Below, one piece after another: positions 1 to 64,000 of a stretch of 64,000 bases of DNA. How positions within the stretch are numbered: the stretch's first letter is position 1; each line of letters starts with the position of its first letter. Source of the DNA: Thalassotalea sp. 273M-4 (GTDB taxonomy: Bacteria > Pseudomonadota > Gammaproteobacteria > Enterobacterales > Alteromonadaceae); the NCBI RefSeq assembly GCF_041410465.1, contig NZ_CP166961.1:1178001-1242000 (forward strand), read 5' to 3'. The notes beneath the pieces are model-generated. The model was not told the origin of the DNA, did no database searches, and was given only the letters and a program-made list of their open reading frames with translations. Both the position numbers and the translations under genes were made by a program.

Positions 1-2
1 GC

Positions 3-266
3 GCAGTAAAACCATCGACGACCTTAAAGTGGCAAAAATTAAGCGGAAAAATGGCTGAAGACTTGGCTGGTTATCGAGTGTATTGGCGCTTAACGACGCA
101 ACCACAATGGACTCACAGTCGTTATGTCGGTAATGTTGATGAGTTTGAGCTTGAAAACCTAGTCATTGATAATTATTTTTTTGGTGTCAGCAGTGTGAGC
201 AAACAAGGTTTTGAGTCGCCAGTGGTGTTTCCAGGGCCTGCGGGCTCATTTGGTGGTTATGAGTAA
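3..266 (+). CDS. C-terminal end of an M28-family (Zn) peptidase, partial
   Basis: The open frame runs in from the left edge without a start, so only the last 87 codons are present. The residues read like the fibronectin-like tail of secreted M28 aminopeptidases: a 'GYRVYWR' strand, a 'TTQPQW' turn and an ending rich in Gly and Pro. The catalytic zinc domain lies outside the window, so the family call rests on tail resemblance only. The next gene, an exported M24 peptidase, starts 23 bases after the stop, so the two probably form a peptide-degradation operon. Confidence 0.55.
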   Translation, partial: AVKPSTTLKWQKLSGKMAEDLAGYRVYWRLTTQPQWTHSRYVGNVDEFELENLVIDNYFFGVSSVSKQGFESPVVFPGPAGSFGGYE

Positions 267-289
267 TTTTGGGAGTATTGAGGCTAAAC

Positions 290-1627
290 ATGTGGTTTAA
301 AATAGTACTGACGTTAATCTTTGTTTTCTTTTATAAATCTCAGGTTGTTTTTGCTCAACCCAATGAGCTTGGTGACAAGTTGATGTCGTTGCAGCAACAA
401 GCAGAGCTCCAAGATAGCTGGTTAAAAGCTCGGGTAGAAGGGTTACTACCAGAGATGATGAAACAACATAATATCGATATGTGGTTGATCATGTCGCGAG
501 AGTATAACGAAGATCCAATATTAAAAACCTTACTGCCAGCGAGTTGGATGAACGCAAGGCGACGCACCATTTTGTTGTTTAGCTTGCACCCAACGCGCGG
601 TTTTGAAGCCTTTGCGATGGCAAAATACGACATCGGAGAGGTTTATAAAAAAGCTTGGGACCCAGAGCAAGAGCCTGAACAACTTAAAGCGCTCAGTCAG
701 TTAATTACCGAGCTAGACCCTAAACGAATTGGGGTGAATCAATCAATAAAAATAGCCCTTGCCGATGGTTTGGTGGCTACAGATAAAGACTTACTGTTGG
801 CTTATTTGCCGATTTCGTTACATCAGCGTTTGGTCTCTGCCCAGCCTTTAGCCATAGATTGGCTGCAAACACGAAGCCAAGAAGAGATAGAACAATATAA
901 ACATTTGGTGGCTTTAACCAAAGCAATTGTTAATGAAGGTTTGTCAAATGTCGCTATTCGACCTCGAAAAACGCAAATAAAAGATTTGATCTGGTGGTTT
1001 CGTGAGAGGGCATCTTCTTTAGGGCTCAGCACATGGTTTCAGCCTTCTGTTCGGGTGCAAAGACAAAGAAAAGGCGTTGGGGTGAGTGACGACCCAAATG
1101 TTATTATTTTACCTGGGGATTTACTGCATGTGGATTTTGGCCTTGAATATTTAGGATTGCATTCAGACATTCAACAACATGCTTATGTGTTAAAAGCCGG
1201 TGAAAGCAAAGCGCCTGATTTTATTACGCAAGGGTTAAGACAGGCTAACCAACTGCAAGATATGTTGTTGGGTAATTTTAAGGCTGGGCGCAGCGGTAAC
1301 GAAATATTATCGAGAACTCGAGAACAAGCTTTACTGGCAAATTTGAGGCCACAGATTTATTCCCACCCAATCGGTTATTATGGCCATTCAGCGGGGACTG
1401 TTATTGGCCTTTGGGATGCACAATATGGCGTTCCGGGCAGTGGTGATTTGCCACTTCGCAACAATACCGCTTATGCGATCGAGCTTAATGTTTCGATGTT
1501 TAGTGAGCAATGGCAAAAAGATATCACCTTTATGTTAGAAGAGAACGCCATATTCTTTCGCAATAAAATTGATTATATGGCGCCCCGACAAAAACACATA
1601 TTACTGATAAAACATAAGCAGTACTAG
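290..1627 (+). CDS. Exported M24-family metallopeptidase (Xaa-Pro aminopeptidase-like)
   Basis: This is a 445-aa peptidase with an N-terminal signal peptide (hydrophobic stretch ending near VVFAQ). The C-terminal half is a pita-bread M24 domain. All five expected metal ligands can be placed: Asp in 'HVDFG', Asp in 'LHSD', His in 'YGHSAG', Glu in 'AIELNV' and Glu in 'MLEENA'. The family removes N-terminal residues next to proline, or related peptide ends; here it would act in the periplasm or outside the cell. I chose ATG 290 because a GAGG sits 6 bases upstream and the signal peptide starts there. A TTG at 269 is in frame but too close to the previous stop. The preceding gene is also a peptidase. 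Confidence 0.8.
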   Translation: MWFKIVLTLIFVFFYKSQVVFAQPNELGDKLMSLQQQAELQDSWLKARVEGLLPEMMKQHNIDMWLIMSREYNEDPILKTLLPASWMNARRRTILLFSLHPTRGFEAFAMAKYDIGEVYKKAWDPEQEPEQLKALSQLITELDPKRIGVNQSIKIALADGLVATDKDLLLAYLPISLHQRLVSAQPLAIDWLQTRSQEEIEQYKHLVALTKAIVNEGLSNVAIRPRKTQIKDLIWWFRERASSLGLSTWFQPSVRVQRQRKGVGVSDDPNVIILPGDLLHVDFGLEYLGLHSDIQQHAYVLKAGESKAPDFITQGLRQANQLQDMLLGNFKAGRSGNEILSRTREQALLANLRPQIYSHPIGYYGHSAGTVIGLWDAQYGVPGSGDLPLRNNTAYAIELNVSMFSEQWQKDITFMLEENAIFFRNKIDYMAPRQKHILLIKHKQY

Positions 1628-1669
1628 TCAGTTATTTCACTGGCTAACTTGGGGATAGTGCGCAGTGAA

Positions 1670-1714
1670 AAAACGTTCCCCCAGTGAAAGTTAACCAAAC
1701 TTGGGGAACGTTTT
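1670..1714. terminator. Convergent hairpin terminator
   Basis: A perfect 12-bp inverted repeat (AAAACGTTCCCC at 1670-1681 and its complement at 1703-1714) separates the plus-strand peptidase from the minus-strand rhlE. It has A and T runs on the outer sides, so it can stop transcription from both directions. The loop is long (21 bases). Confidence 0.75.
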
Positions 1715-1722
1715 ACAGGGTA

Positions 1723-3096
1723 TTAGCCTTTAATGCGCCTATTTGAAGGCTTTGCACTGGGTTTGCGACGTCGTCCGGTGCCACTGGTGTTTTTTGCATA
1801 TGGGTTATCGCCCACTCGATGGCGCTTGTTTTTACTTGGTACTTTGTGACCACTGCTGGCTTCACCACTGCGTTGCCCATCTTGATGTTCAACCTTTTCC
1901 GGTTTTGATTTTTTCGGTTTTTTAGCTTTGAACGGGCGAATATCATGCGACTTTGGTACCGGGTTTGCCGCTTCAAAACCTGCTTCCTCGGTTCTTGGTA
2001 ACAGCTTTTGGGTCAGTCGTTCAATGGCCACGAGTAATTTAAACTCATCAGCGCAGACCAACGAAATGGCATGACCGCTACTTCCTGCGCGCCCAGTACG
2101 GCCAATTCGATGAACATAATCTTCAGCAACATGGGGTAATTCAAAATTCACCACTTGCTCAAGTTGGTCGATATCAATACCGCGCGCGGCGATATCGGTA
2201 GCCACTAATACACGAATTTCACCTTCTTTAAACTGAGCGAGTGCCTTGGTTCTAGCGCCTTGACTTTTGTTGCCATGAATCGCTAAGGCTTTGATGCCGT
2301 CCGCTTCTAAGTGTCGGGTTAAGCGATTAGCACCATGTTTGGTTTTGGTAAAAACCAATACTTGTTGCCAATTATTATGGCCAATTAAATAAGACAGTAA
2401 ACGTGGTTTTTTATTTTTATCTGTGGTGTATACCAATTGCTCAACGGTAGTGGCAGTCGTGTTTCGTGGTGATACCGAAATCTCGACAGGATCTGTTACC
2501 AAGCCTTTCGCCAACGTTCTTATCTCATCTGAAAAGGTGGCTGAAAACAGCAAGTTTTGACGCTTTTTAGGCAGTAATTCGAGGATTTTTTTAATGTCTC
2601 GAATAAAGCCCATATCGAGCATTCTGTCGGCTTCATCTAATACCAAGGTGTTAACTTGCGAGAACTTAATCGCATTTTGCGAATACAAGTCTAATAATCG
2701 GCCAGGCGTCGCCACTAAGATATCAACGCCTTTTCTAAGTGCCATCATCTGAGGATTGATTTTAACCCCACCATAGACAATGTAAGACGACAAATTCAGG
2801 TTTTTGCCGTACGTTGCCACACTTTCTCCAACCTGAGCTGCCAGTTCACGAGTTGGCGTTAAGACCAAGGCGCGAATATGATTGCTTTTGACTTGGCCTG
2901 AATCAGCCAGTTGATGCAATAAAGGCAAGGTAAAACCAGCGGTTTTACCAGTACCTGTTTGGGCGGCGGCCATAACATCCTTGCCTTCTAAAATAGCAGG
3001 AATTGCTTGGGCTTGAATTGGGGAAGGGGTGTCGTACCCTTGTTCTTTTATTGCCGATAAAATAGGGGCTGCTAAGCCTAAAGAGTCAAAGCTCAT
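1723..3096 (-). CDS. rhlE: ATP-dependent DEAD-box RNA helicase RhlE
   Basis: A 457-aa helicase with the full motif set in order: Q motif (around '[13 protein letters not shown]'), Walker A 'AQTGTGKT', 'PTRELA', 'TPGRLLD', 'DEAD', 'SAT', and 'HRIGRTGR' in the second RecA domain. The last 80 residues are basic and low-complexity (Lys, Arg, Ser, Gly), as in RhlE proteins, and probably bind RNA. RhlE unwinds RNA duplexes during ribosome assembly and RNA decay. The start 'MSFDSLGL' matches the family start. It stands alone, closed by the shared hairpin terminator downstream. The RhlE/SrmB/DeadD distinction rests on the N-terminus and length. Confidence 0.9.
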
Positions 3097-3132
3097 ATAG
3101 TCGTCTCATGTAGGGGGTTATTGGCAAGCTAA

Positions 3133-3155
3133 ACCTGATGTTTTTTACATCAGGT
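3133..3155 (-). other. 9-bp hairpin in the rhlE leader
   Basis: A perfect inverted repeat, ACCTGATGT (3133-3141) and ACATCAGGT (3147-3155), with a five-base loop lies about 40 bases upstream of the rhlE start and downstream of the 58-aa gene on the same strand. It lacks a clear U run. It may be a weak terminator of the small gene or a leader structure of rhlE. Confidence 0.4.
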
Positions 3156-3222
3156 GTTTAGTATAGCAATCAATGAAGCATTCTGAGCGATAGTCAGAAT
3201 GAGTTGAATATCAATGTGATGT

Positions 3223-3399
3223 TTATTCGCGGGTAATATAAATCATTAAGGCGAAAAAGCCTATTAAAATTGCGTTAAAGGCAAAGATATAGCCAAATCC
3301 TTTGAGCCCTTGCTTTAACGTATAGTTATGCTGTTTTAAGTACCACCACCAAATTAAACACATTAGGATAGGGAGTACGAAAAAAAAGCGAATTAACAT
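3223..3399 (-). CDS. Small two-helix membrane protein, unknown function (58 aa)
   Basis: Read from the minus strand: an ATG at 3399, AAGGA nine bases upstream, then 58 codons to TAA. The protein starts 'MLIRFFFVLPILMCLIWWWY', has a basic/polar linker (about residues 22-34, 'LKQHNYTLKQGLKGF'), then a second hydrophobic helix (about 35-55) and a charged end 'ITRE'. That is the pattern of a small inner-membrane hairpin protein. I recognise no family. It lies between ampG and rhlE, all on the same strand. Confidence 0.6.
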   Translation of the reverse strand: MLIRFFFVLPILMCLIWWWYLKQHNYTLKQGLKGFGYIFAFNAILIGFFALMIYITRE

Positions 3400-3468
3400 T
3401 AACTTAGGTCCTTATGTTGATTTTCTTTATGATAGATCATAATACCTCAGTTTGAACAGAATTTTAAA

Positions 3469-4728
3469 TTAGCTTTGTGCAGGCTTTGAATCTGATTGCT
3501 GATCCCATGGCGCAACTTTAAACAACATCAGCATACCTGGAACGGCCAATGCTGTACAGATGAAAAAGAATGAGGTCCAGCCGGTAATTTCTACAATATA
3601 GCCGGTAGCCGCATTGGCAAATGTTCGAGGTAACGCCGTTAATGCGGTAAATAGGGCAAATTGAGTGGCAGCAAAGGCCGGGTTGGTCGCTCTGGCAATA
3701 AACGCGGTAAAGGCAGCGGTTCCCAATCCGACCCCTAAGTATTCAAACCCCATCGCTAAGGCCAAAGCAATGGTGTTATGGCCAATTTCAGCTAAAGCAG
3801 CAAACCCTAATATACTAACAATTTGTACCACCCCAAAAAGCCACAATGCTCGGTTAATACTTAGCTTGATCATCACCACACCACCTACGGCTAAACCTAT
3901 GGTCATGGCGATTAAAGAGGCCGATTTTGCAACCACCCCAATTTCGGTTTTGCTAAAGCCCATATCAATAAAAAATGGGGTTTGTAGAGCTGTCGCCATT
4001 GAATCCCCCAATTTGTATAAAAATAAAAACGATAGAATATATAAGGCGGATTTTATTCCTTCACGGTTAATAAAGTCTTTAAAAGGCAAAACGACGGCTT
4101 GTTCTAATGTTTTCGGTGCATTGGCCGCAGAGTCCATTTCTTTGATACACAAGGTCATCAAAATACCAATGAGCATAAATAAAGCGACGATAACAAACAC
4201 CATATGCCAAGGTAAGTGATCAGCGAGAATAAACCCTAAAGAGCCGGGGACTAATCCCGCTAAGCGATAGGCTTGTACATGAATAGAGTTACCTAAGCCT
4301 AACTCGTGCTCTTTTAATAATTCTCGCCGATAAGCATCCAGAACAATGTCCTGACTGGCACTAAAAAAAGCGATAGCAGCAGCAATATAGGCAATCGCCG
4401 AAATTGACTTTACGGGGTTTAGGTAACCTAAAAGCCCAATTGCCAGCAATAAAAATAACTGAGTGACTAACATCCAACCGCGGCGTCGACCCAAAAATGG
4501 AAATTGAAATCTATCCATAGCGGGTGACCAAACAAACTTCCAAACATAAGGGATGCCAATAAGTGAGAATAAGCCAATTTCAGCTAAGCTGATCCCCTCA
4601 GAGCGGAGCCAACCAGGAACCAGTTGATATAAAAAGAATAAAGGTAAACCGGAAGAAAAGCCGGTAAAAATACAAATAAGCATGTGCTTATTTAAAATCG
4701 CTTGTTTGAACGTGGGAGAAGATGTCAT
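3469..4728 (-). CDS. ampG: AmpG-family muropeptide permease (MFS)
   Basis: A 419-aa major facilitator protein with about 12 to 14 hydrophobic helices. The N-terminal part 'GFSSGLPLFFLYQLVPGWL' and the 'LGRRRGWML' loop between helices 2 and 3 are typical of AmpG. That family imports anhydro-muropeptides from the periplasm for cell-wall recycling and influences beta-lactamase induction. ATG 4728 has an AGG about seven bases upstream; a TTG 33 bases earlier (4761) is in frame but less likely. In Escherichia coli ampG sits with yajG and bolA, and both are found within 5 kb here, which supports the call. Confidence 0.8.
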   Translation of the reverse strand: MTSSPTFKQAILNKHMLICIFTGFSSGLPLFFLYQLVPGWLRSEGISLAEIGLFSLIGIPYVWKFVWSPAMDRFQFPFLGRRRGWMLVTQLFLLLAIGLLGYLNPVKSISAIAYIAAAIAFFSASQDIVLDAYRRELLKEHELGLGNSIHVQAYRLAGLVPGSLGFILADHLPWHMVFVIVALFMLIGILMTLCIKEMDSAANAPKTLEQAVVLPFKDFINREGIKSALYILSFLFLYKLGDSMATALQTPFFIDMGFSKTEIGVVAKSASLIAMTIGLAVGGVVMIKLSINRALWLFGVVQIVSILGFAALAEIGHNTIALALAMGFEYLGVGLGTAAFTAFIARATNPAFAATQFALFTALTALPRTFANAATGYIVEITGWTSFFFICTALAVPGMLMLFKVAPWDQQSDSKPAQS

Positions 4729-4916
4729 TGCAAACCTAAGTGGACCACTTAACTTAGACAAGGTTCGTCAAAATGATAGTGTTTGAGCTCGATTGTTCAT
4801 TCGCAAAAAAGCGACAGCAAAGTTATGAAAATTAACTAAGCCAATGTTAATGCCAAGATTCATTCAAACACCAACCATTTCTCTGACAGACGCCGTCAAA
4901 AATGAAGTTTTAATAA

Positions 4917-4942
4917 TTTTGATAGTCTCTAGGCTATCAAAA
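4917..4942 (-). terminator. Probable hairpin terminator
   Basis: TTTTGATAG (4917-4925) pairs perfectly with CTATCAAAA (4934-4942) around an eight-base loop, just beyond the stop of the 119-aa gene on the minus strand. It is AT-rich and moderate in strength. Confidence 0.45.
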
Positions 4943-4977
4943 TCACAGATAAAAAAGAAGTAGAAGAGCAGGGTGTT

Positions 4978-5337
4978 TTACGCAAGAGGGCGCCAACCGA
5001 CGCAATGAATAGGATGGTGTCCCTTACCAATTAGAAATAATAAGCAATTTTCAATTTCATTGACTAAATTGGCATCGTTATCAATGTTGTTTAATGAAGC
5101 TAACTTTAGTTCGTGGATCAAGTGCCAAAACACCCGTTCACGAGCACTGCTCGGCATTTCGTCGGTCACATTAAGTTGTGCCCACTCTTCTAGCGTATCC
5201 CAAATAAAAAGCTCAACTTCGGTGGGATGAACTGCGTTTCTAAGCAGGGCTGTAAGAAAAAAAATCAATTGTGAAATTTTCTCATTTACAAAATTGTCAA
5301 CGTGCAAAGTTTTTTTTCTCTTATTAATCTCAACCAT
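4978..5337 (-). CDS. Hypothetical protein (119 aa)
   Basis: A soluble, mostly helical protein with no signal peptide or membrane segment. It has a basic N-terminus ('INKRKKTLHVDNF'), a central acidic helix region and a Trp/His-rich end ('HHPIHCVGWRP'). I do not recognise the family. ATG 5337 is preferred; an in-frame TTG at 5361 would add eight residues, and neither has a strong ribosome binding site. It stands between ampG and the ppi-yajG-rlmG operon, all on the minus strand, with hairpins on both sides, so it is probably its own unit. Confidence 0.6.
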   Translation of the reverse strand: MVEINKRKKTLHVDNFVNEKISQLIFFLTALLRNAVHPTEVELFIWDTLEEWAQLNVTDEMPSSARERVFWHLIHELKLASLNNIDNDANLVNEIENCLLFLIGKGHHPIHCVGWRPLA

Positions 5338-5569
5338 TTTCGCGTTAAAATGCTTCGGCAAAAAAGAGTTGCGCCATTAAAAATGCGAACTAATTGCCTA
5401 ATAACATGTAAGTTTTATTTAGTTTATGGATTAAAACAGTATTAAGGATAATGTTTTTACTGATATTGTTTTATATCAAGTTGATTTGTTATTAGTGCAA
5501 TCGTTTATATCAACACCTTTAAAGAAAGCACAAAAATGAGCAGACAGCCAAATTGAAATGTAAAATTTG

Positions 5570-5599
5570 CTAATTAACGCCTATTTAGGCGCTAATTAG
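5570..5599 (-). terminator. Hairpin after the ppi operon
   Basis: CTAATTAACGCCT (5570-5582) pairs with AGGCGCTAATTAG (5587-5599), 12 of 13 positions, with a four-base loop. It lies about 20 bases past the ppi stop on the minus strand. The U run is poor, so it could also protect the mRNA end. Confidence 0.5.
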
Positions 5600-5619
5600 T
5601 AAGAAAATTAGGGAGTTAT

Positions 5620-6237
5620 TTAAGGCGTTAAATCCGCCTGATGAATATAATCGGCAGGCATTAGGGTGGCTTTTAACAGCACAAGAGGCTTTACTGGGAC
5701 ATCTTTCCAACCAAGCTCTTCATTAAATCCAGTCTCAACCAGAGCCATTTGTTGGATAATGTCTTGACCATAAGTCACTTCGCCAAAGACGGTGTAGCCC
5801 CAATTGCGACCTGGATCGAGGTTGTTATTATCGGAAACATTAAAATAAAACTGTCTGGTGGCACTGTGAGGATCATTCTCCCTAGCCATGGCAATGGTTG
5901 ACGTTTCATTTTTAAGGCCATTACCAGACTCATTAATCAGCTTGTCGCCCACTTTTTTAGGGATGTAATTCACATCATAGCCACCGCCTTGCACGACAAA
6001 GTCTTCAATCACCCGATGAAATAGAGTGTTATCATATTCTTTGGTGATCACGTGATATAAAAAGTTATTAACAGCGATTGGTGCTTTAATTCGATTTAAT
6101 TCAACAATCATAACCCCCATAGACGTTTCTAATTTTACCTGTGGGAAAATATTATTAGGGTCAATGATTTTCTTTTCTGCCGCCAAAGAATGGCTAGCAA
6201 ATAAAACACTAAATAAAGCAAAGATAGCGGCTTTCAT
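5620..6237 (-). CDS. Periplasmic cyclophilin-type peptidyl-prolyl isomerase
   Basis: A 205-aa protein with a signal peptide (residues 1-19, ending 'HSLAAE') and a single cyclophilin domain (about 33-190). The family landmarks 'FHRVIEDFVVQGGGYD' and 'NWGYTVFGEVTYGQD' are present; bacterial cyclophilins replace the Trp of the cyclosporin site, and the PpiA/PpiB type fits. It would speed proline isomerisation of periplasmic proteins. It is the last gene of rlmG-yajG-ppi and begins two bases after the yajG stop, so it is translated with it. Confidence 0.88.
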   Translation of the reverse strand: MKAAIFALFSVLFASHSLAAEKKIIDPNNIFPQVKLETSMGVMIVELNRIKAPIAVNNFLYHVITKEYDNTLFHRVIEDFVVQGGGYDVNYIPKKVGDKLINESGNGLKNETSTIAMARENDPHSATRQFYFNVSDNNNLDPGRNWGYTVFGEVTYGQDIIQQMALVETGFNEELGWKDVPVKPLVLLKATLMPADYIHQADLTP

Positions 6238-6239
6238 AA

Positions 6240-6809
6240 TTATCCTTTTATAAAGCTTTGTAATTGTTCATCTTCTAAAACTTGGACGATTAATTTCGAT
6301 AATTGCAAATTAAAGTCCTTTTGCAGTTTGTCCACATTGGCTTTTAATGGTCCGCGGTTTGTGGCGCGAAGGGTAAATGTTTTCGATAAGGTTTGAGCCG
6401 GATTTTCAACAATAACATTTAATTTAATAATGGTATTAGCGCGATAATCTAACACGTCTTGATTGACGTAAGTACGAGCTCGCTTTACCTGAAAGTTAAT
6501 CGATAAGTCGGCGTTTTCATGACTGAAGACCAATCCTTGATTCGCCATTTCTTGGCTAAATTGTTGATCTAGTACCGAACTTAATGGAACATCCGTGTTG
6601 ATCACCGAGCTGTTTTCTTGGCTGGTAATAATTTCAACAATGTGCGATTGTGCTCGGTTGTCATAGACTGATAAGGATGCCGGTTTGGTGCTGTAAACCT
6701 GCATTGGCTTGTTGGTCAGTTGAGGCTTTAAGGTAATGGTCTCGGGCTCACTGGCACAAGCAGCAAGCAACAGAGCAATACTGATAACAGGGATTAACTT
6801 TAATTTCAT
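6240..6809 (-). CDS. yajG: YajG-family lipoprotein
   Basis: A 189-aa protein with a lipoprotein signal: 'LLLAAC' lipobox, so Cys18 would be lipidated, followed by 'ASEPE'. The rest matches the small YajG family (DUF/YajG lipoprotein, about 190 aa) with alternating strands and an amphipathic C-terminal end. Its function is not established. It overlaps the upstream rlmG by four bases (ATGA), so the two are translationally coupled. The link of yajG with ampG and bolA, known from enterobacteria, is partly kept in this window. Confidence 0.8.
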   Translation of the reverse strand: MKLKLIPVISIALLLAACASEPETITLKPQLTNKPMQVYSTKPASLSVYDNRAQSHIVEIITSQENSSVINTDVPLSSVLDQQFSQEMANQGLVFSHENADLSINFQVKRARTYVNQDVLDYRANTIIKLNVIVENPAQTLSKTFTLRATNRGPLKANVDKLQKDFNLQLSKLIVQVLEDEQLQSFIKG

Positions 6810-7963
6810 GACTTCTTCGCTGATAAAATAACAAATTTTTTATTACTTGCAATGGTTTCACAATGGCCAAATAAGCGCTTTAGTTTGACATGATAAGCAA
6901 GTTGACGATTGCCTATTATCCTTAATTCACCACCAACTTTCAAAGATTTATAACTTTGCTTAAACATCTGCCAGGCAATATGGTCGGTGACCGCTTGTTG
7001 TTGGTGAAAAGGAGGATTACACAACACCAAGTCCAAGGAGTTCTCAACTACATTGGTCAAACAATCGTTTACTTTAAACTGACATTGGTCGAGTTGTTCA
7101 GGCAAGTTCTTGCTGACGTTGGCTTTCGCACTTGAAATGGCCATGTACGATTCATCGATAAAATCGACATGCACAGACGGATTTTGGGCTAATAAGGTTA
7201 ACCCAATCACCCCATTACCACACCCTAAGTCAACCACCTTGGTGTGAGCGCCAAGGTTAGTTGGTAGATGTGCTAACAAAAAGGCCGCGCCAATATCGAG
7301 GCTGTCACGGGAAAAAACGTTGGCTTGATTCGAAATACTAAGCTCTTGAGTTTTCGTTACCTTAGGGTCTAATGACCAAACTTTAGGTTCTGGTAAGGCT
7401 TGTTGTTTATTACTATCAACAGCGGCGAAAATAAGTCGCGCTTTTTTTACCGCCAACGATGTTGTGGTTTCACCAAGATGCTTTTCAAATAATTTAAGGG
7501 TGCTTGAGTGAATATCTTTCGCTCTTGCCGCCGCAATGACCTTCGTTTCACTGTGGCAAATTTGTTGAATTTGTTGCAGCTGATGAACCAAGTAACTATT
7601 ACTTTTTGGTAATTTCAAAATCACTAAATCGACTTTTTGAGTCAATGGTTCAACACTTTGGGTGTAGGTAATGTTGTCATCCGGAATGAAATTATCTTGA
7701 AAATTTTGCTTTATACCGGCATGGGCAATATAAGAGTCATTCACTAAGGTCAGTTGATGTTCAAATAAATTAAGAGCCAAAGCGCCAAAGCTGTCGTTAA
7801 ATATGACAATGGATGGATCATTGGCCAACACGTCTTGTTGCTCAAGATGGTTGATTAGGTACTCATCGGCAGCATCCCAAGCTTGTAAACTGCGATTAAC
7901 TTGCGCCAAAGGGAAACGAGATAATTCGATGGCACGGCCATTGTATAAAAAAGGGCTTTGCAT
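6806..7963 (-). CDS. rlmG: 23S rRNA (guanine-N2) methyltransferase RlmG
   Basis: A 385-aa protein with two methyltransferase-like halves. The N-terminal half is degenerate ('LQAWDAADEYL', 'ARAKDIHSSTLKLFEK'). The C-terminal half has the SAM motif 'VVDLGCGNGVIGLT' and the catalytic 'NPPF'. This arrangement and several stretches match RlmG, which makes m2G1835 in 23S rRNA, rather than RsmC. I chose ATG 7963 because the family begins a few residues before 'RFPLAQVN'. The longer frame (from TTG 8056) would run into the divergent promoter region. It heads the rlmG-yajG-ppi operon, divergent from alkB. Confidence 0.85.
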   Translation of the reverse strand: MQSPFLYNGRAIELSRFPLAQVNRSLQAWDAADEYLINHLEQQDVLANDPSIVIFNDSFGALALNLFEHQLTLVNDSYIAHAGIKQNFQDNFIPDDNITYTQSVEPLTQKVDLVILKLPKSNSYLVHQLQQIQQICHSETKVIAAARAKDIHSSTLKLFEKHLGETTTSLAVKKARLIFAAVDSNKQQALPEPKVWSLDPKVTKTQELSISNQANVFSRDSLDIGAAFLLAHLPTNLGAHTKVVDLGCGNGVIGLTLLAQNPSVHVDFIDESYMAISSAKANVSKNLPEQLDQCQFKVNDCLTNVVENSLDLVLCNPPFHQQQAVTDHIAWQMFKQSYKSLKVGGELRIIGNRQLAYHVKLKRLFGHCETIASNKKFVILSAKKS

Positions 7964-8110
7964 TGTGTTAAATTTAAATCCATGCGTGGATGGAAACTCC
8001 GAGTATAAGCACGATGGTTGTGCCCACCATGTTGATTGGAATTTCCTAACGACCAAAAGTGACGGGCATTATGACAAAAATTGCAAAATTTCGCCAGTGA
8101 GGGTAACGCA

Positions 8111-8719
8111 TTGATACATAAAGCCAGAAATTACTGTCAACATCTGTGTCAGGGCGACCTTCTGTACTGGCCCAAATTTTATCCTGCACAACAGGCAAGC
8201 CAAACTTTTGAACGTTTACTGATTGACCTTAACTGGCAACAAGGTGAAATCAGTATGTTTGGCAAAAAAGTCGCGATACCAAGGTTACAAGCTTGGTATG
8301 GTGATGACAATGCGCACTATAAATATTCTGGTTTGTTGCTTGAGCCTGAACCATGGCATCATGTCCTTGCTCAAATAAAGCAAGACCTAGAGCATCACTT
8401 AACCCTGACGTTTAATTCGGTTTTGTGTAATTTATATCGCCATGGACAAGATTCAATGGGGTGGCATAGTGACAATGAAAAACAACTGGGTGAGCAGCCC
8501 AATATCGCTTCACTGTCGTTTGGTCAATGTAGAAAGTTTTATATTCGACATAAAGTCAGTGGTGAAAAGCAACAAATCGATTTACAATCAGGCAGTTTAC
8601 TGTTGATGCGAAATCAATTTCAACAACACTGGCAACACAGTGTGCCTAAATCCGCGAAACCGATGCAACAGCGGATAAATTTGACGTTTCGTAACATTTG
8701 TTATCCCATTAAAAGCTGA
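8111..8719 (+). CDS. AlkB-like 2-oxoglutarate/Fe(II) dioxygenase
   Basis: About 202 aa. The double-stranded beta-helix core carries the iron ligands 'WHSDNE' (HxD) and the distal His in 'QHSV', plus the Arg pair near the end ('[10 protein letters not shown]') that binds 2-oxoglutarate. '[16 protein letters not shown]' is typical of the AlkB homologs that repair alkylated bases by oxidative demethylation. The start is TTG 8111, with GAGGG seven bases upstream; an in-frame TTG at 8081 has no such site. It is divergent from rlmG and eight bases upstream of bolA, so alkB-bolA are co-transcribed. Confidence 0.85.
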
Positions 8720-8726
8720 GAGCCCT

Positions 8727-9041
8727 ATGTCTGTAGAACAACAAATCATTGATAAACTGAATCATTCACTTAGTCCAGTTCATTTGCAGGTACAAAATGA
8801 AAGTTACATGCATAATGTTCCTAAAGGCAGCGAATCGCACTTTAAGGTAGTGGTCGTTAGTGAACAATTTGACGGTTTGCGTTTATTGGCTAGACATCGG
8901 TTGGTGAACCAAGCACTGGCAGCGGAGCTTGCTGGGCCAGTACATGCACTGGCGATTCATACCTATACGCCTGAGCAGTGGCAATCCATGCAAGACACCA
9001 TGGTGCCAAACTCGCCTAACTGTATGGGCAAAGATAAATAG
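8727..9041 (+). CDS. bolA: BolA family protein
   Basis: A 104-aa protein with the BolA fold: an N-terminal helix, '[27 protein letters not shown]' region (a strand, the variable loop and the helix-turn-helix-like segment around the conserved 'RHR'), then '[14 protein letters not shown]'. BolA proteins act with monothiol glutaredoxins in iron-sulfur trafficking and affect cell shape and stress response. The strong terminator at 9172 closes the alkB-bolA unit. The symbol assumes the BolA rather than the IbaG branch; length and the 'THTYTPEQW'-like end favour BolA. Confidence 0.85.
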
Positions 9042-9171
9042 CCGTTTGTTCGTGAATAAGGATTGGCCATAATTTGGCATATTTTTTCGTATAAAGAAGG
9101 GCCTTTTGGCCAAGCCATTTGTCTTTCGTGTGCATATTTTGATGTGCAAATATAAAACTAAACATTAATGA

Positions 9172-9208
9172 AAGGGCTATGAATTATTAATTCATAGCCC
9201 TTCTTTTT
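9172..9208 (+). terminator. Rho-independent terminator after bolA
   Basis: A perfect 14-bp stem (AAGGGCTATGAATT at 9172-9185 with its complement at 9189-9202), a three-base loop and a following CTTTTT. This is a strong terminator for alkB-bolA and marks the border of the repeat island. Confidence 0.9.
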
Positions 9209-9230
9209 ATGGCTGCTTAGTACTATTCAG

Positions 9231-9330
9231 AGTCAGTCACAATATCAGAAAAAGAACATCGTCATTCCATCATGTTTTTAGATGGAACCTCCTTCAGTTT
9301 CGATGTGGCTTGACCGGCCGAAAAGTGCCA
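9231..9330 (-). repeat. 105-bp-family palindromic repeat, inverted copy 1
   Basis: About 100 bases that match, almost base for base, the reverse complement of the array unit near 12010-12114. The core palindrome is TTCCATC (9265-9271) and GATGGAA (9281-9287) with a nine-base loop. The right end, GTGCCA at 9325-9330, is the complement of the TGGCAC that starts each array unit. Confidence 0.85.
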
Positions 9331-9590
9331 ATCAGAGTTGTTCACATTTTCAGAAAAAGAGCACCAAAGAAGCACGCACACTATCGAAAACAGTGCTCGT
9401 CATAGAAAGAATACGCTCATCCATGAGCCTTCCTGCATTAGTGCATCCGTGCACGTCACAGAAAGAATACGCTCATCCATAAGCCTTCCTGCATTAGTGC
9501 ATCCGTGCACGTCATCCCACCATGTGTTTGGGTGGGATCTTTACCAGTTTCGAAGTATCTATTTTACTTCACCGTTTAATTATCGACTAT
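9331..9590 (-). repeat. 105-bp-family palindromic repeat, inverted copy 2, with insertions
   Basis: An inverted relative of the array unit 11662-11799. Both share a 35-base block (9362-9396; inverted at 11734-11768) that other units lack. The core palindrome ATCCCACC (9514-9521) and GGTGGGAT (9531-9538) lies 85 bases upstream of the GIY-YIG start. Between block and core this copy carries an extra tandem duplication (9404-9515). Short frames read through here are repeat sequence, not genes. Confidence 0.8.
9404..9515. repeat. Two tandem copies of a 56-bp sequence
   Basis: AGAAAGAATACGCTCATCCA begins at 9404 and again at 9460; the two 56-base copies differ at only a few positions (for example CATGAGCC versus CATAAGCC). 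Each copy ends in GTGCACGTCA. They interrupt inverted repeat copy 2 exactly at its CGTCA sequence. Confidence 0.85.
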
Positions 9591-9622
9591 AGTTGTTCAT
9601 ATATTTGAAAAGGACTTCAAAC

Positions 9623-9907
9623 ATGAAACAACCAGCCATATACATTATTTCAAACGAATCCAATAATGTTATCTATGTTGGCGTTACTAGCAATCTACTT
9701 CAAAGAATATTTCAACACAAACAGAAACTTACTGAAGGCTTTAGCAAGAGATATAATCTAGAAAAGTTAGTTTATTTTGAACTGTTTGATGACATGGACA
9801 GTGCTATTTATCGAGAGAAAAGGTTGAAACGGTGGCAAAGGTCATGGAAAGAAAGACTTATTAAAAGAGTAAACCCTGAGTGGAAAGATTTATATCAGGA
9901 ACTATAG
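9623..9907 (+). CDS. Small GIY-YIG nuclease-domain protein
   Basis: A 94-aa single-domain GIY-YIG protein (UPF0213/YhbQ-like group). Visible active-site residues are Tyr7 in 'AIYII', Tyr18-Val-Gly20 in 'IYVG', Arg28 ('LLQRIFQHK') and Glu65 ('IYREKRLKRW'). The ending 'NPEWKDLY' is typical of these small proteins. The family cuts DNA, but no specific target is established for this subgroup. ATG 9623 has AAGGA eight bases upstream; a TTG 30 bases earlier is less likely. It is framed by palindromes of the same family at 9514-9538 (inverted) and 9944-9968 (direct), which suggests a functional or mobile link. Confidence 0.85.
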   Translation: MKQPAIYIISNESNNVIYVGVTSNLLQRIFQHKQKLTEGFSKRYNLEKLVYFELFDDMDSAIYREKRLKRWQRSWKERLIKRVNPEWKDLYQEL

Positions 9908-9943
9908 TAAATCGATTTTCTTACTCACTGTATGCGGAAGGAG

Positions 9944-9968
9944 ATCCCACCCAAAAGCATGGTGGGAT
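9944..9968 (+). repeat. Single palindromic core downstream of the GIY-YIG gene
   Basis: ATCCCACC (9944-9951) and GGTGGGAT (9961-9968) with a nine-base loop, flanked by GAG on the left and GACGGC on the right as in the array cores. It starts 36 bases after the GIY-YIG stop. Together with the inverted core at 9514-9538 it makes an inverted pair around the gene. Confidence 0.85.
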
Positions 9969-10097
9969 GACGGCGCTTTTTGTCTATACCCGCATCAGAC
10001 TTCAAATCGCTCACAGCAGCCGTTTGCTACTGACCATTAATCAATACTTACGCTATTTAACCGACAGGCGCAAATGTACCATTTTCTGCCGTATGGG

Positions 10098-10832
10098 TCA
10101 TAGCTTGCTACAAACTACACGACTTAATTTCCCAGCATCGTCCAGCAACTGGTACCCACCCTTTGATTTTATTAACAACTCATTCGGCTTAGTTTTATAA
10201 GAGGCTATAGGAGCACCGATTAATCCATATAATTTATTTATGACGGGATTAGATTTAGAAAAAGTAATTATATATAAGTTTCCTCTGTCGCTCGACATGT
10301 GGGATATTCCCTCAGTAATTACATATCCAAACGGAAATTTGTAAATATCCTCGACATTTAAGTCAGCCAGTATTGATACTTTATTTTCGAGATCAAAGAA
10401 AACCAACTCTCCACCAAACTCTCCTCTATTATCACCAGCCAAAACCCCAAAAGGCGTCCTATAAATTACGTGAGGAATTACGTCTTGAATAGTCAAATGC
10501 CCTTCAGGTGCCGAGGCATATTTCCACCTATCTCTATAAAAGGTCATTGTATAGGCTAAAGGCGCATTAGCATCTGCTGCAATTACCGGATTCGACACAA
10601 TCAAAAGTTGTCGTTCGTTTAACTCAAAATGTTGATGAAATTCATAAATTTCAGAATCTTGAACTTTTTTAGGAAGTGGCCCCCTTCTAATAGGGTCGTC
10701 AAAATAAGACTTATCAGGGTCCAACTCTAAGGCTTTGCCCTCATCGTATTTTCCACATTCGAATTCACTAAAGATTGGTGAAGAAAGAGCATTAAAGCTC
10801 ATTAAAAATATAGTAAGCGCCAATTTTTTCAT
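10098..10832 (-). CDS. Secreted protein of unknown function (244 aa)
   Basis: It begins with a signal peptide ('MKKLALTIFLMSFNALSS', cleavage near residue 18) and has no other membrane segment. The mature part is mixed strand, with a Cys near each end (in 'FECGKY' and 'VVCSKL') that could form a disulfide. The middle has several 'VIY.TPFGVLAGD'-like strands that suggest a beta-rich, propeller-like fold, but I recognise no family. The base composition is more AT-rich than in flanking housekeeping genes. It lies in the repeat-bounded island and is transcribed against the GIY-YIG gene. Confidence 0.65.
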   Translation of the reverse strand: MKKLALTIFLMSFNALSSPIFSEFECGKYDEGKALELDPDKSYFDDPIRRGPLPKKVQDSEIYEFHQHFELNERQLLIVSNPVIAADANAPLAYTMTFYRDRWKYASAPEGHLTIQDVIPHVIYRTPFGVLAGDNRGEFGGELVFFDLENKVSILADLNVEDIYKFPFGYVITEGISHMSSDRGNLYIITFSKSNPVINKLYGLIGAPIASYKTKPNELLIKSKGGYQLLDDAGKLSRVVCSKL

Positions 10833-11008
10833 TATTTAACCATACGTACTAGGAGTGCCTTAACGGCTGCTTATCGCTCAAAGCCGCCGTTGGGCAGCTT
10901 TAAAAATTGTAAATACACAATACATGATGTTATTGTTTAAAAACAAGTTTTTGATGGTCGTGACGGGCCGTTATGAGCGAAGAGCAGAAGTTTTATTAGG
11001 CTATGTAA

Positions 11009-11587
11009 ATGAATAAAAATATACATCAAGATTATACGTTTTATAGTTACAAAGATTTAAATGAAACTCTCAATACTATAGATAAAGAGAAGTATCTAGA
11101 TAATTACATCGCCCTTATTTCCGAGTTGAATAATCGAGACTTAACCATATACAACGGAGATGTAAGCAAAGAACATATCCCATTCATAGAATCCTTTTAT
11201 TTATCCCTTTCTTCTGAAAATTATCAATATTCACCTCTTGAGTCGTGGAGTGTTGAAGAGTTAGAAAAAGCGCTTAAGTTTGATTTTATCTCTGAAAGTG
11301 ATTCCGCTTATCAAATTAATTATATTATTCAATATCTTTCTAAAAAATGTAGAAACCGATTGATGGGTAAAGATTTTGAAAAATTACTTACAAAAGAAAA
11401 GGAAGCAAAAGAAAGTCGCAAATATGTTTTAATTTTTTGGCCTTTGGCTATTTTATTTGCCTTATTTTTCGGCATGTTCCCGACGAATAGCGGATTGATA
11501 TATTTGGACGAAGACCCTGGATTTTTCATGATTATATTGATTGTTTTTTGTGGTGTCGGTTTTTACATCTACCAAAAAAGAGAATAA
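11009..11587 (+). CDS. Membrane protein of unknown function (192 aa)
   Basis: The first 135 residues are soluble, acidic and helical ('ESWSVEELEKALKFDF'). They are followed by two hydrophobic helices (about 143-158 and 171-187) with a short acidic loop ('YLDEDPG') between, and a basic end 'YQKRE'. This makes a cytoplasmic domain tethered by a C-terminal helix pair. I recognise no family. It is AT-rich like the 244-aa gene and lies just left of the 105-bp array. No clear Shine-Dalgarno sequence precedes the ATG. Confidence 0.6.
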   Translation: MNKNIHQDYTFYSYKDLNETLNTIDKEKYLDNYIALISELNNRDLTIYNGDVSKEHIPFIESFYLSLSSENYQYSPLESWSVEELEKALKFDFISESDSAYQINYIIQYLSKKCRNRLMGKDFEKLLTKEKEAKESRKYVLIFWPLAILFALFFGMFPTNSGLIYLDEDPGFFMIILIVFCGVGFYIYQKRE

Positions 11588-11661
11588 TGAGGGAACTAAA
11601 AATATACAAAAGAATAGGTTTTAGTTTGATAGTTAAATATTGGTTCATCAATGACTGTTGA

Positions 11662-12219
11662 TGGCACAACTCGGCCGTACAGTTCACCTCGAAACTGGTA
11701 AAGATCCCACCCAAAAACATTGTGGGATGACGTGCACTGTTTTCGATAGTGTGCGTGCTTCTTTGGTGCTATTTTTCTAATTATGTGAATGGCTCTGAAT
11801 GGCACAAAAGCGATATTCGAGTCACTTCGAAACTAGAAGAGATCCCATCCAAAACCATGATGGGATGACGGCTTAATTTTTTTGATTTAGTTAATGACTT
11901 TGAATGGCACAAAAGCGACATTCGAGTCACTTCGAAACTTGAGGAGATTGCATCCAAAAACATGATGCAATGACGGTGCTCTATTTCTGAAAATGTGACT
12001 GACTCAGAATGGCACTTTTCGGCAGCTCAAGCCACATCGAAACTGAAGGAGGTTCCATCTAAAAACATGATGGAATGACGATGTTCTTTTTCTGATATTG
12101 TGACTGATTCAGAATGGCACAACTCGGACGAATAGTTCACATCGAAACTGAAGGCGATTCCATCTAAAACCATGATGGGATGACGGCTTTATTTTTCTGA
12201 TTTAGTTAATGACTCTGGG
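11662..12219 (+). repeat. Tandem array of 105-bp palindrome-containing repeats
   Basis: The word TGGCAC recurs at 11662, 11800, 11905, 12010, 12115 and 12220. Four intervals are exactly 105 bases; the first is 138 because of a 33-base insertion. Every unit holds a core of two 8-base arms around a nine-base loop ([C/T]AAAA[C/A]CAT), then a GACG. Cores are at 11704-11728, 11842-11866, 11947-11971, 12052-12076 and 12157-12181. The arms differ between units but keep their pairing, with a single mismatch in the first and last. No gene lies in the 850 bases from 11588 to 12438 apart from this array and the terminator after it. Confidence 0.92.
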
Positions 12220-12365
12220 TGGCACAATATAGTCATGGCCGCCAACGATTCAGATCCCGAATTTGTTAACCCCTAACCTGATTTAATTAACTTTTCCTAT
12301 GTTATTCGCGTACTGGAAAGGATTTAAAAGACAATAAATACAATAGGTTGAATTAAAATGGAAAT

Positions 12366-12396
12366 AAAAAACGGGATCAAATAGATCCCGTTTTTT
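12366..12396. terminator. Bidirectional terminator after ettA
   Basis: AAAAAACGGGATC (12366-12378) and its exact complement (12384-12396) around a five-base loop form a strong hairpin with U runs in both directions. It closes ettA on the minus strand and the repeat island on the plus strand. Confidence 0.88.
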
Positions 12397-12438
12397 ATCA
12401 GACCATGCCTTTTGGCCCTTTTTTATTATCGCAAAGCT

Positions 12439-14115
12439 TTAAGCGGTAATGCGTTTGTACTTAATTCTGTGAGGTTCAACGGCCGCTGGACCAAGAGTTT
12501 TCTTCAACCATTCTTCGTATTCGGTAAAGTTACCTTCAAAGAAGTTGACCTGACCTTCGTCGCGATAATCAATAATGTGGGTCGCAATGCGGTCAAGGAA
12601 CCAACGGTCATGGGAAATAACCATGGCACAACCAGGGAACTCTAACAGTGCTTCTTCAAGTGCACGTAGGGTTTCAACGTCTAGGTCGTTAGTCGGCTCA
12701 TCCAGAAGCAACAAGTTACCACCGGTTTTTACCAGTTTTGCTAAATGTACCCGGTTACGCTCACCACCAGATAAATCGCCAATAAACTTTTGTTGATCAT
12801 TGCCTTTAAAATTAAAACGACTGACATACGCTCGCGCCGGGATTTCATAATTGCCAATTCGAATGATATCGGCACCTTCAGAAATTTCTTGATAAACCGT
12901 ATTGGTATCAACCATGTCGTCACGGAACTGATCAACACTGGCAAGTTTAACCGTATCGCCTAAGCTCACTTCACCTGAGTCTGGTGATTCAGCACCCGAT
13001 AACATTTTGAATAAAGTTGATTTACCCGCACCGTTTGGACCAATGATCCCAACAATCGCACCTTTTGGAATGCTAAAGCTTAAATCATCAATTAACACAC
13101 GGTTGTTGTAAGATTTTTTAAGGTGGCTAACATCCAATACTTTATCACCAAGACGCGGTCCCGGAGGGATGTAAAGCTCGTTGGTTTCGTTACGTTTTTG
13201 GTTTTCTTGGCTTTGCAATTCTTCAAAGCGAGCCATCCTAGCTTTTGATTTCGCTTGACGGCCTTTTGGATTTTGACGAACCCACTCAAGCTCTTGTTTA
13301 ATGGTTTTGGCAAGCGCATTCTCTTGGCGTTTTTCTTGCGCTAAACGCGCATCTTTTTGTTCTAACCAAGAAGAGTAGTTGCCTTCATAAGGAATACCCT
13401 CACCGCGGTCAAGCTCTAAAATCCAACCCGCAACGTTATCAAGGAAGTAACGGTCATGGGTAATGGCCACTACGGTACCAGGGTAGTCATGTAAGAAACG
13501 CTCTAGCCATGCGACCGACTCGGCATCTAAGTGGTTGGTTGGCTCGTCAAGCAATAACATATCTGGTTTTTCAAGCAACAAACGGCACAAGGCGACACGG
13601 CGTCGCTCACCACCTGAAAGTACGGCTATTTTTTGATCCCACTCTGGTAAGCGCAGGGCATCGGCTGCTCTTTCAAGGACGTTATCAATGTTGTGACCAT
13701 CTTGAGAAGCTATAATCGCTTCCAACTCGCCTTGCTCTTTCGCTAGGGCGTCAAAGTCGGCATCTTCTTCGGCGTACTCCATGTACACTTGGTCTAATCG
13801 CGCCAGCGCGTTTTTCACTTCGCTTACGGCTTCTTCAACTACTTCCCGCACACTTGCTTGCTCATCAAGTTGTGGCTCTTGTGGTAAGTAGCCTACCTTG
13901 GTACCCGAAAGCAGCTTTGCGTCACCTTCAAATTCTTTATCAACCCCTGCCATAATACGCAACAGGGTTGATTTACCAGCACCATTTAGACCTAAAACAC
14001 CAATTTTGGCGCCAGGGAAGAAAGAAAGAGAAATATCTTTAAGAATGGTTTTTTTCGGTGGCACCACTTTACTGACGCGGTGCATTGAATAAATAAATTT
14101 ATCAGGCAATGCCAT
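12439..14115 (-). CDS. ettA: Energy-dependent translational throttle protein EttA (ABC-F)
   Basis: A 558-aa protein with two ABC ATPase domains and no membrane segments. Walker A 'GLNGAGKST' and 'GPNGAGKST', signature 'LSGGERRRVALCRLL' and 'LSGGERNRVHLAKL', and Walker B 'LLLDEPTNHLD' and 'LLLDEPTNDLD' are all intact. The arm insertion and the interdomain linker fit EttA, which binds the ribosomal E site and gates entry into elongation according to the ATP/ADP ratio. The start 'MALPDKFIYSMHRVSKVVPP' is the usual one. It is a single-gene unit. Confidence 0.92.
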   Translation of the reverse strand: MALPDKFIYSMHRVSKVVPPKKTILKDISLSFFPGAKIGVLGLNGAGKSTLLRIMAGVDKEFEGDAKLLSGTKVGYLPQEPQLDEQASVREVVEEAVSEVKNALARLDQVYMEYAEEDADFDALAKEQGELEAIIASQDGHNIDNVLERAADALRLPEWDQKIAVLSGGERRRVALCRLLLEKPDMLLLDEPTNHLDAESVAWLERFLHDYPGTVVAITHDRYFLDNVAGWILELDRGEGIPYEGNYSSWLEQKDARLAQEKRQENALAKTIKQELEWVRQNPKGRQAKSKARMARFEELQSQENQKRNETNELYIPPGPRLGDKVLDVSHLKKSYNNRVLIDDLSFSIPKGAIVGIIGPNGAGKSTLFKMLSGAESPDSGEVSLGDTVKLASVDQFRDDMVDTNTVYQEISEGADIIRIGNYEIPARAYVSRFNFKGNDQQKFIGDLSGGERNRVHLAKLVKTGGNLLLLDEPTNDLDVETLRALEEALLEFPGCAMVISHDRWFLDRIATHIIDYRDEGQVNFFEGNFTEYEEWLKKTLGPAAVEPHRIKYKRITA

Positions 14116-14372
14116 GCTAAATCCTTATTAGTATTGAGTAATTGCTAGCTATTGTAGTTAGTGTATGGCACATGAGTCAATCAGCAGTGCAGGCGGAGTG
14201 GGATTTTTCCTTTTGGCCATAATTTATCGAGCTTCGATTTAGGTTCAAAACTGCATCCTTAGTCTATGAAAAAAATAACTTTTTTAAGTTTTATATATAC
14301 AACTGTTTACTTGCTATAGGGCGTTAATGGGATTAGGCTGATGATAGAGCCAGTCAATTAAGGATAAAAAGA

Positions 14373-17216
14373 ATGAGACTTGATCTGAAGATGTTTAGAC
14401 AAATACTGAGCAGTTATTTGCTTATGCTTTTGATCGCGGGCTGTACGACGACAGCAAAAAGTGAAGAGAGCAGCTGGAATAAAACCGTAAAGCGCGTTTC
14501 CAGTGGTATTGTCAGCATTCAATCGGATGTGCCGGTAAGTTTTGATGGAAATTGGAATCGCAGCAGTTATGCGACTGGGTTTGTGGTAGATGCGAAACGC
14601 GGGATCATCTTGACCAATCGTCACGTAGTAACGCCAGGTCCAATTACAGCTAAAGCGATCACGGTGAATAACGAAGAAGTCGACTTAACCCCTCTATATA
14701 TTGATCCGGTGCACGACTTTGGCTTTTTCTCGTACGATCCTTCTCAAGTGAAACACCTTGATGTGCATGAGTTTAAATTAAATCCCGCCAGTACCCATGT
14801 GGGCCAAGATATTCGAATTATTGGTAATGATGCAGGCCAAAAATTGTCAATTTTAGACGGTACTATTTCACGATTAGACCGCGATGCTCCTGAATATGGT
14901 AAAGGTAAATATAACGATTTTAATACCTATTATATTCAGGCCGCGACTTCATCAACTGGCGGTTCATCGGGCTCCCCCGTGATTAACATCAAAGGTGAAG
15001 CGGTAGCGTTAAATGCCGGGAGCCAAACCAAGTCTGCCAATGCGTTTTTCTTACCCTTGCATTTTGTCCAAGAAGCACTCAATAAACTGCAGCAAAGCAA
15101 AGACATTGCTCGTGGAAGTATTCAAACAACCTTTAAATCTACCCCTTATGCCGAGCTTAAACGCTTAGGGTTAACGGACCAACTTGAAACAGAGTATCGT
15201 AATAAATATCAAAATCTTAAAGGTTTATTGGTTATTGAATCGATAATACCACAATCAAGCGCCGCCGATGTGTTGGCTATAGGTGATATTTTATTGAGTA
15301 TTAACCAACAATCAGTGGTGGACTTTATTGCTCTAGAAACTCAATTAAATGCCCATGTAAATCAAAGCATTGAGGCAGAGATCTTACGAGCAGGACAGTC
15401 GTTGACGGTTCGTTTAACGGTAAATGATTTACAACAGCTAAGTCCTGCAGCGTATTTAGAATTTGATGGCAGTATTTATCATACTCTATCGTATCAACAA
15501 GCTCGTCACTTTAATAAGCCAGTGCAAGGGGTATACGTCGCTTTTGCTGGCGCGGCTTTACAACGAGCTGGCATTAACAATCACAATGTCCTTACTTCCA
15601 TTAATGGCGTCGCCATTGAAAATATTAACGATTACGTTAAGGTTCTAAACGCTACCCCTGATGGCACCAAGGTACATGTACGATATGTGACTTTACAAAA
15701 CCCAACCAAGTCTAACTATGGCTTAATGGAGGTTAATCGTAATTGGTTTGTGCAAAAATTTTGTCAACAAAATCAAAAGTTAGGTTATTGGCCATGTCAA
15801 CCGTTGCCAAGCCCAGAACCAGTAAAGCAGACAGTAACAGCAAAGCTACAAAACGTGGTTAATAAGCAAATAGACGATCCTTTTACCCAAATTACCAAAG
15901 CATTAGTGCGGGTGAATTATACCTCGCCATATTCCATTCAAGGGCGAAGCAACAATCGAATGGGTTATGGTACTGGTGTTATTGTTGACGCCGAGAAAGG
16001 TCTGGTGGTTGTAGATAAAACCATCGTTGTGAGTATGTTAGGTGACGTCAAATTGGTTTTTGATAACCAGTTGGAAATCACCGGCAAAGTCGAGTATGTC
16101 CACCCAATTCATAATTTGGCGTTAATTTCATACCCTGTTCACGAGTTAGGTAATGAGATTGAAGTCAGTGAAGTGACCTTTACTAATAAGCGCTTAACCA
16201 AAGAAGATGAAGTACTGCAAATTGGCATTAACTTTGAGGGTGAAATTGAGTATCGCAGAACCAGCGTCGATACAATTCAAGAGTTGTGGTTACAAGATTA
16301 CAATGTTCCTCAATATTTGCAAACCAATATGGAAGGAATTCATTTGGTTAATGCGAATAACAGTATTGATGGCATATTGGTCAATAGTAACAACGAAGTA
16401 GCGGCATTATGGGCCAGTTTTGAACAAAGTGAAAGCAATGGTAAGGGCGTCAGTTCGTTTTTAGCCGGCATTCATGGTGAATATGTAAATGAGTTAATAG
16501 CCCTAGCCAAAGGCGAACACGAGCTCTATTCACTTGAGGTTGGTCTTACTCAAATCCCGCCAGTGTATGCACTACAACAAGGGGTGCCTAAAGCATGGAT
16601 AGACAAAGTTCAACAAGCCTCAACAGGCAATAAAAAACTGTTGGCCATTTACAATGTATTCGCCGACTCAGACAGTGACAATATCTTTCAACGCGGCGAT
16701 GTTTTATTGGCCATCAACGACGTTGCCGTCTCAACATTTCGGCAAGTTGAGCGCCTTACTCAGATACCTGAAGTTGAGGTGACCTATGCTCGAGAAGGTA
16801 AGCTTTATACCAATAAGGTGAAAACCTCGAAACTAATGGGCCAAGATATCGAACAAGTATTTTTTTGGTCAGGTTTATACCTACATGCCCCACATCGAGG
16901 TGCACAGCGACGCGGTATGAGTAAAGAGGGGGTCTATGTCGCCAGTTATAACTTTGGCTCACCAGCGACTCGTTACAGTGTTTTTGCAATGCGCAGGATC
17001 ACTGAAATTGATGGCCAACCGATTCAAAGTACCCGCGATTTAGTGAATGCGGTTAAAGGCAAAGAACATGGTGAATCGGTGTTACTGAAAACGCTCGACT
17101 TTAACAACAACACCAGTGTGATTGCTTTGCGAGTGGACAACCATTATTGGCCATTTTATGAAGTGAAGTATCAAGATGGTCAATGGCAAACCATTGATCA
17201 TTCATCTACGCCATAA
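14373..17216 (+). CDS. Lipoprotein HtrA/DegP-like serine protease with a second, degenerate protease half and PDZ domains
   Basis: A 947-aa protein. The lipobox 'LLIAGC' places lipidated Cys24. The first trypsin-like domain has a complete triad: His84 ('TNRHVV'), Asp115 ('DPVHDFGFF') and Ser199 ('TGGSSGSPV'). PDZ-like regions follow (about 270-350 and 360-440). A second protease-like domain (about 510-700) keeps the fold pattern ('MGYGTGVIVD') but has Lys in place of His ('VVDKTIV'), Asn in place of Asp ('HPIHNLALI') and no Ser motif. Two more PDZ-like segments end the protein. This doubled layout resembles the fungal Nma111 HtrA proteins. It would act in periplasmic quality control at a membrane. 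AAGGA lies upstream of ATG 14373. Confidence 0.85.
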   Translation: MRLDLKMFRQILSSYLLMLLIAGCTTTAKSEESSWNKTVKRVSSGIVSIQSDVPVSFDGNWNRSSYATGFVVDAKRGIILTNRHVVTPGPITAKAITVNNEEVDLTPLYIDPVHDFGFFSYDPSQVKHLDVHEFKLNPASTHVGQDIRIIGNDAGQKLSILDGTISRLDRDAPEYGKGKYNDFNTYYIQAATSSTGGSSGSPVINIKGEAVALNAGSQTKSANAFFLPLHFVQEALNKLQQSKDIARGSIQTTFKSTPYAELKRLGLTDQLETEYRNKYQNLKGLLVIESIIPQSSAADVLAIGDILLSINQQSVVDFIALETQLNAHVNQSIEAEILRAGQSLTVRLTVNDLQQLSPAAYLEFDGSIYHTLSYQQARHFNKPVQGVYVAFAGAALQRAGINNHNVLTSINGVAIENINDYVKVLNATPDGTKVHVRYVTLQNPTKSNYGLMEVNRNWFVQKFCQQNQKLGYWPCQPLPSPEPVKQTVTAKLQNVVNKQIDDPFTQITKALVRVNYTSPYSIQGRSNNRMGYGTGVIVDAEKGLVVVDKTIVVSMLGDVKLVFDNQLEITGKVEYVHPIHNLALISYPVHELGNEIEVSEVTFTNKRLTKEDEVLQIGINFEGEIEYRRTSVDTIQELWLQDYNVPQYLQTNMEGIHLVNANNSIDGILVNSNNEVAALWASFEQSESNGKGVSSFLAGIHGEYVNELIALAKGEHELYSLEVGLTQIPPVYALQQGVPKAWIDKVQQASTGNKKLLAIYNVFADSDSDNIFQRGDVLLAINDVAVSTFRQVERLTQIPEVEVTYAREGKLYTNKVKTSKLMGQDIEQVFFWSGLYLHAPHRGAQRRGMSKEGVYVASYNFGSPATRYSVFAMRRITEIDGQPIQSTRDLVNAVKGKEHGESVLLKTLDFNNNTSVIALRVDNHYWPFYEVKYQDGQWQTIDHSSTP

Positions 17217-17230
17217 ACCTTAATCTTTAA

Positions 17231-17267
17231 TAAAAGAAACAGAGCGATTTACGCTCTGTTTCTTTTA
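17231..17267. terminator. Terminator after the HtrA-like gene
   Basis: A perfect 16-bp stem (17231-17246 with 17252-17267, loop ATTTA) with the U-rich side TTTCTTTTA. It lies 14 bases after the stop. Confidence 0.92.
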
Positions 17268-17660
17268 CGTCCTTATTTTTCTTATTGTTTTTAGTGGGCA
17301 GTCTGTTTATCAGCCTTATTTTGGCCAAGATATAAGCGATCTGCTAGGTTCGCTAAATATCCATTGAGCTTTCATTTTAGACCGATATAATGATTTGATT
17401 AGTAAGGATTATTAGCCACTATATTGGTGTTAAAAACAAACTATTTCGATTCTTTAGCGACATTTTTGCAACCAAAAAAAATGGCCTTAAATATTGCTAA
17501 ATGGATTGTTTGTCAGGCCTGATATATTCGCCTGATGTGGCTTTAACCGTAAAACCAACAAGATACAGTAAACGTTTTAACATCAGCTAAAGCTTTGAAC
17601 AAATGAACTGTTTTGGTTTATTGATTAAAATGCGTGCTGATGCTCGCCAAGGAAGTGTAG
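17268..17660. other. Intergenic region without a gene
   Basis: These 393 AT-rich bases hold no credible open frame. They presumably include the promoter of the TPR gene, and an AAGGAAG sits 11 bases upstream of its ATG. I saw no repeat or structured RNA. Confidence 0.5.
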
Positions 17661-19088
17661 ATGAACAAAGTGTTACCCCAAATTATAATCGCAGCAACCT
17701 GCTTTTTTTACTTCTTTAGTGCCCCGTCCTACAGCCGTGATATCAAAACACAATTAACCCAAATCTACGCTATGACGGATAAACAGCAAGCCATTACGTC
17801 ATTACTAACGCTTCGAGATTCAAAGGCATTATCTGTTATGCAAGAACTTGAAGTTCTGCATCAAGTAGCAAAAAATTACCAAGTGTTAGGGCAACTCAAC
17901 CTAGCGCTAAGCATCGCTGAGCAAGCGCGGTTATTAGCCAATAAAGAGCGCCTAGCGGAACAGGAAGCCGAAACATACAAGCTTATCGGTGTGCTTAACT
18001 ATTTTAATGGTGATATCGATGCGTCGTTAGTCGCATATAAAAAGTCTTTGTCGTATTTTCAAACCGTAGATGAGCCGATAAAACAGGCAAATCTATTAAA
18101 CAACATAGGCTTGAGTTATGGTCGGCAGAATAAATACAGCGATGCCTTAACCGCCTTTGAAATAGCTGAGCCCTTGTATCAACAATACGGTAGTGTCCAA
18201 GATGTTCTCGACATTGCCTTTAATATTGCCGGTTTGTATTTGATTCTAAAACGAATGGATGTGGCTATTCCTAAGTTATTAGAGGTGGCAAGAAAACGAG
18301 AACAGATTGAAGATAGAGCCAGATTAGCCCTAGTTTACTCTGATTTGGGAATTGCCTATAAATATTCGCATCAGTTTGACTTAGCAGAAAAATATAACCT
18401 ACAAGCATATGAGTACTACGTTGCTGAAAAAGATGACTACAATATCGCCCTCAGCTTAAACAACTTATCTGGACTTTACAATGAAATTGGCGATGCTGAA
18501 AAAGCCGTAGAATATGGGCTGTTAGGGGTTGAGTATGGTATGAAGATAGATAATAGAGCAGCCCTTTCTGGCAGTCTTCATGATTTAGCTAAAGGACTGA
18601 TTCGCCTAGGCAAAGTCAGTGATGCCATCGAGTATGTTGAACGCTCTGATGCCTTAGCGAAAGAGCAAGAAAATCAAATTTTGCAAGCCAATAATGCCAG
18701 CCTATTTGCTCTTATCTATGCCCATCAAGGGCGTTATAATGAAGCCGTTAATGCCTTACATGATTTTGAGGTCAGCATTAACCGCATCAGTAACCATACC
18801 TTAAATACCGAATTAGCTCGCTTTAATACTGAGCGCTTAAATAAACAGCTAGAAGACTTGAAAAAAGACACTCAACTAAAGGACTTACAAGTAAAAAGAG
18901 CTGCCGTTCAACGTAACATCATACTGATAGGGGCAATTTTATTGGTCTTTGTCGTATTGGCGATTTATCGGATGACGGTAGAACGTAAAGTAAAAACCAA
19001 ACTGACAAAAAAAATGGCAAGGCAACAACAGAAAATTGAAGAGTTATCACAGCAGTTAAAAGAATACTCTCAATATCGCCCGATATAA
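17661..19088 (+). CDS. TPR-repeat membrane protein with cytoplasmic coiled coil
   Basis: A 475-aa protein: signal sequence (1-26, 'FFSAPSYSRD'), then about nine helical repeats of the tetratricopeptide type (residues about 60-390; for example 'ANLLNNIGLSYGRQNKYSDALTAFEIA' and 'ALVYSDLGIAYKYSHQFDLAEKYN'), one transmembrane helix (about 415-435) and a short basic coiled coil to the end. In related marine proteins such a periplasmic TPR sensor is followed by a GGDEF, kinase or DNA-binding domain; here the protein stops after some 40 residues. It may signal through a partner. No partner gene is adjacent, since the next gene codes for a VanZ-like protein. Confidence 0.75.
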   Translation: MNKVLPQIIIAATCFFYFFSAPSYSRDIKTQLTQIYAMTDKQQAITSLLTLRDSKALSVMQELEVLHQVAKNYQVLGQLNLALSIAEQARLLANKERLAEQEAETYKLIGVLNYFNGDIDASLVAYKKSLSYFQTVDEPIKQANLLNNIGLSYGRQNKYSDALTAFEIAEPLYQQYGSVQDVLDIAFNIAGLYLILKRMDVAIPKLLEVARKREQIEDRARLALVYSDLGIAYKYSHQFDLAEKYNLQAYEYYVAEKDDYNIALSLNNLSGLYNEIGDAEKAVEYGLLGVEYGMKIDNRAALSGSLHDLAKGLIRLGKVSDAIEYVERSDALAKEQENQILQANNASLFALIYAHQGRYNEAVNALHDFEVSINRISNHTLNTELARFNTERLNKQLEDLKKDTQLKDLQVKRAAVQRNIILIGAILLVFVVLAIYRMTVERKVKTKLTKKMARQQQKIEELSQQLKEYSQYRPI

Positions 19089-19257
19089 CCACTGAAATAA
19101 CAAAATCGGCAGCACTTTTAGTTGCGACTTAATGTATTGCAAGTGAGGTGATTTTAAGTGTTTTTATATCTAAGCCAGGTATGTATGATCTGCGCTTAAA
19201 GTGTTGGCGCAGAAAAATGTGTCACTTGATTGTTCCGTTTCTTATAGTGATAAAATT

Positions 19258-19599
19258 ATGCAGTTATTTTTTAGATGTTGTTTTGTATTTACCGTGCTAA
19301 GTGTGACCGCTTTGGCCTTAATGCCACTTGAAGGCACTATCGTGATAAAGGTGTGGGATAAATTAAATCATCTTGTCGCGTTTTCGGTATTAGCGGCCTT
19401 GTTGTATTTATCAAACTGGCTACGGGGCTGGCGCTATTTTACATTGTTACTTGGTTATGGGGTGTTAATTGAAGTGATGCAATCTTTTACCCCCCATAGA
19501 TTTTTCTCAATTGCCGATATCGCTGCCGACTTAGTGGGGATAGCGCTTGGTTTTATCGCAATAAAATGGCTAGTAGGTCGATGTCAGAAGGGGAATTAA
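19258..19599 (+). CDS. VanZ-like family membrane protein
   Basis: About 113 aa with four hydrophobic helices. It carries the VanZ-family signature: a 'WDKLNHLVAFSVLAALL' helix, an 'IEVMQSFTPHRFFSIADIAADLVG' segment and a final helix. The biochemical role of the family is unknown apart from low-level teicoplanin resistance in VanZ itself. ATG 19258 fits the family start. An in-frame GTG at 19201 would add 19 polar residues. It is closed by a terminator shared with the convergent dcp gene. Confidence 0.7.
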   Translation: MQLFFRCCFVFTVLSVTALALMPLEGTIVIKVWDKLNHLVAFSVLAALLYLSNWLRGWRYFTLLLGYGVLIEVMQSFTPHRFFSIADIAADLVGIALGFIAIKWLVGRCQKGN

Positions 19600-19654
19600 G
19601 ACTCTCCCTGTAAGTGTTAGCTCCCTGCGCTCACCTTCTTTGTTATTGTAAATA

Positions 19655-19684
19655 AAAAACCCCTTAGATCTCTAAGGGGTTTTT
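19655..19684. terminator. Bidirectional terminator between vanZ-like gene and dcp
   Basis: AAAAACCCCTTAGA (19655-19668) and its complement (19671-19684) form a strong stem with A/U runs on both sides, placed between two convergent genes. Confidence 0.88.
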
Positions 19685-19717
19685 AATGGCTAAAAGCGAC
19701 TGCTTAAGTTAAATAAC

Positions 19718-21877
19718 TTATTGAGTGTTACCTACTAATCCACGTCGCTCTAATAAATGAATTGGGTTTGGCTCTTTGCCACGAAAACGTTTGTACATTT
19801 CCATAGGGTCTTCTGTACCGCCACTTTCAAGTACATTTTCACGGTAACTGGTGGCCGTTGCTGGATCAAAAATACCTTTCTCTTTAAATACTTCCCAAGT
19901 GTCAGCATCAAAAATATTTGACCAGATGTAGCCGTAATAACCAGATGAGTACCCACCGGCAAAAATATGTGAGAAGTAGGTGGTGCGATAACGAGGGGCA
20001 ATTTCTTTTATTAACCCCATGTCGGCTAACGCATCGGCTTCAAACTTATCCGCATCTTGAACTTGGGTCGTTTCAAGTGTGTGCCATTTTAAATCCAATA
20101 GCGCCGCTGCCATGTATTCTGTGGTAGCAAAACCTTGGTTAAACTTGCCTGAGGCTTGAATTTTTTCAACCATTTCCATTGGAATAACTTCACCCGTTTC
20201 GTAGTGTCGAGCAAAGTTAGCCAGAACTTGTGGTTCTGTCATCCAGTTTTCCATTACCTGAGAAGGGTATTCAACGTAATCTCGTGGTAAAGCCGTACCT
20301 GTTAATGAACGGTAATAACCATCAGATAATAAGCCTTGAATAGCATGACCAAATTCATGGAATAAGGTAGAGGCTTGATCAAAGGTTAATAAGACGGGTT
20401 TACCGTCAACAGGTGCAGGGTAGTTTAATACGTTATAAATGATTGGCTTAACTTCTTCACCATACATTTTATGTTGCTTACGGAAAGAGCTCATCCAGGC
20501 ACCACCACGTTTTGATGGTCGAACATAAAAATCAGTCATGTACACACCAATGACCGAGCCATCACCGTCAATTACTTCATAGGTAGTCACATCTGGGTGA
20601 TATTTAGGTAAATCGTTACGTTCTTTAAAGGTAACACCCCAAAGTTGATTGGCAGTGTAAAATACCCCTTGCATGGTATTGTTAAGCTCAAAATAGGGTT
20701 TGGTTGCTTCTTCGTCTAAGTCGTATTTAGCTTTACGAACTTTCTCTGAAAAGTACCACCAATCCCAAGCTTCCAGTTTGTAATCTGCACCTTCGCTATC
20801 GGCGTATGCTTGCATATCAGCCACTTCTTGTTTCGCCCGAGCTAAAGATGCAGGCCATACTTTGTTTAATAAACCGTAAACATTTTCTGGTGTTTTGGCC
20901 ATGTTGTTTTCTAACACAAAATGGGCGTGGGTTTTATACCCCATTAATTGTGCACGTTGATAACGTAAAGAAGCAATTTCTGCTGCGATGGCTTTGTTGT
21001 CATTGGCATTGTCGTTATCGCCACGGTGAGTATAGGCATAGAATAGTTTTTCACGTAACTCACGGTTGGTCGAGTAGGTTAAAAACGGGTAAAAGCTAGG
21101 ACGATGAGTGGTAAATACCCACTTACCTTCTTTGCCACGTTCTTTCGCTGTTGCTTTAGCGGCTGCAATGATGCTGTCAGGTAAACCATCAAGATCTTTT
21201 TCATCTTCAATGATGAGCTCAAAATCATTGGTTTCATTCAATAAGTTTTCGCCAAATTGAATGCTTAATTTAGAGATTTGTTCATTAAGTTGACGTAATT
21301 CTGCCTTTTGCTCTGTGCTAAGGTTAGCGCCACCGCGAACAAAACCTTTGTAGGTGTTTTCTAGCAAGGTTTTTTGTTCGGTGTTTAACTCTAAACTGTC
21401 TTTGGCATCATAAACGGCTTTAACTCGTTTAAACAGGTCTTCATTTAGGTTGATGTCATCACTTAGTGCCGAAAACTTAGGCGCCATCTCTTTTGAAATA
21501 GCTTGCATTTCTGGTGATGACATTGAGCCAATCAATCCGTAGAACACATTTGCTACTTTATTAAGCAACTCACCGCTTTTTTCCATTGCTTCAATGGTGT
21601 TTGCAAACGTAGGTGCATCTGGATTATTGACAATGGCATCAATTTCGGCACGTTGCTCAGCAATGCCTTTGTCCATTGCCGGCTTGTAATGCTCAAGTTT
21701 AATTGATTCAAATGGCGCGATGCCAAACGGCGTGTCGTACTCTTGATAAAAAGGGTTGCTGTTTGTGACTGTTTGTACTTGTTCGGTAACGGCTGTTGTC
21801 GTTGTTTCTACTTGTTTTGGGCCACAACCAGCCAAAGCAATTGCTAAGGCAATTGGGGTAAGAGCGTAAGCTTTCAT
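19718..21877 (-). CDS. dcp: M3-family metallopeptidase, Dcp-type, lipoprotein
   Basis: A 719-aa zinc peptidase. The N-terminus is a lipoprotein signal ('LAIALAGC', Cys18), so it is likely anchored in the periplasm. The zinc site 'LFHEFGHAIQGLLS' (HExxH) is intact. The 'YPSQVMENW' region and 'KFNQGFATTEYMAAALLDLKWH' are typical of peptidyl-dipeptidase Dcp and oligopeptidase A. Dcp takes dipeptides off the C-terminus of peptides. I chose ATG 21877 over the TTG/GTG-like earlier start because AAGGAAG precedes it and the lipobox fits. Cytoplasmic E. coli Dcp lacks a signal; the marine lipoprotein form differs. Confidence 0.88.
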   Translation of the reverse strand: MKAYALTPIALAIALAGCGPKQVETTTTAVTEQVQTVTNSNPFYQEYDTPFGIAPFESIKLEHYKPAMDKGIAEQRAEIDAIVNNPDAPTFANTIEAMEKSGELLNKVANVFYGLIGSMSSPEMQAISKEMAPKFSALSDDINLNEDLFKRVKAVYDAKDSLELNTEQKTLLENTYKGFVRGGANLSTEQKAELRQLNEQISKLSIQFGENLLNETNDFELIIEDEKDLDGLPDSIIAAAKATAKERGKEGKWVFTTHRPSFYPFLTYSTNRELREKLFYAYTHRGDNDNANDNKAIAAEIASLRYQRAQLMGYKTHAHFVLENNMAKTPENVYGLLNKVWPASLARAKQEVADMQAYADSEGADYKLEAWDWWYFSEKVRKAKYDLDEEATKPYFELNNTMQGVFYTANQLWGVTFKERNDLPKYHPDVTTYEVIDGDGSVIGVYMTDFYVRPSKRGGAWMSSFRKQHKMYGEEVKPIIYNVLNYPAPVDGKPVLLTFDQASTLFHEFGHAIQGLLSDGYYRSLTGTALPRDYVEYPSQVMENWMTEPQVLANFARHYETGEVIPMEMVEKIQASGKFNQGFATTEYMAAALLDLKWHTLETTQVQDADKFEADALADMGLIKEIAPRYRTTYFSHIFAGGYSSGYYGYIWSNIFDADTWEVFKEKGIFDPATATSYRENVLESGGTEDPMEMYKRFRGKEPNPIHLLERRGLVGNTQ

Positions 21878-22192
21878 TAAATAAATCTTCCTTATCGTTT
21901 TTATAACCATTTTGGTCTTAAAATAATATTCACTATCGTTTTTATCCTATCACTGCGACTTTGTAAACGAATAGGGGGTAAGATGCCATTAATTTAGGGC
22001 AAGTAACAAATAATAAGGGACGTTTTGCAATGAAAAGGCTTTTTTCGTTATGAGTCGGTTGTTTGGGCTTCGCTTATCTTCTTTGTAGCCAATTTTTTAG
22101 CGCAAACAGCGAGACATCCTGCGAAAGCACGCAGCCCTAAACACATTATTTAAACCCTGTTGCGGCTGTAGCGATAGTAAATATCAACCTTG
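21878..22192. other. Intergenic region without a gene
   Basis: These 315 bases between dcp and the sensor kinase, both on the minus strand, hold no credible open frame and no strong hairpin. They presumably contain the dcp promoter. Confidence 0.5.
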
Positions 22193-25100
22193 TTAATCAG
22201 ACTTAATATTATTTAATGTTCTTAGAGCTTGTTCAAAGTCATACTCTTGGCTGTACGCTAGGGCTTGTTTCAATTGGGCAAAATAATCGGTTCGATACGC
22301 TAATAGTTCGGTTAACACGTCGATGGCTTGGGTGTCGTTTTGTGCTAACAATGCGGTTATGTGGTTGATTTTTTGCTCGAACTCTGTCGCTGTTATGCTC
22401 GCCATGGGATTGAATTCACCATCTTGGTGCTGGCTCTCTGATGCTTTATCTTTGGCCAAGGTCTCTGTTAACGAGACAACGAACTGTTCAAGTTGTTGTG
22501 CGATAGTTTCAACTAAAGGCAGTAGGGTTGATTTATCAATATTTTCAGCTTGTAACTTGGACTCTACAAGCGCACATTTATCGGCTAAGCCACTAGCGCC
22601 TAAATTTCCTAATAACCCTTTTAATGAATGCAATTCTCGTTCTAGGGTTTTAATGTCATCATCTGCTAACAGCTTTACGAGTATGGCCACTTTATGTTGC
22701 TGACGATGGGTAAATTTGGTCAACAGTGAACGATAAAGAATTTCATCACGATTTAATCGCGTGAGGGCGCCTTCAATGTCAATTCCTAGCTGCTTGAGGG
22801 CAACAAATAACTCAGAGCTATCTTGATTGATTTGAGTTACTTTGGCGATGGAAACCGTACTTGCTTGTCTATGTTCAGGTAGAAACTGTTGAATAACCTC
22901 ATACAACTCTTTGACGTCAATCGGTTTATTAATGTGATCATTCATCCCCGCAGCGATAGAAGCTTCTTTATCTCCGACCATGGCATTTGCCGTCATTGCA
23001 ATGATTGGAAGCTGGTCGAACTTGGTGTTACTGCGAATTTTTCGGGTGGCCGTTAGCCCATCCATTACGGGCATTTGAATGTCCATTAGCACCAAGTCAA
23101 ACGAATTTTGCGCAATCATCTCTATGGCGATTTGACCATTTTCGGCAATATGTATTTCTGCTCCAACCCGTTCAAGTAATGCGGTTGCTAACTCTTGGTT
23201 GGTCTCATTATCTTCAACCAGTAAGATGGTAACGCCCTTAAAAATCTCAGGGTTAACGTTGGCTAAATCGGTGGGTTTAACAATGCTTTTCACACCAAAC
23301 GCATTGGCAATAGCGTCTAATAACGTAGATGGGGTAAAGGGTTTGGTTAAAATAGCAGCAATATCTAACTGTTTTGATTGTTCAACAAGTTTTTCTCGCT
23401 CATAGGCACTGACCATAATAATGGCGGGGGCATTATTATGGCTATGCTGTTGTAAACGTGCGGTCATCTCTAGCCCATCCATTCCTGGCATTTTCCAGTC
23501 GACAATAATCAAATCGTATGGAATGTCGTCATAATCCAATAATGTCGATAACGCCTTTTGGGCTGAAATATTTATTTCAGCCAGATAGCCAAAGGATTCA
23601 ATATAGCTTTTAATAATTAATAAAGAGGCGGGGTTATCGTCAACAATAAGCACTTTAAGGGTTTTATCAGGTAACTCAAGAGGTGGTGATGCTCGTTCAA
23701 TGATTGGAAAGTCAATCTCAAACCAGAAAGTTGAACCTCGACCTACCGCAGACTCAACCCCAATTTTGCCGTCCATCAATTCCACCAGTTTTGCGCAAAT
23801 TGACAAACCTAAACCGGTGCCACCATAGTTTCGGGTGGTCGAACTGTCTGCTTGGGTAAATGGCTTAAACAAACTGGCTATTTGTTGGTCGGACATGCCA
23901 ATACCGGTATCTTTTACCTCAAAGTGAAGGTTAATGTGATCATTGTCTTGCTGTAATACGCGAATACCCAGTGATATCTCACCAACTTCAGTAAATTTGA
24001 CCGCATTATTGAGTAAATTAATCAGTATTTGCCCTAAGCGCAATGGGTCACCTTGAAGGTGTTCTGGAAGATTGGTGTCAAAGTCGAAAATTAATTCGAT
24101 ATTTTTTTCTCCGGCTTTAAGACTAATGATATTGGATATGTTCTCTAGTACGTCTTGGTATAGGTTAAATTCAATGTGTTCAATTTCCAGCTTTTGCGCT
24201 TCAATTTTAGAAAAGTCGAGTATGTCATTAATGATCCCAAGCAGTGCATGAGCAGAGGTTTTTATTTTACTAATATAGCGCTGCTGAAGAGCACTTAATT
24301 CGGACTCTAGAACCAAATGAGAAAAACCAATGATGGCATTCATTGGCGTACGAATTTCATGGCTCATATTGGCTAAGAAATCGGATTTTATTTGATTGGC
24401 ACGCTCAGCCTCTATTTTGGCTTCGTAAATGGCTTTGACATAAGCCTTGCGCTGTGACACATCGCGCAGTGACGCGACTACTTGTTTACCCGATGACATT
24501 TGAATCGGACTTAGGCTTACTTCGACCGGGATCTGACGATTATCTTTTGCCACCGCAGTAAGCTCAAGACCGCTACCCATAGGTCGGGAATGGTGTTCTT
24601 TAATAAAACTGTTTCGATAGTGGATGTGTTGCTGTCTGATTTCTTTGGGTACCAACACTTCTACGGGCTGACCGATAAGCTCTGCTGAGGTGTAGCCAAG
24701 TAACTTTTCGGCGGCGTCGTTTATTTCAACTATTTCGCCATCGGCTTTGGTCATAATCATCGCGTCAGGTGCGAAATTAAACATCTCTTTTGAATTGCGC
24801 AAGGCATTGTTCAGTTCAATTGAAATTTGTTTTTGGGTGCTGACATCGGTCAGGGTTCCAATTAATCGCACCTTATTTTTAATGTGAACGACTTTTCTTA
24901 AGTAAATAAAAGATTTTAATAGCCCTTTGTGATCAACAAATTCAATGTTACTTTTTCTTTTTCCACCGGTTTTTAAAAGCTCGGCATCTTCTTGGTTGAC
25001 CCTTTTTAACTCTGGAATAGAATCAAATAATGCAGCTCTATCGAGATGACAGTCGAGCTTTATGGGGCGTTCAAATAAGTGCATAAACGCAGCGTTAAAG

Positions 25101-27025
25101 TCGGTAAATTGAAAATCTTGGTCCATCACTAAAACAGGGCTTGGAATCGCATCAATTAACGCGGCTTGGTACTCTTTAATTTCACCAATGCTTTGCTCTC
25201 TAATGGTGGTTAAATATTGATAAATGGCGATGATAAAGCAAGAAATAAAAATTAATATTGAAACAATTAAAGCGGTATGGTTTTGATCTTGATGATAAAA
25301 AGCAGGTGCGGGCCAAAACGTGAGAATAAAATCATTATCTGCAATTGTCACCTTACTTTGAAATGCTCTTTCGGTGTTGAGCGCATCAAGTTGAACGTTG
25401 GATTTTGAAAGCGATGAAGCTTGGTGAAAATAACGAAAACCGGAATTTTCATCAACGATTTCCATGTGCAGTTTATTACCCTGCGATGTGGTCTTCATGG
25501 CGTTCGACACTAAGCTAGGTAAGTCGTAATAAACAATAAAATAGCCATTTAAGTCCTGAATATCGGTGATTTGATGGGCTTTTTGATAAGGACTTTTCAG
25601 GATAGGAACGATCACCACCCCCTTTGTTGCTGGTGAATAACCAGGAAATGAGCTATCGGGAACATAATGGCGAATACGGCTTAAATTGGGGGTTTGTATA
25701 AGGTGTTGATAAAATTGCTTATTGAACTGCAAATCAAAACCGACTTCTTTTTTGGCGTGGGCAAGGGGGTAGGTATACATAATGGGCAAATACTGAGGTT
25801 GATTTGCAACAGCGACCTTTTCTCCCCTTTCGATACCATATAATTCAATTTGAAATTCAAAATCCCGTTTGAGCGATTGTTCAAACCTTTCTCTATCATC
25901 AATGATTGGTGCCCAGATTATTTTTTTTACATCAGGGTGCGACTTAATAAACAAACCGGATAAAAGCATAAATTTATCTTTAAGGCGTTTACCTGGGGTG
26001 TCAAAGGTTATCAATTGAATGTTATTTAAAATCGCTAACAAAGAGTTGAAATCACTTTGTAAATTTACCGCTTGGCTTTGAGCTTCAGCTGTAAACCGCT
26101 CCAGTTCATTTTTTCTTTGCTCATAATCTAATAAGGTATAAAGGGTTACTGCGCTGATTGTACCGACAGAAAAAATTACCCAAGCAACGTATTTGCCAAA
26201 ACTTTGTGCTGTTTGCTTTTTCTGAGAAAAACCTAGATAAATGAGTGTAATAGCGCATAAACCACCGGTTATAAGGACGAATTGAGCAGACATCTTTGCT
26301 TGGGGAGTTGTTTCGACTAATGCGGTCAAAGCTTGCCATAATGCCGCGGTGATGGTGATGATTAAAATCAGTAATGGGTATTTGATAAAGTGACTGTTGA
26401 AGGCTGGATGATGGCTGTAAAAAAGAAAAAAAATGATGCCAATGAGAATAAACCCAAGACTGGTATTTAGCGCCATAGCAGTTAATTGATGCCAACCATA
26501 AGCTGTGGGAACACCGAATAAATAGCCTAAAAATGCGACAATCGATAGCGCTAAGATTAAAGCCGCAATAGATAACAACCAACGTAATTTTATAGCTGTA
26601 TTAAGGCTTGATTGAGCGAGCAATAACATCAGCCCTGACAGGGCAAAACACACGGCCGTATTGGGTGCCATGCGACCAGGGTGACTGACTAAGTCGGTTT
26701 TTATGTAGTGCTCCATCAATAGTTGGTCGATGCCCAAATCAACTTGAAAGAGGTATTGAGATAGCGTTAATAGACTAAAAAACAATAACAGCAATGAGAG
26801 CCATTTTTGCCCCCAAGTTATTTGCCTAATAGTACAAAGGGCTCCGACGGCAACAAGAAAGAAACAAACAGCGGTATTAAACTGCATTGGGGTTAAAGAC
26901 GGGTTTAAGCGAATGAGCAACTCATTTTGGGTGTACCAACCTAAAATAACACTTAAAGAAATCAACGCCACCAAAAAAATTAAAGTGGATAGCACCAAGG
27001 TTAGACCGTTTTTTAGCTGCGTCAT
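22193..27025 (-). CDS. Hybrid sensor histidine kinase with CHASE, PAS, two receivers and HPt
   Basis: A 1610-aa membrane kinase. The order is: about eight N-terminal transmembrane helices (8-300), a periplasmic CHASE-like sensor (about 325-570), one more helix, two PAS domains (about 610-860), HisKA with His889 ('[12 protein letters not shown]'), the ATPase domain ('LINLLNNAVKFTE', 'GTGLGLSI'), receiver 1 (Asp1176, 'IIVDWKMPGMDG'), receiver 2 (Asp1315, 'LVLMDIQMPVMDG') and a C-terminal HPt (His1466, 'LHSLKGLLG'). All phosphorelay residues are present, so it can carry out a full His-Asp-His relay. The final regulator and the ligand are unknown; CHASE domains bind small extracellular molecules. 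It is monocistronic, with no response regulator nearby. Confidence 0.88.
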   Translation of the reverse strand: MTQLKNGLTLVLSTLIFLVALISLSVILGWYTQNELLIRLNPSLTPMQFNTAVCFFLVAVGALCTIRQITWGQKWLSLLLLFFSLLTLSQYLFQVDLGIDQLLMEHYIKTDLVSHPGRMAPNTAVCFALSGLMLLLAQSSLNTAIKLRWLLSIAALILALSIVAFLGYLFGVPTAYGWHQLTAMALNTSLGFILIGIIFFLFYSHHPAFNSHFIKYPLLILIITITAALWQALTALVETTPQAKMSAQFVLITGGLCAITLIYLGFSQKKQTAQSFGKYVAWVIFSVGTISAVTLYTLLDYEQRKNELERFTAEAQSQAVNLQSDFNSLLAILNNIQLITFDTPGKRLKDKFMLLSGLFIKSHPDVKKIIWAPIIDDRERFEQSLKRDFEFQIELYGIERGEKVAVANQPQYLPIMYTYPLAHAKKEVGFDLQFNKQFYQHLIQTPNLSRIRHYVPDSSFPGYSPATKGVVIVPILKSPYQKAHQITDIQDLNGYFIVYYDLPSLVSNAMKTTSQGNKLHMEIVDENSGFRYFHQASSLSKSNVQLDALNTERAFQSKVTIADNDFILTFWPAPAFYHQDQNHTALIVSILIFISCFIIAIYQYLTTIREQSIGEIKEYQAALIDAIPSPVLVMDQDFQFTDFNAAFMHLFERPIKLDCHLDRAALFDSIPELKRVNQEDAELLKTGGKRKSNIEFVDHKGLLKSFIYLRKVVHIKNKVRLIGTLTDVSTQKQISIELNNALRNSKEMFNFAPDAMIMTKADGEIVEINDAAEKLLGYTSAELIGQPVEVLVPKEIRQQHIHYRNSFIKEHHSRPMGSGLELTAVAKDNRQIPVEVSLSPIQMSSGKQVVASLRDVSQRKAYVKAIYEAKIEAERANQIKSDFLANMSHEIRTPMNAIIGFSHLVLESELSALQQRYISKIKTSAHALLGIINDILDFSKIEAQKLEIEHIEFNLYQDVLENISNIISLKAGEKNIELIFDFDTNLPEHLQGDPLRLGQILINLLNNAVKFTEVGEISLGIRVLQQDNDHINLHFEVKDTGIGMSDQQIASLFKPFTQADSSTTRNYGGTGLGLSICAKLVELMDGKIGVESAVGRGSTFWFEIDFPIIERASPPLELPDKTLKVLIVDDNPASLLIIKSYIESFGYLAEINISAQKALSTLLDYDDIPYDLIIVDWKMPGMDGLEMTARLQQHSHNNAPAIIMVSAYEREKLVEQSKQLDIAAILTKPFTPSTLLDAIANAFGVKSIVKPTDLANVNPEIFKGVTILLVEDNETNQELATALLERVGAEIHIAENGQIAIEMIAQNSFDLVLMDIQMPVMDGLTATRKIRSNTKFDQLPIIAMTANAMVGDKEASIAAGMNDHINKPIDVKELYEVIQQFLPEHRQASTVSIAKVTQINQDSSELFVALKQLGIDIEGALTRLNRDEILYRSLLTKFTHRQQHKVAILVKLLADDDIKTLERELHSLKGLLGNLGASGLADKCALVESKLQAENIDKSTLLPLVETIAQQLEQFVVSLTETLAKDKASESQHQDGEFNPMASITATEFEQKINHITALLAQNDTQAIDVLTELLAYRTDYFAQLKQALAYSQEYDFEQALRTLNNIKSD

Positions 27026-27382
27026 CGAATACCTTTAAAAATTCTAGAGTAAAAAAGCGTTTTACTATGCATTGGGGATTGGTGTCAGCGAACGCTTTGG
27101 TGCATTGCCCTTGCTTCTTTTTAAATGTGTCTAATTTCGCCATTATTTGTGTATTTAAGATGGAGTACAAAAAATAGGCGCTTAGCTTTGTTAAATACTT
27201 ACTAGTATTGACCAAAATGCTAACTTATCAATGTTTTATCAAGTTAGATTTAAGTTTAAGCTTTTTCTATTTTAAGATATTTAGTGCGTAAATTTACCCG
27301 TGATTAAGACTTTTGCCTGTTTAATGAACAATAAATAAGAGGGTACAGCGCAATTTATCCGAAAAGGGGGGAATATAATGTG
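27026..27382. other. Divergent intergenic region
   Basis: The 357 bases between the sensor kinase start and the Pho box hold no credible gene. They must contain the kinase promoter on the minus strand. An open frame over 26922-27215 (minus) mostly overlaps the kinase and is a shadow. Confidence 0.5.
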
Positions 27383-27416
27383 CTGTAACAAAACTGTCAT
27401 AATAGTGTCTTATACT
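27383..27416 (+). promoter_or_regulatory. Pho box and -10 element of the pst operon
   Basis: Two CTGTNAN repeats, CTGTAAC (27383-27389) and CTGTCAT (27394-27400), are separated by AAAA, as in the PhoB box. A third weaker repeat, GTGTCTT, follows at 27405 in the same 11-base phase. A -10 hexamer TATACT (27411-27416) starts ten bases after the 18-bp box, the standard PhoB-activated spacing. This supports induction of pstC-A-B-phoU by phosphate limitation. Confidence 0.82.
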
Positions 27417-27456
27417 TTCTGCGTTTGATATTAAACCGGATTATTAAGGTTAAGAA

Positions 27457-29688
27457 GTGACAATTTCTGCAAAAACATTTGAGCCAAGGCAAATCAAAAA
27501 TTCCATAGCCCGTTGGCTTATTTCAGCTGGTGGGGTGAGTGTTCTATTTACTCTAGTACTGATATTTCTATATCTTGTTTATGTCATAAAGCCGATTTTT
27601 GAATCTCCAACCATTGAGCCTAAAGCAACTGTGGCAGTGCAAAATAGCGAAAACACCTTGGCTGTCGGGGTTGATGAGTTACAAGAGATTGCTTTTCATA
27701 TTACCGCCCAAGGTATCATTAACTTTTATCAATTAACCGACAGTAAGAAACACCAAGCAGGTGAGTTATTACTCAGTCAGCGTTTAATCAACGAAAACGA
27801 TAAACTTAAATCTGTTTATGTTACCAATACCCATCTTTACGTATTATTAATGCATTCTGGGGCGGTGAACGTTGTTCAGCCGGCCTTTAATGTGAACTTC
27901 GTTGGCGATCTGCGCATGGTGACACCCGCGGTAAATTATCCTTTAGGAGATACGCCTTTTTTTATTGCTCAAGACCAATCTGCCGTTGACGCCTTGGCAT
28001 TTGCAATGACCGAAGAACAAGCCGTATTTGTAGCGTATACGACGGACAAACGATTGATTAAAACTTCGTTAATTGCCGAAGATGATTTTAATTACGATCC
28101 TGAATTTTCTATTGAATATCAAACTATTGCTGAAGATTTTAGGCGCTTAGATGAATTAGCTATAACCCCAGACTTATCCATGGCAGTGATTACCGTCAAT
28201 AATCAAGTCAATATCTATGACCTTGAAGATAGTTGGGATGTTCCTCTAAAAGCGTCTTGGGATCCGGTTGCTCAACGTGGTAGTGAGTTAACGTCATTGG
28301 CCTTGTTATCGGGCAGCAGTTCAATATTAATTGGTACCAGTGATGGTCAAGTCCAACAGTGGTTTGAAGTTGCTGATGATAATGGTCGTCACTTTCAAAA
28401 AATCCGTAGCTTTGCGGTCAGTAACACCGAAGCTATCAGTAAGATTTATCCAGAGACCTACCGCAAAAGCTTTTTTACCGTTACGCCATCTGGTGAGGTA
28501 GGGCTATTTTATACCACCAGTGACGCTGATTTGTGGCGGGGTAAGGCTTTAGCCAACGCGCAACAGCCCATGGTTATTGCACCGCGTGCCAATGGCCTTA
28601 TTTTAGCCAATAGCGATAATCTTGAATTATTGTATGTCAGCAATGAACACCCAGAAGTGACGTGGTCAGCTCTATGGCAAGAAGTTTGGTATGAAGGCTA
28701 CCCTGAGCCAGATTATATTTGGCAGTCAACGTCGGGTTCAGACGACTTTGAGGCTAAGTTTTCGTTAATGCCAATATCATTTGGCACCATGAAAGCGGCC
28801 GCTTATGCAATGCTATTTGCGGTACCAATCGCCATCGCTGCTGCCATTTATACTGCCTACTTTATGCCACCTACGATGCGAAAAACCGTAAAGCCAACCA
28901 TTGAATTGATGGAAGCCCTACCGACTGTTATTTTGGGTTTCTTAGCCGGTTTATGGTTAGCGCCAATCATCGAAGCCTACTTACCTGCGGTTTTCTTGTT
29001 GTTGGTACTGTTACCGTTAACCACTTTTATGACGGCATTTGCATGGTACAAAACACCTAAAAAAATCAAGATTTTACTACCAGAGTCACTCAGTCCGATT
29101 ATCTTATTGCCGTTTCTTCTTTTGGCGGCATGGTTATCGTTTGAATTATCTCCGGTATTAGAAGTTCATGTCTTCGGTGGTGATATGCGTCAATTCATTA
29201 CCAACGACTTAGGTATAGATTTTGACCAACGTAATGCCTTAGTGGTTGGTATTGCGATGGGGTTTGCCGTGATCCCGACTATTTTTTCAATGGCAGAAGA
29301 TGCCATCTTCTCGGTACCTAAACACTTAACCAGTGGCTCTTTAGCCTTAGGTGCTACTCAATGGCAAACGTTAGCAAAAGTTGTGCTACTAACCGCAAGT
29401 CCAGGTATCTTTTCGGCGATTATGATGGGGCTTGGTCGCGCCGTTGGAGAAACCATGATTGTGCTTATGGCAACAGGTAATACGCCGGTTATTGACTGGA
29501 GCATTTTCCAAGGTATGCGAACATTATCTGCCAATATTGCGGTTGAAATGCCTGAGTCTGAAGTGGGCAGTTCACATTACAGAATTTTATTCTTAGCAGC
29601 TTTTGTATTGTTTGTATTTACCTTTATTTTTAATACGTTAGCTGAATTTGTGCGTCAGCGCTTACGTGAAAAGTATAGTTCGCTGTAG
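27457..29688 (+). CDS. pstC: Phosphate ABC transporter permease PstC, large form
   Basis: A 743-aa permease, more than twice the E. coli length. After one N-terminal helix (about 20-45) comes a roughly 370-residue extracytoplasmic domain with repeated beta strands that look propeller-like. The binding-protein-dependent permease core follows (about 440-735) with the EAA-type loop ('SLALGATQWQTLAKVVL') and the 'GLGRAVGETMIV' segment typical of PstC. The start is GTG 27457 with AAGG upstream. It is the first gene after the Pho box, 11 bases upstream of pstA. No pstS (binding protein) gene is next to it. Confidence 0.85.
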   Translation: MTISAKTFEPRQIKNSIARWLISAGGVSVLFTLVLIFLYLVYVIKPIFESPTIEPKATVAVQNSENTLAVGVDELQEIAFHITAQGIINFYQLTDSKKHQAGELLLSQRLINENDKLKSVYVTNTHLYVLLMHSGAVNVVQPAFNVNFVGDLRMVTPAVNYPLGDTPFFIAQDQSAVDALAFAMTEEQAVFVAYTTDKRLIKTSLIAEDDFNYDPEFSIEYQTIAEDFRRLDELAITPDLSMAVITVNNQVNIYDLEDSWDVPLKASWDPVAQRGSELTSLALLSGSSSILIGTSDGQVQQWFEVADDNGRHFQKIRSFAVSNTEAISKIYPETYRKSFFTVTPSGEVGLFYTTSDADLWRGKALANAQQPMVIAPRANGLILANSDNLELLYVSNEHPEVTWSALWQEVWYEGYPEPDYIWQSTSGSDDFEAKFSLMPISFGTMKAAAYAMLFAVPIAIAAAIYTAYFMPPTMRKTVKPTIELMEALPTVILGFLAGLWLAPIIEAYLPAVFLLLVLLPLTTFMTAFAWYKTPKKIKILLPESLSPIILLPFLLLAAWLSFELSPVLEVHVFGGDMRQFITNDLGIDFDQRNALVVGIAMGFAVIPTIFSMAEDAIFSVPKHLTSGSLALGATQWQTLAKVVLLTASPGIFSAIMMGLGRAVGETMIVLMATGNTPVIDWSIFQGMRTLSANIAVEMPESEVGSSHYRILFLAAFVLFVFTFIFNTLAEFVRQRLREKYSSL

Positions 29689-29699
29689 GAATTAGAATA

Positions 29700-31334
29700 A
29701 TGAATGATTGGTTTAAATCAGGTGCACCTTGGGTTTGGCTTAGTGCCGCAGGCGTTACCATCAGTTTGGTTTCGGTTGTTGGCTTGCTGTTTTTAATTGC
29801 GTCGCGAGGCCTGACCTACTTTTGGCCTTCGCAAATCCATCAATTTAGCATTGTTGATGAGTTTGGTAAGGCAAGTACCGTTATTGGTGAAATATACGAC
29901 ACAGAAACGATTCCGGCCAAGCAATTAGCGCATACTCAAATTGACACCAAAGGGCAGGAAAATATTGACCGTTACTTAATTAAAATTGGTAACCGAGAAT
30001 TGGTCAACTTGGACTTTAAATGGATTTTAGAGCCACAAATTATCGAGCGCTCATTGCCCACAGATGTCGCTGTTGTTGAACGTCGTAAAAATGGCAATTT
30101 CTATGGTTTTATTGAACAGGTATATATGGATGATAAAGCCGTTGATATAGCGCAACTAGAGATGTTTATTGACCGAGTTCAAGACTTACAACAAGACATT
30201 GATGAGTTACAGAAGGTTGATATTGGTGCGATTAACTACGACCTAGAAAGAATTCGTCTAAAAACTCGAAAAGCGGAGCTAGATGGTACACTAACGCTTA
30301 AGCTACAAGCTGAGCTTGATGCTCAAGAAAAAGTTTTAAAAGACCAATACTTAACCTTAGAGCAGCAGTTGAATGTGATTCGTGAGCAAGTAAAGCGAGA
30401 CCGTATTGTGATGCGAGCGATGGACGGCACTAAGGTAACAATACCACTTGAAAATGTGATTGACGTCAGTTTCAACAACCAAATGGGCTGGTTTAGTAAG
30501 TTGGGTATGTTCTTCGCGCAAATTGTTGGCTTTATTGCCGAGGATCCAAGGGAAGCGAACACCGAGGGGGGCGTTTTCCCGGCCATTTTCGGTACTGTTT
30601 TGATGGTTTTGTTGATGACGGTTATCGTCTCACCGCTTGGCGTCGTTGCTGCCATTTATTTGCATGAGTATGCGGGTAAAAATGCATTCACTAAACTATT
30701 ACGTATTGCGGTGATTAACTTAGCCGGAGTGCCATCAATTGTTTATGGGGTATTTGGTTTAGGCTTCTTTGTCTACATGGTAGGTGGCTCTATTGACAGT
30801 CTTTTTTATCCAGAGTCATTACCAAGTCCAACGTTTGGCTCACCTGGGGTGTTATGGTCAGCGATTACATTGGCTATTTTAACGCTGCCTGTGGTTATTG
30901 TATCAACAGAAGAGGGACTTGCCCGTATTCCATCGAGTATGCGCCATGGTTCATTGGCACTAGGTGCTACCAAAGCTGAAACTTTATGGCGAATTATTTT
31001 GCCTATCGCAAGTCCGGCAATCATGACCGGTATTATTTTGGCTATTGCCCGAGCGGCAGGTGAGGTCGCGCCTTTGATGTTAGTGGGCGTGGTTAAAATG
31101 GCACCAACATTACCGTTAGATGGCAATTTCCCATTTTTACATTTAGAACGTAAATTTATGCACTTAGGATTTCATATCTATGACGTTGGCTTTCAAAGTC
31201 CCAATGTCGAAGCAGCAAGACCTTTAGTTTATGCTACCGCATTTTTATTGGTTACCATCATCGTTGCCTTGAATATGACCGCTGTTGCTATTCGTAACCG
31301 TTTAAGAGAAAAGTATCGTTCACTTGAGCACTAA
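29700..31334 (+). CDS. pstA: Phosphate ABC transporter permease PstA, large form
   Basis: A 544-aa permease. One N-terminal helix (15-35) is followed by an extracytoplasmic segment with a coiled coil (about 150-230), then the permease core (about 295-535) with the loop 'GSLALGATKAETLWRIIL' and 'ARAAGEVAPLMLVGVVK', typical of PstA. It pairs with the large PstC; the added outer domains of both may contact each other or the binding protein. It lies between pstC and pstB in the Pho-box operon. Confidence 0.87.
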   Translation: MNDWFKSGAPWVWLSAAGVTISLVSVVGLLFLIASRGLTYFWPSQIHQFSIVDEFGKASTVIGEIYDTETIPAKQLAHTQIDTKGQENIDRYLIKIGNRELVNLDFKWILEPQIIERSLPTDVAVVERRKNGNFYGFIEQVYMDDKAVDIAQLEMFIDRVQDLQQDIDELQKVDIGAINYDLERIRLKTRKAELDGTLTLKLQAELDAQEKVLKDQYLTLEQQLNVIREQVKRDRIVMRAMDGTKVTIPLENVIDVSFNNQMGWFSKLGMFFAQIVGFIAEDPREANTEGGVFPAIFGTVLMVLLMTVIVSPLGVVAAIYLHEYAGKNAFTKLLRIAVINLAGVPSIVYGVFGLGFFVYMVGGSIDSLFYPESLPSPTFGSPGVLWSAITLAILTLPVVIVSTEEGLARIPSSMRHGSLALGATKAETLWRIILPIASPAIMTGIILAIARAAGEVAPLMLVGVVKMAPTLPLDGNFPFLHLERKFMHLGFHIYDVGFQSPNVEAARPLVYATAFLLVTIIVALNMTAVAIRNRLREKYRSLEH

Positions 31335-31390
31335 ACCTCACTAATACGATATTTAAACCAAAATTTATTCAATATTGAGTCGTGAAAACT

Positions 31391-32215
31391 ATGATTAATA
31401 TAAAACCTGAAATCACCATGCCAGAACACAATGTGGTTGATATCAATGATCTACCAGCAAGTGAAGTGGCTTTAGAAATTGATGGCTTAAATTTATATTA
31501 TGGCGAAAAGAAAGCATTGAATAACATTTCAATGAAAATACCTAAGGGGCAGGTCACCGCGTTTATTGGCCCATCAGGTTGTGGGAAATCGACCCTGTTG
31601 CGTTGTATTAACCGAATGAACGATCTGGTTGATATCTGCAAAATCGAAGGGGCGATTAATCTGCATGGTGAAAACATCTACAAAAAAGACGTAGATGTCG
31701 CTCAGCTCAGACGTAAAGTAGGAATGGTGTTTCAACGTCCAAACCCATTTCCAAAATCGATTTATGAAAATGTCATTTATGGCCTGCGTTTAATAGGGGA
31801 AAAAAATCGCCGAGTTTTAGACGAAGCTTGCGAGAGGTCACTTCGCGCTGCCGCCCTTTGGGATGAAGTTAAAGATCGAATTCACGACTCAGCATTAGGG
31901 CTTTCTGGTGGTCAACAGCAACGTTTGGTTATTGCCAGAGCCATTGCGATAGAGCCAGAAGTTTTGTTACTGGATGAGCCTACATCAGCGCTTGACCCCA
32001 TTTCAACGCTAGTGATTGAAGAGCTTATTTCAAAGTTAAAAGAAAAATATACGGTGGTGATTGTTACGCATAATATGCAACAAGCAGCGCGAGTGTCCGA
32101 TCGTACGGCATTTATGTATATGGGGGATTTGATTGAATATAACGACACCAATACCCTATTTACAACCCCGACTAAAAAGAAAACCGAAGATTATATTACC
32201 GGTCGATACGGTTAA
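31391..32215 (+). CDS. pstB: Phosphate ABC transporter ATP-binding protein PstB
   Basis: A 274-aa ABC ATPase with Walker A 'GPSGCGKST', signature 'LSGGQQQRL', Walker B '[13 protein letters not shown]' and switch His 'VTHNM'. '[22 protein letters not shown]' is diagnostic for PstB. It energises phosphate import. ATG 31391 is taken as the start; an in-frame GTG lies nine bases earlier at 31382. It is followed 17 bases later by phoU. Confidence 0.93.
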
Positions 32216-32232
32216 ATTAGGAGAATCCTGAA

Positions 32233-32955
32233 ATGGAAACAATTGATACAGGTCGACATATTTCTGGTCAGTTCAATGCCGAGCTAGACGCGGTTCGCAA
32301 CCATGTTATGAATATGGGCGGATTGGTTGAGCAGCAGTTAAAAGATGCCTTACAAGCGGTTAACGACAACGATGAAGAACTGGCACAAAAAGTGTTAAGC
32401 AGTGACTATAAAATCAATCGCATGGAAGTTGCCATTGACGAAGAGTGTACGCGCATTATTGCCAAACGCCAGCCAGCAGCCAGTGATTTGCGACTGGTTA
32501 TGGCCATCATTAAGACTATTGCCGATTTAGAGAGGATTGCCGATGAGGCGGAAAAAATCTCTAAAGTGGCGCTTGAGCAGTTTAGCTCTAAACAACAAGA
32601 TTTTTTAAAAAACCTAGACAACTTGGGCCGATTGGTACTGACCACGTTGCAGAACACCTTAGATGCGTTCACTCGAATGGACTTTGATGCGGCGCTCAAA
32701 GTTCATCAAAATGATGATCGCATTGACCGTGAATACGAAGCGCTAATGCGTCAGTTAATGACCTATATGATGGAAGATCCTCGTTCAATTCCAACCATCA
32801 TGTCGGTCATTTGGTCTGCTCGTGCGTTGGAACGCATTGGGGATAGGTGTCAGAATATTTGTGAATATGTTATCTATTTTGTCAAAGGAAAAGTGGTTCG
32901 TCATATCTCTGAACAAGATGTTGCGAATACATTTTCTGACAAAAAAGCAAAATAG
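32233..32955 (+). CDS. phoU: Phosphate signalling regulator PhoU
   Basis: A 240-aa all-helical protein made of two repeated three-helix bundles, each with the metal-binding 'E..R..D' pattern ('KTIADLERIADEAEKIS' and 'WSARALERIGDRCQNI'). PhoU links the state of the Pst transporter to the PhoR kinase and damps the pho response when phosphate is plentiful. AGGAG precedes ATG 32233. It is the last gene of pstC-A-B-phoU. Confidence 0.93.
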   Translation: METIDTGRHISGQFNAELDAVRNHVMNMGGLVEQQLKDALQAVNDNDEELAQKVLSSDYKINRMEVAIDEECTRIIAKRQPAASDLRLVMAIIKTIADLERIADEAEKISKVALEQFSSKQQDFLKNLDNLGRLVLTTLQNTLDAFTRMDFDAALKVHQNDDRIDREYEALMRQLMTYMMEDPRSIPTIMSVIWSARALERIGDRCQNICEYVIYFVKGKVVRHISEQDVANTFSDKKAK

Positions 32956-33014
32956 GCTTACACTATTTGCAAACATGTAACAGGTGTTTAAAAAATGTTA
33001 TGTGCCCAACTTAG

Positions 33015-33040
33015 GGGTTGTTTAGTTATACAAATAACCC
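33015..33040 (+). terminator. Probable terminator after phoU
   Basis: GGGTTGTTT (33015-33023) pairs with AAATAACCC (33032-33040), including one G-T pair, followed by TTTT. It would separate the Pho-box operon from the DUF47-pit pair. Confidence 0.6.
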
Positions 33041-33134
33041 TTTTAGAGGGACAAACTCTTTTTAATTGTTTGGTAAATAATGTATATTTGCCACGTTTTT
33101 TAATAACAATCATGATGATTGTAGGACATAAATT

Positions 33135-33809
33135 ATGAGTGGAAATACTATCTTAGGTGTATTTGCAAAATCACCTTTAAAACCGATAGAAAGACATATT
33201 AGAAAAGTGCACGAATGTGCTGCCTTGCTACCATCTTTTTTTGATGCAGCAAATTCGGGTAACTGGGAAAAGGCCAACGAAATTCGCACCCAAATCTCTT
33301 CGCTTGAAAAAGAAGCCGATAAGATGAAACGCGAAATCCGTATGGAATTACCTGGTGGCATTTTTATGCCAGTTCAGCGCACCGACCTTCTTGATATGCT
33401 TCGTCAGCAAGATCAGATTGCCAATAAAGCAAAAGACATTGCTGGACGTATGATCGGACGCCAGATTGGCATTCCAGAAGAGTTACTTACAAAATTTGAT
33501 GCTTATTTAAGTCGTTGTATTGATGCAACCAAACAAGCGGCGAAGGCAATCAATGAATTAGATGATTTATTAGAAACTGGCTTTGGCAATCGCGAAGTTG
33601 CCCACGTTGATAAAATGATCGTTAAATTAGCGTCCATTGAAGATGACACAGACAATATGCAAATTGAACTGCGTCAAGCCTTAATGGCGATTGAAGACAA
33701 GTTAAGTCCCATTGATGCAATTTTCTTATACCAGATTATTGAATGGGTAGGCGACCTTGCCGACACTGCAGAGCGCGTCGGTGCTCGCTTAGAAATGATG
33801 TTAACTTAA
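33135..33809 (+). CDS. DUF47/TIGR00153 PhoU-like protein, Pit accessory
   Basis: A 224-aa helical protein of the family that is regularly encoded just before Pit transporters. Visible family stretches are 'SPLKPIERHIRKVHECA' and 'RQQDQIANKAKDIAGRM'. It resembles PhoU bundles and is thought to regulate the adjacent transporter. The gap to pit is 13 bases. No Pho box was found upstream, so it is probably not controlled with pst. Confidence 0.88.
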   Translation: MSGNTILGVFAKSPLKPIERHIRKVHECAALLPSFFDAANSGNWEKANEIRTQISSLEKEADKMKREIRMELPGGIFMPVQRTDLLDMLRQQDQIANKAKDIAGRMIGRQIGIPEELLTKFDAYLSRCIDATKQAAKAINELDDLLETGFGNREVAHVDKMIVKLASIEDDTDNMQIELRQALMAIEDKLSPIDAIFLYQIIEWVGDLADTAERVGARLEMMLT

Positions 33810-33822
33810 TTAGGAATTCTCA

Positions 33823-35088
33823 ATGGAAATTCTAGCTAATTACGGAACCATGTTGGTTCTATTTGCTGCCGCCGTAGGTTTTATTATGGCATGGGGTATT
33901 GGTGCGAACGATGTTGCTAACGCAATGGGCACCTCGGTAGGCTCTAAAGCCCTAACCATTAAACAAGCGATTATTATCGCGATGATTTTTGAATTTGCTG
34001 GCGCTTACCTTGCTGGTGGTGAAGTAACTTCGACCATTCGTAAAGGCATTATTGATGCAAGCTATTTTGTTGATATTCCAGAGCAACTAGCTTTTGGTAT
34101 GATTGCCGCTCTACTTGCTGCTGGTACTTGGTTGCTAATCGCTTCTTACATGGGCTGGCCAGTATCAACCACTCACTCAATCGTTGGTGCCATCATTGGT
34201 TTCTCAGCCGTTGGTGTTGGCGTTGAAACCGTTGCCTGGGGCAAAGTAGGTGGTATTGTTGGTTCGTGGATTATAACCCCATTAATTGCGGGGGTGTTCT
34301 CTTTCATTATTTTCAACAGTGCCCAAAAATTAATTTTTGACACCGATAAGCCACTTGAACAAGCTCGTCGTTGGGTACCAATGTACATGTTCTTAGCCGG
34401 CTTTGTATTGTCTTTAGTGACCATTAAAAAAGGTCTAAAACACATTGGTTTAGACTTAGGCACCGCAGAAGGTTTTGCCTGGGCTATTGGTGTTGCATTG
34501 ATAGTAGCTTTAGTGGGTAAGTTTTTCATTGGCCGCATTAAGTTTAAAGAATCAAAGAACATGAACGAAGACTACGTGAACGTAGAAAAAGTGTTTGCGA
34601 TTTTGATGATCATTACGGCATGTTGTATGGCTTTCGCACACGGTTCAAACGATGTTGCTAATGCCATTGGCCCATTAGCCGCGGTGGTCAGCATCGTTGA
34701 AAATAATGGTGAAATTGCTTCTAAAGCAGCGCTAGCTTGGTGGATCCTTCCTCTTGGTGGTGTCGGTATAGTGTGTGGTTTGGCTTTATTTGGTCATCGC
34801 GTAATTGCGACCATTGGTAAAGGTATTACCCACTTAACACCTAGCCGTGGTTTTGCCGCAGAATTAGCCGCTGCATGTACTGTCGTTGTTGCATCTGGTA
34901 CTGGTTTACCTATTTCGACCACTCAAACTCTTGTGGGGGCGGTTTTAGGTGTCGGTATGGCTCGTGGTATTGCTGCCATTAACCTTACTGTGGTACGTAA
35001 CATAGTGGTTTCATGGGTTGTTACCCTACCAGTGGGTGCATTATTATCGATAATGTTCTTCTGGACCATTAAAGGTGCACTAAGCTAA
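33823..35088 (+). CDS. PiT-family inorganic phosphate transporter
   Basis: A 421-aa membrane protein with about 11 helices. Both copies of the family signature are present: 'GANDVANAMGTSVGSKALT' near the N-terminus and 'HGSNDVANAIGPLAA' in the middle. PiT proteins take up phosphate with metal cations, driven by protons or sodium, with low affinity. The pairing with the DUF47 gene and closeness to pst put both phosphate routes in one locus. AGGAA precedes the ATG. Confidence 0.9.
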   Translation: MEILANYGTMLVLFAAAVGFIMAWGIGANDVANAMGTSVGSKALTIKQAIIIAMIFEFAGAYLAGGEVTSTIRKGIIDASYFVDIPEQLAFGMIAALLAAGTWLLIASYMGWPVSTTHSIVGAIIGFSAVGVGVETVAWGKVGGIVGSWIITPLIAGVFSFIIFNSAQKLIFDTDKPLEQARRWVPMYMFLAGFVLSLVTIKKGLKHIGLDLGTAEGFAWAIGVALIVALVGKFFIGRIKFKESKNMNEDYVNVEKVFAILMIITACCMAFAHGSNDVANAIGPLAAVVSIVENNGEIASKAALAWWILPLGGVGIVCGLALFGHRVIATIGKGITHLTPSRGFAAELAAACTVVVASGTGLPISTTQTLVGAVLGVGMARGIAAINLTVVRNIVVSWVVTLPVGALLSIMFFWTIKGALS

Positions 35089-35149
35089 TCGCTTATAAAA
35101 ATCACTTAGAGTAAATTTTAAGTAATTTTTAAACTTAGTAAATAATTGA

Positions 35150-35176
35150 AAAGGCTGGCATATTATGTCAGCCTTT
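35150..35176 (+). terminator. Terminator after the PiT gene
   Basis: AAAGGCTGGCA (35150-35160) pairs with TGTCAGCCTTT (35166-35176), with one G-T pair and a five-base loop, followed by GTTGTTTTT. Confidence 0.8.
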
Positions 35177-35335
35177 GTTGTTTTTAGGGATAAAAACAGT
35201 GGATATTTTGGCTAAAGTTGGCAGAACGGTATATCCTAAAAAACGGGCTAAGATGAAAGTTTTTCGTCTTTTATCTCACAACAGTAATGGGTTTCTTGCT
35301 TACAGTTAAAATAATAAATGATAAACGGAATCACG

Positions 35336-36745
35336 ATGACAAACGAACAAGTACTACTGGAAAATGACATTGAAGGCTACCTAAAACAACATGAAAATAA
35401 AGACATGTTGAGGTTTTTAACCTGTGGCAATGTCGATGATGGCAAGTCTACTTTGATCGGTCGACTATTGCATGACTCAAAATTAATTTTTGAAGATCAT
35501 TTAGATGCGATTAAAAACGATTCCAAAAAGTTTAACACTACAGATGCCGAATTTGATCTCGCGTTGTTGGTCGATGGCTTACAATCAGAGCGCGAGCAGG
35601 GCATTACCATCGATGTGGCCTATCGTTATTTTGCTACCGAAAAACGTAAATTTATTATCGCCGACTGCCCCGGACACGAACAATATACCCGCAATATGGC
35701 GACAGGGGCTTCAAATTGTGACTTGGCCATTGTGATCATTGATGCGCGTTATGGGGTGCAAACCCAAACCAAGCGACACAGTTATATTGCTTCTTTACTG
35801 GGCATTAAACACATCATTGTTGCGGTCAATAAAATGGATTTAATTGGTTACGATCAAGATGAATATCGAAAAATTAAAAATGACTATAAACAGTTCGCTG
35901 AGCAAATAAAATTAAAAGATGTGCGCTTTGTGCCTATTTCAGCGCTTAACGGCGATAATGTGGTAAACCATTCAACCCATATGGACTGGTATCCCGGTGC
36001 GACGTTAATGGCTTTGCTCGATACGGTTAAAATATCAGATGACAAAAACCTCGATGACTTTCGTTTACCAGTGCAATATGTGACGCGACCAAATCTCGAT
36101 TTTAGAGGCTTTTGTGGCACCATAGCCGCTGGGGTTATTAATGTTGGTGATGTGATCACTGCCTTACCTTCGGGTAAATCTTCAACCGTAAAGTCTATTG
36201 TAACCGCGGACGGTGAACTCATATCGGCTTTTAATGGCCAAGCAATAACTCTGACGCTAACCGATGAAATAGATATTTCTCGAGGTGATGTGATTGTTAA
36301 GTCAAACAAACTGTCTACGGTTAGCAAGCAGTTTGAAGCCAATATTGTTTGGATGAGTGACGCTGCATTACAACCTGGCAAAGAATACGAACTCAAGCTC
36401 GCAAGCAAAAATACTTATGGCAAAATAGAAAAAATCAATTACCGAGTTGATGTTAACACCCTAGAACACCACCAAGAAGATGAAATGAAGCTTAATGAAA
36501 TTGCCAATTGTGTGGTGACGACAACATCTGCGGTGGTCATTGATAAATACGAGCAAGTGAAAGGCACTGGGTCATTTGTTATTATCGATCGATTAACTAA
36601 CATTACCGTAGGGGCAGGGATGATTTCGAAAACCTTGGTGGATGACATTGAGCAAAGCGAAACCCGCGAATACTCAATTACCGAGAAAGAGCTCAATGCG
36701 TTTATTCGAAAACAATTTCCTGAGTGGGGCTGCAAAGCCATCTAG
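35336..36745 (+). CDS. cysN: Sulfate adenylyltransferase subunit 1, CysN
   Basis: A 469-aa GTPase of the EF-Tu type with 'GNVDDGKSTLIGRLL', 'DCPGHEQYTRNM' and 'NKMD', then two beta-barrel domains. CysN works with CysD to make adenosine phosphosulfate from sulfate and ATP, driven by GTP. I prefer ATG 35336, preceded by CGGA; the ATG at 35318 has no ribosome site. CysD normally lies directly upstream, but the 230 bases before this gene hold no cysD sequence. The following gene is an SLC13 permease, a usual sulfur-cluster neighbour. No cysC fusion is seen, since the protein ends after the CysN domains. Confidence 0.88.
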   Translation: MTNEQVLLENDIEGYLKQHENKDMLRFLTCGNVDDGKSTLIGRLLHDSKLIFEDHLDAIKNDSKKFNTTDAEFDLALLVDGLQSEREQGITIDVAYRYFATEKRKFIIADCPGHEQYTRNMATGASNCDLAIVIIDARYGVQTQTKRHSYIASLLGIKHIIVAVNKMDLIGYDQDEYRKIKNDYKQFAEQIKLKDVRFVPISALNGDNVVNHSTHMDWYPGATLMALLDTVKISDDKNLDDFRLPVQYVTRPNLDFRGFCGTIAAGVINVGDVITALPSGKSSTVKSIVTADGELISAFNGQAITLTLTDEIDISRGDVIVKSNKLSTVSKQFEANIVWMSDAALQPGKEYELKLASKNTYGKIEKINYRVDVNTLEHHQEDEMKLNEIANCVVTTTSAVVIDKYEQVKGTGSFVIIDRLTNITVGAGMISKTLVDDIEQSETREYSITEKELNAFIRKQFPEWGCKAI

Positions 36746-36762
36746 GGTTTTAAATAGCCAAG

Positions 36763-36786
36763 AAAAGTCGGCATAGCCCGGCTTTT
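36763..36786 (+). terminator. Terminator between cysN and the SLC13 gene
   Basis: AAAAGTCGG (36763-36771) pairs with CCGGCTTTT (36778-36786), with one T-G pair, followed by more T. cysN and the permease may therefore be separate units or coupled by read-through. Confidence 0.72.
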
Positions 36787-36900
36787 TTTATCTTTGAAAT
36801 ATTATAAGGCAATCGTTATTTCTATATCTTTATTTTATAACCGTATGATGTTATAGGTATTTATAGTTTTAACAGGTGCACTTCAGAAAGGTTTCTATAA

Positions 36901-38631
36901 ATGTTCAGTTTTGACCAAAGCGCCATGATTGTTATTTTTATCGCAACCTTACTCGGATTGGTTAAATACCAAAATGCGCCTGAAAAAGTGTTTGGTTTTG
37001 CGACCATTGCTTGCTTGTCGATGGGGTATGTTAGTGTTAACGAGCTCTTGATTAATGCCATCAACCCAGGCCTTGTTACGTTAATTATTTTGATCAGTTG
37101 CTCCTTTGCGTTTGAACGCACCAGCTTTTTACGGGTACTTGCATCCGGATTAATTAACCGTTCCATTGTTGCCTCATACATAAAAACTTTACTGTCTACT
37201 GCATTGGCATCGGCCATTTTAAATAATACGGCGGTTGTTGCGACCCTTATATCCCCGATTAAAAACAATAAATTTATCAATCCAGGTCGCTTGTTATTAC
37301 CCTTATCTTATGCGGCTATTTTAGGGGGAACCTTGACCCTTGTTGGCACATCAACAAATTTAATCATCAATTCAATGTTAATAGAGCAAGGCTCAGAGGG
37401 TTTTAACTTTTTTGATTTTACCCTTATAGGCCTATGCGCAATGTCGGTCTGTTTTGTGGTGTTGTTTTTAAGGCTTAGGACTTTACCCAAGACACATTTA
37501 GGTCAAAAAGCCGATAAGCATTATTTTGTGGAGGCAGAGGTTGTTGCTGATTCAAAACTTATCGGGCGTTCAATCGAAGAAAATGGTCTTCGAAGTATGG
37601 ATTCTTTATTTTTAATTGAGATCATTCGACATGGGCACTTGATATCGCCCGTTACCCCAGAAGAATACATTCAACAAGGTGACGTCCTTATTTTTACGGG
37701 GGATATTTCTAAAGTTTTTATGCTACAACAATTTGACGGTTTGCAACTGTACGCTGAAAAAGACGGCTTGTTACGAGATGATTTAACCGAGGTCTTGATT
37801 AAACCTGGATCTGCGATTATTGGTTTAACGCTTAAGCGAGCAGGTTTTCGGGCAAGATTTGATGCTGCTGTTGTGGCGATTCGTCGCGAAGGGTCAACGT
37901 TATCCGGTAAAATTGGTGACGTGATCATTCAATCGGGTGATTTCTTCGTGTTAGCTGCGGGTAAAGATTTTCCCACTCGCACCAATTTAAGTAAGAACTT
38001 TTTTATTTTAACCGGCCTTGAACCTGAAAATATGTTGTCGGGATGGCGAGATAAATTCACCTTATTTGGCTTTTTAGGCGCCATTTCGACGTCGGTGTTG
38101 CTGTCTATTCCACTATTAAATTGCCTGATTTTTTATTTAGCTGCACTCTTTGCCTTTAAATGCTTGTCGATTAATGAAATAAAACGTCGATTCCCGCTTG
38201 AAATATGGATTATTGTGGTCAGTGCCTTAACCCTCGCAACGGCATTAGAAAATACGCAAACATCCACCTTAATCGCCGACTTTGTACACCAATTTTTGGC
38301 TGGAAAATCGGTCTTTGCGGCCTTTGTTGCCGTCTTTGTCATAACACTGGTAATGACCGAAGTCATCACGAACAACGCGGCAGCCGCGTTGATTTTCCCT
38401 ATCGCCTATAATATGGCGCTTGGCTTTGAGGTCAGTCCTTTGCCTTTTGTGATGGCGGTTGCATTCGGTGCCAGTGGCAGTTTTATGAGCCCTTATGGTT
38501 ATCAAACCAATGTGATGGTATATAGCGCCGGTAATTATAAATTACTCGACTTTGTAAAATTTGGAGCGCCCATTTCATTAACTTATGCCATCGTTGTCCT
38601 ATATGTGATCCCTATTGTTTTCCCTTTTTAG
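36901..38631 (+). CDS. SLC13-family permease with TrkA-C (RCK) domains, probable sulfate transporter
   Basis: A 576-aa membrane protein. N-terminal helices (about 1-195) and C-terminal helices (about 385-575) flank two cytoplasmic TrkA-C domains (about 205-290 and 290-370; 'LIGRSIEENGLRSMDSLFLIEI'). 'ILNNTAVVATLISPI' and 'VITNNAAAALIFPIAYNMALG' are the paired Asn-Thr/Asn-Asn motifs of the family. This type is often encoded with sulfur-assimilation genes, and cysN precedes it, so sulfate is the likely substrate. That is inference; dicarboxylates are used by other SLC13 members. Confidence 0.78.
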   Translation: MFSFDQSAMIVIFIATLLGLVKYQNAPEKVFGFATIACLSMGYVSVNELLINAINPGLVTLIILISCSFAFERTSFLRVLASGLINRSIVASYIKTLLSTALASAILNNTAVVATLISPIKNNKFINPGRLLLPLSYAAILGGTLTLVGTSTNLIINSMLIEQGSEGFNFFDFTLIGLCAMSVCFVVLFLRLRTLPKTHLGQKADKHYFVEAEVVADSKLIGRSIEENGLRSMDSLFLIEIIRHGHLISPVTPEEYIQQGDVLIFTGDISKVFMLQQFDGLQLYAEKDGLLRDDLTEVLIKPGSAIIGLTLKRAGFRARFDAAVVAIRREGSTLSGKIGDVIIQSGDFFVLAAGKDFPTRTNLSKNFFILTGLEPENMLSGWRDKFTLFGFLGAISTSVLLSIPLLNCLIFYLAALFAFKCLSINEIKRRFPLEIWIIVVSALTLATALENTQTSTLIADFVHQFLAGKSVFAAFVAVFVITLVMTEVITNNAAAALIFPIAYNMALGFEVSPLPFVMAVAFGASGSFMSPYGYQTNVMVYSAGNYKLLDFVKFGAPISLTYAIVVLYVIPIVFPF

Positions 38632-39461
38632 AGTGATAATACACCCTAAATTACGTTCAGCTTTCGCCAATCGTTGTAGTCGCTACGTCATATCTTAATG
38701 GTCGATATGTCGCCCCCTCACCTAATCAACATTGCTGCGATTAAGGCAATCAAGAACAGTATCTGCAGTGACATATTGTTCAAATCTATGAATGATTTTG
38801 AGATTTGTTAACAAGCTTTATCACGTTAATGATTATTGTTTAGTCATCGATCACCGATAAAGCCATGCCTTAGAGAATCAAAGTCTATTGTTCTAATCGA
38901 CTAGGTAAACTTTTTTATCCATAAAATTATCACAATAGGTGAAATTTTAGCGTGACACTCAGACAATAAATGCTAAAATCTTTGAAAAGTTACCTTTGTA
39001 ACTAAATTGTTGTTAAATATGCTTTAATTTTAAATTAATCCATATCACTTAGGTCTTCGTATGAATGCCGGTATCTAACGTTTGCAATGATGAAATCGTT
39101 GGTACAGATGTTAGTAAAAAATAATAACCTTATGATATGACCAGTATTCTCTGAATAAACATCATAAAGTAGGTGCTTTGAACCGAAACACTACGATGAA
39201 AGATAAAAGTGAATGTTTGTTAAATCTTTTCATTGGCTGAAATATTTTTATTTACCCACCGTTTTATGGGCTAAACCGCTAATATATATTGATTTATGAA
39301 ATAATTCGGTTGCAAAATCGTGACATCCTTGTAACTTCTGTTATTCTTAAAATTGTAACTGTTTTATCTCTGGTAAGTTTCTGGAGTTACGATGGTGATA
39401 CTTATCTAAGGTTAATAGCAGCGCATAAACAAAATAACAAGACGCTCGAGAATTTAGAAAT
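38632..39461. other. 830-base AT-rich region without a recognised gene
   Basis: No credible open frame: a 60-codon frame near 39289-39471 has no ribosome site and no family look. There are only short inverted repeats (for example AGTTAC/GTAACT at 38988-39003). I looked for a GEMM (c-di-GMP) type motif and saw none. The region presumably holds a long regulated promoter/leader of the DUF11 operon. Confidence 0.5.
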
Positions 39462-42400
39462 TTGTTGTTGAATTTTATAATTTGTAGTTTAAATCAGCTC
39501 ACTAAAATTTTTTTTCAATGTTTGCCCATTGTTAAGAAATTTTTTGTCGTACCTAAATTTCTTTTATTATTACTGTGCATAAACTTTGCCTCTTATGCTA
39601 AAGACGTTAAATTGCGTGATGACTTAGGCTGGGCAGGGCATGGTGACTTTTTAGGTGCGGCTTACTCTTATAAAATCGATAATACCCAATGTCCTATAAA
39701 CGGCAGTTCCGAACTCGTATTAGAAGGTTTTCCCGCAGGTGCAAGGGTCGCTAAAGCTCATATTATTTGGGCATGGTCTAATTTGCTTCCTTTGGACGAT
39801 CCTGAAAATCAGGCCAGTTTTAATGTGACATTAAATGGTACGTCGATATCAGCACCTACAGACAGGCAGTATGAATTTACATTTGATAATGGTGGTCAAT
39901 TAAATAGGTTTTACTCCGCAGGTGCAGAAGTAACCAGTATTGTCGATTCTGTGATACGTTCAGGTCAGAACAGATTTAAATTTGATGGTATAACCGATAC
40001 CAATTTAGGAGAGCAATGTGCCCAGCTTGCGATAAAAGGCTGGAATCTTATCGTTTATTATGAAGTGAGCGAGGCCGATAAAGCCACAGAGCTTTTTCGA
40101 ACAATAAATTTATTTGAAGGGTTTGATTCGTTCCGCTATGAGAGTTTAACGCTGATACCCAAAAACTTTCGAATACCAGTATCAGAGGATGGCGATCTAA
40201 TCATTCCTGATGGCGTTCATGTTGGTAAACATGCTCACATCACTTGGGAAGGCGATGCCGATATATCTGATGCACAAGAGAATCTTGAATTTGGCGGGCA
40301 ACCTTTAACCAATACTTATAACCTCATAAACGAACAATATAATTCAACGTTTTCTGACGATGTCGTTGGTGTTTCTCAAACAGGTTTATATGGTTTAGAT
40401 TTTGACATCTATGATATTACTAAGACAGTCAAAGACTCTCATGATCCTATGTTTGCAATACCTGACATAGAAACAGAGGTGACTACCCTCTACTCAGCCG
40501 GTCAAGACTTGGTGATTTTAAGCGCCGAGGTCTTAAGTATTATGAATGTGGATGTGACCGACCTTGAGGTTAATCAAGGTAATTACCTCAGCGAACAATT
40601 GATCCGAGGTAATACTGCAAATTTAAGAATACTCGTTGATAATCATGGTCCCTTCGCCACCTCTGGCAGTTTAACCACTACGGTCACTTTACCTGCTGAT
40701 TTATCTTTATTTGGCGCAACCTCGTTTAATTCCAATGGCTGGAGTTGTGTCAGTGTATCGGCATCGAACGATGTTTTAGACTGTACTAAAAATGTGAGTT
40801 TACTCGATGGTCAGCAAGATTACTTTGATATAGCGGTGAGTGTGTCATTAAGCGCAAACCCCACGTTTACCGTTCAAGTGAGCATCCCTGGTGTTGTTGA
40901 TAACCCTTACCCAATTGCTGATGGTAACTTTGATAACGTCACCAGTAACAATAGTAAAGAATTTACTTATTCGGTATTTATTAGCGGCGCCGACTTAACG
41001 ACATCGACAAAAACGGTTAACGACTTAAATAAAGGCGGGGTAGAAGCGGGGGATTTACTGGAATATACTGTCACCATTACCGAAAGCGCCAATGATGCAA
41101 TCTATAATGTTTCCGTTAGTGATGTTTTGCCAAGTAATCTTGAACAACTGACCATTATCGAGTTACCAGCTGGCGCGATTGATAACTCTACCAGTACACA
41201 AGTCAATGTCAGTAATATCGATATTGCTGCCAGTGGGCAAGCGCTTATTCGTTATACCGCACGGGTCAGCTCGAGTGTACAACCAGCCGAAAACATTACC
41301 AACATTGCCACCATCACTAACCTTGATTTAGCCGATGTGATCGTAAGCTCTTCGGTAAGCGTGTATAACTCAACCCCCGCCAGCGGGGTAAAACAACTGT
41401 ATTTGCGTCACCCAAGCGATGCGCCTGCCTCAGCACTATTACCAGGTGCTATTGGTCGTTTATCTCGCGAAGCAACGACAACCGATGCTGGCACCTTGTT
41501 TATTGATAAAAACGATGGTGGTGCCAAATGCTTAGATGGCGATTTATCCCAAGTCTATTGTTTGGTATTTACTCTTGACCCATTACTAGTAAGCGACTTA
41601 CAAATCGATGAAGTAGACCTTGATGTTGTTATTACCGGCGCGGGTAAAGGCGATAACTATGGTTTTGCGCTTATTAATAATAATAATGATATCATCGCAC
41701 AATACAACTTGGATGCGACAGAAGCTGATGTTAAGCTCAATGGTACAGCAATCGTTCGAAGTTATACCTTACAAGTAAATTCTGCAAATGCCTTGGTTCA
41801 AGCGGGTGATACCTTACGCTTGGTTATTCAAAATAACGGTAACAATAAAAAAGGTATTAATATCATCCCATTTAGTAATTCTGCACCAGGTGTGTTTTCG
41901 CAACTGCGCATTAACACCTCGACCGTTATTAATGTCGATAATATTGACACCTTAGATAGCAGCACAGTACTAACGAGCAATAATTTTGAACGCGGTAGTC
42001 AAATGCTAAGCAGGGTAATTGTAAGTGACCCGTTTGGCACCTTTGATATTGAAAACGTCAGCATTGTGATGACAGATGCCAACGATAACGAGGTGCTAAA
42101 TATTGCCTCTGCCTCTGCTTTGACCGAAATCCCCGATGATGTGGTGTTAACAAGCGCGCAGCAACTATATGAGTTTACCTACGATATTCCCGCCGATGCA
42201 GCTTTAGGGGTATGGCAAATTTTTGTGCAAGCCGACGAAGGTAAAGAAGGGGTGATTTTAGACAATGACGTCTATGCCTTTAGTGTGTACGTACCGCCAG
42301 TGCTTGATGTCAGTAAATCGGTCGCTTTAGCTAGCGCCCCCACAACCCCAATTAGCAATGCAAAACTTGGTGATGTTTTGCAATACACCATTTTAATTGC

Positions 42401-42716
42401 CAATAATAGCTTAGGGGATGCGGTTAATATAATGCTTAATGAAAATATTAGCCCATACAGCGCGTTAAAATTTACCAGCACAAACCCCGTTGACGATAGT
42501 TTCAATTGTCTTGACTGCGTTGAAGCGGGTATTTCTTATAGCGAGCCGGTGTATTCAAACAGCCATGATAATAATTTTACTTATACCCCTGTTATTGTAG
42601 ATAATGGCGCCGGTGAACCGATAGACCCTAATGTAACAAATATTAAAATTGATTTAACTGGCACATTAAAACCAGATAAATCAATTACCTTTACGTATCA
42701 AGTTGTTGTAAATTAG
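39462..42716 (+). CDS. Secreted multi-domain DUF11-repeat surface protein (operon gene 1)
   Basis: About 1084 aa, or 1064 from an in-frame TTG at 39522; no ATG is available, and the later TTG gives the better signal peptide ('FLLLLLCINFASYAKD'). A roughly 300-residue N-terminal beta domain ('GWAGHGDFLGAAYS' to 'YDITKTV'; DUF3344-like in my reading) is followed by DUF11-type domains near 375-510, 515-640 and 960-1084 ('KTVNDLNKGGVEAGDLLEYTVTI', 'SKSVALASAP'). A separate beta domain lies at about 650-940. It ends on a DUF11 strand, '.FTYQVVVN'. DUF11 domains are found in bacterial surface proteins. It is the first gene of a five-gene run. Confidence 0.7.
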   Translation: MLLNFIICSLNQLTKIFFQCLPIVKKFFVVPKFLLLLLCINFASYAKDVKLRDDLGWAGHGDFLGAAYSYKIDNTQCPINGSSELVLEGFPAGARVAKAHIIWAWSNLLPLDDPENQASFNVTLNGTSISAPTDRQYEFTFDNGGQLNRFYSAGAEVTSIVDSVIRSGQNRFKFDGITDTNLGEQCAQLAIKGWNLIVYYEVSEADKATELFRTINLFEGFDSFRYESLTLIPKNFRIPVSEDGDLIIPDGVHVGKHAHITWEGDADISDAQENLEFGGQPLTNTYNLINEQYNSTFSDDVVGVSQTGLYGLDFDIYDITKTVKDSHDPMFAIPDIETEVTTLYSAGQDLVILSAEVLSIMNVDVTDLEVNQGNYLSEQLIRGNTANLRILVDNHGPFATSGSLTTTVTLPADLSLFGATSFNSNGWSCVSVSASNDVLDCTKNVSLLDGQQDYFDIAVSVSLSANPTFTVQVSIPGVVDNPYPIADGNFDNVTSNNSKEFTYSVFISGADLTTSTKTVNDLNKGGVEAGDLLEYTVTITESANDAIYNVSVSDVLPSNLEQLTIIELPAGAIDNSTSTQVNVSNIDIAASGQALIRYTARVSSSVQPAENITNIATITNLDLADVIVSSSVSVYNSTPASGVKQLYLRHPSDAPASALLPGAIGRLSREATTTDAGTLFIDKNDGGAKCLDGDLSQVYCLVFTLDPLLVSDLQIDEVDLDVVITGAGKGDNYGFALINNNNDIIAQYNLDATEADVKLNGTAIVRSYTLQVNSANALVQAGDTLRLVIQNNGNNKKGINIIPFSNSAPGVFSQLRINTSTVINVDNIDTLDSSTVLTSNNFERGSQMLSRVIVSDPFGTFDIENVSIVMTDANDNEVLNIASASALTEIPDDVVLTSAQQLYEFTYDIPADAALGVWQIFVQADEGKEGVILDNDVYAFSVYVPPVLDVSKSVALASAPTTPISNAKLGDVLQYTILIANNSLGDAVNIMLNENISPYSALKFTSTNPVDDSFNCLDCVEAGISYSEPVYSNSHDNNFTYTPVIVDNGAGEPIDPNVTNIKIDLTGTLKPDKSITFTYQVVVN

Positions 42717-42750
42717 TTGTAAAATCGTCGAAAGTCGACTGTAATGGAGA

Positions 42751-43236
42751 ATGAAAGTGGTAAAAGTATTTAAAACCTTAGTTATTAGTTTACTAATAGC
42801 CCCGGTGATTGCCTTTGCGGCGCCAAACGTAGAAATTAAACAAATTGTCGAAAAAGAGATCACAATGATAGTTGATGGCGTACAAGTAACAAAACGCGTG
42901 CCTGCTAGCGAAATAGAGCCGGGCGCCGTTTTGTTTTTTACTTTGTCTTATAAAAACTCGGGTGATCAAGTGGCAACTCAAGTGGCCATTGATTCGCCAA
43001 TTCCAGAGGGAACCACCTATGTTTTAGGCAGTGCCTTAGGAGAAGGTGCTAAAGTTTTGGTCAAGCTAACCAATGAAACGGATTATCAAGAGGAAGCGTC
43101 TGCCAAGGTGAACTTTATCGATGGTGAAACGATCCCTGCACAAGCAAGTGATATTAGTGCATTACGCTGGATTGTTGCCGATATTCCACCGGCAAGTGAC
43201 GGTAAAGTGAGTTTTCAAGTGGAGGTAAATCAATAA
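42751..43236 (+). CDS. Secreted single-domain DUF11-like protein (operon gene 2)
   Basis: A 161-aa protein: signal peptide (1-24, 'LIAPVIAFAAPN') and one DUF11-like domain. 'VEPGAVLFFTLSYKNSGDQVATQVAI'-type strands and 'PIPEGTTYVLGSA' match the pattern '.Y.......A..V...D.LP.....'. It ends at the last strand 'VSFQVEVNQ'. Being one domain long, it could be the pilin-like building block or cap of a larger structure; this is inference. It starts 34 bases after gene 1 and has GGAGA directly upstream. Confidence 0.7.
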   Translation: MKVVKVFKTLVISLLIAPVIAFAAPNVEIKQIVEKEITMIVDGVQVTKRVPASEIEPGAVLFFTLSYKNSGDQVATQVAIDSPIPEGTTYVLGSALGEGAKVLVKLTNETDYQEEASAKVNFIDGETIPAQASDISALRWIVADIPPASDGKVSFQVEVNQ

Positions 43237-43332
43237 AACCTATGCAAAATTCAAGCAACAAAACCTAGCAAATTTGGCAGATGTAAAAAATATAACTAAT
43301 ATTAAAATTAAAAATAAATCTAAGGAAAAGGT

Positions 43333-44697
43333 ATGAAAATTAAAACCTTACGTTCAAAGTTCGCAACACTAGCCTCAGTGTTTGTGTTCTCGGCGCTGGC
43401 AAACCAAGCGTATGCAAGCACCACCGCCAAGGCAACCATCTTTAACGAAGTGCAAGTCAGCTACCAAGCACCAGGCTCTTCAACTGATATTATTGCGCTG
43501 TCTTCCGTTCAAGTTACCGTGCAGCTTATTAAGGCATATCCATCGGTATCTGTACCTAGCTATGATCCTGCTAATCCGCAGTCTTCGACAACCGGCACAG
43601 TGGGTAGTATTTTTAAAGTGACCTCTAACGCTAATGGTGAAGACACTTACCCGATAGCTCTAACACCGGGTACCAATACAAACCTTGATGGTATAACCGT
43701 TGCTGCATATTTAACCGATGCAACACGAAACCCAACAGGCGATGCACTTACTGACGTTACCTTAGGTTCGGCGATTATAACGGGCGGTGGTGCAGGGTTT
43801 GTGACCGTGCCCTATGTAGCTAAAGATCCTAATGGTTATAATGGCCTTAAGTCAGGTGACTTTGTGACCATATCGGGTACTGAGTACCAGATAAATACCA
43901 TTACAGACGGTGCTGCTGTTGCTCCATCAACGGTTACCGACACTGGCATTAGTAAAACTCCAGAGCAACAAGTTCAAATTTCTTTTGTCGGGCACGATAC
44001 CACTAACTTTGGAAGTACTGGTCTGGACTATGAGGGTCTGGTACTTGGCGAAACACAGTACATTTATGTTCAATCGAGCGCTGTAAATGAGTCTCAAGGA
44101 GCGCAAGATATTACAAACGTATTTTCAGTTGGCGTTACCGCATCAACCGATCCAGATGCACCTGATACTTCAGGCTCGCAAGAAATCCATAATGATATTG
44201 TCACCTTTTATGGCATTAATTTAAATCTGACCAAATTGGTTCAAGTTGTAGCACCAGATGGAACTTTCAACCCAGCAACAACCGCTTATGTCGCAACGAC
44301 CGATTCACCTACGGCATACCCTGGTGATACCCTACATTATTTAATTACCATGGATGCAGACGATACGAATGCGACTGCAAGTAAGGTGGTAATAACCGAT
44401 GCATTGCCTTTGTATACCACATTGGTAAAAGATGCCAAAAGCATTACGGTTACCTACCAAAAATATGATCCAATTACTAGTCCTGCAGCAACCGTTGCCA
44501 CTAACTTAGCTATTTTACCTGATGCGGGTGATAGCTTTGAAACCGAGGATACAGGCGCAAATATTAATATATTTGTAACGGTTGGTAGTGATGGTAATTT
44601 AACGGTTAATCTAGGTGAAGGGGCAACTGCAAGTGCAGGCGGTAAAGTCTCTGCTCAAGATACGGTTGCAATTACCTATTCGGTAATCGTGGAATAA
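43333..44697 (+). CDS. Secreted DUF11-like surface protein (operon gene 3)
   Basis: A 454-aa protein: signal peptide (1-28, 'FSALANQAYAST'), an N-terminal segment starting 'AKATIFNEVQVSYQ', a middle beta region with 'VTSNANGEDTYPIAL', and a C-terminal DUF11 domain (about 300-454, 'LNLTKLVQVVAPDG', 'VVITDALPLYTTLV') that stops at '.AITYSVIVE'. The layout parallels gene 4, and the 'SNANG' motif is shared, so the two are paralogs. The composition is rich in Thr, Ala, Val and Asp and has no Cys in the mature part, typical of exposed proteins. AAGGAAAAGG precedes the ATG. Confidence 0.7.
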   Translation: MKIKTLRSKFATLASVFVFSALANQAYASTTAKATIFNEVQVSYQAPGSSTDIIALSSVQVTVQLIKAYPSVSVPSYDPANPQSSTTGTVGSIFKVTSNANGEDTYPIALTPGTNTNLDGITVAAYLTDATRNPTGDALTDVTLGSAIITGGGAGFVTVPYVAKDPNGYNGLKSGDFVTISGTEYQINTITDGAAVAPSTVTDTGISKTPEQQVQISFVGHDTTNFGSTGLDYEGLVLGETQYIYVQSSAVNESQGAQDITNVFSVGVTASTDPDAPDTSGSQEIHNDIVTFYGINLNLTKLVQVVAPDGTFNPATTAYVATTDSPTAYPGDTLHYLITMDADDTNATASKVVITDALPLYTTLVKDAKSITVTYQKYDPITSPAATVATNLAILPDAGDSFETEDTGANINIFVTVGSDGNLTVNLGEGATASAGGKVSAQDTVAITYSVIVE

Positions 44698-44741
44698 TCC
44701 TTACCAATTTTTTATATAGAATATCAACAAAAGGATAAGGT

Positions 44742-45890
44742 ATGAGATTATTAAATAAGTTTTTATTCAACAAACTTGTTGTTATACCTATGATATTGCT
44801 ATTGACGACGGTGTCCGCGCACGCGGGCACCGGTGCTCAGGCAACCATTCATTCAAGTGCAAAGTTAACCTATAACGGTGGTTCGGCCTATGATTCTGCG
44901 ACTGTAAAGGTAAAGCTTGTTGCCGCACCCGTTGATATCCGTGTTGATGAGACAACGATTTCGGTTGACGCGGGTAACAATGCCCAATTTACCTTTACCT
45001 TTGCATCCAATGCTAATGGTAAAGAAGTGTATACATTATCCACAGACAGCATTGTAAACGAAGGCGTTGATGTACCAACGGTGAGTTTTGCCGGTGGTAC
45101 CCAATTGACCCTTGGTGCCAGTATCACCAGTGCGCCCATGGATACCACTAACGTGCTAAAAATACCAGCAGGTACCGCGAATATGTTTGATGATAACGAT
45201 ATCATTCGTTTATCAGACGGAAACGCTAACTACCCAGGTACCTATCGCATTACATCTCGAGTTGAAGGAACGGTAGCTACTACCAACGCGAATGGTGATA
45301 CCTTGCCAGAATCGCCAGCGTTAATTACCGTTGTACCAGTCAGCGGAGGCGCCCTTAACAATGTACCTGCGGGTGTGCAAATAGGCGAAGTGAAAGATGT
45401 GCAAGTAACCATTACTTCAGGTACGGTTAACGGTGGCGCTGCAACGCCAGAGCATGTGATTAACTTCTCGGTCACATCAAAAACCGATCCTGATTCGGTT
45501 GCAACTACCTCAAGCAATAACAACAACGAAGTCGTGGTTGTGGTATCGGTACCGTCAACTTTAGAGTTTGTAAAAGAGGTTAAATTAGCCTCTGCTGGCG
45601 ATGAAACCTATGTGAGTTATTTAGAGGCAAACCCTTCTGAGGTGCTCACTTACCGTATTACCGTCAGCAATAATTCTGGTGCAACGGTTACTGGCGCTAA
45701 CGTTACCGATGTGATCCCAAACTTCACCAAGTATGTTGATGACTCACTCAAGTTAAACGGCGCATCGTGGACCGGTGATTTGCCGTGGTCAACCAATGGC
45801 ATGACGGTAAAAAGTACCAATGCGGTGAATGATGGCGATATTTTGGCAGGCGAAGTGGCCATTATTTCATACAACGTTGTTATTAATTAA
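44742..45890 (+). CDS. Secreted DUF11-like surface protein (operon gene 4)
   Basis: A 382-aa protein: signal peptide (1-28, 'LLTTVSAHAGT'), 'AQATIHSSAKLTYNG' at the mature start, a middle region with 'ASNANGKEVYTLS', and a C-terminal DUF11 domain (about 270-382, 'VKEVKLASAGDE', 'VTDVIPNFTKYVDDS') ending '.IISYNVVIN'. It is a paralog of gene 3. It starts 44 bases after gene 3 with AAGGATAAGG upstream. Function is unknown; a structural surface role is inferred from the domains, signal peptide and operon. Confidence 0.7.
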   Translation: MRLLNKFLFNKLVVIPMILLLTTVSAHAGTGAQATIHSSAKLTYNGGSAYDSATVKVKLVAAPVDIRVDETTISVDAGNNAQFTFTFASNANGKEVYTLSTDSIVNEGVDVPTVSFAGGTQLTLGASITSAPMDTTNVLKIPAGTANMFDDNDIIRLSDGNANYPGTYRITSRVEGTVATTNANGDTLPESPALITVVPVSGGALNNVPAGVQIGEVKDVQVTITSGTVNGGAATPEHVINFSVTSKTDPDSVATTSSNNNNEVVVVVSVPSTLEFVKEVKLASAGDETYVSYLEANPSEVLTYRITVSNNSGATVTGANVTDVIPNFTKYVDDSLKLNGASWTGDLPWSTNGMTVKSTNAVNDGDILAGEVAIISYNVVIN

Positions 45891-45919
45891 CGTTCGCTGA
45901 AATAAGCAAGGACTCGGCA

Positions 45920-48900
45920 GTGAAGTTGGTGCAGAGAGCATTGAGCAAGTACGCTCTTTATCATAAAAATATCTTGGGTGGTCACACTCAAGATATTTTT
46001 ATGCGTTTTATTTGCACCACGTTTCGTGCTTTTACTTTGTTAATCCGTTGCCTGCTTGTTCTTTTGGTTGGCTTTTACGCCAACGCCAATGAAATGACTT
46101 TTGCCAAAGATGGTGAAACCAAATCGACGCAAGCAAGCCTGTCTTATCATTATAACGGTGAGATAAAAACACTTACCGACCAAGCCACTATCAAAATTTT
46201 ATACACCCAAGTGGACAGCCCTACGCCCTCGGTTATTGAATTTTTGCAATTTGAACAAGGTGATAATGGGCAAGCCTATCAGCTTGAGTCGCTATTGTTT
46301 TCACAAACGGCCGAGCTTAATGCCGGCTTTGTTCCCGGGCAAAGTGAGGTTGCCTTTGGCAACGAAATATTAGGCCAGCAGCAGGTTTTATTTCCCACTA
46401 CGGTAACTTTAGTCCCAACCAAAGCCTATACGATTGGCGAGCCGATATTTGTGAAAGTGCGTGATGTTGATCAAAACAAAAATGATCAGATCAGCGAGCA
46501 CATTGTGATTAGTTTATCTGCATCTGGCAGTACCGATAAAGAAGTTATCGTGTTGGTTGAAACCAGCCCAAGTAGTGGTGAGTTTATTGGCTATATTCCA
46601 TCCATAAGGTTTGTCGAGCAAATCGCCACGGACGGGGTATTGGCTTTAGCCTCTAACAGTGAAATTTCAGCGACTTATGTTGACCGATTTGACCAATCCG
46701 ATGTGTCTGCAACCGCGGCTCTGGTCGACCCTTTTGGGCTGATTTTTAATAGCGATAACGGCGAGGGGGTTGATGGCGTAGAAATTACCTTAGTTAATGC
46801 CGATAGCAATGAGCCTGCCGAAGTATTTGCTAATGATGGCATTACCCCGTACCCATCAACGCTTATCTCGGGTTCTTTAGTAAAAGATGAAGCCGGCAAC
46901 GAATACCAATTAGGGCAGGGCGAATACCATTTTCCTTTGATCAGACCCGGCAATTATCGCTTACAAATTACCCCACCAGAGGGCTATTTTGACAGCTTTA
47001 GTCGCCAAACAAACGAACAGTTAAGGCAATTATCCAATGGTACTGACTTGGTGTTAGTCAATGGTTCTCGTGGCGAAGTGTTTGAAATTGTCCCAGGGCC
47101 GGCGATTCAAATTGATGTGCCGATAGACCCCATTCCAAGTGAGCCATTTATTGTTAAGCGAGCCAATAAATCAAGTGCCGCGCTTGGTGATTTTATTCAG
47201 TACACCATAAGCGTTGAAAATCCGTCACTTTTACGCTCGACCGAGCCCGACTTTATCATAGACACCTTACCTGTCGGCTTTCGTTATGTTAAGGACAGCT
47301 TAACCATAGATGAGCAAGTATCGAGTGCTATCGATGTCTCTGCGGATGGTCAAATATTAAAAATTGCTTTGCCATCAATCGATGTTGAGTCGATTATTAA
47401 CGTTAAATATGTTGCGCAAATAGGCCCAGGTACCCCATTAGGTGAGGCGGTTAATGTCGCCGAATTAGCGTCTTTAGGTGGCTCTGGTAATGTCGCTAAA
47501 GCTCAGGTCACCATCGTTGAAGATTTGTTTCAGTCAAAGTCTATTTTAATGGGGCGGGTGATTTGGGATAACTGTCAAGGCGATGTCGCGACAACAAACA
47601 GCAAAGGGGTTGAGAACGCTCGTATTTTTATTGAAGATGGTACCTTTGTTAACACCGACAGTAATGGCCTGTGGCATATTGAAGGGGTAAAACCTGGTAG
47701 CCATATTGTACAACTTGACTTAGAAAGCTTGCCTGAAAATTTAGAGGTGGTGCAATGTAAACATACCAGCCAACGGGCCGGTACGCCTTTTTCAGAATTT
47801 GTTGATGTTCAGGGCGGTACCATGTGGCGGGTAGATTTTCATTTACGTGAAAAACCCTCAGAAGTTGGACAAGTTCAACTTAATCATAAAATTCTTACCC
47901 GCTCTGAACGACTGGTTAATTTGAAAGTTCACTTTGAACACGACAAAGCCATCGTTTTGCCGCAATATTTTGCTGAAATAAGTCAACTCGCCGAGTATTT
48001 AAAAGCAAATCCAGACGCTCAAGTGACTATTGCTGGGCACACTTCCTCGGTGGGTGCTGAAAAATATAATTTTAAACTGTCTTTTGAGCGCGCCGATGCG
48101 ATTAAAACGGTTTTGATTAAGCGTTTTAATATTGCGCCTGAACGCATTACCAGTAAAGGCTATGGTGAGTCTAAGCTGCTAAAATTAGGTGATAGCGAAG
48201 ACGATCATCAAGTTAATAGACGCATAGAAGCGATTATTAACCACCTATCGGCGCCGAGTGTACCGCAAACCCTAAAAGTTGCTTTGGATGTGCAATTGGC
48301 GATGGCACCATCGTATCAACAAGCCTTAAAAGATATTGCGTTACACTATCAATTACCCGCCGGTTGGCAATTAAAACCCAACAGCTTATATATTGATAAG
48401 GTTCAAGCCGATTTTGACGACATCGCACTTGGTCTGCGTATTCCTTTAACGGCCAAAGAGCTGCAAGAGGTTCGCTTTGAGCTTATGCCATCAACGCAAT
48501 TATCAACCAAGGTATCGTATAATGGCACGGCTATGGCTCAGGTGGTTTATCATAACCCACTGCCTTATGATGAGGTTATGAGCAATAAAACACCCCAAAA
48601 TGCCATCCCGTTATTGGATTTATTAAATAGTCAGCCTCGCTTTAATGTGGCGCAAAGTGACAGTCCAAACATAAACCGTAAAGTTACCGAGCGGAGCGTG
48701 GAGAGTAAAGAACAAGGCGTTGCTATGGGGCTAGGCAGCGTTGAGCTTGAGGCCGACCAGACTCGAGACACCAGTGTTGCTGAGCAACTGGGTATTTTAT
48801 CGTTAAAAGATGGTCAGTTTATTGCGCGCAGTACCACCGCGATTCGATTTCGCTTAGACTCTCGTTTAAAACCTAAATTATTTGTCGATGCAAAAGAAGT

Positions 48901-51862
48901 GTCAGCCGACAGACAAGCCTATAAATCGGCTAATCGTGAGACAGGCAAAACCACCTATAACTATATTGGCGTAGAGGTGGGGGAGCAAGGTGAGCACGAG
49001 GTGTTGTTGCAAGGTATTGGCCCTTTTGGCAATGCCCGCTATGAGCAGAAAATTACTGTTACTCGCACCGGTGAGGTGCAAAAACTCAGACTTGTGCAAG
49101 CTCAAGGTAATATTGCCGATGGTAAAACGCCGCTAAAAATTCAGCTGGCTTTATTAGATAATCAAGGCAATCATATTCCATCTGAAGTGAAGCTATCGAT
49201 TGAAAACTCCAGTTTAAAACCTTTTCAAAACGAACATGAGCGTAATAACTTAGAGGCTGATGGTTCCCAACTGACGATGGCACCCGACGGTACGGTTTTA
49301 TTTAACCCCGTGGCTAAAGCCGGTTTATACAGCGCCGATATTATTTATGACGATGAAGTTGCTGAGCACATTAAGTTTTATGTAAGTCCATATCTAAGAG
49401 ACTGGATTTTGGTTGGTTTTGCGCAAGGCACCTTAGGTTATAATCATTTATCTGGTCATATGGAATCGTTAACGGCGAATGATTTTGACGATGACTTATA
49501 CCAAGACGGTGAGATTAAGTTTTATGCAAAAGGGCGAGTCAGTGGTGATTGGTTATTAACCCTTGCTTATGACAGCAGCAAAAAAGTGCAAGAAGAAATT
49601 CTTAATCAAACCATCACGCCAGGTGCGTATTATACCTTGTATGGCGATGCTTCGATGCAAAGACACGATGCGGCCAGTCGAGAAAAACTGTATTTGCGTA
49701 TTGAAAGAGACAAATATTTCGCATTATTTGGTGATTACAGTACGGGTTTAAATCATGGTGAATTGGTCAATTACAGTCGTTCTATGACCGGTTTTAAAAG
49801 CGAATATAATGGCGAGTTGTTCAATGTCAATATGTTTGCAGCCAATACCGAACTGGCTTTTGTTCGTGATGACATTCAAGGCCAAGGGATCAGTGGTTTA
49901 TACTATTTAACCAACCGAGATCTAGTCGCCAATTCTGAAACCATTACCTTGCAGGTTCGCGATCGCTTTAGACCCGAAATTATTGTTGAAGAAACCCAAC
50001 TTGCACGCTTTATTGACTACAGCATTGACTATGTCGACGGTAGTTTATTCTTTAAACGCCCAATAATGAGTGTTGATAGAAATAATAACCCGCAATACAT
50101 CGTTGCCGAATATGAAACCAAAGGCGAGTTGGGTAAAAAAGACTTAGTCGCAGGTGGTCGCTTAGGGTTTGTTTTACCAAGCTTTACGGATGCTGAAGAC
50201 GGTGAAATCGGTATCACGCATATTAGCGAAGGCGATTCTGGTCGAGATGGCACCTTAACCGGTGTTGACATAGAGTATAACTTTACCGAGGACGTTCGTT
50301 TAAAAGCTGAAGTTGCCCGCTCTGATACCAATTTTGAAGGTGAAAACAACCAAGGTGATGCCTATGTTGTTGAGTTAAATCATAAAGGTGAAATTATCGA
50401 TGCGATGGCCTATGTGCGTGAGCAAGAAGGCGGCTTTGGCTTAGGCCAACAAAGTCAAAGCGAAGAGTCTATGCGCAAGGTGGGGACCGATCTTCGCTAT
50501 CATCTGGGTGATGACTTGGAACTGGATATGACCTTGTACCAGCAAAAAGATTTAACGACCACAAGAAAGCGCGATGTTGCCGAGGCAAAAGTTGACTACA
50601 AAAGTGATAGAGATAACTATTTTGTCGGTGTTAGAACGGCTAAAGACAGTGGTGGTGCAGAATCTAAGGTTGATGAAAAGTCAGATCAATTTATTGTTGG
50701 TGCTCGTAAACAATTTCTCGATGGTGACTTAACCCTGTCTACCGATTTAGAAAAAACATTAGCAAACGACGATAATCAAGCGTATCCCACTCGTATCTCA
50801 CTAGGTGCAGACTATGATATTACCTCGAGTATTACGTTTAATGCCGATCAAGAATTTTCTCGCTCAGATGATGGTAATGAGCAAACGACCTTACTGGGCT
50901 TAACAGCGAATCCTTGGGAAGGTATGTCGCTGGCGACCAATATGTCACAGGCGTTGACCGAAAATTCAGAGCGCGTGTTAGCCAATTACGGACTATTTCA
51001 AAATGTTGAGTTAAATTCAAATTGGCAAATTAGCTTTGGTTTTGACCGCGCAGAGTTACTTAGTGATAGCGATAAAGAAAAGCCTGAAAACGGCACGGAT
51101 GAGGGTGATTTTAATCAATCTGAAGTCAATAGCGAAGACTTCTCGGCGCTATCAATGGGTGCAAATTATAATACCGAAGCATGGATGTGGGACAGCTTAA
51201 TTGAATATCGTATGAGTGATAGCGATGATAAGTGGAATGTTATGTCATCGGCTTTGCATGACTTGTCAGATGGTATTGTGGTGGCCGCTAAGCTTGATAT
51301 AAATAAAACAACATCAAACATTGAGCTTAACAAAACCTTAAAGAGTGGTATCAGCTTTGGTTATGCGTATCGACCTATCACCAGTCGATGGATTGTGCTT
51401 AATAAATTAGAGTTTAAATATAATGACGTGATTTCTCAGCTTAACGACAACAAGTCAAGACGTTATATTAATAATACCAACGCCAATTATGTGTTAGATG
51501 ATGATACCCAGCTGTCTTTACAATACAGTTTTAAATACGTGCTAGAAAGCTTCGAAAGCGGAGATTACAGTGGCTTCACCGATTTAATGGGGGCCGAAGT
51601 TCGCCATAATGTGAATGCGTTTTTTGATGTAGGCTTACATGCCAATATTTTAAATTCGAGACAAGCAAATATGTTAAAGCTTAATTACGGCGTGTCGATA
51701 GGTTACAGCCCAGAAAAAAATATGTGGTTGAGTTTGGGCTATAACTTTAGTGGCTTTGATGACAAAGATTTCAGTCAAAGTGAATACACCGCTGAAGGGG
51801 TGTTTTTGAAATTTAGGATCAAAGCGGATCAAGAGAGCTTTAAATCAATTTTTGAAGAATAA
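45920..51862 (+). CDS. Giant outer-membrane protein: DUF11, carboxypeptidase-like, OmpA-like and C-terminal barrel regions (operon gene 5)
   Basis: A 1980-aa protein. After a signal sequence (hydrophobic about 37-55, cleavage near 'YANANE') comes an N-terminal region related to genes 3 and 4 ('ASLSYHYNGEIKTL'), a DUF11 domain (about 410-535), a carboxypeptidase-regulatory/SdrB-like domain (about 545-640, 'GRVIWDNCQGD', 'DSNGLWHIEGVKPG') and an OmpA-like domain (about 666-776, 'HFEHDKAIVLPQ', 'GHTSSVGAEKYN', 'QVNRRIEAII') that may bind peptidoglycan. More beta domains follow, then from about 1160 alternating strands to the end that look like a large outer-membrane barrel. GTG 45920 has AAGGA eight bases upstream; ATG 46001 is in frame but follows a hairpin directly. 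It is probably the anchor or exporter for the four secreted proteins. Confidence 0.72.
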   Translation: MKLVQRALSKYALYHKNILGGHTQDIFMRFICTTFRAFTLLIRCLLVLLVGFYANANEMTFAKDGETKSTQASLSYHYNGEIKTLTDQATIKILYTQVDSPTPSVIEFLQFEQGDNGQAYQLESLLFSQTAELNAGFVPGQSEVAFGNEILGQQQVLFPTTVTLVPTKAYTIGEPIFVKVRDVDQNKNDQISEHIVISLSASGSTDKEVIVLVETSPSSGEFIGYIPSIRFVEQIATDGVLALASNSEISATYVDRFDQSDVSATAALVDPFGLIFNSDNGEGVDGVEITLVNADSNEPAEVFANDGITPYPSTLISGSLVKDEAGNEYQLGQGEYHFPLIRPGNYRLQITPPEGYFDSFSRQTNEQLRQLSNGTDLVLVNGSRGEVFEIVPGPAIQIDVPIDPIPSEPFIVKRANKSSAALGDFIQYTISVENPSLLRSTEPDFIIDTLPVGFRYVKDSLTIDEQVSSAIDVSADGQILKIALPSIDVESIINVKYVAQIGPGTPLGEAVNVAELASLGGSGNVAKAQVTIVEDLFQSKSILMGRVIWDNCQGDVATTNSKGVENARIFIEDGTFVNTDSNGLWHIEGVKPGSHIVQLDLESLPENLEVVQCKHTSQRAGTPFSEFVDVQGGTMWRVDFHLREKPSEVGQVQLNHKILTRSERLVNLKVHFEHDKAIVLPQYFAEISQLAEYLKANPDAQVTIAGHTSSVGAEKYNFKLSFERADAIKTVLIKRFNIAPERITSKGYGESKLLKLGDSEDDHQVNRRIEAIINHLSAPSVPQTLKVALDVQLAMAPSYQQALKDIALHYQLPAGWQLKPNSLYIDKVQADFDDIALGLRIPLTAKELQEVRFELMPSTQLSTKVSYNGTAMAQVVYHNPLPYDEVMSNKTPQNAIPLLDLLNSQPRFNVAQSDSPNINRKVTERSVESKEQGVAMGLGSVELEADQTRDTSVAEQLGILSLKDGQFIARSTTAIRFRLDSRLKPKLFVDAKEVSADRQAYKSANRETGKTTYNYIGVEVGEQGEHEVLLQGIGPFGNARYEQKITVTRTGEVQKLRLVQAQGNIADGKTPLKIQLALLDNQGNHIPSEVKLSIENSSLKPFQNEHERNNLEADGSQLTMAPDGTVLFNPVAKAGLYSADIIYDDEVAEHIKFYVSPYLRDWILVGFAQGTLGYNHLSGHMESLTANDFDDDLYQDGEIKFYAKGRVSGDWLLTLAYDSSKKVQEEILNQTITPGAYYTLYGDASMQRHDAASREKLYLRIERDKYFALFGDYSTGLNHGELVNYSRSMTGFKSEYNGELFNVNMFAANTELAFVRDDIQGQGISGLYYLTNRDLVANSETITLQVRDRFRPEIIVEETQLARFIDYSIDYVDGSLFFKRPIMSVDRNNNPQYIVAEYETKGELGKKDLVAGGRLGFVLPSFTDAEDGEIGITHISEGDSGRDGTLTGVDIEYNFTEDVRLKAEVARSDTNFEGENNQGDAYVVELNHKGEIIDAMAYVREQEGGFGLGQQSQSEESMRKVGTDLRYHLGDDLELDMTLYQQKDLTTTRKRDVAEAKVDYKSDRDNYFVGVRTAKDSGGAESKVDEKSDQFIVGARKQFLDGDLTLSTDLEKTLANDDNQAYPTRISLGADYDITSSITFNADQEFSRSDDGNEQTTLLGLTANPWEGMSLATNMSQALTENSERVLANYGLFQNVELNSNWQISFGFDRAELLSDSDKEKPENGTDEGDFNQSEVNSEDFSALSMGANYNTEAWMWDSLIEYRMSDSDDKWNVMSSALHDLSDGIVVAAKLDINKTTSNIELNKTLKSGISFGYAYRPITSRWIVLNKLEFKYNDVISQLNDNKSRRYINNTNANYVLDDDTQLSLQYSFKYVLESFESGDYSGFTDLMGAEVRHNVNAFFDVGLHANILNSRQANMLKLNYGVSIGYSPEKNMWLSLGYNFSGFDDKDFSQSEYTAEGVFLKFRIKADQESFKSIFEE
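45965..46000 (+). terminator. Terminator-like hairpin at the start of gene 5
   Basis: AAAAATATCTTG (45965-45976) pairs perfectly with CAAGATATTTTT (45989-46000) around a 12-base loop and ends in five T. It lies within the first codons of the GTG-started frame and directly before the in-frame ATG 46001. It could be an attenuator that lowers gene 5 relative to genes 1-4. Confidence 0.5.
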
Positions 51863-51927
51863 AACCATAAATAAAACCGCTTGATACAATCAAGAAACAT
51901 AGCGAGTAGATAACTAGGAGGTTATTG

Positions 51928-52371
51928 ATGTACTATGAAAGTTACAATCAGTCATTAATCATTGGCTATAGCCCACATGCTAGCCATTCGAAGATTAATA
52001 CACATTTAATGGACTATGAAAAAGAAGTGCTGGTTATGCAAGAAAAGTTAGAATTATTTTGGTCAATCTTTGAAGACGATAAAGAATCAGCGGTTGAAAT
52101 ATGTAGTATGTTTTGTAGCTATGTACCTGAACTATTTAATACCATCGATGAAGCGATAAGCCAACAAGATGTGGAAACGGTGAAAAAAACGGTTCACAGC
52201 TTAAAAGGTACGCTAGGGTATTTAGGTTTTGAAGCCGAAAATAAGCAAGTCGTAGAGCTAGAAGAGTCTTTAGAAGACTCACCTCTTGTCGATATATTAC
52301 AGCCTTATCAAGAGCTTAAGTTGCACCTTGAATCAGTTGTGCAAATGTTATCGAATGAAGTTTTAGCCTAA
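51928..52371 (+). CDS. Stand-alone histidine phosphotransfer (HPt) protein
   Basis: A 147-aa protein whose C-terminal 105 residues form an HPt domain with the phospho-accepting His90 in 'KKTVHSLKGTLGYLGF'. It has no kinase or receiver part. HPt proteins pass phosphate between the receiver of a hybrid kinase and a response regulator. AGGAGG lies six bases before ATG 51928, one of the strongest ribosome sites in the window. A hybrid kinase without HPt and an OmpR-type regulator are encoded on the other strand just after it, so the three probably form one relay. The first 35 residues are of unknown role. Confidence 0.85.
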   Translation: MYYESYNQSLIIGYSPHASHSKINTHLMDYEKEVLVMQEKLELFWSIFEDDKESAVEICSMFCSYVPELFNTIDEAISQQDVETVKKTVHSLKGTLGYLGFEAENKQVVELEESLEDSPLVDILQPYQELKLHLESVVQMLSNEVLA

Positions 52372-52508
52372 TACCAATCCCACTAAGTTTTGCTCACTCA
52401 GCAAAATATAAAGGTTTTTTAGGCAAGTTAATGATTGCAGGCAAGGGTTATTTCCTTGTCAAAATCAATACCATTTTTGCCATTAGTTTAGACTACCCGC
52501 TGAAACCC

Positions 52509-52532
52509 AAAAAGGCCCAATAGGGCCTTTTT
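52509..52532. terminator. Bidirectional terminator
   Basis: AAAAAGGCCC (52509-52518) and GGGCCTTTTT (52523-52532) around a four-base loop, between the convergent HPt and response regulator genes. Confidence 0.9.
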
Positions 52533-52621
52533 TAATGCTAAAACTTTTAGAGGATGGTTACTTTAGTGAGCCATTAAAACGGTGCCTGGGTACGAGTCAT
52601 CATAAGTCTGAGCTAGTACAT

Positions 52622-53353
52622 CTAGGAGGCGCAAATTACTTCATTATCGATAAACTTTTGGCTTTGAAGTTTATACCCTTTAGAGCGAATGGTAATGATA
52701 ACCTCTTTATTTAAACCCGCATTGACCAGCTTTTTCTTTATTCGCGAAATGCTGATGTCTATCCCTCTTGAAATGCCATCGTAATTAATGCCTTTTAACG
52801 ACAAATAAATATGATCTCGACTGAGCAGGGCATCTTTATGAATTAATAAGAAATACAGTAATTCAAATTCATGGTTACTAAATTCAATTAATTGGTCATC
52901 GTATTTACAGTAGTGATGGCGCTTGTTAAATAAAAATTTACCTAAAACAATCTCACTCGGCTGATTATCTTTGTGGTCTTTCTCAAAGCCTAATAATCGT
53001 TCTACTCGTGCGTGAATAACTTCAAAGGGCCGAGTTTTAACAATGAAATCATCGGCGCCTAATTTAATCCCCTTAAGCTCACTTCCGGATGTTTCATCGG
53101 CGGTGAGAAAAATAACGGGGCCGTCATAATGGGTTTTTAATTCTTCGCAGACATCAAAACCTGAGACATGTGGTAAACCGATATCCAGTAATACACAGCT
53201 TGGTGAATGACGAATAACAAGCCGTTCAACGACGTCGCCCCGAAACGCTTGGTGGACTATATAGCCTTTACTTTCAAATTTCTTTTTTAAGGCTAGAGAG
53301 ATAATTTTGTTGTCTTCGACAATCAAAATACTTTTTTCAACTTGTTCTTGCAT
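52622..53353 (-). CDS. OmpR/PhoB-type response regulator
   Basis: A 243-aa protein with a receiver (acid pair 'VEDN', phospho-acceptor Asp57 in 'LLDIGLP', Thr in 'FLTADET', Lys in 'FIVKTRPFE') and a winged-helix DNA-binding domain (about 140-235, 'FSNHEFELLYFLLIHKDALLSRDHI', 'ISRIKKKL', 'IRSKGYKL'). It would bind DNA after phosphorylation. It is followed downstream by the hairpin shared with the HPt gene and preceded, 74 bases away on the same strand, by the hybrid kinase gene, so kinase and regulator are co-transcribed. Its targets are not known; the DUF11 operon is the nearest candidate. Confidence 0.9.
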   Translation of the reverse strand: MQEQVEKSILIVEDNKIISLALKKKFESKGYIVHQAFRGDVVERLVIRHSPSCVLLDIGLPHVSGFDVCEELKTHYDGPVIFLTADETSGSELKGIKLGADDFIVKTRPFEVIHARVERLLGFEKDHKDNQPSEIVLGKFLFNKRHHYCKYDDQLIEFSNHEFELLYFLLIHKDALLSRDHIYLSLKGINYDGISRGIDISISRIKKKLVNAGLNKEVIITIRSKGYKLQSQKFIDNEVICAS

Positions 53354-53427
53354 GCTTTCCCTACAATAACGCCTGTGCGTCAGTTGCTTGCTGTAATATC
53401 TTATTAGTAGACCATGAGTGACCAGGT

Positions 53428-55878
53428 TTAAAGCACTGTTGAGACTTGCTCAGCTTTAATGGCTTGTACTAAAGCCTCTGGTTTAAATGGCTTATTTAAA
53501 AAATTTGTCATGCCAAGTTCTAGGCATGCTTTTTTTGTTGTTGGTTTAACATCGGCGGTTAAGCCAATGATTTTTATATGTTCCCATTCCTTTTGTAAGC
53601 GTATAAGTTTTGTCGCTTCATAGCCGTCCATTTCTGGCATGTGTAAGTCCATAAGAACGACATTATAACTTTTTTTCGATAACATTTGGATAACTTCAAA
53701 ACCATTTTCGGCAATGTCGACGTTGCCATTTAATTTTTGAATCATCTTTTTCGCCACCAATTGATTTAATTTCACATCTTCCGCCAACAAAATTGACTCA
53801 TCAGTTAAGTCCAAGTCCAGCCATGAACAGACTTTAGGTGATATGGTATTGTTGTCTTGTGGGGCAAAGTGTTTTATTTGAGCCAACACTTGTGATGGCA
53901 GAAGAGGTAATGCCATGCAACTAATATTATTAAATTTTTTATACTTGAGTTGATTGTTTGCTTGGTCAGCGACAAAAATACGATGATAATGTTGGCAAAG
54001 GGTGTTGGCCTCGGATGCTGACAGGGCATCAAAATCAGACGCAAGAATGAATAAGTACGAAGGCTGAATGGATTTGCTTTGTTGTGCCAAAAGAGCGCTA
54101 ACAGTTTCAAATTTACAACCGGCTCGACTTAAAGTGGATGCCATATGATCTAAGGTGTGAGCCGTTGCTTGATTGGAATAGCCATCAAGGCGCCATAAAT
54201 TAAAGTCAATATTGGCGGGAACGTGCAAGTTTTGGTAAATAAGCTCTTTAGAACATCTTACGGGTAATGACAGTGTACATTGGGTGCCGACATTTTTCTC
54301 GCTTTCAATAACAATATCGCCTCCCATATCGCAGGCAAGACGTTTACAAATGGCCAAACCTAAGCCGCTTCCACCGACCTTTTTTGTCGTCGAAGAATCC
54401 GCTTGATCAAATGGGTTAAAAATGTATTTTTGCTGCTCCGTTGAAATACCGCAACCACTGTCAATGACGGTAAACATTAAATAGGTTTGCGATTTTATGC
54501 TCTGTGCTTCAACCCGGATTTTTATCGAGCCTTGCTCGGTAAACTTAACGGCATTGGTTAAAATATTCAGTAAAATCTGACTTAACCTGTCGCCATCGGT
54601 ATGAATATATTTCGGTACCGATGGGCTAATGTCACAATACAAATCAAGCTGTTTAACCGACGCTGATACAGAGGTTAAAGAAACAACTTTAGCCAGTATT
54701 TTCTCTATTTCAGTATCCTGATATTTGAACGTTAGTTTACCCGCTTCCATTTTTGACCAATCTAAAATGTCGTTGATAACCACCAATAAAGAGTCCGATG
54801 CAGTGATCAATTGCTCGACATAGTCTTTCTGGTTGGGATCTAAAGGGGTGGTTTTTAACAGCTCATGTAAACCCATAATCCCATTAAGAGGGGTTCTGAT
54901 TTCGTGGCTCATATTGGCTAAAAAATCACTTTTGGCGCTGTTCGCAACTTCGGCTTTATCTTTTAACTGTGCCGACTCATCTACCTGCTTGTTTAAATGA
55001 TTTATGTAATCATCGATACGATAAAACAGCGCTTTAAAGTTATTGGTTAAGCTTTTCATTTCCAAAATAGGGGTCTTAGCCGTGAGTTTATCTATTTGGG
55101 CTTTACTTAATTGATGATGAATGTAGGAGGTCACATTGCCATTGAGTTTCACTAAGGGGCGACCTATGAGCATGTAAACCGACAAACTGCCAAGAACCAC
55201 AAAGCTAAAAACGAGAATATTGAGGATAAACAATATGTCTTCAAAGAGCACTAACAAGCGTTGAGCGGTGTTGTATTCTTCATCAAAGCGATGATTGATG
55301 TTTGTCAGAAATCCTTCTACGTAAGCGGTTACTTTTTGTTTTAATTGGTCATGCTGTTGGCTGTAGAGTTGGTTTATGGCATCAGACTTTTCGGTTTGAC
55401 TGGTATTTGTTGACCCGATCAGGTTGATGGCTGGTTGGGTAAACTGACTCTGGCGATTAAGACTTAACATTGCATGCTGCAACATGACAATCTCATTAAA
55501 TTTAAGGCTATATATTTGGTTCCAATCTTGCTGTGTTAACTTATGATCTTCTTTGGTAAAGGGCTTTGTCTTAATGAATTGGGTTGCGTTAAATTGCTCC
55601 AATTCACTTGCTTCATTGCCGGGTAAAATGGATAAAAGAGTCGATATATCTTGGCGAAACTCAGGGTCGAGGGTGATGGCATAATCTCGGGCTAATCTAG
55701 ATAACGTATGTGAACTATTCTGAACTTTATCGGCGATTTTTGTAAACTGACTTCGTTTTAAGTGGAGTTCGGCTTTCTCTGTCACTTTTTCATTGTAAAT
55801 CCAAGTTACCATCGAACTTGCAGCTAACAAACTTAACGTAACCACTAAATATAAGAAAAAATAGCTTTTTAGTTTCAT
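53428..55878 (-). CDS. Hybrid sensor histidine kinase without HPt
   Basis: An 816-aa kinase with an N-terminal helix (about 7-25), a periplasmic helical sensor (about 30-210), a second helix (about 212-235), a HAMP-like linker, HisKA with His325 ('[12 protein letters not shown]'), an ATPase domain ('[13 protein letters not shown]', '[12 protein letters not shown]') and, after a degenerate receiver-like stretch (about 560-680), a C-terminal receiver with Asp744 ('[13 protein letters not shown]'). The layout resembles TorS/BarA-type kinases but lacks the last HPt domain, which the 147-aa HPt protein at 51928 can supply. The signal is unknown. Confidence 0.88.
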
Positions 55879-56191
55879 TTTATCACTCAGTTTACATAGA
55901 TTTTGTCATTATATGGTGTTAACCGATTTTATTGCGGGAAGTTTGTATCCATTTTGTAACCTGGTTAATCGCTGATTTTTAAGTAAATTCATGCATAAAA
56001 GGTGTTTTTTTCTACTTTATCAGAGGTTTTGGGTAAAAAATAGCAATCACTTACATAAATAAAGTCGATTTTCGCCCCCTAATGTTGAGCTTTTGTTGTT
56101 TACACAGGTTGTTGAAACCAAAACATCGCTTTATATTAGAACGGTTGTTCTCTTTTTTAAACGGATTTAATGGCTTGTGGGAGTTACTAAG

Positions 56192-56260
56192 ATGATCAAT
56201 GTCTGGCACAAAATAATGACAATATATTGCACTGTTTGTTTGGAAGTCACCGAATGCTAA
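56192..56260 (+). CDS. Possible 22-residue leader peptide overlapping the GGDEF gene start
   Basis: ATG 56192 is preceded by GGGAG with an eight-base gap. The frame runs 22 codons (with three Cys, two in its final half) and its TAA at 56258-56260 lies just inside the GGDEF gene, whose ATG is at 56254. Such an overlap allows translational coupling. It may be chance; there is no homology evidence. Confidence 0.3.
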   Translation: MINVWHKIMTIYCTVCLEVTEC

Positions 56261-57744
56261 AAAGTAAAAAGGCCGCTGCGGGCCTAGGATTGGTTCTTGT
56301 TGGTTTTATTGTGTTAAATGTAATGGCCATTGTTTATTATGATAATACCAGAAAATCTCTTCAAGACTTCTATCAACAAGGGTACATTATTCATACGACC
56401 GCGATGGAAGTTGATGCGGATGCATCCGCAATTAGAGAGCTTTTGCGGGCTCAGGCACAAGTACCGAAGGCGCTAGAGCGTTCAAAACAAAAAATTCATG
56501 CCATTGAGTCAAATATCGTTAAAAATCTTGACTTGATGTTTGAGCATTATCAAGGTCCGGCCCAAACGGTTGCTCAGGTTCGTCATGCCTTTTTAACTTG
56601 GTATCCGTTATACATTCCTGAAAATATCGCAGGTTCAGATGGAACAAATCAGCTATATCAAAACTGGCAATCACATAGTGAGGTGTTCAAGTCTGTTCGA
56701 GCGTTTCAGACTCAGTTACTCAATTTTTCGCTCTCGGCACAAAAGCATTCGAATCAACTGGCGCAGCAAATCGATAAAGGCAACTATATTGTCGCATCAT
56801 TAGCGATAATGCTGTTTTTAGGCTTATGCTGTGGGATATTTTACCTGTTTTGGCTGATGGACATGTTAAGACGAGCAGAACGAAAATACAGCGATGTCGA
56901 GCAATTATTAGATCAAAATGTGATGATTGCCACTTTAGAACCTACAGGCAAAGTGTTACAGGCGAGTCATTCATTATGCCGTTATTTAGGTAAAACAGAA
57001 GACGAGGTACTGGGCCAGAATTTAACTTTTTTTGATAACTCAGATGAGTCTGAGGCGCATTACCAAAAGATCACCAATCACACTCAAATGGGGAAGGTAT
57101 GGGAAGGGCAGTTAAAGCGTAAATCGCCTTTAGGTGAACACCAGTGGTTTTACTCTCGATTGTTGCCTAATTTTAGCGAAGATTATCAAATTAAGCACTA
57201 TACCAACATCATCGTTGATACCACCAATAATCATATTGCTATGCTAGACCCGTTAACCGGGCTCGGTAACCGTCGTCGTTACGAGCATTCCATAGCCAAA
57301 GCATTACTAGATGCTGAAACATTACATAATCACATCACTCTAGCAATCATCGATATTGATTATTTTAAACCTTACAATGACTTTTATGGTCACCCCAGTG
57401 GTGATACGGCTTTGGTTCGAGTCGCTAAAATTATCTTTAATGCGGTTAAAGGCACTCGACATCGAGCTTTTCGTATTGGTGGTGAAGAGTTTGCTATTAT
57501 CATTTACAATAGAGATCAGCTTGAAAGTCTGAAATTTTTGCAATTGCTGCGACAAACGATTCAAGATGCGCAGATACCGCACGAAAGAAGTAAGGTATCA
57601 AAATACCTTTCAGTTTCTATTGGAGCCAGTTACCGACCCGCTAGCGATACCAATATTTCTGAAGATGATTTATATCAACTTGCCGACAAAGCCCTCTATA
57701 AAGCAAAACAACAACGCAATGCTGTGTACATTTCGACCAATTGA
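56254..57744 (+). CDS. Membrane diguanylate cyclase (PAS-GGDEF)
   Basis: A 496-aa protein with two membrane helices (about 8-28 and 178-200) around a helical periplasmic domain, then a PAS domain (about 220-320) and a GGDEF domain (about 330-492). The catalytic 'GGEEF' motif is intact, and 'DIDYFKPYNDFYGH' is the usual metal and substrate region, so it should make cyclic di-GMP. The RxxD inhibitory site five residues before GGEEF is absent, so product inhibition is unlikely. I chose ATG 56254 with GGAAG eight bases upstream; the frame also opens at TTG 56227. It may act with the adjacent relay on surface behaviour; that is inference. Confidence 0.88.
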   Translation: MLKSKKAAAGLGLVLVGFIVLNVMAIVYYDNTRKSLQDFYQQGYIIHTTAMEVDADASAIRELLRAQAQVPKALERSKQKIHAIESNIVKNLDLMFEHYQGPAQTVAQVRHAFLTWYPLYIPENIAGSDGTNQLYQNWQSHSEVFKSVRAFQTQLLNFSLSAQKHSNQLAQQIDKGNYIVASLAIMLFLGLCCGIFYLFWLMDMLRRAERKYSDVEQLLDQNVMIATLEPTGKVLQASHSLCRYLGKTEDEVLGQNLTFFDNSDESEAHYQKITNHTQMGKVWEGQLKRKSPLGEHQWFYSRLLPNFSEDYQIKHYTNIIVDTTNNHIAMLDPLTGLGNRRRYEHSIAKALLDAETLHNHITLAIIDIDYFKPYNDFYGHPSGDTALVRVAKIIFNAVKGTRHRAFRIGGEEFAIIIYNRDQLESLKFLQLLRQTIQDAQIPHERSKVSKYLSVSIGASYRPASDTNISEDDLYQLADKALYKAKQQRNAVYISTN

Positions 57745-58012
57745 TCGTTAGGCGTTATATTTACAGTGTTTAATTAACACACTGTCATCATTTGCTTTTA
57801 ATGTAATTTGTAAACAGGATTTCTCTAAATGGCTATAAAAACGCCAATTACGGCTATTTTACCTTTTAGATATAGCCAAACCCCAGCTATTTTATTAGTA
57901 TCGGCGCTCGAAATTATTTTCAGGTGGTAAAATAGCATATACCAAAACTGGGTGCTTCTTTCATCAGCCAAAAATTAAGCAGATACAGTAGGGTTTAAAA
58001 CAGGAGTCAATT

Positions 58013-58534
58013 TTGACAGACCAACGTAAAAGCCAGTGGTATGTACTCACGAGTAAGCCTCGAGAAGAGCAACGAGCTTATGATAATTTGCAAAATCAAG
58101 GCTACGAGGTGTTTCTTCCTAAAGTCTCTAAAATTAAAAAACGAAATGGCGCAAAAACAGTTGCCTTAGAGCCGTTATTTCCTAATTATTTGTTTATTCG
58201 CCTTGATAATCAAATCGATAATTTTAATGCAATTCGTTCCACCCGCGGGGTGGGCAATTTTGTTCGATTTGGAGTGTCCCCTGCGGTTATTGATCCTAGA
58301 TTAATTGATCAAATTCGCTTAGACACCGATTCTGCAACTCAACCTAAGAGTTTAGAAGAACTCCATGCCTTTAAAAAAGGTGAAAAAGTTGAAATTACCG
58401 ATGGTCCTTTTAAAGGGTTGGACGCAATATATCAAACAAAGGATGGTCTTGAGCGCAGTATTTTATTGATTAATTTACTCGGGCAGCCAAACGAAGTAGC
58501 CATAGATAATCAAATCGTCGAAAAGAAACTTTAA
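58013..58534 (+). CDS. rfaH: RfaH-type transcription elongation factor (NusG paralog)
   Basis: A 173-aa protein with an NGN domain ('WYVLTSKPREEQRAYDNLQNQGYEVFLPKV', 'LFPNYLFIRLD', 'STRGVGNFVRFG') and a C-terminal KOW-type domain ('FKKGEKVEITDGPFKGLDAIY'). Length and sequence fit RfaH rather than the general NusG, so it should aid transcription of long surface-polymer or surface-protein operons with an ops element. The start is TTG 58013 with AGGAG seven bases upstream. No ops element was recognised in the window, so its target operon lies elsewhere or has a diverged element. It is monocistronic. Confidence 0.85.
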   Translation: MTDQRKSQWYVLTSKPREEQRAYDNLQNQGYEVFLPKVSKIKKRNGAKTVALEPLFPNYLFIRLDNQIDNFNAIRSTRGVGNFVRFGVSPAVIDPRLIDQIRLDTDSATQPKSLEELHAFKKGEKVEITDGPFKGLDAIYQTKDGLERSILLINLLGQPNEVAIDNQIVEKKL

Positions 58535-58738
58535 CCGCGTTGACTCTTAACCATGGTTGGTATCATCACCGCGCTCATACCAACGAATTTGATTTCTTTA
58601 TGAAACGGTTTACTTCAGCCCTTATATAAGCGCTTATATGAGGAATTATTGGGTTCTTTCTTCTGCCAACCCTTAAATATGAAGCCTTAAGCCGTTAAAA
58701 CCAAACACCTTTGCCTATTGCTGTGCCTAAGTGCGCAG

Positions 58739-59605
58739 TTATCCTGCCAGTTTTAAAACCACGACATGTGTTTTCAGCAGTTCTAACGCTTTTTCAGCCG
58801 TATCGCCAATGAACTGTTCGGTTAAACCGCGATGACTGCTTGAGCCTATAACTACGATACTGGCATGAATTTCAGCCGCAATTGATGGCAGCACCAACCC
58901 TGGTTGGCCGGCTTTGATATGAATATGGTCCATCGAAATGTTGTATGTTCGACAAAGTTGCTCTAGCTCAGGGGTGAGCTTATTAATGGCATCTAATAGG
59001 GTCTGTTTTTTGGATTTAATTCCTAAGTCCTTCATCACCACAGAAAAGGTTGGACTAAAACCGATATGCAGTTGCTTGCCTAAAAGATTGGCTAATTGTT
59101 TGGCATGTTCAAGTATTTGTCTATTAAGTTGTTTTTTGTCTTCGTTAGTGGTTTGTAAGTCGATACAAGCCAATACGTTTTGATCTTTTTGCCAGAGCTT
59201 TTCACAAACAATAAACAGAGGCGTAGGGCAATCTCTGATTAATCGCCAATCTGTGGGGGTGTTCAGCAATTTTTTTGATTGATGGCCTGTTTTTAAGACA
59301 AATATCGGCTGATGTTCTTTGGCGAATTGACAAGCCCATTCTGAAAGGTCATCACGCCAGACTATTTCGTAACTGTGCTCTGGCCCTAAATTTAATTCCT
59401 GTTGTTGAGTGCGGGCTTTGTGGTCAAGTTGTTCAACTTTTTGGTGTTTAAATTCTCTACCTTTTAAGCCTAAACCTCGAATATCTTCAAAATAAAAATA
59501 GGCAATATGCAGCTTGGCATCAAAAGCGGTGGCCAATTCTAAAGCTTGCTTTAAGGCAACAGTTTGCGTTAGGTCGGCATCGGCTATCACTAAAATTGTG
59601 TTCAT
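58739..59605 (-). CDS. Tandem universal stress protein (UspA family)
   Basis: A 288-aa protein with two Usp domains. The first (about 1-140) starts 'MNTILVIADADLTQT'. The second (about 145-285) ends with 'VVIGSSSHRGLTEQFIGDTAEKALELLKTHVVVLK', the ATP-binding loop pattern G-x2-G-x9-G(S/T). The first domain lacks that loop, as in UspE-type proteins. UspE relates to motility, aggregation and stress survival in E. coli. ATG 59605 is chosen because GAGGG lies about seven bases upstream; an ATG at 59629 is in frame. It is a single gene with its promoter in the long intergenic region. Confidence 0.85.
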   Translation of the reverse strand: MNTILVIADADLTQTVALKQALELATAFDAKLHIAYFYFEDIRGLGLKGREFKHQKVEQLDHKARTQQQELNLGPEHSYEIVWRDDLSEWACQFAKEHQPIFVLKTGHQSKKLLNTPTDWRLIRDCPTPLFIVCEKLWQKDQNVLACIDLQTTNEDKKQLNRQILEHAKQLANLLGKQLHIGFSPTFSVVMKDLGIKSKKQTLLDAINKLTPELEQLCRTYNISMDHIHIKAGQPGLVLPSIAAEIHASIVVIGSSSHRGLTEQFIGDTAEKALELLKTHVVVLKLAG

Positions 59606-59828
59606 TCTTGCCCTCGTTTGTGCACACATAATGATGATTAGAATATAATTTAATTATGACGTGTTCAGCCTGACCTGCCATAAAATTTTTCAATAAATGG
59701 CCTTGCTATGAATGGCTTAATGTTGGTTTCGTTTTTTTAAATGACTGGGTTCGCTGGTTTTAACCAAACCTTTATTAGCGTTCATTAAAAGAACGGGTAG
59801 GATAAGATTCAAAAGGAGCACACTAAAA

Positions 59829-59876
59829 ATGGATATGGCTGTAAAGCTTTTTAGCACCAACCCGATGGCATGTTAA
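59829..59876 (+). CDS. Possible 15-residue peptide ORF
   Basis: ATG 59829 follows AAGGAG (59813-59818) by ten bases and the frame ends at TAA 59874 after 15 codons (ending in Asn-Pro-Met-Ala-Cys). It could be a leader peptide or chance. It lies opposite the 3' side of the proposed CsrB-like RNA. Confidence 0.22.
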   Translation: MDMAVKLFSTNPMAC

Positions 59877-59879
59877 TGT

Positions 59880-60127
59880 ACTGCGCTCCCTCGTCCTCTC
59901 TTCTTTTTTCTACAGCGTGACGTCCTGTTCACCAAGCATTGTTTCATCCATGAAAGATTAATCCAAACTGACTAACCAAAAGGAAATCCTTTTTGTCCTT
60001 GCTTGCCACATTCTTTGCGGTACTGCTTTTGCATCCTTGCTGCCCAACATCCTAAAGGGCCTTCCTTGCAACCCCAGTCCTTGGGGTGTTTTGAAGGCCG
60101 AAACCTTCAAAGAGAGTGATTAATCAG
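59880..60127 (-). ncRNA. CsrB/RsmZ-like CsrA-sequestering RNA (candidate)
   Basis: Read on the minus strand, about 195 bases hold ten to eleven GGA motifs, most as AAGGA, AGGAUG or AGGAC. Several sit in hairpin loops: GCCC-loop-GGGC with AGGAUG (60042-60060), GCA-AGGA-UGC (60031-60040), ACCCCA-AGGAC-UGGGGU (60071-60087) and UUCA-UGGA-UGAA (59943-59954). A stable 8-bp hairpin (60090-60111) stands at the 5' end. A CATAAT -10-like element (60135-60140) predicts a start near 60127. That matches RNAs that bind and sequester CsrA/RsmA. The 3' end is uncertain: no clear terminator was seen. No csrA gene is in the window. Confidence 0.6.
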
Positions 60128-60564
60128 TTATGGCATTATGCCGTTACAGTTAAACGTAATTAATCTGTCTGTTATTTTCAGAGACACCTGACCTAAAGAG
60201 CAATAAAGACTCTGTTGTAGTGTCACGTCTTGTCAGTCCAAAATCAAGGTTGAATTAAATTTCTTTTAATACCTTTAAAAGTATGTAATTTAACCGATTT
60301 TAGCGACTTTTTGACTCTGGGTGTTGTCTGAAACTAATTTTAAATCTAGTCAGGCTTAAATTTTATCGCAAATAATATTACGTCAATCTTTGACCGATAA
60401 AATTATAAGTAAATTAATGGCTTTTAGTTAATACCTAATCTATTTTTGTTCGCTTTCTTGAAGCCAATTTGACCATAAAAATTATTTCTTGATTAAATTT
60501 GACAAACATTTGATCGTCATTAACTCTTTAAAATTACAAGTCTTTTTTGGCACAGGAGGTGCCT
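60128..60564. other. AT-rich intergenic region upstream of the exporter
   Basis: No credible gene or double-glycine-leader peptide was found in the frames I read by eye. An 11-base palindrome, GGCATTATGCC (60132-60142), overlaps the proposed promoter of the CsrB-like RNA. The rest presumably contains the exporter promoter. Confidence 0.45.
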
Positions 60565-61809
60565 ATGTCAAATCTATTTAGAAAGGATGTGTTAGCCGAA
60601 CAAAAAGTTCGATTACAAGGTGAGGTATCCTTAGCGCAACCAATCTCGTTTACGTTGATAACCCTGGTGTTATTTGCTTTTGTGTTAGTCACTGCCTTGT
60701 ATTTATGTTTTGCCCAATACACCAATAAAGAGTCTGTTCAGGGGTATTTACAACCTGATCAAGGCGTCAGTGTTATTAGACCAAAACACTCTGGTGTGGT
60801 CTCTAAGCTACTGGTGCAAGAGGGACAACTTGTCCAAAATCAACAGGTCATCGCAGAAGTCTCCTTGCTATCAGAATCTGTTGATGGTCTCGATTTAAAC
60901 CAACAAACTCGGCAAGATCTTAAAAGTGAAGCGAAACGCTTAAATATTGAACTGGTAGAACAACAAGCGCTTTTAGATATTGAACAGCGCAAGCTAAAGA
61001 TGCAAATAGCAACCGCTAAACGCCAAATAAAGCAATTGTCCCTTGGCCAACAGACTACATTAAAGCGCTTAGAAATCAAAAATAAGCAGTGGAAAAATGC
61101 GCATCGATTGATGACAGAAGGCTTCCTTTCAGAACAAAGTACAGATTTGCTTAAAGAGCAACAATTAAGCATTGAGCACCAACTCAATGATATAGCCACC
61201 GACACCAGTTATTACATGGAAAAACAGCAACAAGCGATTTTAAACCAAGCTCGGTTGCCGATACAATTTGCTCAAAAACGCGCAGACATTGAATCTAAGC
61301 TGACTAAAATCAAGCAACAAATAAAACAAACTCAGCTCAGGCAACGCTACCAAATAAAGGCTACTAGAGCCGGTCGGGTGACTAATTTGCTTGCAAAAGT
61401 CGGAGAGACTATTTCGTCACAACATGCCTTTGTGACAATATTGCCTAAAGAAATTACCATGGAAGCCATTTTATATATTCCAACGAGGGCGTTTGGGTTT
61501 GTTAAAACAGGGCAAAAAACCCAACTGCGATACCAAGCGTTTCCCTATCAACGATTTGGATTGTATGAAGGGGAAATAACCAATTTGTCCAAAGCCATTC
61601 TTCTACCCGCTGATCTAAATCTGCCAATATCATTACAAGAACCTGTCTATAAAGCGGTTGTCAGCTTGAGCTCTCAACACATAAGTGCCTATGGTGCTCA
61701 AGTTCCCTTGCAACCGGGGATGTTATTAGAAGCCGATATATTTTTAGAGCAACGAAATTTATTGCAATGGTTATTTGACCCATTTTACAGTTTGAAGGGG
61801 CGTATATAA
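60565..61809 (+). CDS. HlyD-family periplasmic adaptor of a type I/bacteriocin-type exporter
   Basis: A 414-aa protein with a cytoplasmic start, one membrane helix (about 28-52), a biotinyl/lipoyl-like half-motif ('IRPKHSGVVSKLLVQEGQLV'), a long coiled-coil hairpin (about 110-255) and a beta-barrel end. It should link the inner-membrane ABC exporter to an outer-membrane channel of the TolC type. ATG 60565 has AGGAGG six bases upstream; an in-frame TTG lies at 60547. Its stop overlaps the start of the exporter gene (TAATG), so the two are translated together. No TolC-like gene is in the window. Confidence 0.88.
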   Translation: MSNLFRKDVLAEQKVRLQGEVSLAQPISFTLITLVLFAFVLVTALYLCFAQYTNKESVQGYLQPDQGVSVIRPKHSGVVSKLLVQEGQLVQNQQVIAEVSLLSESVDGLDLNQQTRQDLKSEAKRLNIELVEQQALLDIEQRKLKMQIATAKRQIKQLSLGQQTTLKRLEIKNKQWKNAHRLMTEGFLSEQSTDLLKEQQLSIEHQLNDIATDTSYYMEKQQQAILNQARLPIQFAQKRADIESKLTKIKQQIKQTQLRQRYQIKATRAGRVTNLLAKVGETISSQHAFVTILPKEITMEAILYIPTRAFGFVKTGQKTQLRYQAFPYQRFGLYEGEITNLSKAILLPADLNLPISLQEPVYKAVVSLSSQHISAYGAQVPLQPGMLLEADIFLEQRNLLQWLFDPFYSLKGRI

Positions 61810-63998
61810 TGGCTAATACCGCTTCGCTTTTACGTTTTAACCAAGGGTATCGTTTACCTGTTATTGTTCAATCAGAGGCCGCTGAATGTGGGTTAGCTGC
61901 CATCGCTATGATTGCCAATTTTTATGGCTTTAAGACCGATTTAAATTGGTTGCGACAGCAACATACCATTTCTTTGAAAGGCTCGACATTAACCCAGTTG
62001 ATGAAAATAGCGGATGAATTGAATTTTAATTCCCGAGCCTTAAAATTAGACATAGAACACTTACCTCAATTGCGTTGTCCCTGTATTTTGCATTGGGACA
62101 TGAATCATTTTGTGGTGCTTAAAAAAGTGAAAAAAGATTCGGTGATAATCCATGACCCAGCGACGGGGTTAATTACCTTATCATTTGCTGAATTTGCAAA
62201 ACATTTTACCGGCGTTGCTCTCGAGTTAATCCCAAATAAAAAATTTACCCTAGCAGAGCATAAAACTAAGATACGATTTCGCGATTTTTACAGTCGTATT
62301 GAACACTTGTTTCCTATCTTACTAAAACTGTTTCTACTGTCTTTGCTGTTGCAGGTTTTTGCTTTAACGTCGCCTTATTACATGCAATTGGTGGTCGATA
62401 AGGTATTGATGAGTCAAGATCAACACTTATTGGTGGTGCTTGCGCTTGGTTTTGGCCTATTGGGGATCATTGACTTGATCACTCGAGCATTACGCTCATT
62501 GGTGTTATTGCACTTTAGCCACTCTTTTAATATGCAAATGGGGGCTAATGTCTTTAGGCATTTGATTCACCTGCCTTTGGGCTTTTTTCAAAAGCGTCAC
62601 ATCGGAGACATTGTTTCACGGTTTGGCTCATTAAAATACATCAACGACATGATGACTACCGGGATTATCGAAGCGCTTATCGATGGTCTTATGGCGATTG
62701 CCACCTTGGTGATGATTTTTATTTACAGTCCTCAACTGGCGGTCGTCGTCTTGATTGCCGTGTTACTCTATGGCCTTATACGATTACTCAGCTTTCCCGC
62801 CTATAAACGCTTAAATGAAGAAGAAATTGTTGCTAAAGCGAAAGAGCAAAGCAATTTTATGGAAACCGTAAGAGGGATGCAAAGCATTAAACTTTTTTCA
62901 AAACAAACGCAACGACAGAATCTTTGGCAAAATCAATACAGCGCCCATTTAAATTGCACCATCAAAGTTGGGAAATTTCATATTCAGTTTCGTTGGCTAA
63001 ACGATCTTATTTTTGCCATTGAAAATGTCGTGGTCATTTACCTGGCAGCGTTAACCGTAATGTCGGGCAGTTTGAGTGTAGGGATGCTGTTTGCCTTTAT
63101 CAGTTATAAAAAGCACTTTTTAGAGCGCATCATCAGCCTTATTGAGAAAGTGATCGAATTTAAAATGCTTAGCTTACACTTTTCTCGCCTTGCGGATATT
63201 GTTTATCACCAAGAAGAGAGTTTATCTGGTCAAGTCAGCCCAAGCAAAAGTGGCCATTCCTTGCTACCCGCAAAGATTCATTCTAAAACACAATGCCCTG
63301 TGCATTTTCAGTTAAACAATATGTGTTATCGTTTTTCAGATGAAGAGCCTTGGCTGTTAAATAATGTCAATTTACATATAGAACAAGGCGAAAATGTCGC
63401 TATTATTGGCGCTTCTGGTTGTGGCAAGACTACCATGTTAAAGCTTATGTTGGGTTTGTATCGTCCATCTCAAGGCCATGTTCATTATCAACAACAGGAT
63501 ATTAACCAACTGGGATTGGCGAATTATCGCAACCAAATCGCTGCGGTAATGCAAGACGATCAATTGTTAAGTGGTACCATTGCTGAAAATATCAGTTTTT
63601 TTAATGAGCAAATTGATACCAATAAGATGATGCAAGTCGCTGCCATTGCCTGCATCCACCAAGACATTATGGCGATGCCAATGAGCTATAATTCACTTAT
63701 CGGCGATATGGGCAATACCTTGTCCGGTGGCCAGAAGCAGCGGCTGCTTTTGGCAAGAGCGCTATATCAGCAACCTAAAATTTTATTTTTAGATGAAGCA
63801 ACCAGCCATTTAGATGTCGGCTTAGAAAAGAAAGTGAGCGAGGCCATTAATAAGCTTAATATTTCACGGATTATTATCGCTCATCGAATCGAAACCATCA
63901 GGGCCGCTGATAAAGTCTATTTGTTATCAAAAGGTCGGTTGAAACGGATCCCTAGAGAGCATTTTAAACTTGCGCCAGCGCCTGAAAAACCAGTTTGA
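61809..63998 (+). CDS. Peptidase-containing ABC exporter (C39, colicin V/RaxB type)
   Basis: A 729-aa protein. The N-terminal C39 protease has Gln21, Cys27 ('QSEAAECGLAAIAM'), His100 ('DMNHFVVL') and Asp116 ('HDPATG'), so it should be active and cut double-glycine leader peptides. Six membrane helices follow (about 160-440), then an ATPase domain with 'GASGCGKTTM', 'LSGGQKQRLLLARAL' and 'LFLDEATSHLD'. Exporters of this kind secrete small bacteriocins or signal peptides. No precursor gene was found upstream; it may lie right of the window, which ends two bases after the stop. Confidence 0.9.
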   Translation: MANTASLLRFNQGYRLPVIVQSEAAECGLAAIAMIANFYGFKTDLNWLRQQHTISLKGSTLTQLMKIADELNFNSRALKLDIEHLPQLRCPCILHWDMNHFVVLKKVKKDSVIIHDPATGLITLSFAEFAKHFTGVALELIPNKKFTLAEHKTKIRFRDFYSRIEHLFPILLKLFLLSLLLQVFALTSPYYMQLVVDKVLMSQDQHLLVVLALGFGLLGIIDLITRALRSLVLLHFSHSFNMQMGANVFRHLIHLPLGFFQKRHIGDIVSRFGSLKYINDMMTTGIIEALIDGLMAIATLVMIFIYSPQLAVVVLIAVLLYGLIRLLSFPAYKRLNEEEIVAKAKEQSNFMETVRGMQSIKLFSKQTQRQNLWQNQYSAHLNCTIKVGKFHIQFRWLNDLIFAIENVVVIYLAALTVMSGSLSVGMLFAFISYKKHFLERIISLIEKVIEFKMLSLHFSRLADIVYHQEESLSGQVSPSKSGHSLLPAKIHSKTQCPVHFQLNNMCYRFSDEEPWLLNNVNLHIEQGENVAIIGASGCGKTTMLKLMLGLYRPSQGHVHYQQQDINQLGLANYRNQIAAVMQDDQLLSGTIAENISFFNEQIDTNKMMQVAAIACIHQDIMAMPMSYNSLIGDMGNTLSGGQKQRLLLARALYQQPKILFLDEATSHLDVGLEKKVSEAINKLNISRIIIAHRIETIRAADKVYLLSKGRLKRIPREHFKLAPAPEKPV

Positions 63999-64000
63999 TT

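Follow-up and report, generated by a model that had tools for sequence, protein, structure and literature searches.

What is built from four secreted proteins with DUF11-type domains and a giant protein with an OmpA-like domain, and what would hold them together? We address this question for an operon of five genes from Thalassotalea sp. 273M-4, working in a window of 64,000 nucleotides, i.e., the whole stretch of DNA that was analyzed (all features below are on its + strand). The termini of the encoded proteins make it fairly likely that the operon specifies a surface fiber in which split DUF11 (CLIPPER) domains are joined through donor-strand complementation, with the product of gene 5 as its base. 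In such a fiber, an N-terminal segment of each subunit (the donor) would complete, end to end, the unfinished C-terminal domain of the previous subunit (the acceptor).

Layout and conservation of the operon

Gene 1 (39462..42716; 1084 aa) encodes a secreted protein with only an acceptor, which we propose as the tip of the fiber, and is followed by gene 2 (42751..43236; 161 aa), which consists of a single incomplete DUF11 domain only. Gene 3 (43333..44697; 454 aa) is of the shaft type with both donor and acceptor, gene 4 (44742..45890; 382 aa) encodes the shaft-type subunit that adjoins the base gene, and gene 5 (45920..51862; 1980 aa) encodes the proposed base. The intergenic gaps measure 34, 96, 44, and 29 bases in this order. 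A check of the open reading frames agreed with an earlier sequence-only reading in all of these points (five genes, their lengths, a single strand, and gaps of 29 to 96 bases), while the signal peptides of the five proteins were assigned by eye. That reading had also seen DUF11 domains in genes 1 to 4, which holds for genes 1, 2, and 4 (PF01345 above the Pfam cut-off) but less clearly for gene 3, which has no Pfam match up to an E-value of 0.1 and scores 24.0 bits against TIGR01451, exactly the cut-off. Gene 1 combines an N-terminal region lacking any Pfam match with internal DUF11 sequence and the incomplete C-terminal domain.

The absence of usher and sortase genes from the operon, as asserted by the same reading, was borne out. 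Searches of the whole genome returned no match for either usher (PF00577) or PapD-type chaperone (PF00345), with positive E. coli controls for both, and the sole sortase match of the genome lies around 118 kb from the operon. The LPxT motif is absent from all five operon proteins, and LPxT[GAS] occurs within the last 60 residues of 1 of the 173 gene-1, gene-2, and shaft proteins of the loci described below. Downstream of the operon, after 62 bases, follows a further gene in the same orientation, which the sequence-only reading had not mentioned and which encodes an Hpt domain (51925-52371); this gene and two-component genes were rejected as parts of the system because they do not adjoin the operon in two related genomes. 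A 576-aa gene upstream has a homologue in both of these genomes, with one or two genes in between.

The five genes are a real, conserved unit. We counted partner genes at those 51 of 81 loci that have at least 3600 bases upstream of gene 5, with the shaft, gene-1, and gene-2 labels assigned by iterated profiles, and found a gene-2 homologue at 48 and a gene-3/4 homologue at 49 of them (window included), while 2 had no partner genes. The 81 loci comprise 80 that were found, minus L115 and L118 (where gene 5 was not called), plus the window, L035, and L037; the duplicates L036 and L038 were excluded. A sample of 398 genomes from the phylum of the window contains 30 with a shaft protein, and 28 of these also carry a full-length gene-5 core ("full-length" being our reading of the match ranges) where 2.6 would be expected by chance, an expectation that is only a guide because the sampled genomes are related to one another. 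Records bearing the operon are titled Gammaproteobacteria, Deltaproteobacteria, Zetaproteobacteria, and Nitrospirota, and some of the genera are presumably Betaproteobacteria. The gene set is thus kept together across several phyla, so that the co-occurrence which the sequence-only reading had proposed to look for exists and the lack of conservation in relatives that would have spoken against it was not found.

DUF11 domains split between proteins

The C-terminal DUF11 domain of genes 1 to 4 ends without its final strands, and genes 3 to 5 encode a segment resembling this missing part directly after the signal peptide. The last strand of the incomplete domain stands at the very end of each protein: TFTYQVVVN in gene 1 (42687..42713), VSFQVEVNQ in gene 2 (43207..43233), AITYSVIVE in gene 3 (44668..44694), and IISYNVVIN in gene 4 (45861..45887). 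The same holds for 19/19 gene-1, 48/49 gene-2, and 91/105 shaft proteins compared to 5/217 and 47/634 sequences of two controls, and profile alignment has all three sets of C-termini stop at column 97 of the 142 columns of the unbroken domain (E-values of 2e-13, 1e-11, and 1e-10). The donor segments, taken as the first 46 mature residues, lie at 43417..43554 in gene 3 (with Asn38 at 43444-43446) and at 44826..44963 in gene 4 (with Ser38 at 44853-44855); at the equivalent position of gene 5 (46088..46225), the resemblance is weak and the motif position has no Asn.

We then joined N-termini to C-termini and scored the products against a profile made from internal domains of the same protein kind, involving no outside model. 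The N-termini of shaft or gene-5 proteins added 4.0 to 6.6 bits on average and extended the alignment to model position 110 at least in 74% to 94% of cases, whereas control joins with gene-1, gene-2, or unrelated N-termini changed the score by −0.6 to +0.1 bits and reached this position in 3% to 18%. Among the window's own termini, the N-terminus of gene 3 added 9.4 to 14.6 bits to the four C-termini and that of gene 4 added 3.5 to 9.2 bits, while that of gene 5 gave only −2.4 to +1.2 bits. The Pfam DUF11 model registered little or no gain from joining the window's termini: Gene 4 scored 28.6 bits by itself, compared to 25.3 when joined to gene 5, 23.9 to gene 4, and 29.7 to gene 2, and gene 2 scored 32.5 bits by itself and 35.3 when joined to gene 3. 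Taken alone, the donor segments have only weak matches to the unbroken domain (E-values of 0.015 to 0.055), and the shaft donors scored 13.7 where their reversed control reached 15.7 at another place of the model. Searches with a donor profile had no match in 14 of 55 gene-5 and 8 of 105 shaft proteins, nor in the N-terminus of the window's gene 5. At the level of the family, the sequences thus combine acceptors lacking the last strand with N-terminal donors, a pattern that genes 3 and 4 of the window follow but gene 5 does not. The sequences show the split of the domain, its polarity across the family, and its conservation, along with the co-occurrence of the genes, and a domain divided in this way between proteins would supply both an assembly rule and a direction.

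The N-terminal strands of the shaft proteins might instead fold into the C-terminal domain of their own chain, in which case there would be no fiber and gene 5 would encode a separate, peptidoglycan-tethered adhesin. Genes 3 and 4 do carry donor and acceptor on one chain, and the AF2 model of the gene 4 monomer (mean pLDDT 88.9, pTM 0.70), in which N-terminal strands at residues 35-44 and 47-56 precede further ones, holds these N-terminal strands at a pLDDT of around 90. For the subunit of an archaeal thread, auto-complementation has likewise been reported in some AF2 predictions (PMC9715654). However, the acceptors of genes 1 and 2 come without a donor and the donor of gene 5 without a C-terminal acceptor, so that self-closure is impossible for them. 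Acceptor-only proteins also occur outside the operon, where all four shaft-profile matches in longer open reading frames lack a donor but end in the manner of an acceptor, as expected of tip proteins. We therefore consider self-completion unlikely.

An isopeptide triad on two chains

The crystal structure 9IFR of a DUF11/CLIPPER domain from a fibrillar adhesin of Acinetobacter silvestris contains a Lys-Asp-Asn triad (PMC12617251). Its isopeptide Lys and catalytic Asp belong to what is the acceptor part of DUF11 in our proteins, and its Asn belongs to the donor part. When 9IFR is aligned to the unbroken domains, its Lys715 and Asn806 fall into their Lys and Asn columns and the Asp of its "..D.L" motif into their Asp column. 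The printed number of this catalytic residue is 748, but a count in agreement with Lys715, Asn806, and Cys818 gives 749 for the aligned Asp.

On the acceptor side, Lys is present in 103/104 shaft acceptors (a count that allows for an insertion) and Asp in 102/104, while all 19 gene-1 homologues have both the Lys and an acid. The respective residues of the window are Lys952 (42315-42317) and Glu994 (42441-42443) in the acceptor of gene 1 (42315..42443), Lys301 (44233-44235) and Asp356 (44398-44400) in that of gene 3 (44233..44400), and Lys278 (45573-45575) and Asp323 (45708-45710) in that of gene 4 (45573..45710), although the conserved Lys column is labelled as window residue 275, three off, in an alignment of 51 gene-4-type proteins. 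On the donor side, Asn was found in 90/105 shaft and 37/55 gene-5 proteins over all sequences. Among matches of the donor profile it was found in 90/97-98 and 37/41, respectively, shares that are biased upwards because the profile was built on 79 shaft N-termini picked by a pattern mostly requiring this Asn. The alignment of gene-4-type proteins mentioned above was made independently of that pattern, and its respective column has Asn in at least 90% of the 51 sequences. Errors of register do occur, since at least one of the four gene-5 matches counted as lacking Asn (L046) has one a few residues further on. Within the window, the donor Asn is present in gene 3 only and the triad is incomplete for the donors of genes 4 and 5; gene 4 has Ser at the position of its relatives' usual Asn, as have three other genomes of the genus.

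Since Lys/Asp and Asn are thus placed on different proteins and mostly kept, the prediction for much of the family is a self-catalyzed, sortase-free covalent fiber, at each joint of which the two halves of the triad would meet. Judging from these residues, joints in many relatives are probably locked by an isopeptide bond that requires no enzyme. In gene 2, the first strand has no conserved Lys and the catalytic acid is mostly lost. We propose that this protein is a cap or a chaperone-like holder of donor hairpins, i.e., an acceptor without chemistry that would either cap or keep donors apart before export. Neither the split of the DUF11 domain nor that of its triad had been noticed in the sequence-only reading.

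In type IX secretion, C-terminal domains serve as export tags, and the C-terminal DUF11 domain might similarly be a tag read by the barrel of gene 5, with the subunits staying unjoined. This would suit four otherwise different proteins whose common C-terminal domain stops, in each of them, after the same strand. In related loci, moreover, a DUF11 protein directly precedes a shorter protein with a partial gene-5 core, so that a link between barrel and DUF11 exists without donors. As such a tag would explain neither the split triad nor why the N-terminal segments of shaft and gene-5 proteins match, we regard this reading as quite improbable on its own, though it could be compatible with a donor-strand fiber.

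Gene 5 and the proposed fiber

Gene 5 encodes an extended signal region, the donor-type N-terminus, an internal unbroken DUF11 domain with the full triad in one chain (47156..47455; Lys413, Asp448, Asn512), an OmpA-like domain, probable Ig-type regions, and a probable barrel. Among the domains assigned previously, the OmpA-like one was confirmed (PF00691; residues 672-767, 47933..48220; E-value of 4e-17, 62.8 bits versus a cut-off of 27.2), as was DUF11 (TIGR01451 at 35.1 bits, above the cut-off; Pfam DUF11 at 22.4 bits, below the cut-off, and at 26.8, above it, in a six-frame search). In contrast, the carboxypeptidase-like match stayed below the Pfam cut-off (27.9 bits) and the barrel found no family match above it. 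Its C-terminal region has no Pfam match above the cut-off and no sequence match in the PDB, and DUF2490 appeared below the cut-off in two relatives (27.7 versus 29.8 bits in one of six scanned). No named family above the cut-off therefore covers this region, which speaks against the previously considered option that gene 5 merely represents an already described OmpA-barrel family. A kinship of the barrel with SprA of type IX secretion, which a motif had led us to suspect, was rejected because SprA is absent among the six matches of a PDB profile search. From residue 1150 onwards, a crude scan with a threshold of our own choosing counted 39 amphipathic 9-mers, and five shorter relatives end in FINLVGKI, FLNLVASF, FLNILGRF, FINVIGTM, and FLNIIAQF. 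The 5' end of gene 5 also harbors an RNA hairpin with a 19-bp stem (45962..46003), and strong RNA structure surrounds the gene-5 start in 35 of 58 loci. An intrinsic terminator before gene 5 was rejected since inspection by eye showed the hairpin to be followed by a T run in few relatives; we read this hairpin as expression control instead. Searches for RNA families or riboswitches returned none in 37000-53500 up to an E-value of 1 and none at the gathering score in five loci.

With the OmpA domain between donor and barrel, the donor of gene 5 is most simply periplasmic, which counts against a surface fiber. A chain inside the periplasm that joins outer membrane to peptidoglycan, gene 5 forming the outer-membrane end, would fit a donor preceding an OmpA domain whose binding to peptidoglycan would require a periplasmic location, but is very unlikely given that gene 1 and the acceptors outside the operon differ in their N-terminal regions as exposed tips would and that gene 3, which shows the lowest conservation in the operon, has 28% identity to two relatives where genes 4 and 5 have 51-64%.

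In the donor-strand fiber that we favor, the order would run from gene 1 as an acceptor-only tip over genes 3 and 4 as a shaft with both elements to gene 5 as a donor-only base, which would be held to peptidoglycan by its OmpA domain and to the outer membrane by the probable barrel. The earlier suggestion of a surface structure with the final protein as anchor or exporter is thereby narrowed: The termini point to a surface fiber with gene 5 as base, while assembly, covalent bonds, the surface location, the barrel, and any export through it we only infer. More tentatively, we suggest a Gram-negative fiber with a natural split isopeptide, free of both sortase and chaperone-usher machinery, in which Lys/Asp would react with the Asn of the next subunit, combined with exchangeable tips, a catalytically dead acceptor as holder of donors (gene 2), and assembly on or through a giant, peptidoglycan-anchored outer-membrane base, spread over several phyla. 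Literature searches found no description of a system with this gene set, in agreement with the sequence-only reading.

In systems of the SpyTag/SpyCatcher type, one of the bond partners sits on a strand and the other on the remainder of the domain; those splits are engineered, whereas the one described here is natural, is encoded within a single operon, and recurs with each successive subunit. Sortase-dependent pili are covalent polymers of Ig-type pilins with isopeptide chemistry. A covalent polymer is likewise predicted here, from sequence alone, for five proteins without LPxT and an operon without a sortase gene. Chaperone-usher pili (type 1 and P) share with our model Ig-type subunits whose missing last strand is supplied by the N-terminal donor of the next subunit, an acceptor-only tip, and an outer-membrane barrel at the base (in part after PMC9715654). 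Unlike these pili, the operon has DUF11 domains, a seemingly two-stranded donor, a split isopeptide triad, a base with a donor and an OmpA domain of its own, and a single-domain partner (gene 2) that is acceptor and not donor, in a genome without usher or PapD matches. The DUF11/CLIPPER domain of 9IFR is of the same family and has the same triad (PMC12617251), which is intramolecular there, whereas the cut domain of the operon has its Asn on the protein that follows the one with Lys and Asp. The archaeal threads of Sulfolobus acidocaldarius resemble our model in donor-strand complementation and proposed intermolecular isopeptide bonds with no known sortase, yet their proposed bond connects the side chain of Asn57 to the N-terminal amino group of subunit n+2 and is not a Lys-Asp-Asn triad, there is no outer membrane, and the subunit is reported to have no Pfam domain (PMC9715654).

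If our model is true, these operons represent an undescribed class of donor-strand fiber that is spread over several phyla and could explain the many cases in which uncharacterized "DUF11" and "OmpA family" genes are neighbors, with an assembly order that is readable from sequence alone. Members with a full triad are predicted to form enzyme-free covalent joints as a natural counterpart of engineered tag/catcher pairs, and the anchoring of Gram-negative DUF11 fibrillar proteins would become a question for direct tests at the bench.

Conservation of the five-gene operon

The five DUF11 genes lie on the forward strand at 39462–51862, exactly where the sequence-only reading had placed them: gene 1 (39462–42716), gene 2 (42751–43236), gene 3 (43333–44697), gene 4 (44742–45890) and gene 5 (45920–51862), separated by 34, 96, 44 and 29 bases. 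The surrounding genome is a single contig of 3,372,503 bases, and all five of its DUF11 matches above the Pfam cut-off fall inside the operon, with a sixth, below the cut-off, outside it. Genes 3 and 4 were taken as paralogues because each matches the other's profile and are referred to here as shaft genes.

A gene-5 profile was used to search genome contigs, and the best 80 of at least 582 relatives were retained. By the titles of their records, they come from Gamma-, Delta- and Zetaproteobacteria, from Nitrospirota and from genera of Betaproteobacteria. The closest named relatives of gene 5 are Thalassotalea proteins (57% and 52% identity over the last 1201 residues). Same-strand ORFs 5' of gene 5 were assigned to types by iterated profiles in 51 loci including our own, each with at least 3600 bases of DNA upstream of gene 5. 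The operon is real and widespread: In line with the co-occurrence that the sequence-only reading had proposed to look for, the set holds together as a conserved unit, with a gene-2 homologue in 48 of the 51 loci and at least one shaft homologue in 49. Gene-1 homologues were found in 18, and two loci (L037 and L073) have no partner gene at all.

Among 398 genomes of the phylum, a full-length gene-5 core, as set by our reading of match ranges, was present in 35, a shaft protein in 30 and a gene-2 protein in 40. Core and shaft coincided in 28 genomes (2.6 expected) and core and gene 2 in 31 (3.5 expected); 7 genomes with the core had no shaft match, 4 had no gene-2 match, and 9 encoded gene 2 without a full core. 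The distribution within the genus is patchy (gene 2 in 4/15 genus genomes and 0/24 others). Gene-2-like proteins also occur in two genomes without a gene-5 core match at the threshold used (L160 and L161). Gene 3 shares 28% identity with its counterparts in two relatives, compared to 62–64% for gene 4 and 51–55% for gene 5, and this low conservation might fit an exposed major subunit.

Directly 3' of gene 5 lies a gene for an Hpt protein (51925–52371), followed on the opposite strand by genes for an OmpR-type regulator (52622–53353) and a hybrid kinase (53428–55878). These genes, which do not adjoin the operon in two related genomes, could regulate it in this species. A 576-aa gene 5' of the operon is shared with two genus relatives, where one or two genes intervene.

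A DUF11 domain split between proteins

The proteins of genes 1–4 and their homologues end in a strand of alternating hydrophobic residues with a polar end, which is found at the protein terminus in 19/19 gene-1, 48/49 gene-2 and 91/105 shaft proteins compared to 5/217 and 47/634 control ORFs. A 142-column profile of the unbroken internal DUF11 domain was built from 64 gene-5 sequences; aligned to it, each of the three C-terminal sets breaks off at column 97, beyond which the unbroken domain continues with a strand containing ".vN.A" and then its last strand. A few residues past the signal peptide, shaft and gene-5 proteins carry the pattern "T.I.N.A" followed by a second strand; the two kinds of N-terminus resemble one another (E 1.5e-8) and show a weak match to the absent domain columns (E 0.015–0.055). 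We call the incomplete C-terminal domains acceptors and these N-terminal segments donors.

C-termini were then scored alone or fused to N-termini with a DUF11 profile built from internal domains only. Shaft and gene-5 N-termini gave mean gains of 4.0–6.6 bits and reached model position 110 or beyond in 74–94% of joins, compared to −0.6 to +0.1 bits and 3–18% for gene-1, gene-2 and unrelated N-termini. Across the family, genes 1 and 2 therefore supply only an acceptor, gene 5 supplies only a donor, and genes 3 and 4 supply one of each, a distribution that is the predicted polarity of a donor-strand fibre with tip, shaft and base. In the window itself, the same profile gained +9.4 to +14.6 bits on the four C-termini from the gene-3 N-terminus and +3.5 to +9.2 bits from that of gene 4. 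The N-terminus of gene 5 added −2.4 to +1.2 bits, so that the case for its donor comes entirely from relatives, the donor motif being clearer in some of them. Pfam's own DUF11 model showed little or no gain from joining the window's termini.

DUF11 has been renamed CLIPPER, a domain of nine strands whose crystal structure 9IFR contains a Lys715–Asn806 isopeptide bond, presumably catalyzed by Asp748, with Asn806 preceding the Cys818–Cys821 motif of the ninth strand (PMC12617251). The internal domains of gene 5 match 9IFR (E 3e-6); with the chain numbered to fit Lys715, Asn806 and Cys818, their conserved Lys and Asn align with the bond partners, and their conserved Asp with Asp749, which differs by one from the published number 748. 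Of 251 unbroken domains, 193 contain the full set of Lys, acid and Asn or Asp. In split domains, Lys and Asp lie in the acceptor (Lys 103/104 and Asp 102/104 for shaft proteins; Lys and acid both 19/19 for gene 1) and Asn in the donor (90/105 shaft and 37/55 gene-5 proteins, using a profile biased toward Asn). Covalent joints should therefore self-form in much of the family, a prediction to which we give slightly less than an even chance. Gene 2 retains little of the triad (acid in 13/49, Asn at the acid position in 33, no Lys column over 60% in the first strand) and should therefore mostly not form such joints. The window's donors have Asn38 in gene 3, Ser38 in gene 4 (likewise Ser in three other genus genomes examined) and no Asn in gene 5; covalent joints are therefore expected here from the gene-3 donor only.

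Gene 5 as a candidate base and further acceptor-only proteins

Gene 5 encodes 1980 aa with a Pfam OmpA match, probable Ig-type regions (weak matches) and a candidate barrel of around 830 residues, in which a crude scan counted 39 amphipathic strands. Five shorter proteins with part of this region end in an aromatic or hydrophobic residue, as is common in outer-membrane proteins. None of them matches the donor, which is thus particular to the five-gene operon type, and the shared core region has no Pfam name above cut-off in the four that were scanned. At five loci of the same phylum (L139, L140, L141, L142 and L146), DUF11 proteins directly precede a part-core protein of 1125–1432 aa; four of them have 1834–2625 residues and adjoin it with a 4-base overlap to a 3-base gap, and the fifth has 740 residues. 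The association of candidate barrel and DUF11 protein is therefore wider than this operon. Because the OmpA domain sits between donor and candidate barrel, the gene-5 donor is most likely periplasmic or placed at the mouth of the barrel, with the shaft passing outward. The barrel may give the fibre a passage or serve as its anchor alone.

A strong RNA hairpin with a 19-bp stem (45962–46003; z −5.3) is predicted at the 5' end of the gene-5 coding sequence. Over 58 loci, gene-5 starts have a mean z of −3.8 (35/58 at or below −3), compared to −0.9 for shaft (10/98), −0.1 for gene-2 (1/49) and −0.4 for other starts (2/68). The stem sequences vary from locus to locus, and the hairpin may limit the amount of base protein relative to that of the shaft.

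If tips are acceptor-only, further such proteins may occur elsewhere. Outside the operon, the shaft profile matched four longer ORFs within one family (L156–L159; 656–711 aa), all of which end in the acceptor strand, show on visual inspection a Lys and an Asp in the motifs where they were expected, have a different N-terminal region, and lack a donor profile match (0/4); as the genomes are related, they count as one observation. In L156, a second gene-1-like protein follows directly.

Relation to known fibre systems

The system is not a sortase-dependent one: none of the five proteins contains LPxT and the sole sortase match of the genome (G000:C1:1099468–1099830, on the same contig) is around 118 kb away. 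This sortase lies around 5 kb from an OmpA-type match and possibly belongs to the dedicated proteobacterial sortase system. Chaperone-usher pili are alike in working principle, but the operon is not one of them: Neither usher nor PapD is matched in the whole genome, which extends the sequence-only reading's lack of an usher genome-wide. The nearest precedent that we found is the archaeal thread, which uses donor strands and for which an intermolecular isopeptide bond has been proposed, though of a different kind from the one predicted here (PMC9715654).

As the sequence-only reading had supposed, no description of this gene set was found in the literature on DUF11, donor strands and pili, searched by titles and abstract openings with subscription papers and bioRxiv largely outside its scope. 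PMC11952670 came up for DUF11 and donor strands, and only PMC12617251 was relevant by title for DUF11 and isopeptide bonds. We consider it likely that the operon encodes a donor-strand fibre and place it among these fibres because their principle is already known. What is new, as far as searched, is the division of the DUF11 domain and of its triad, together with the base protein.
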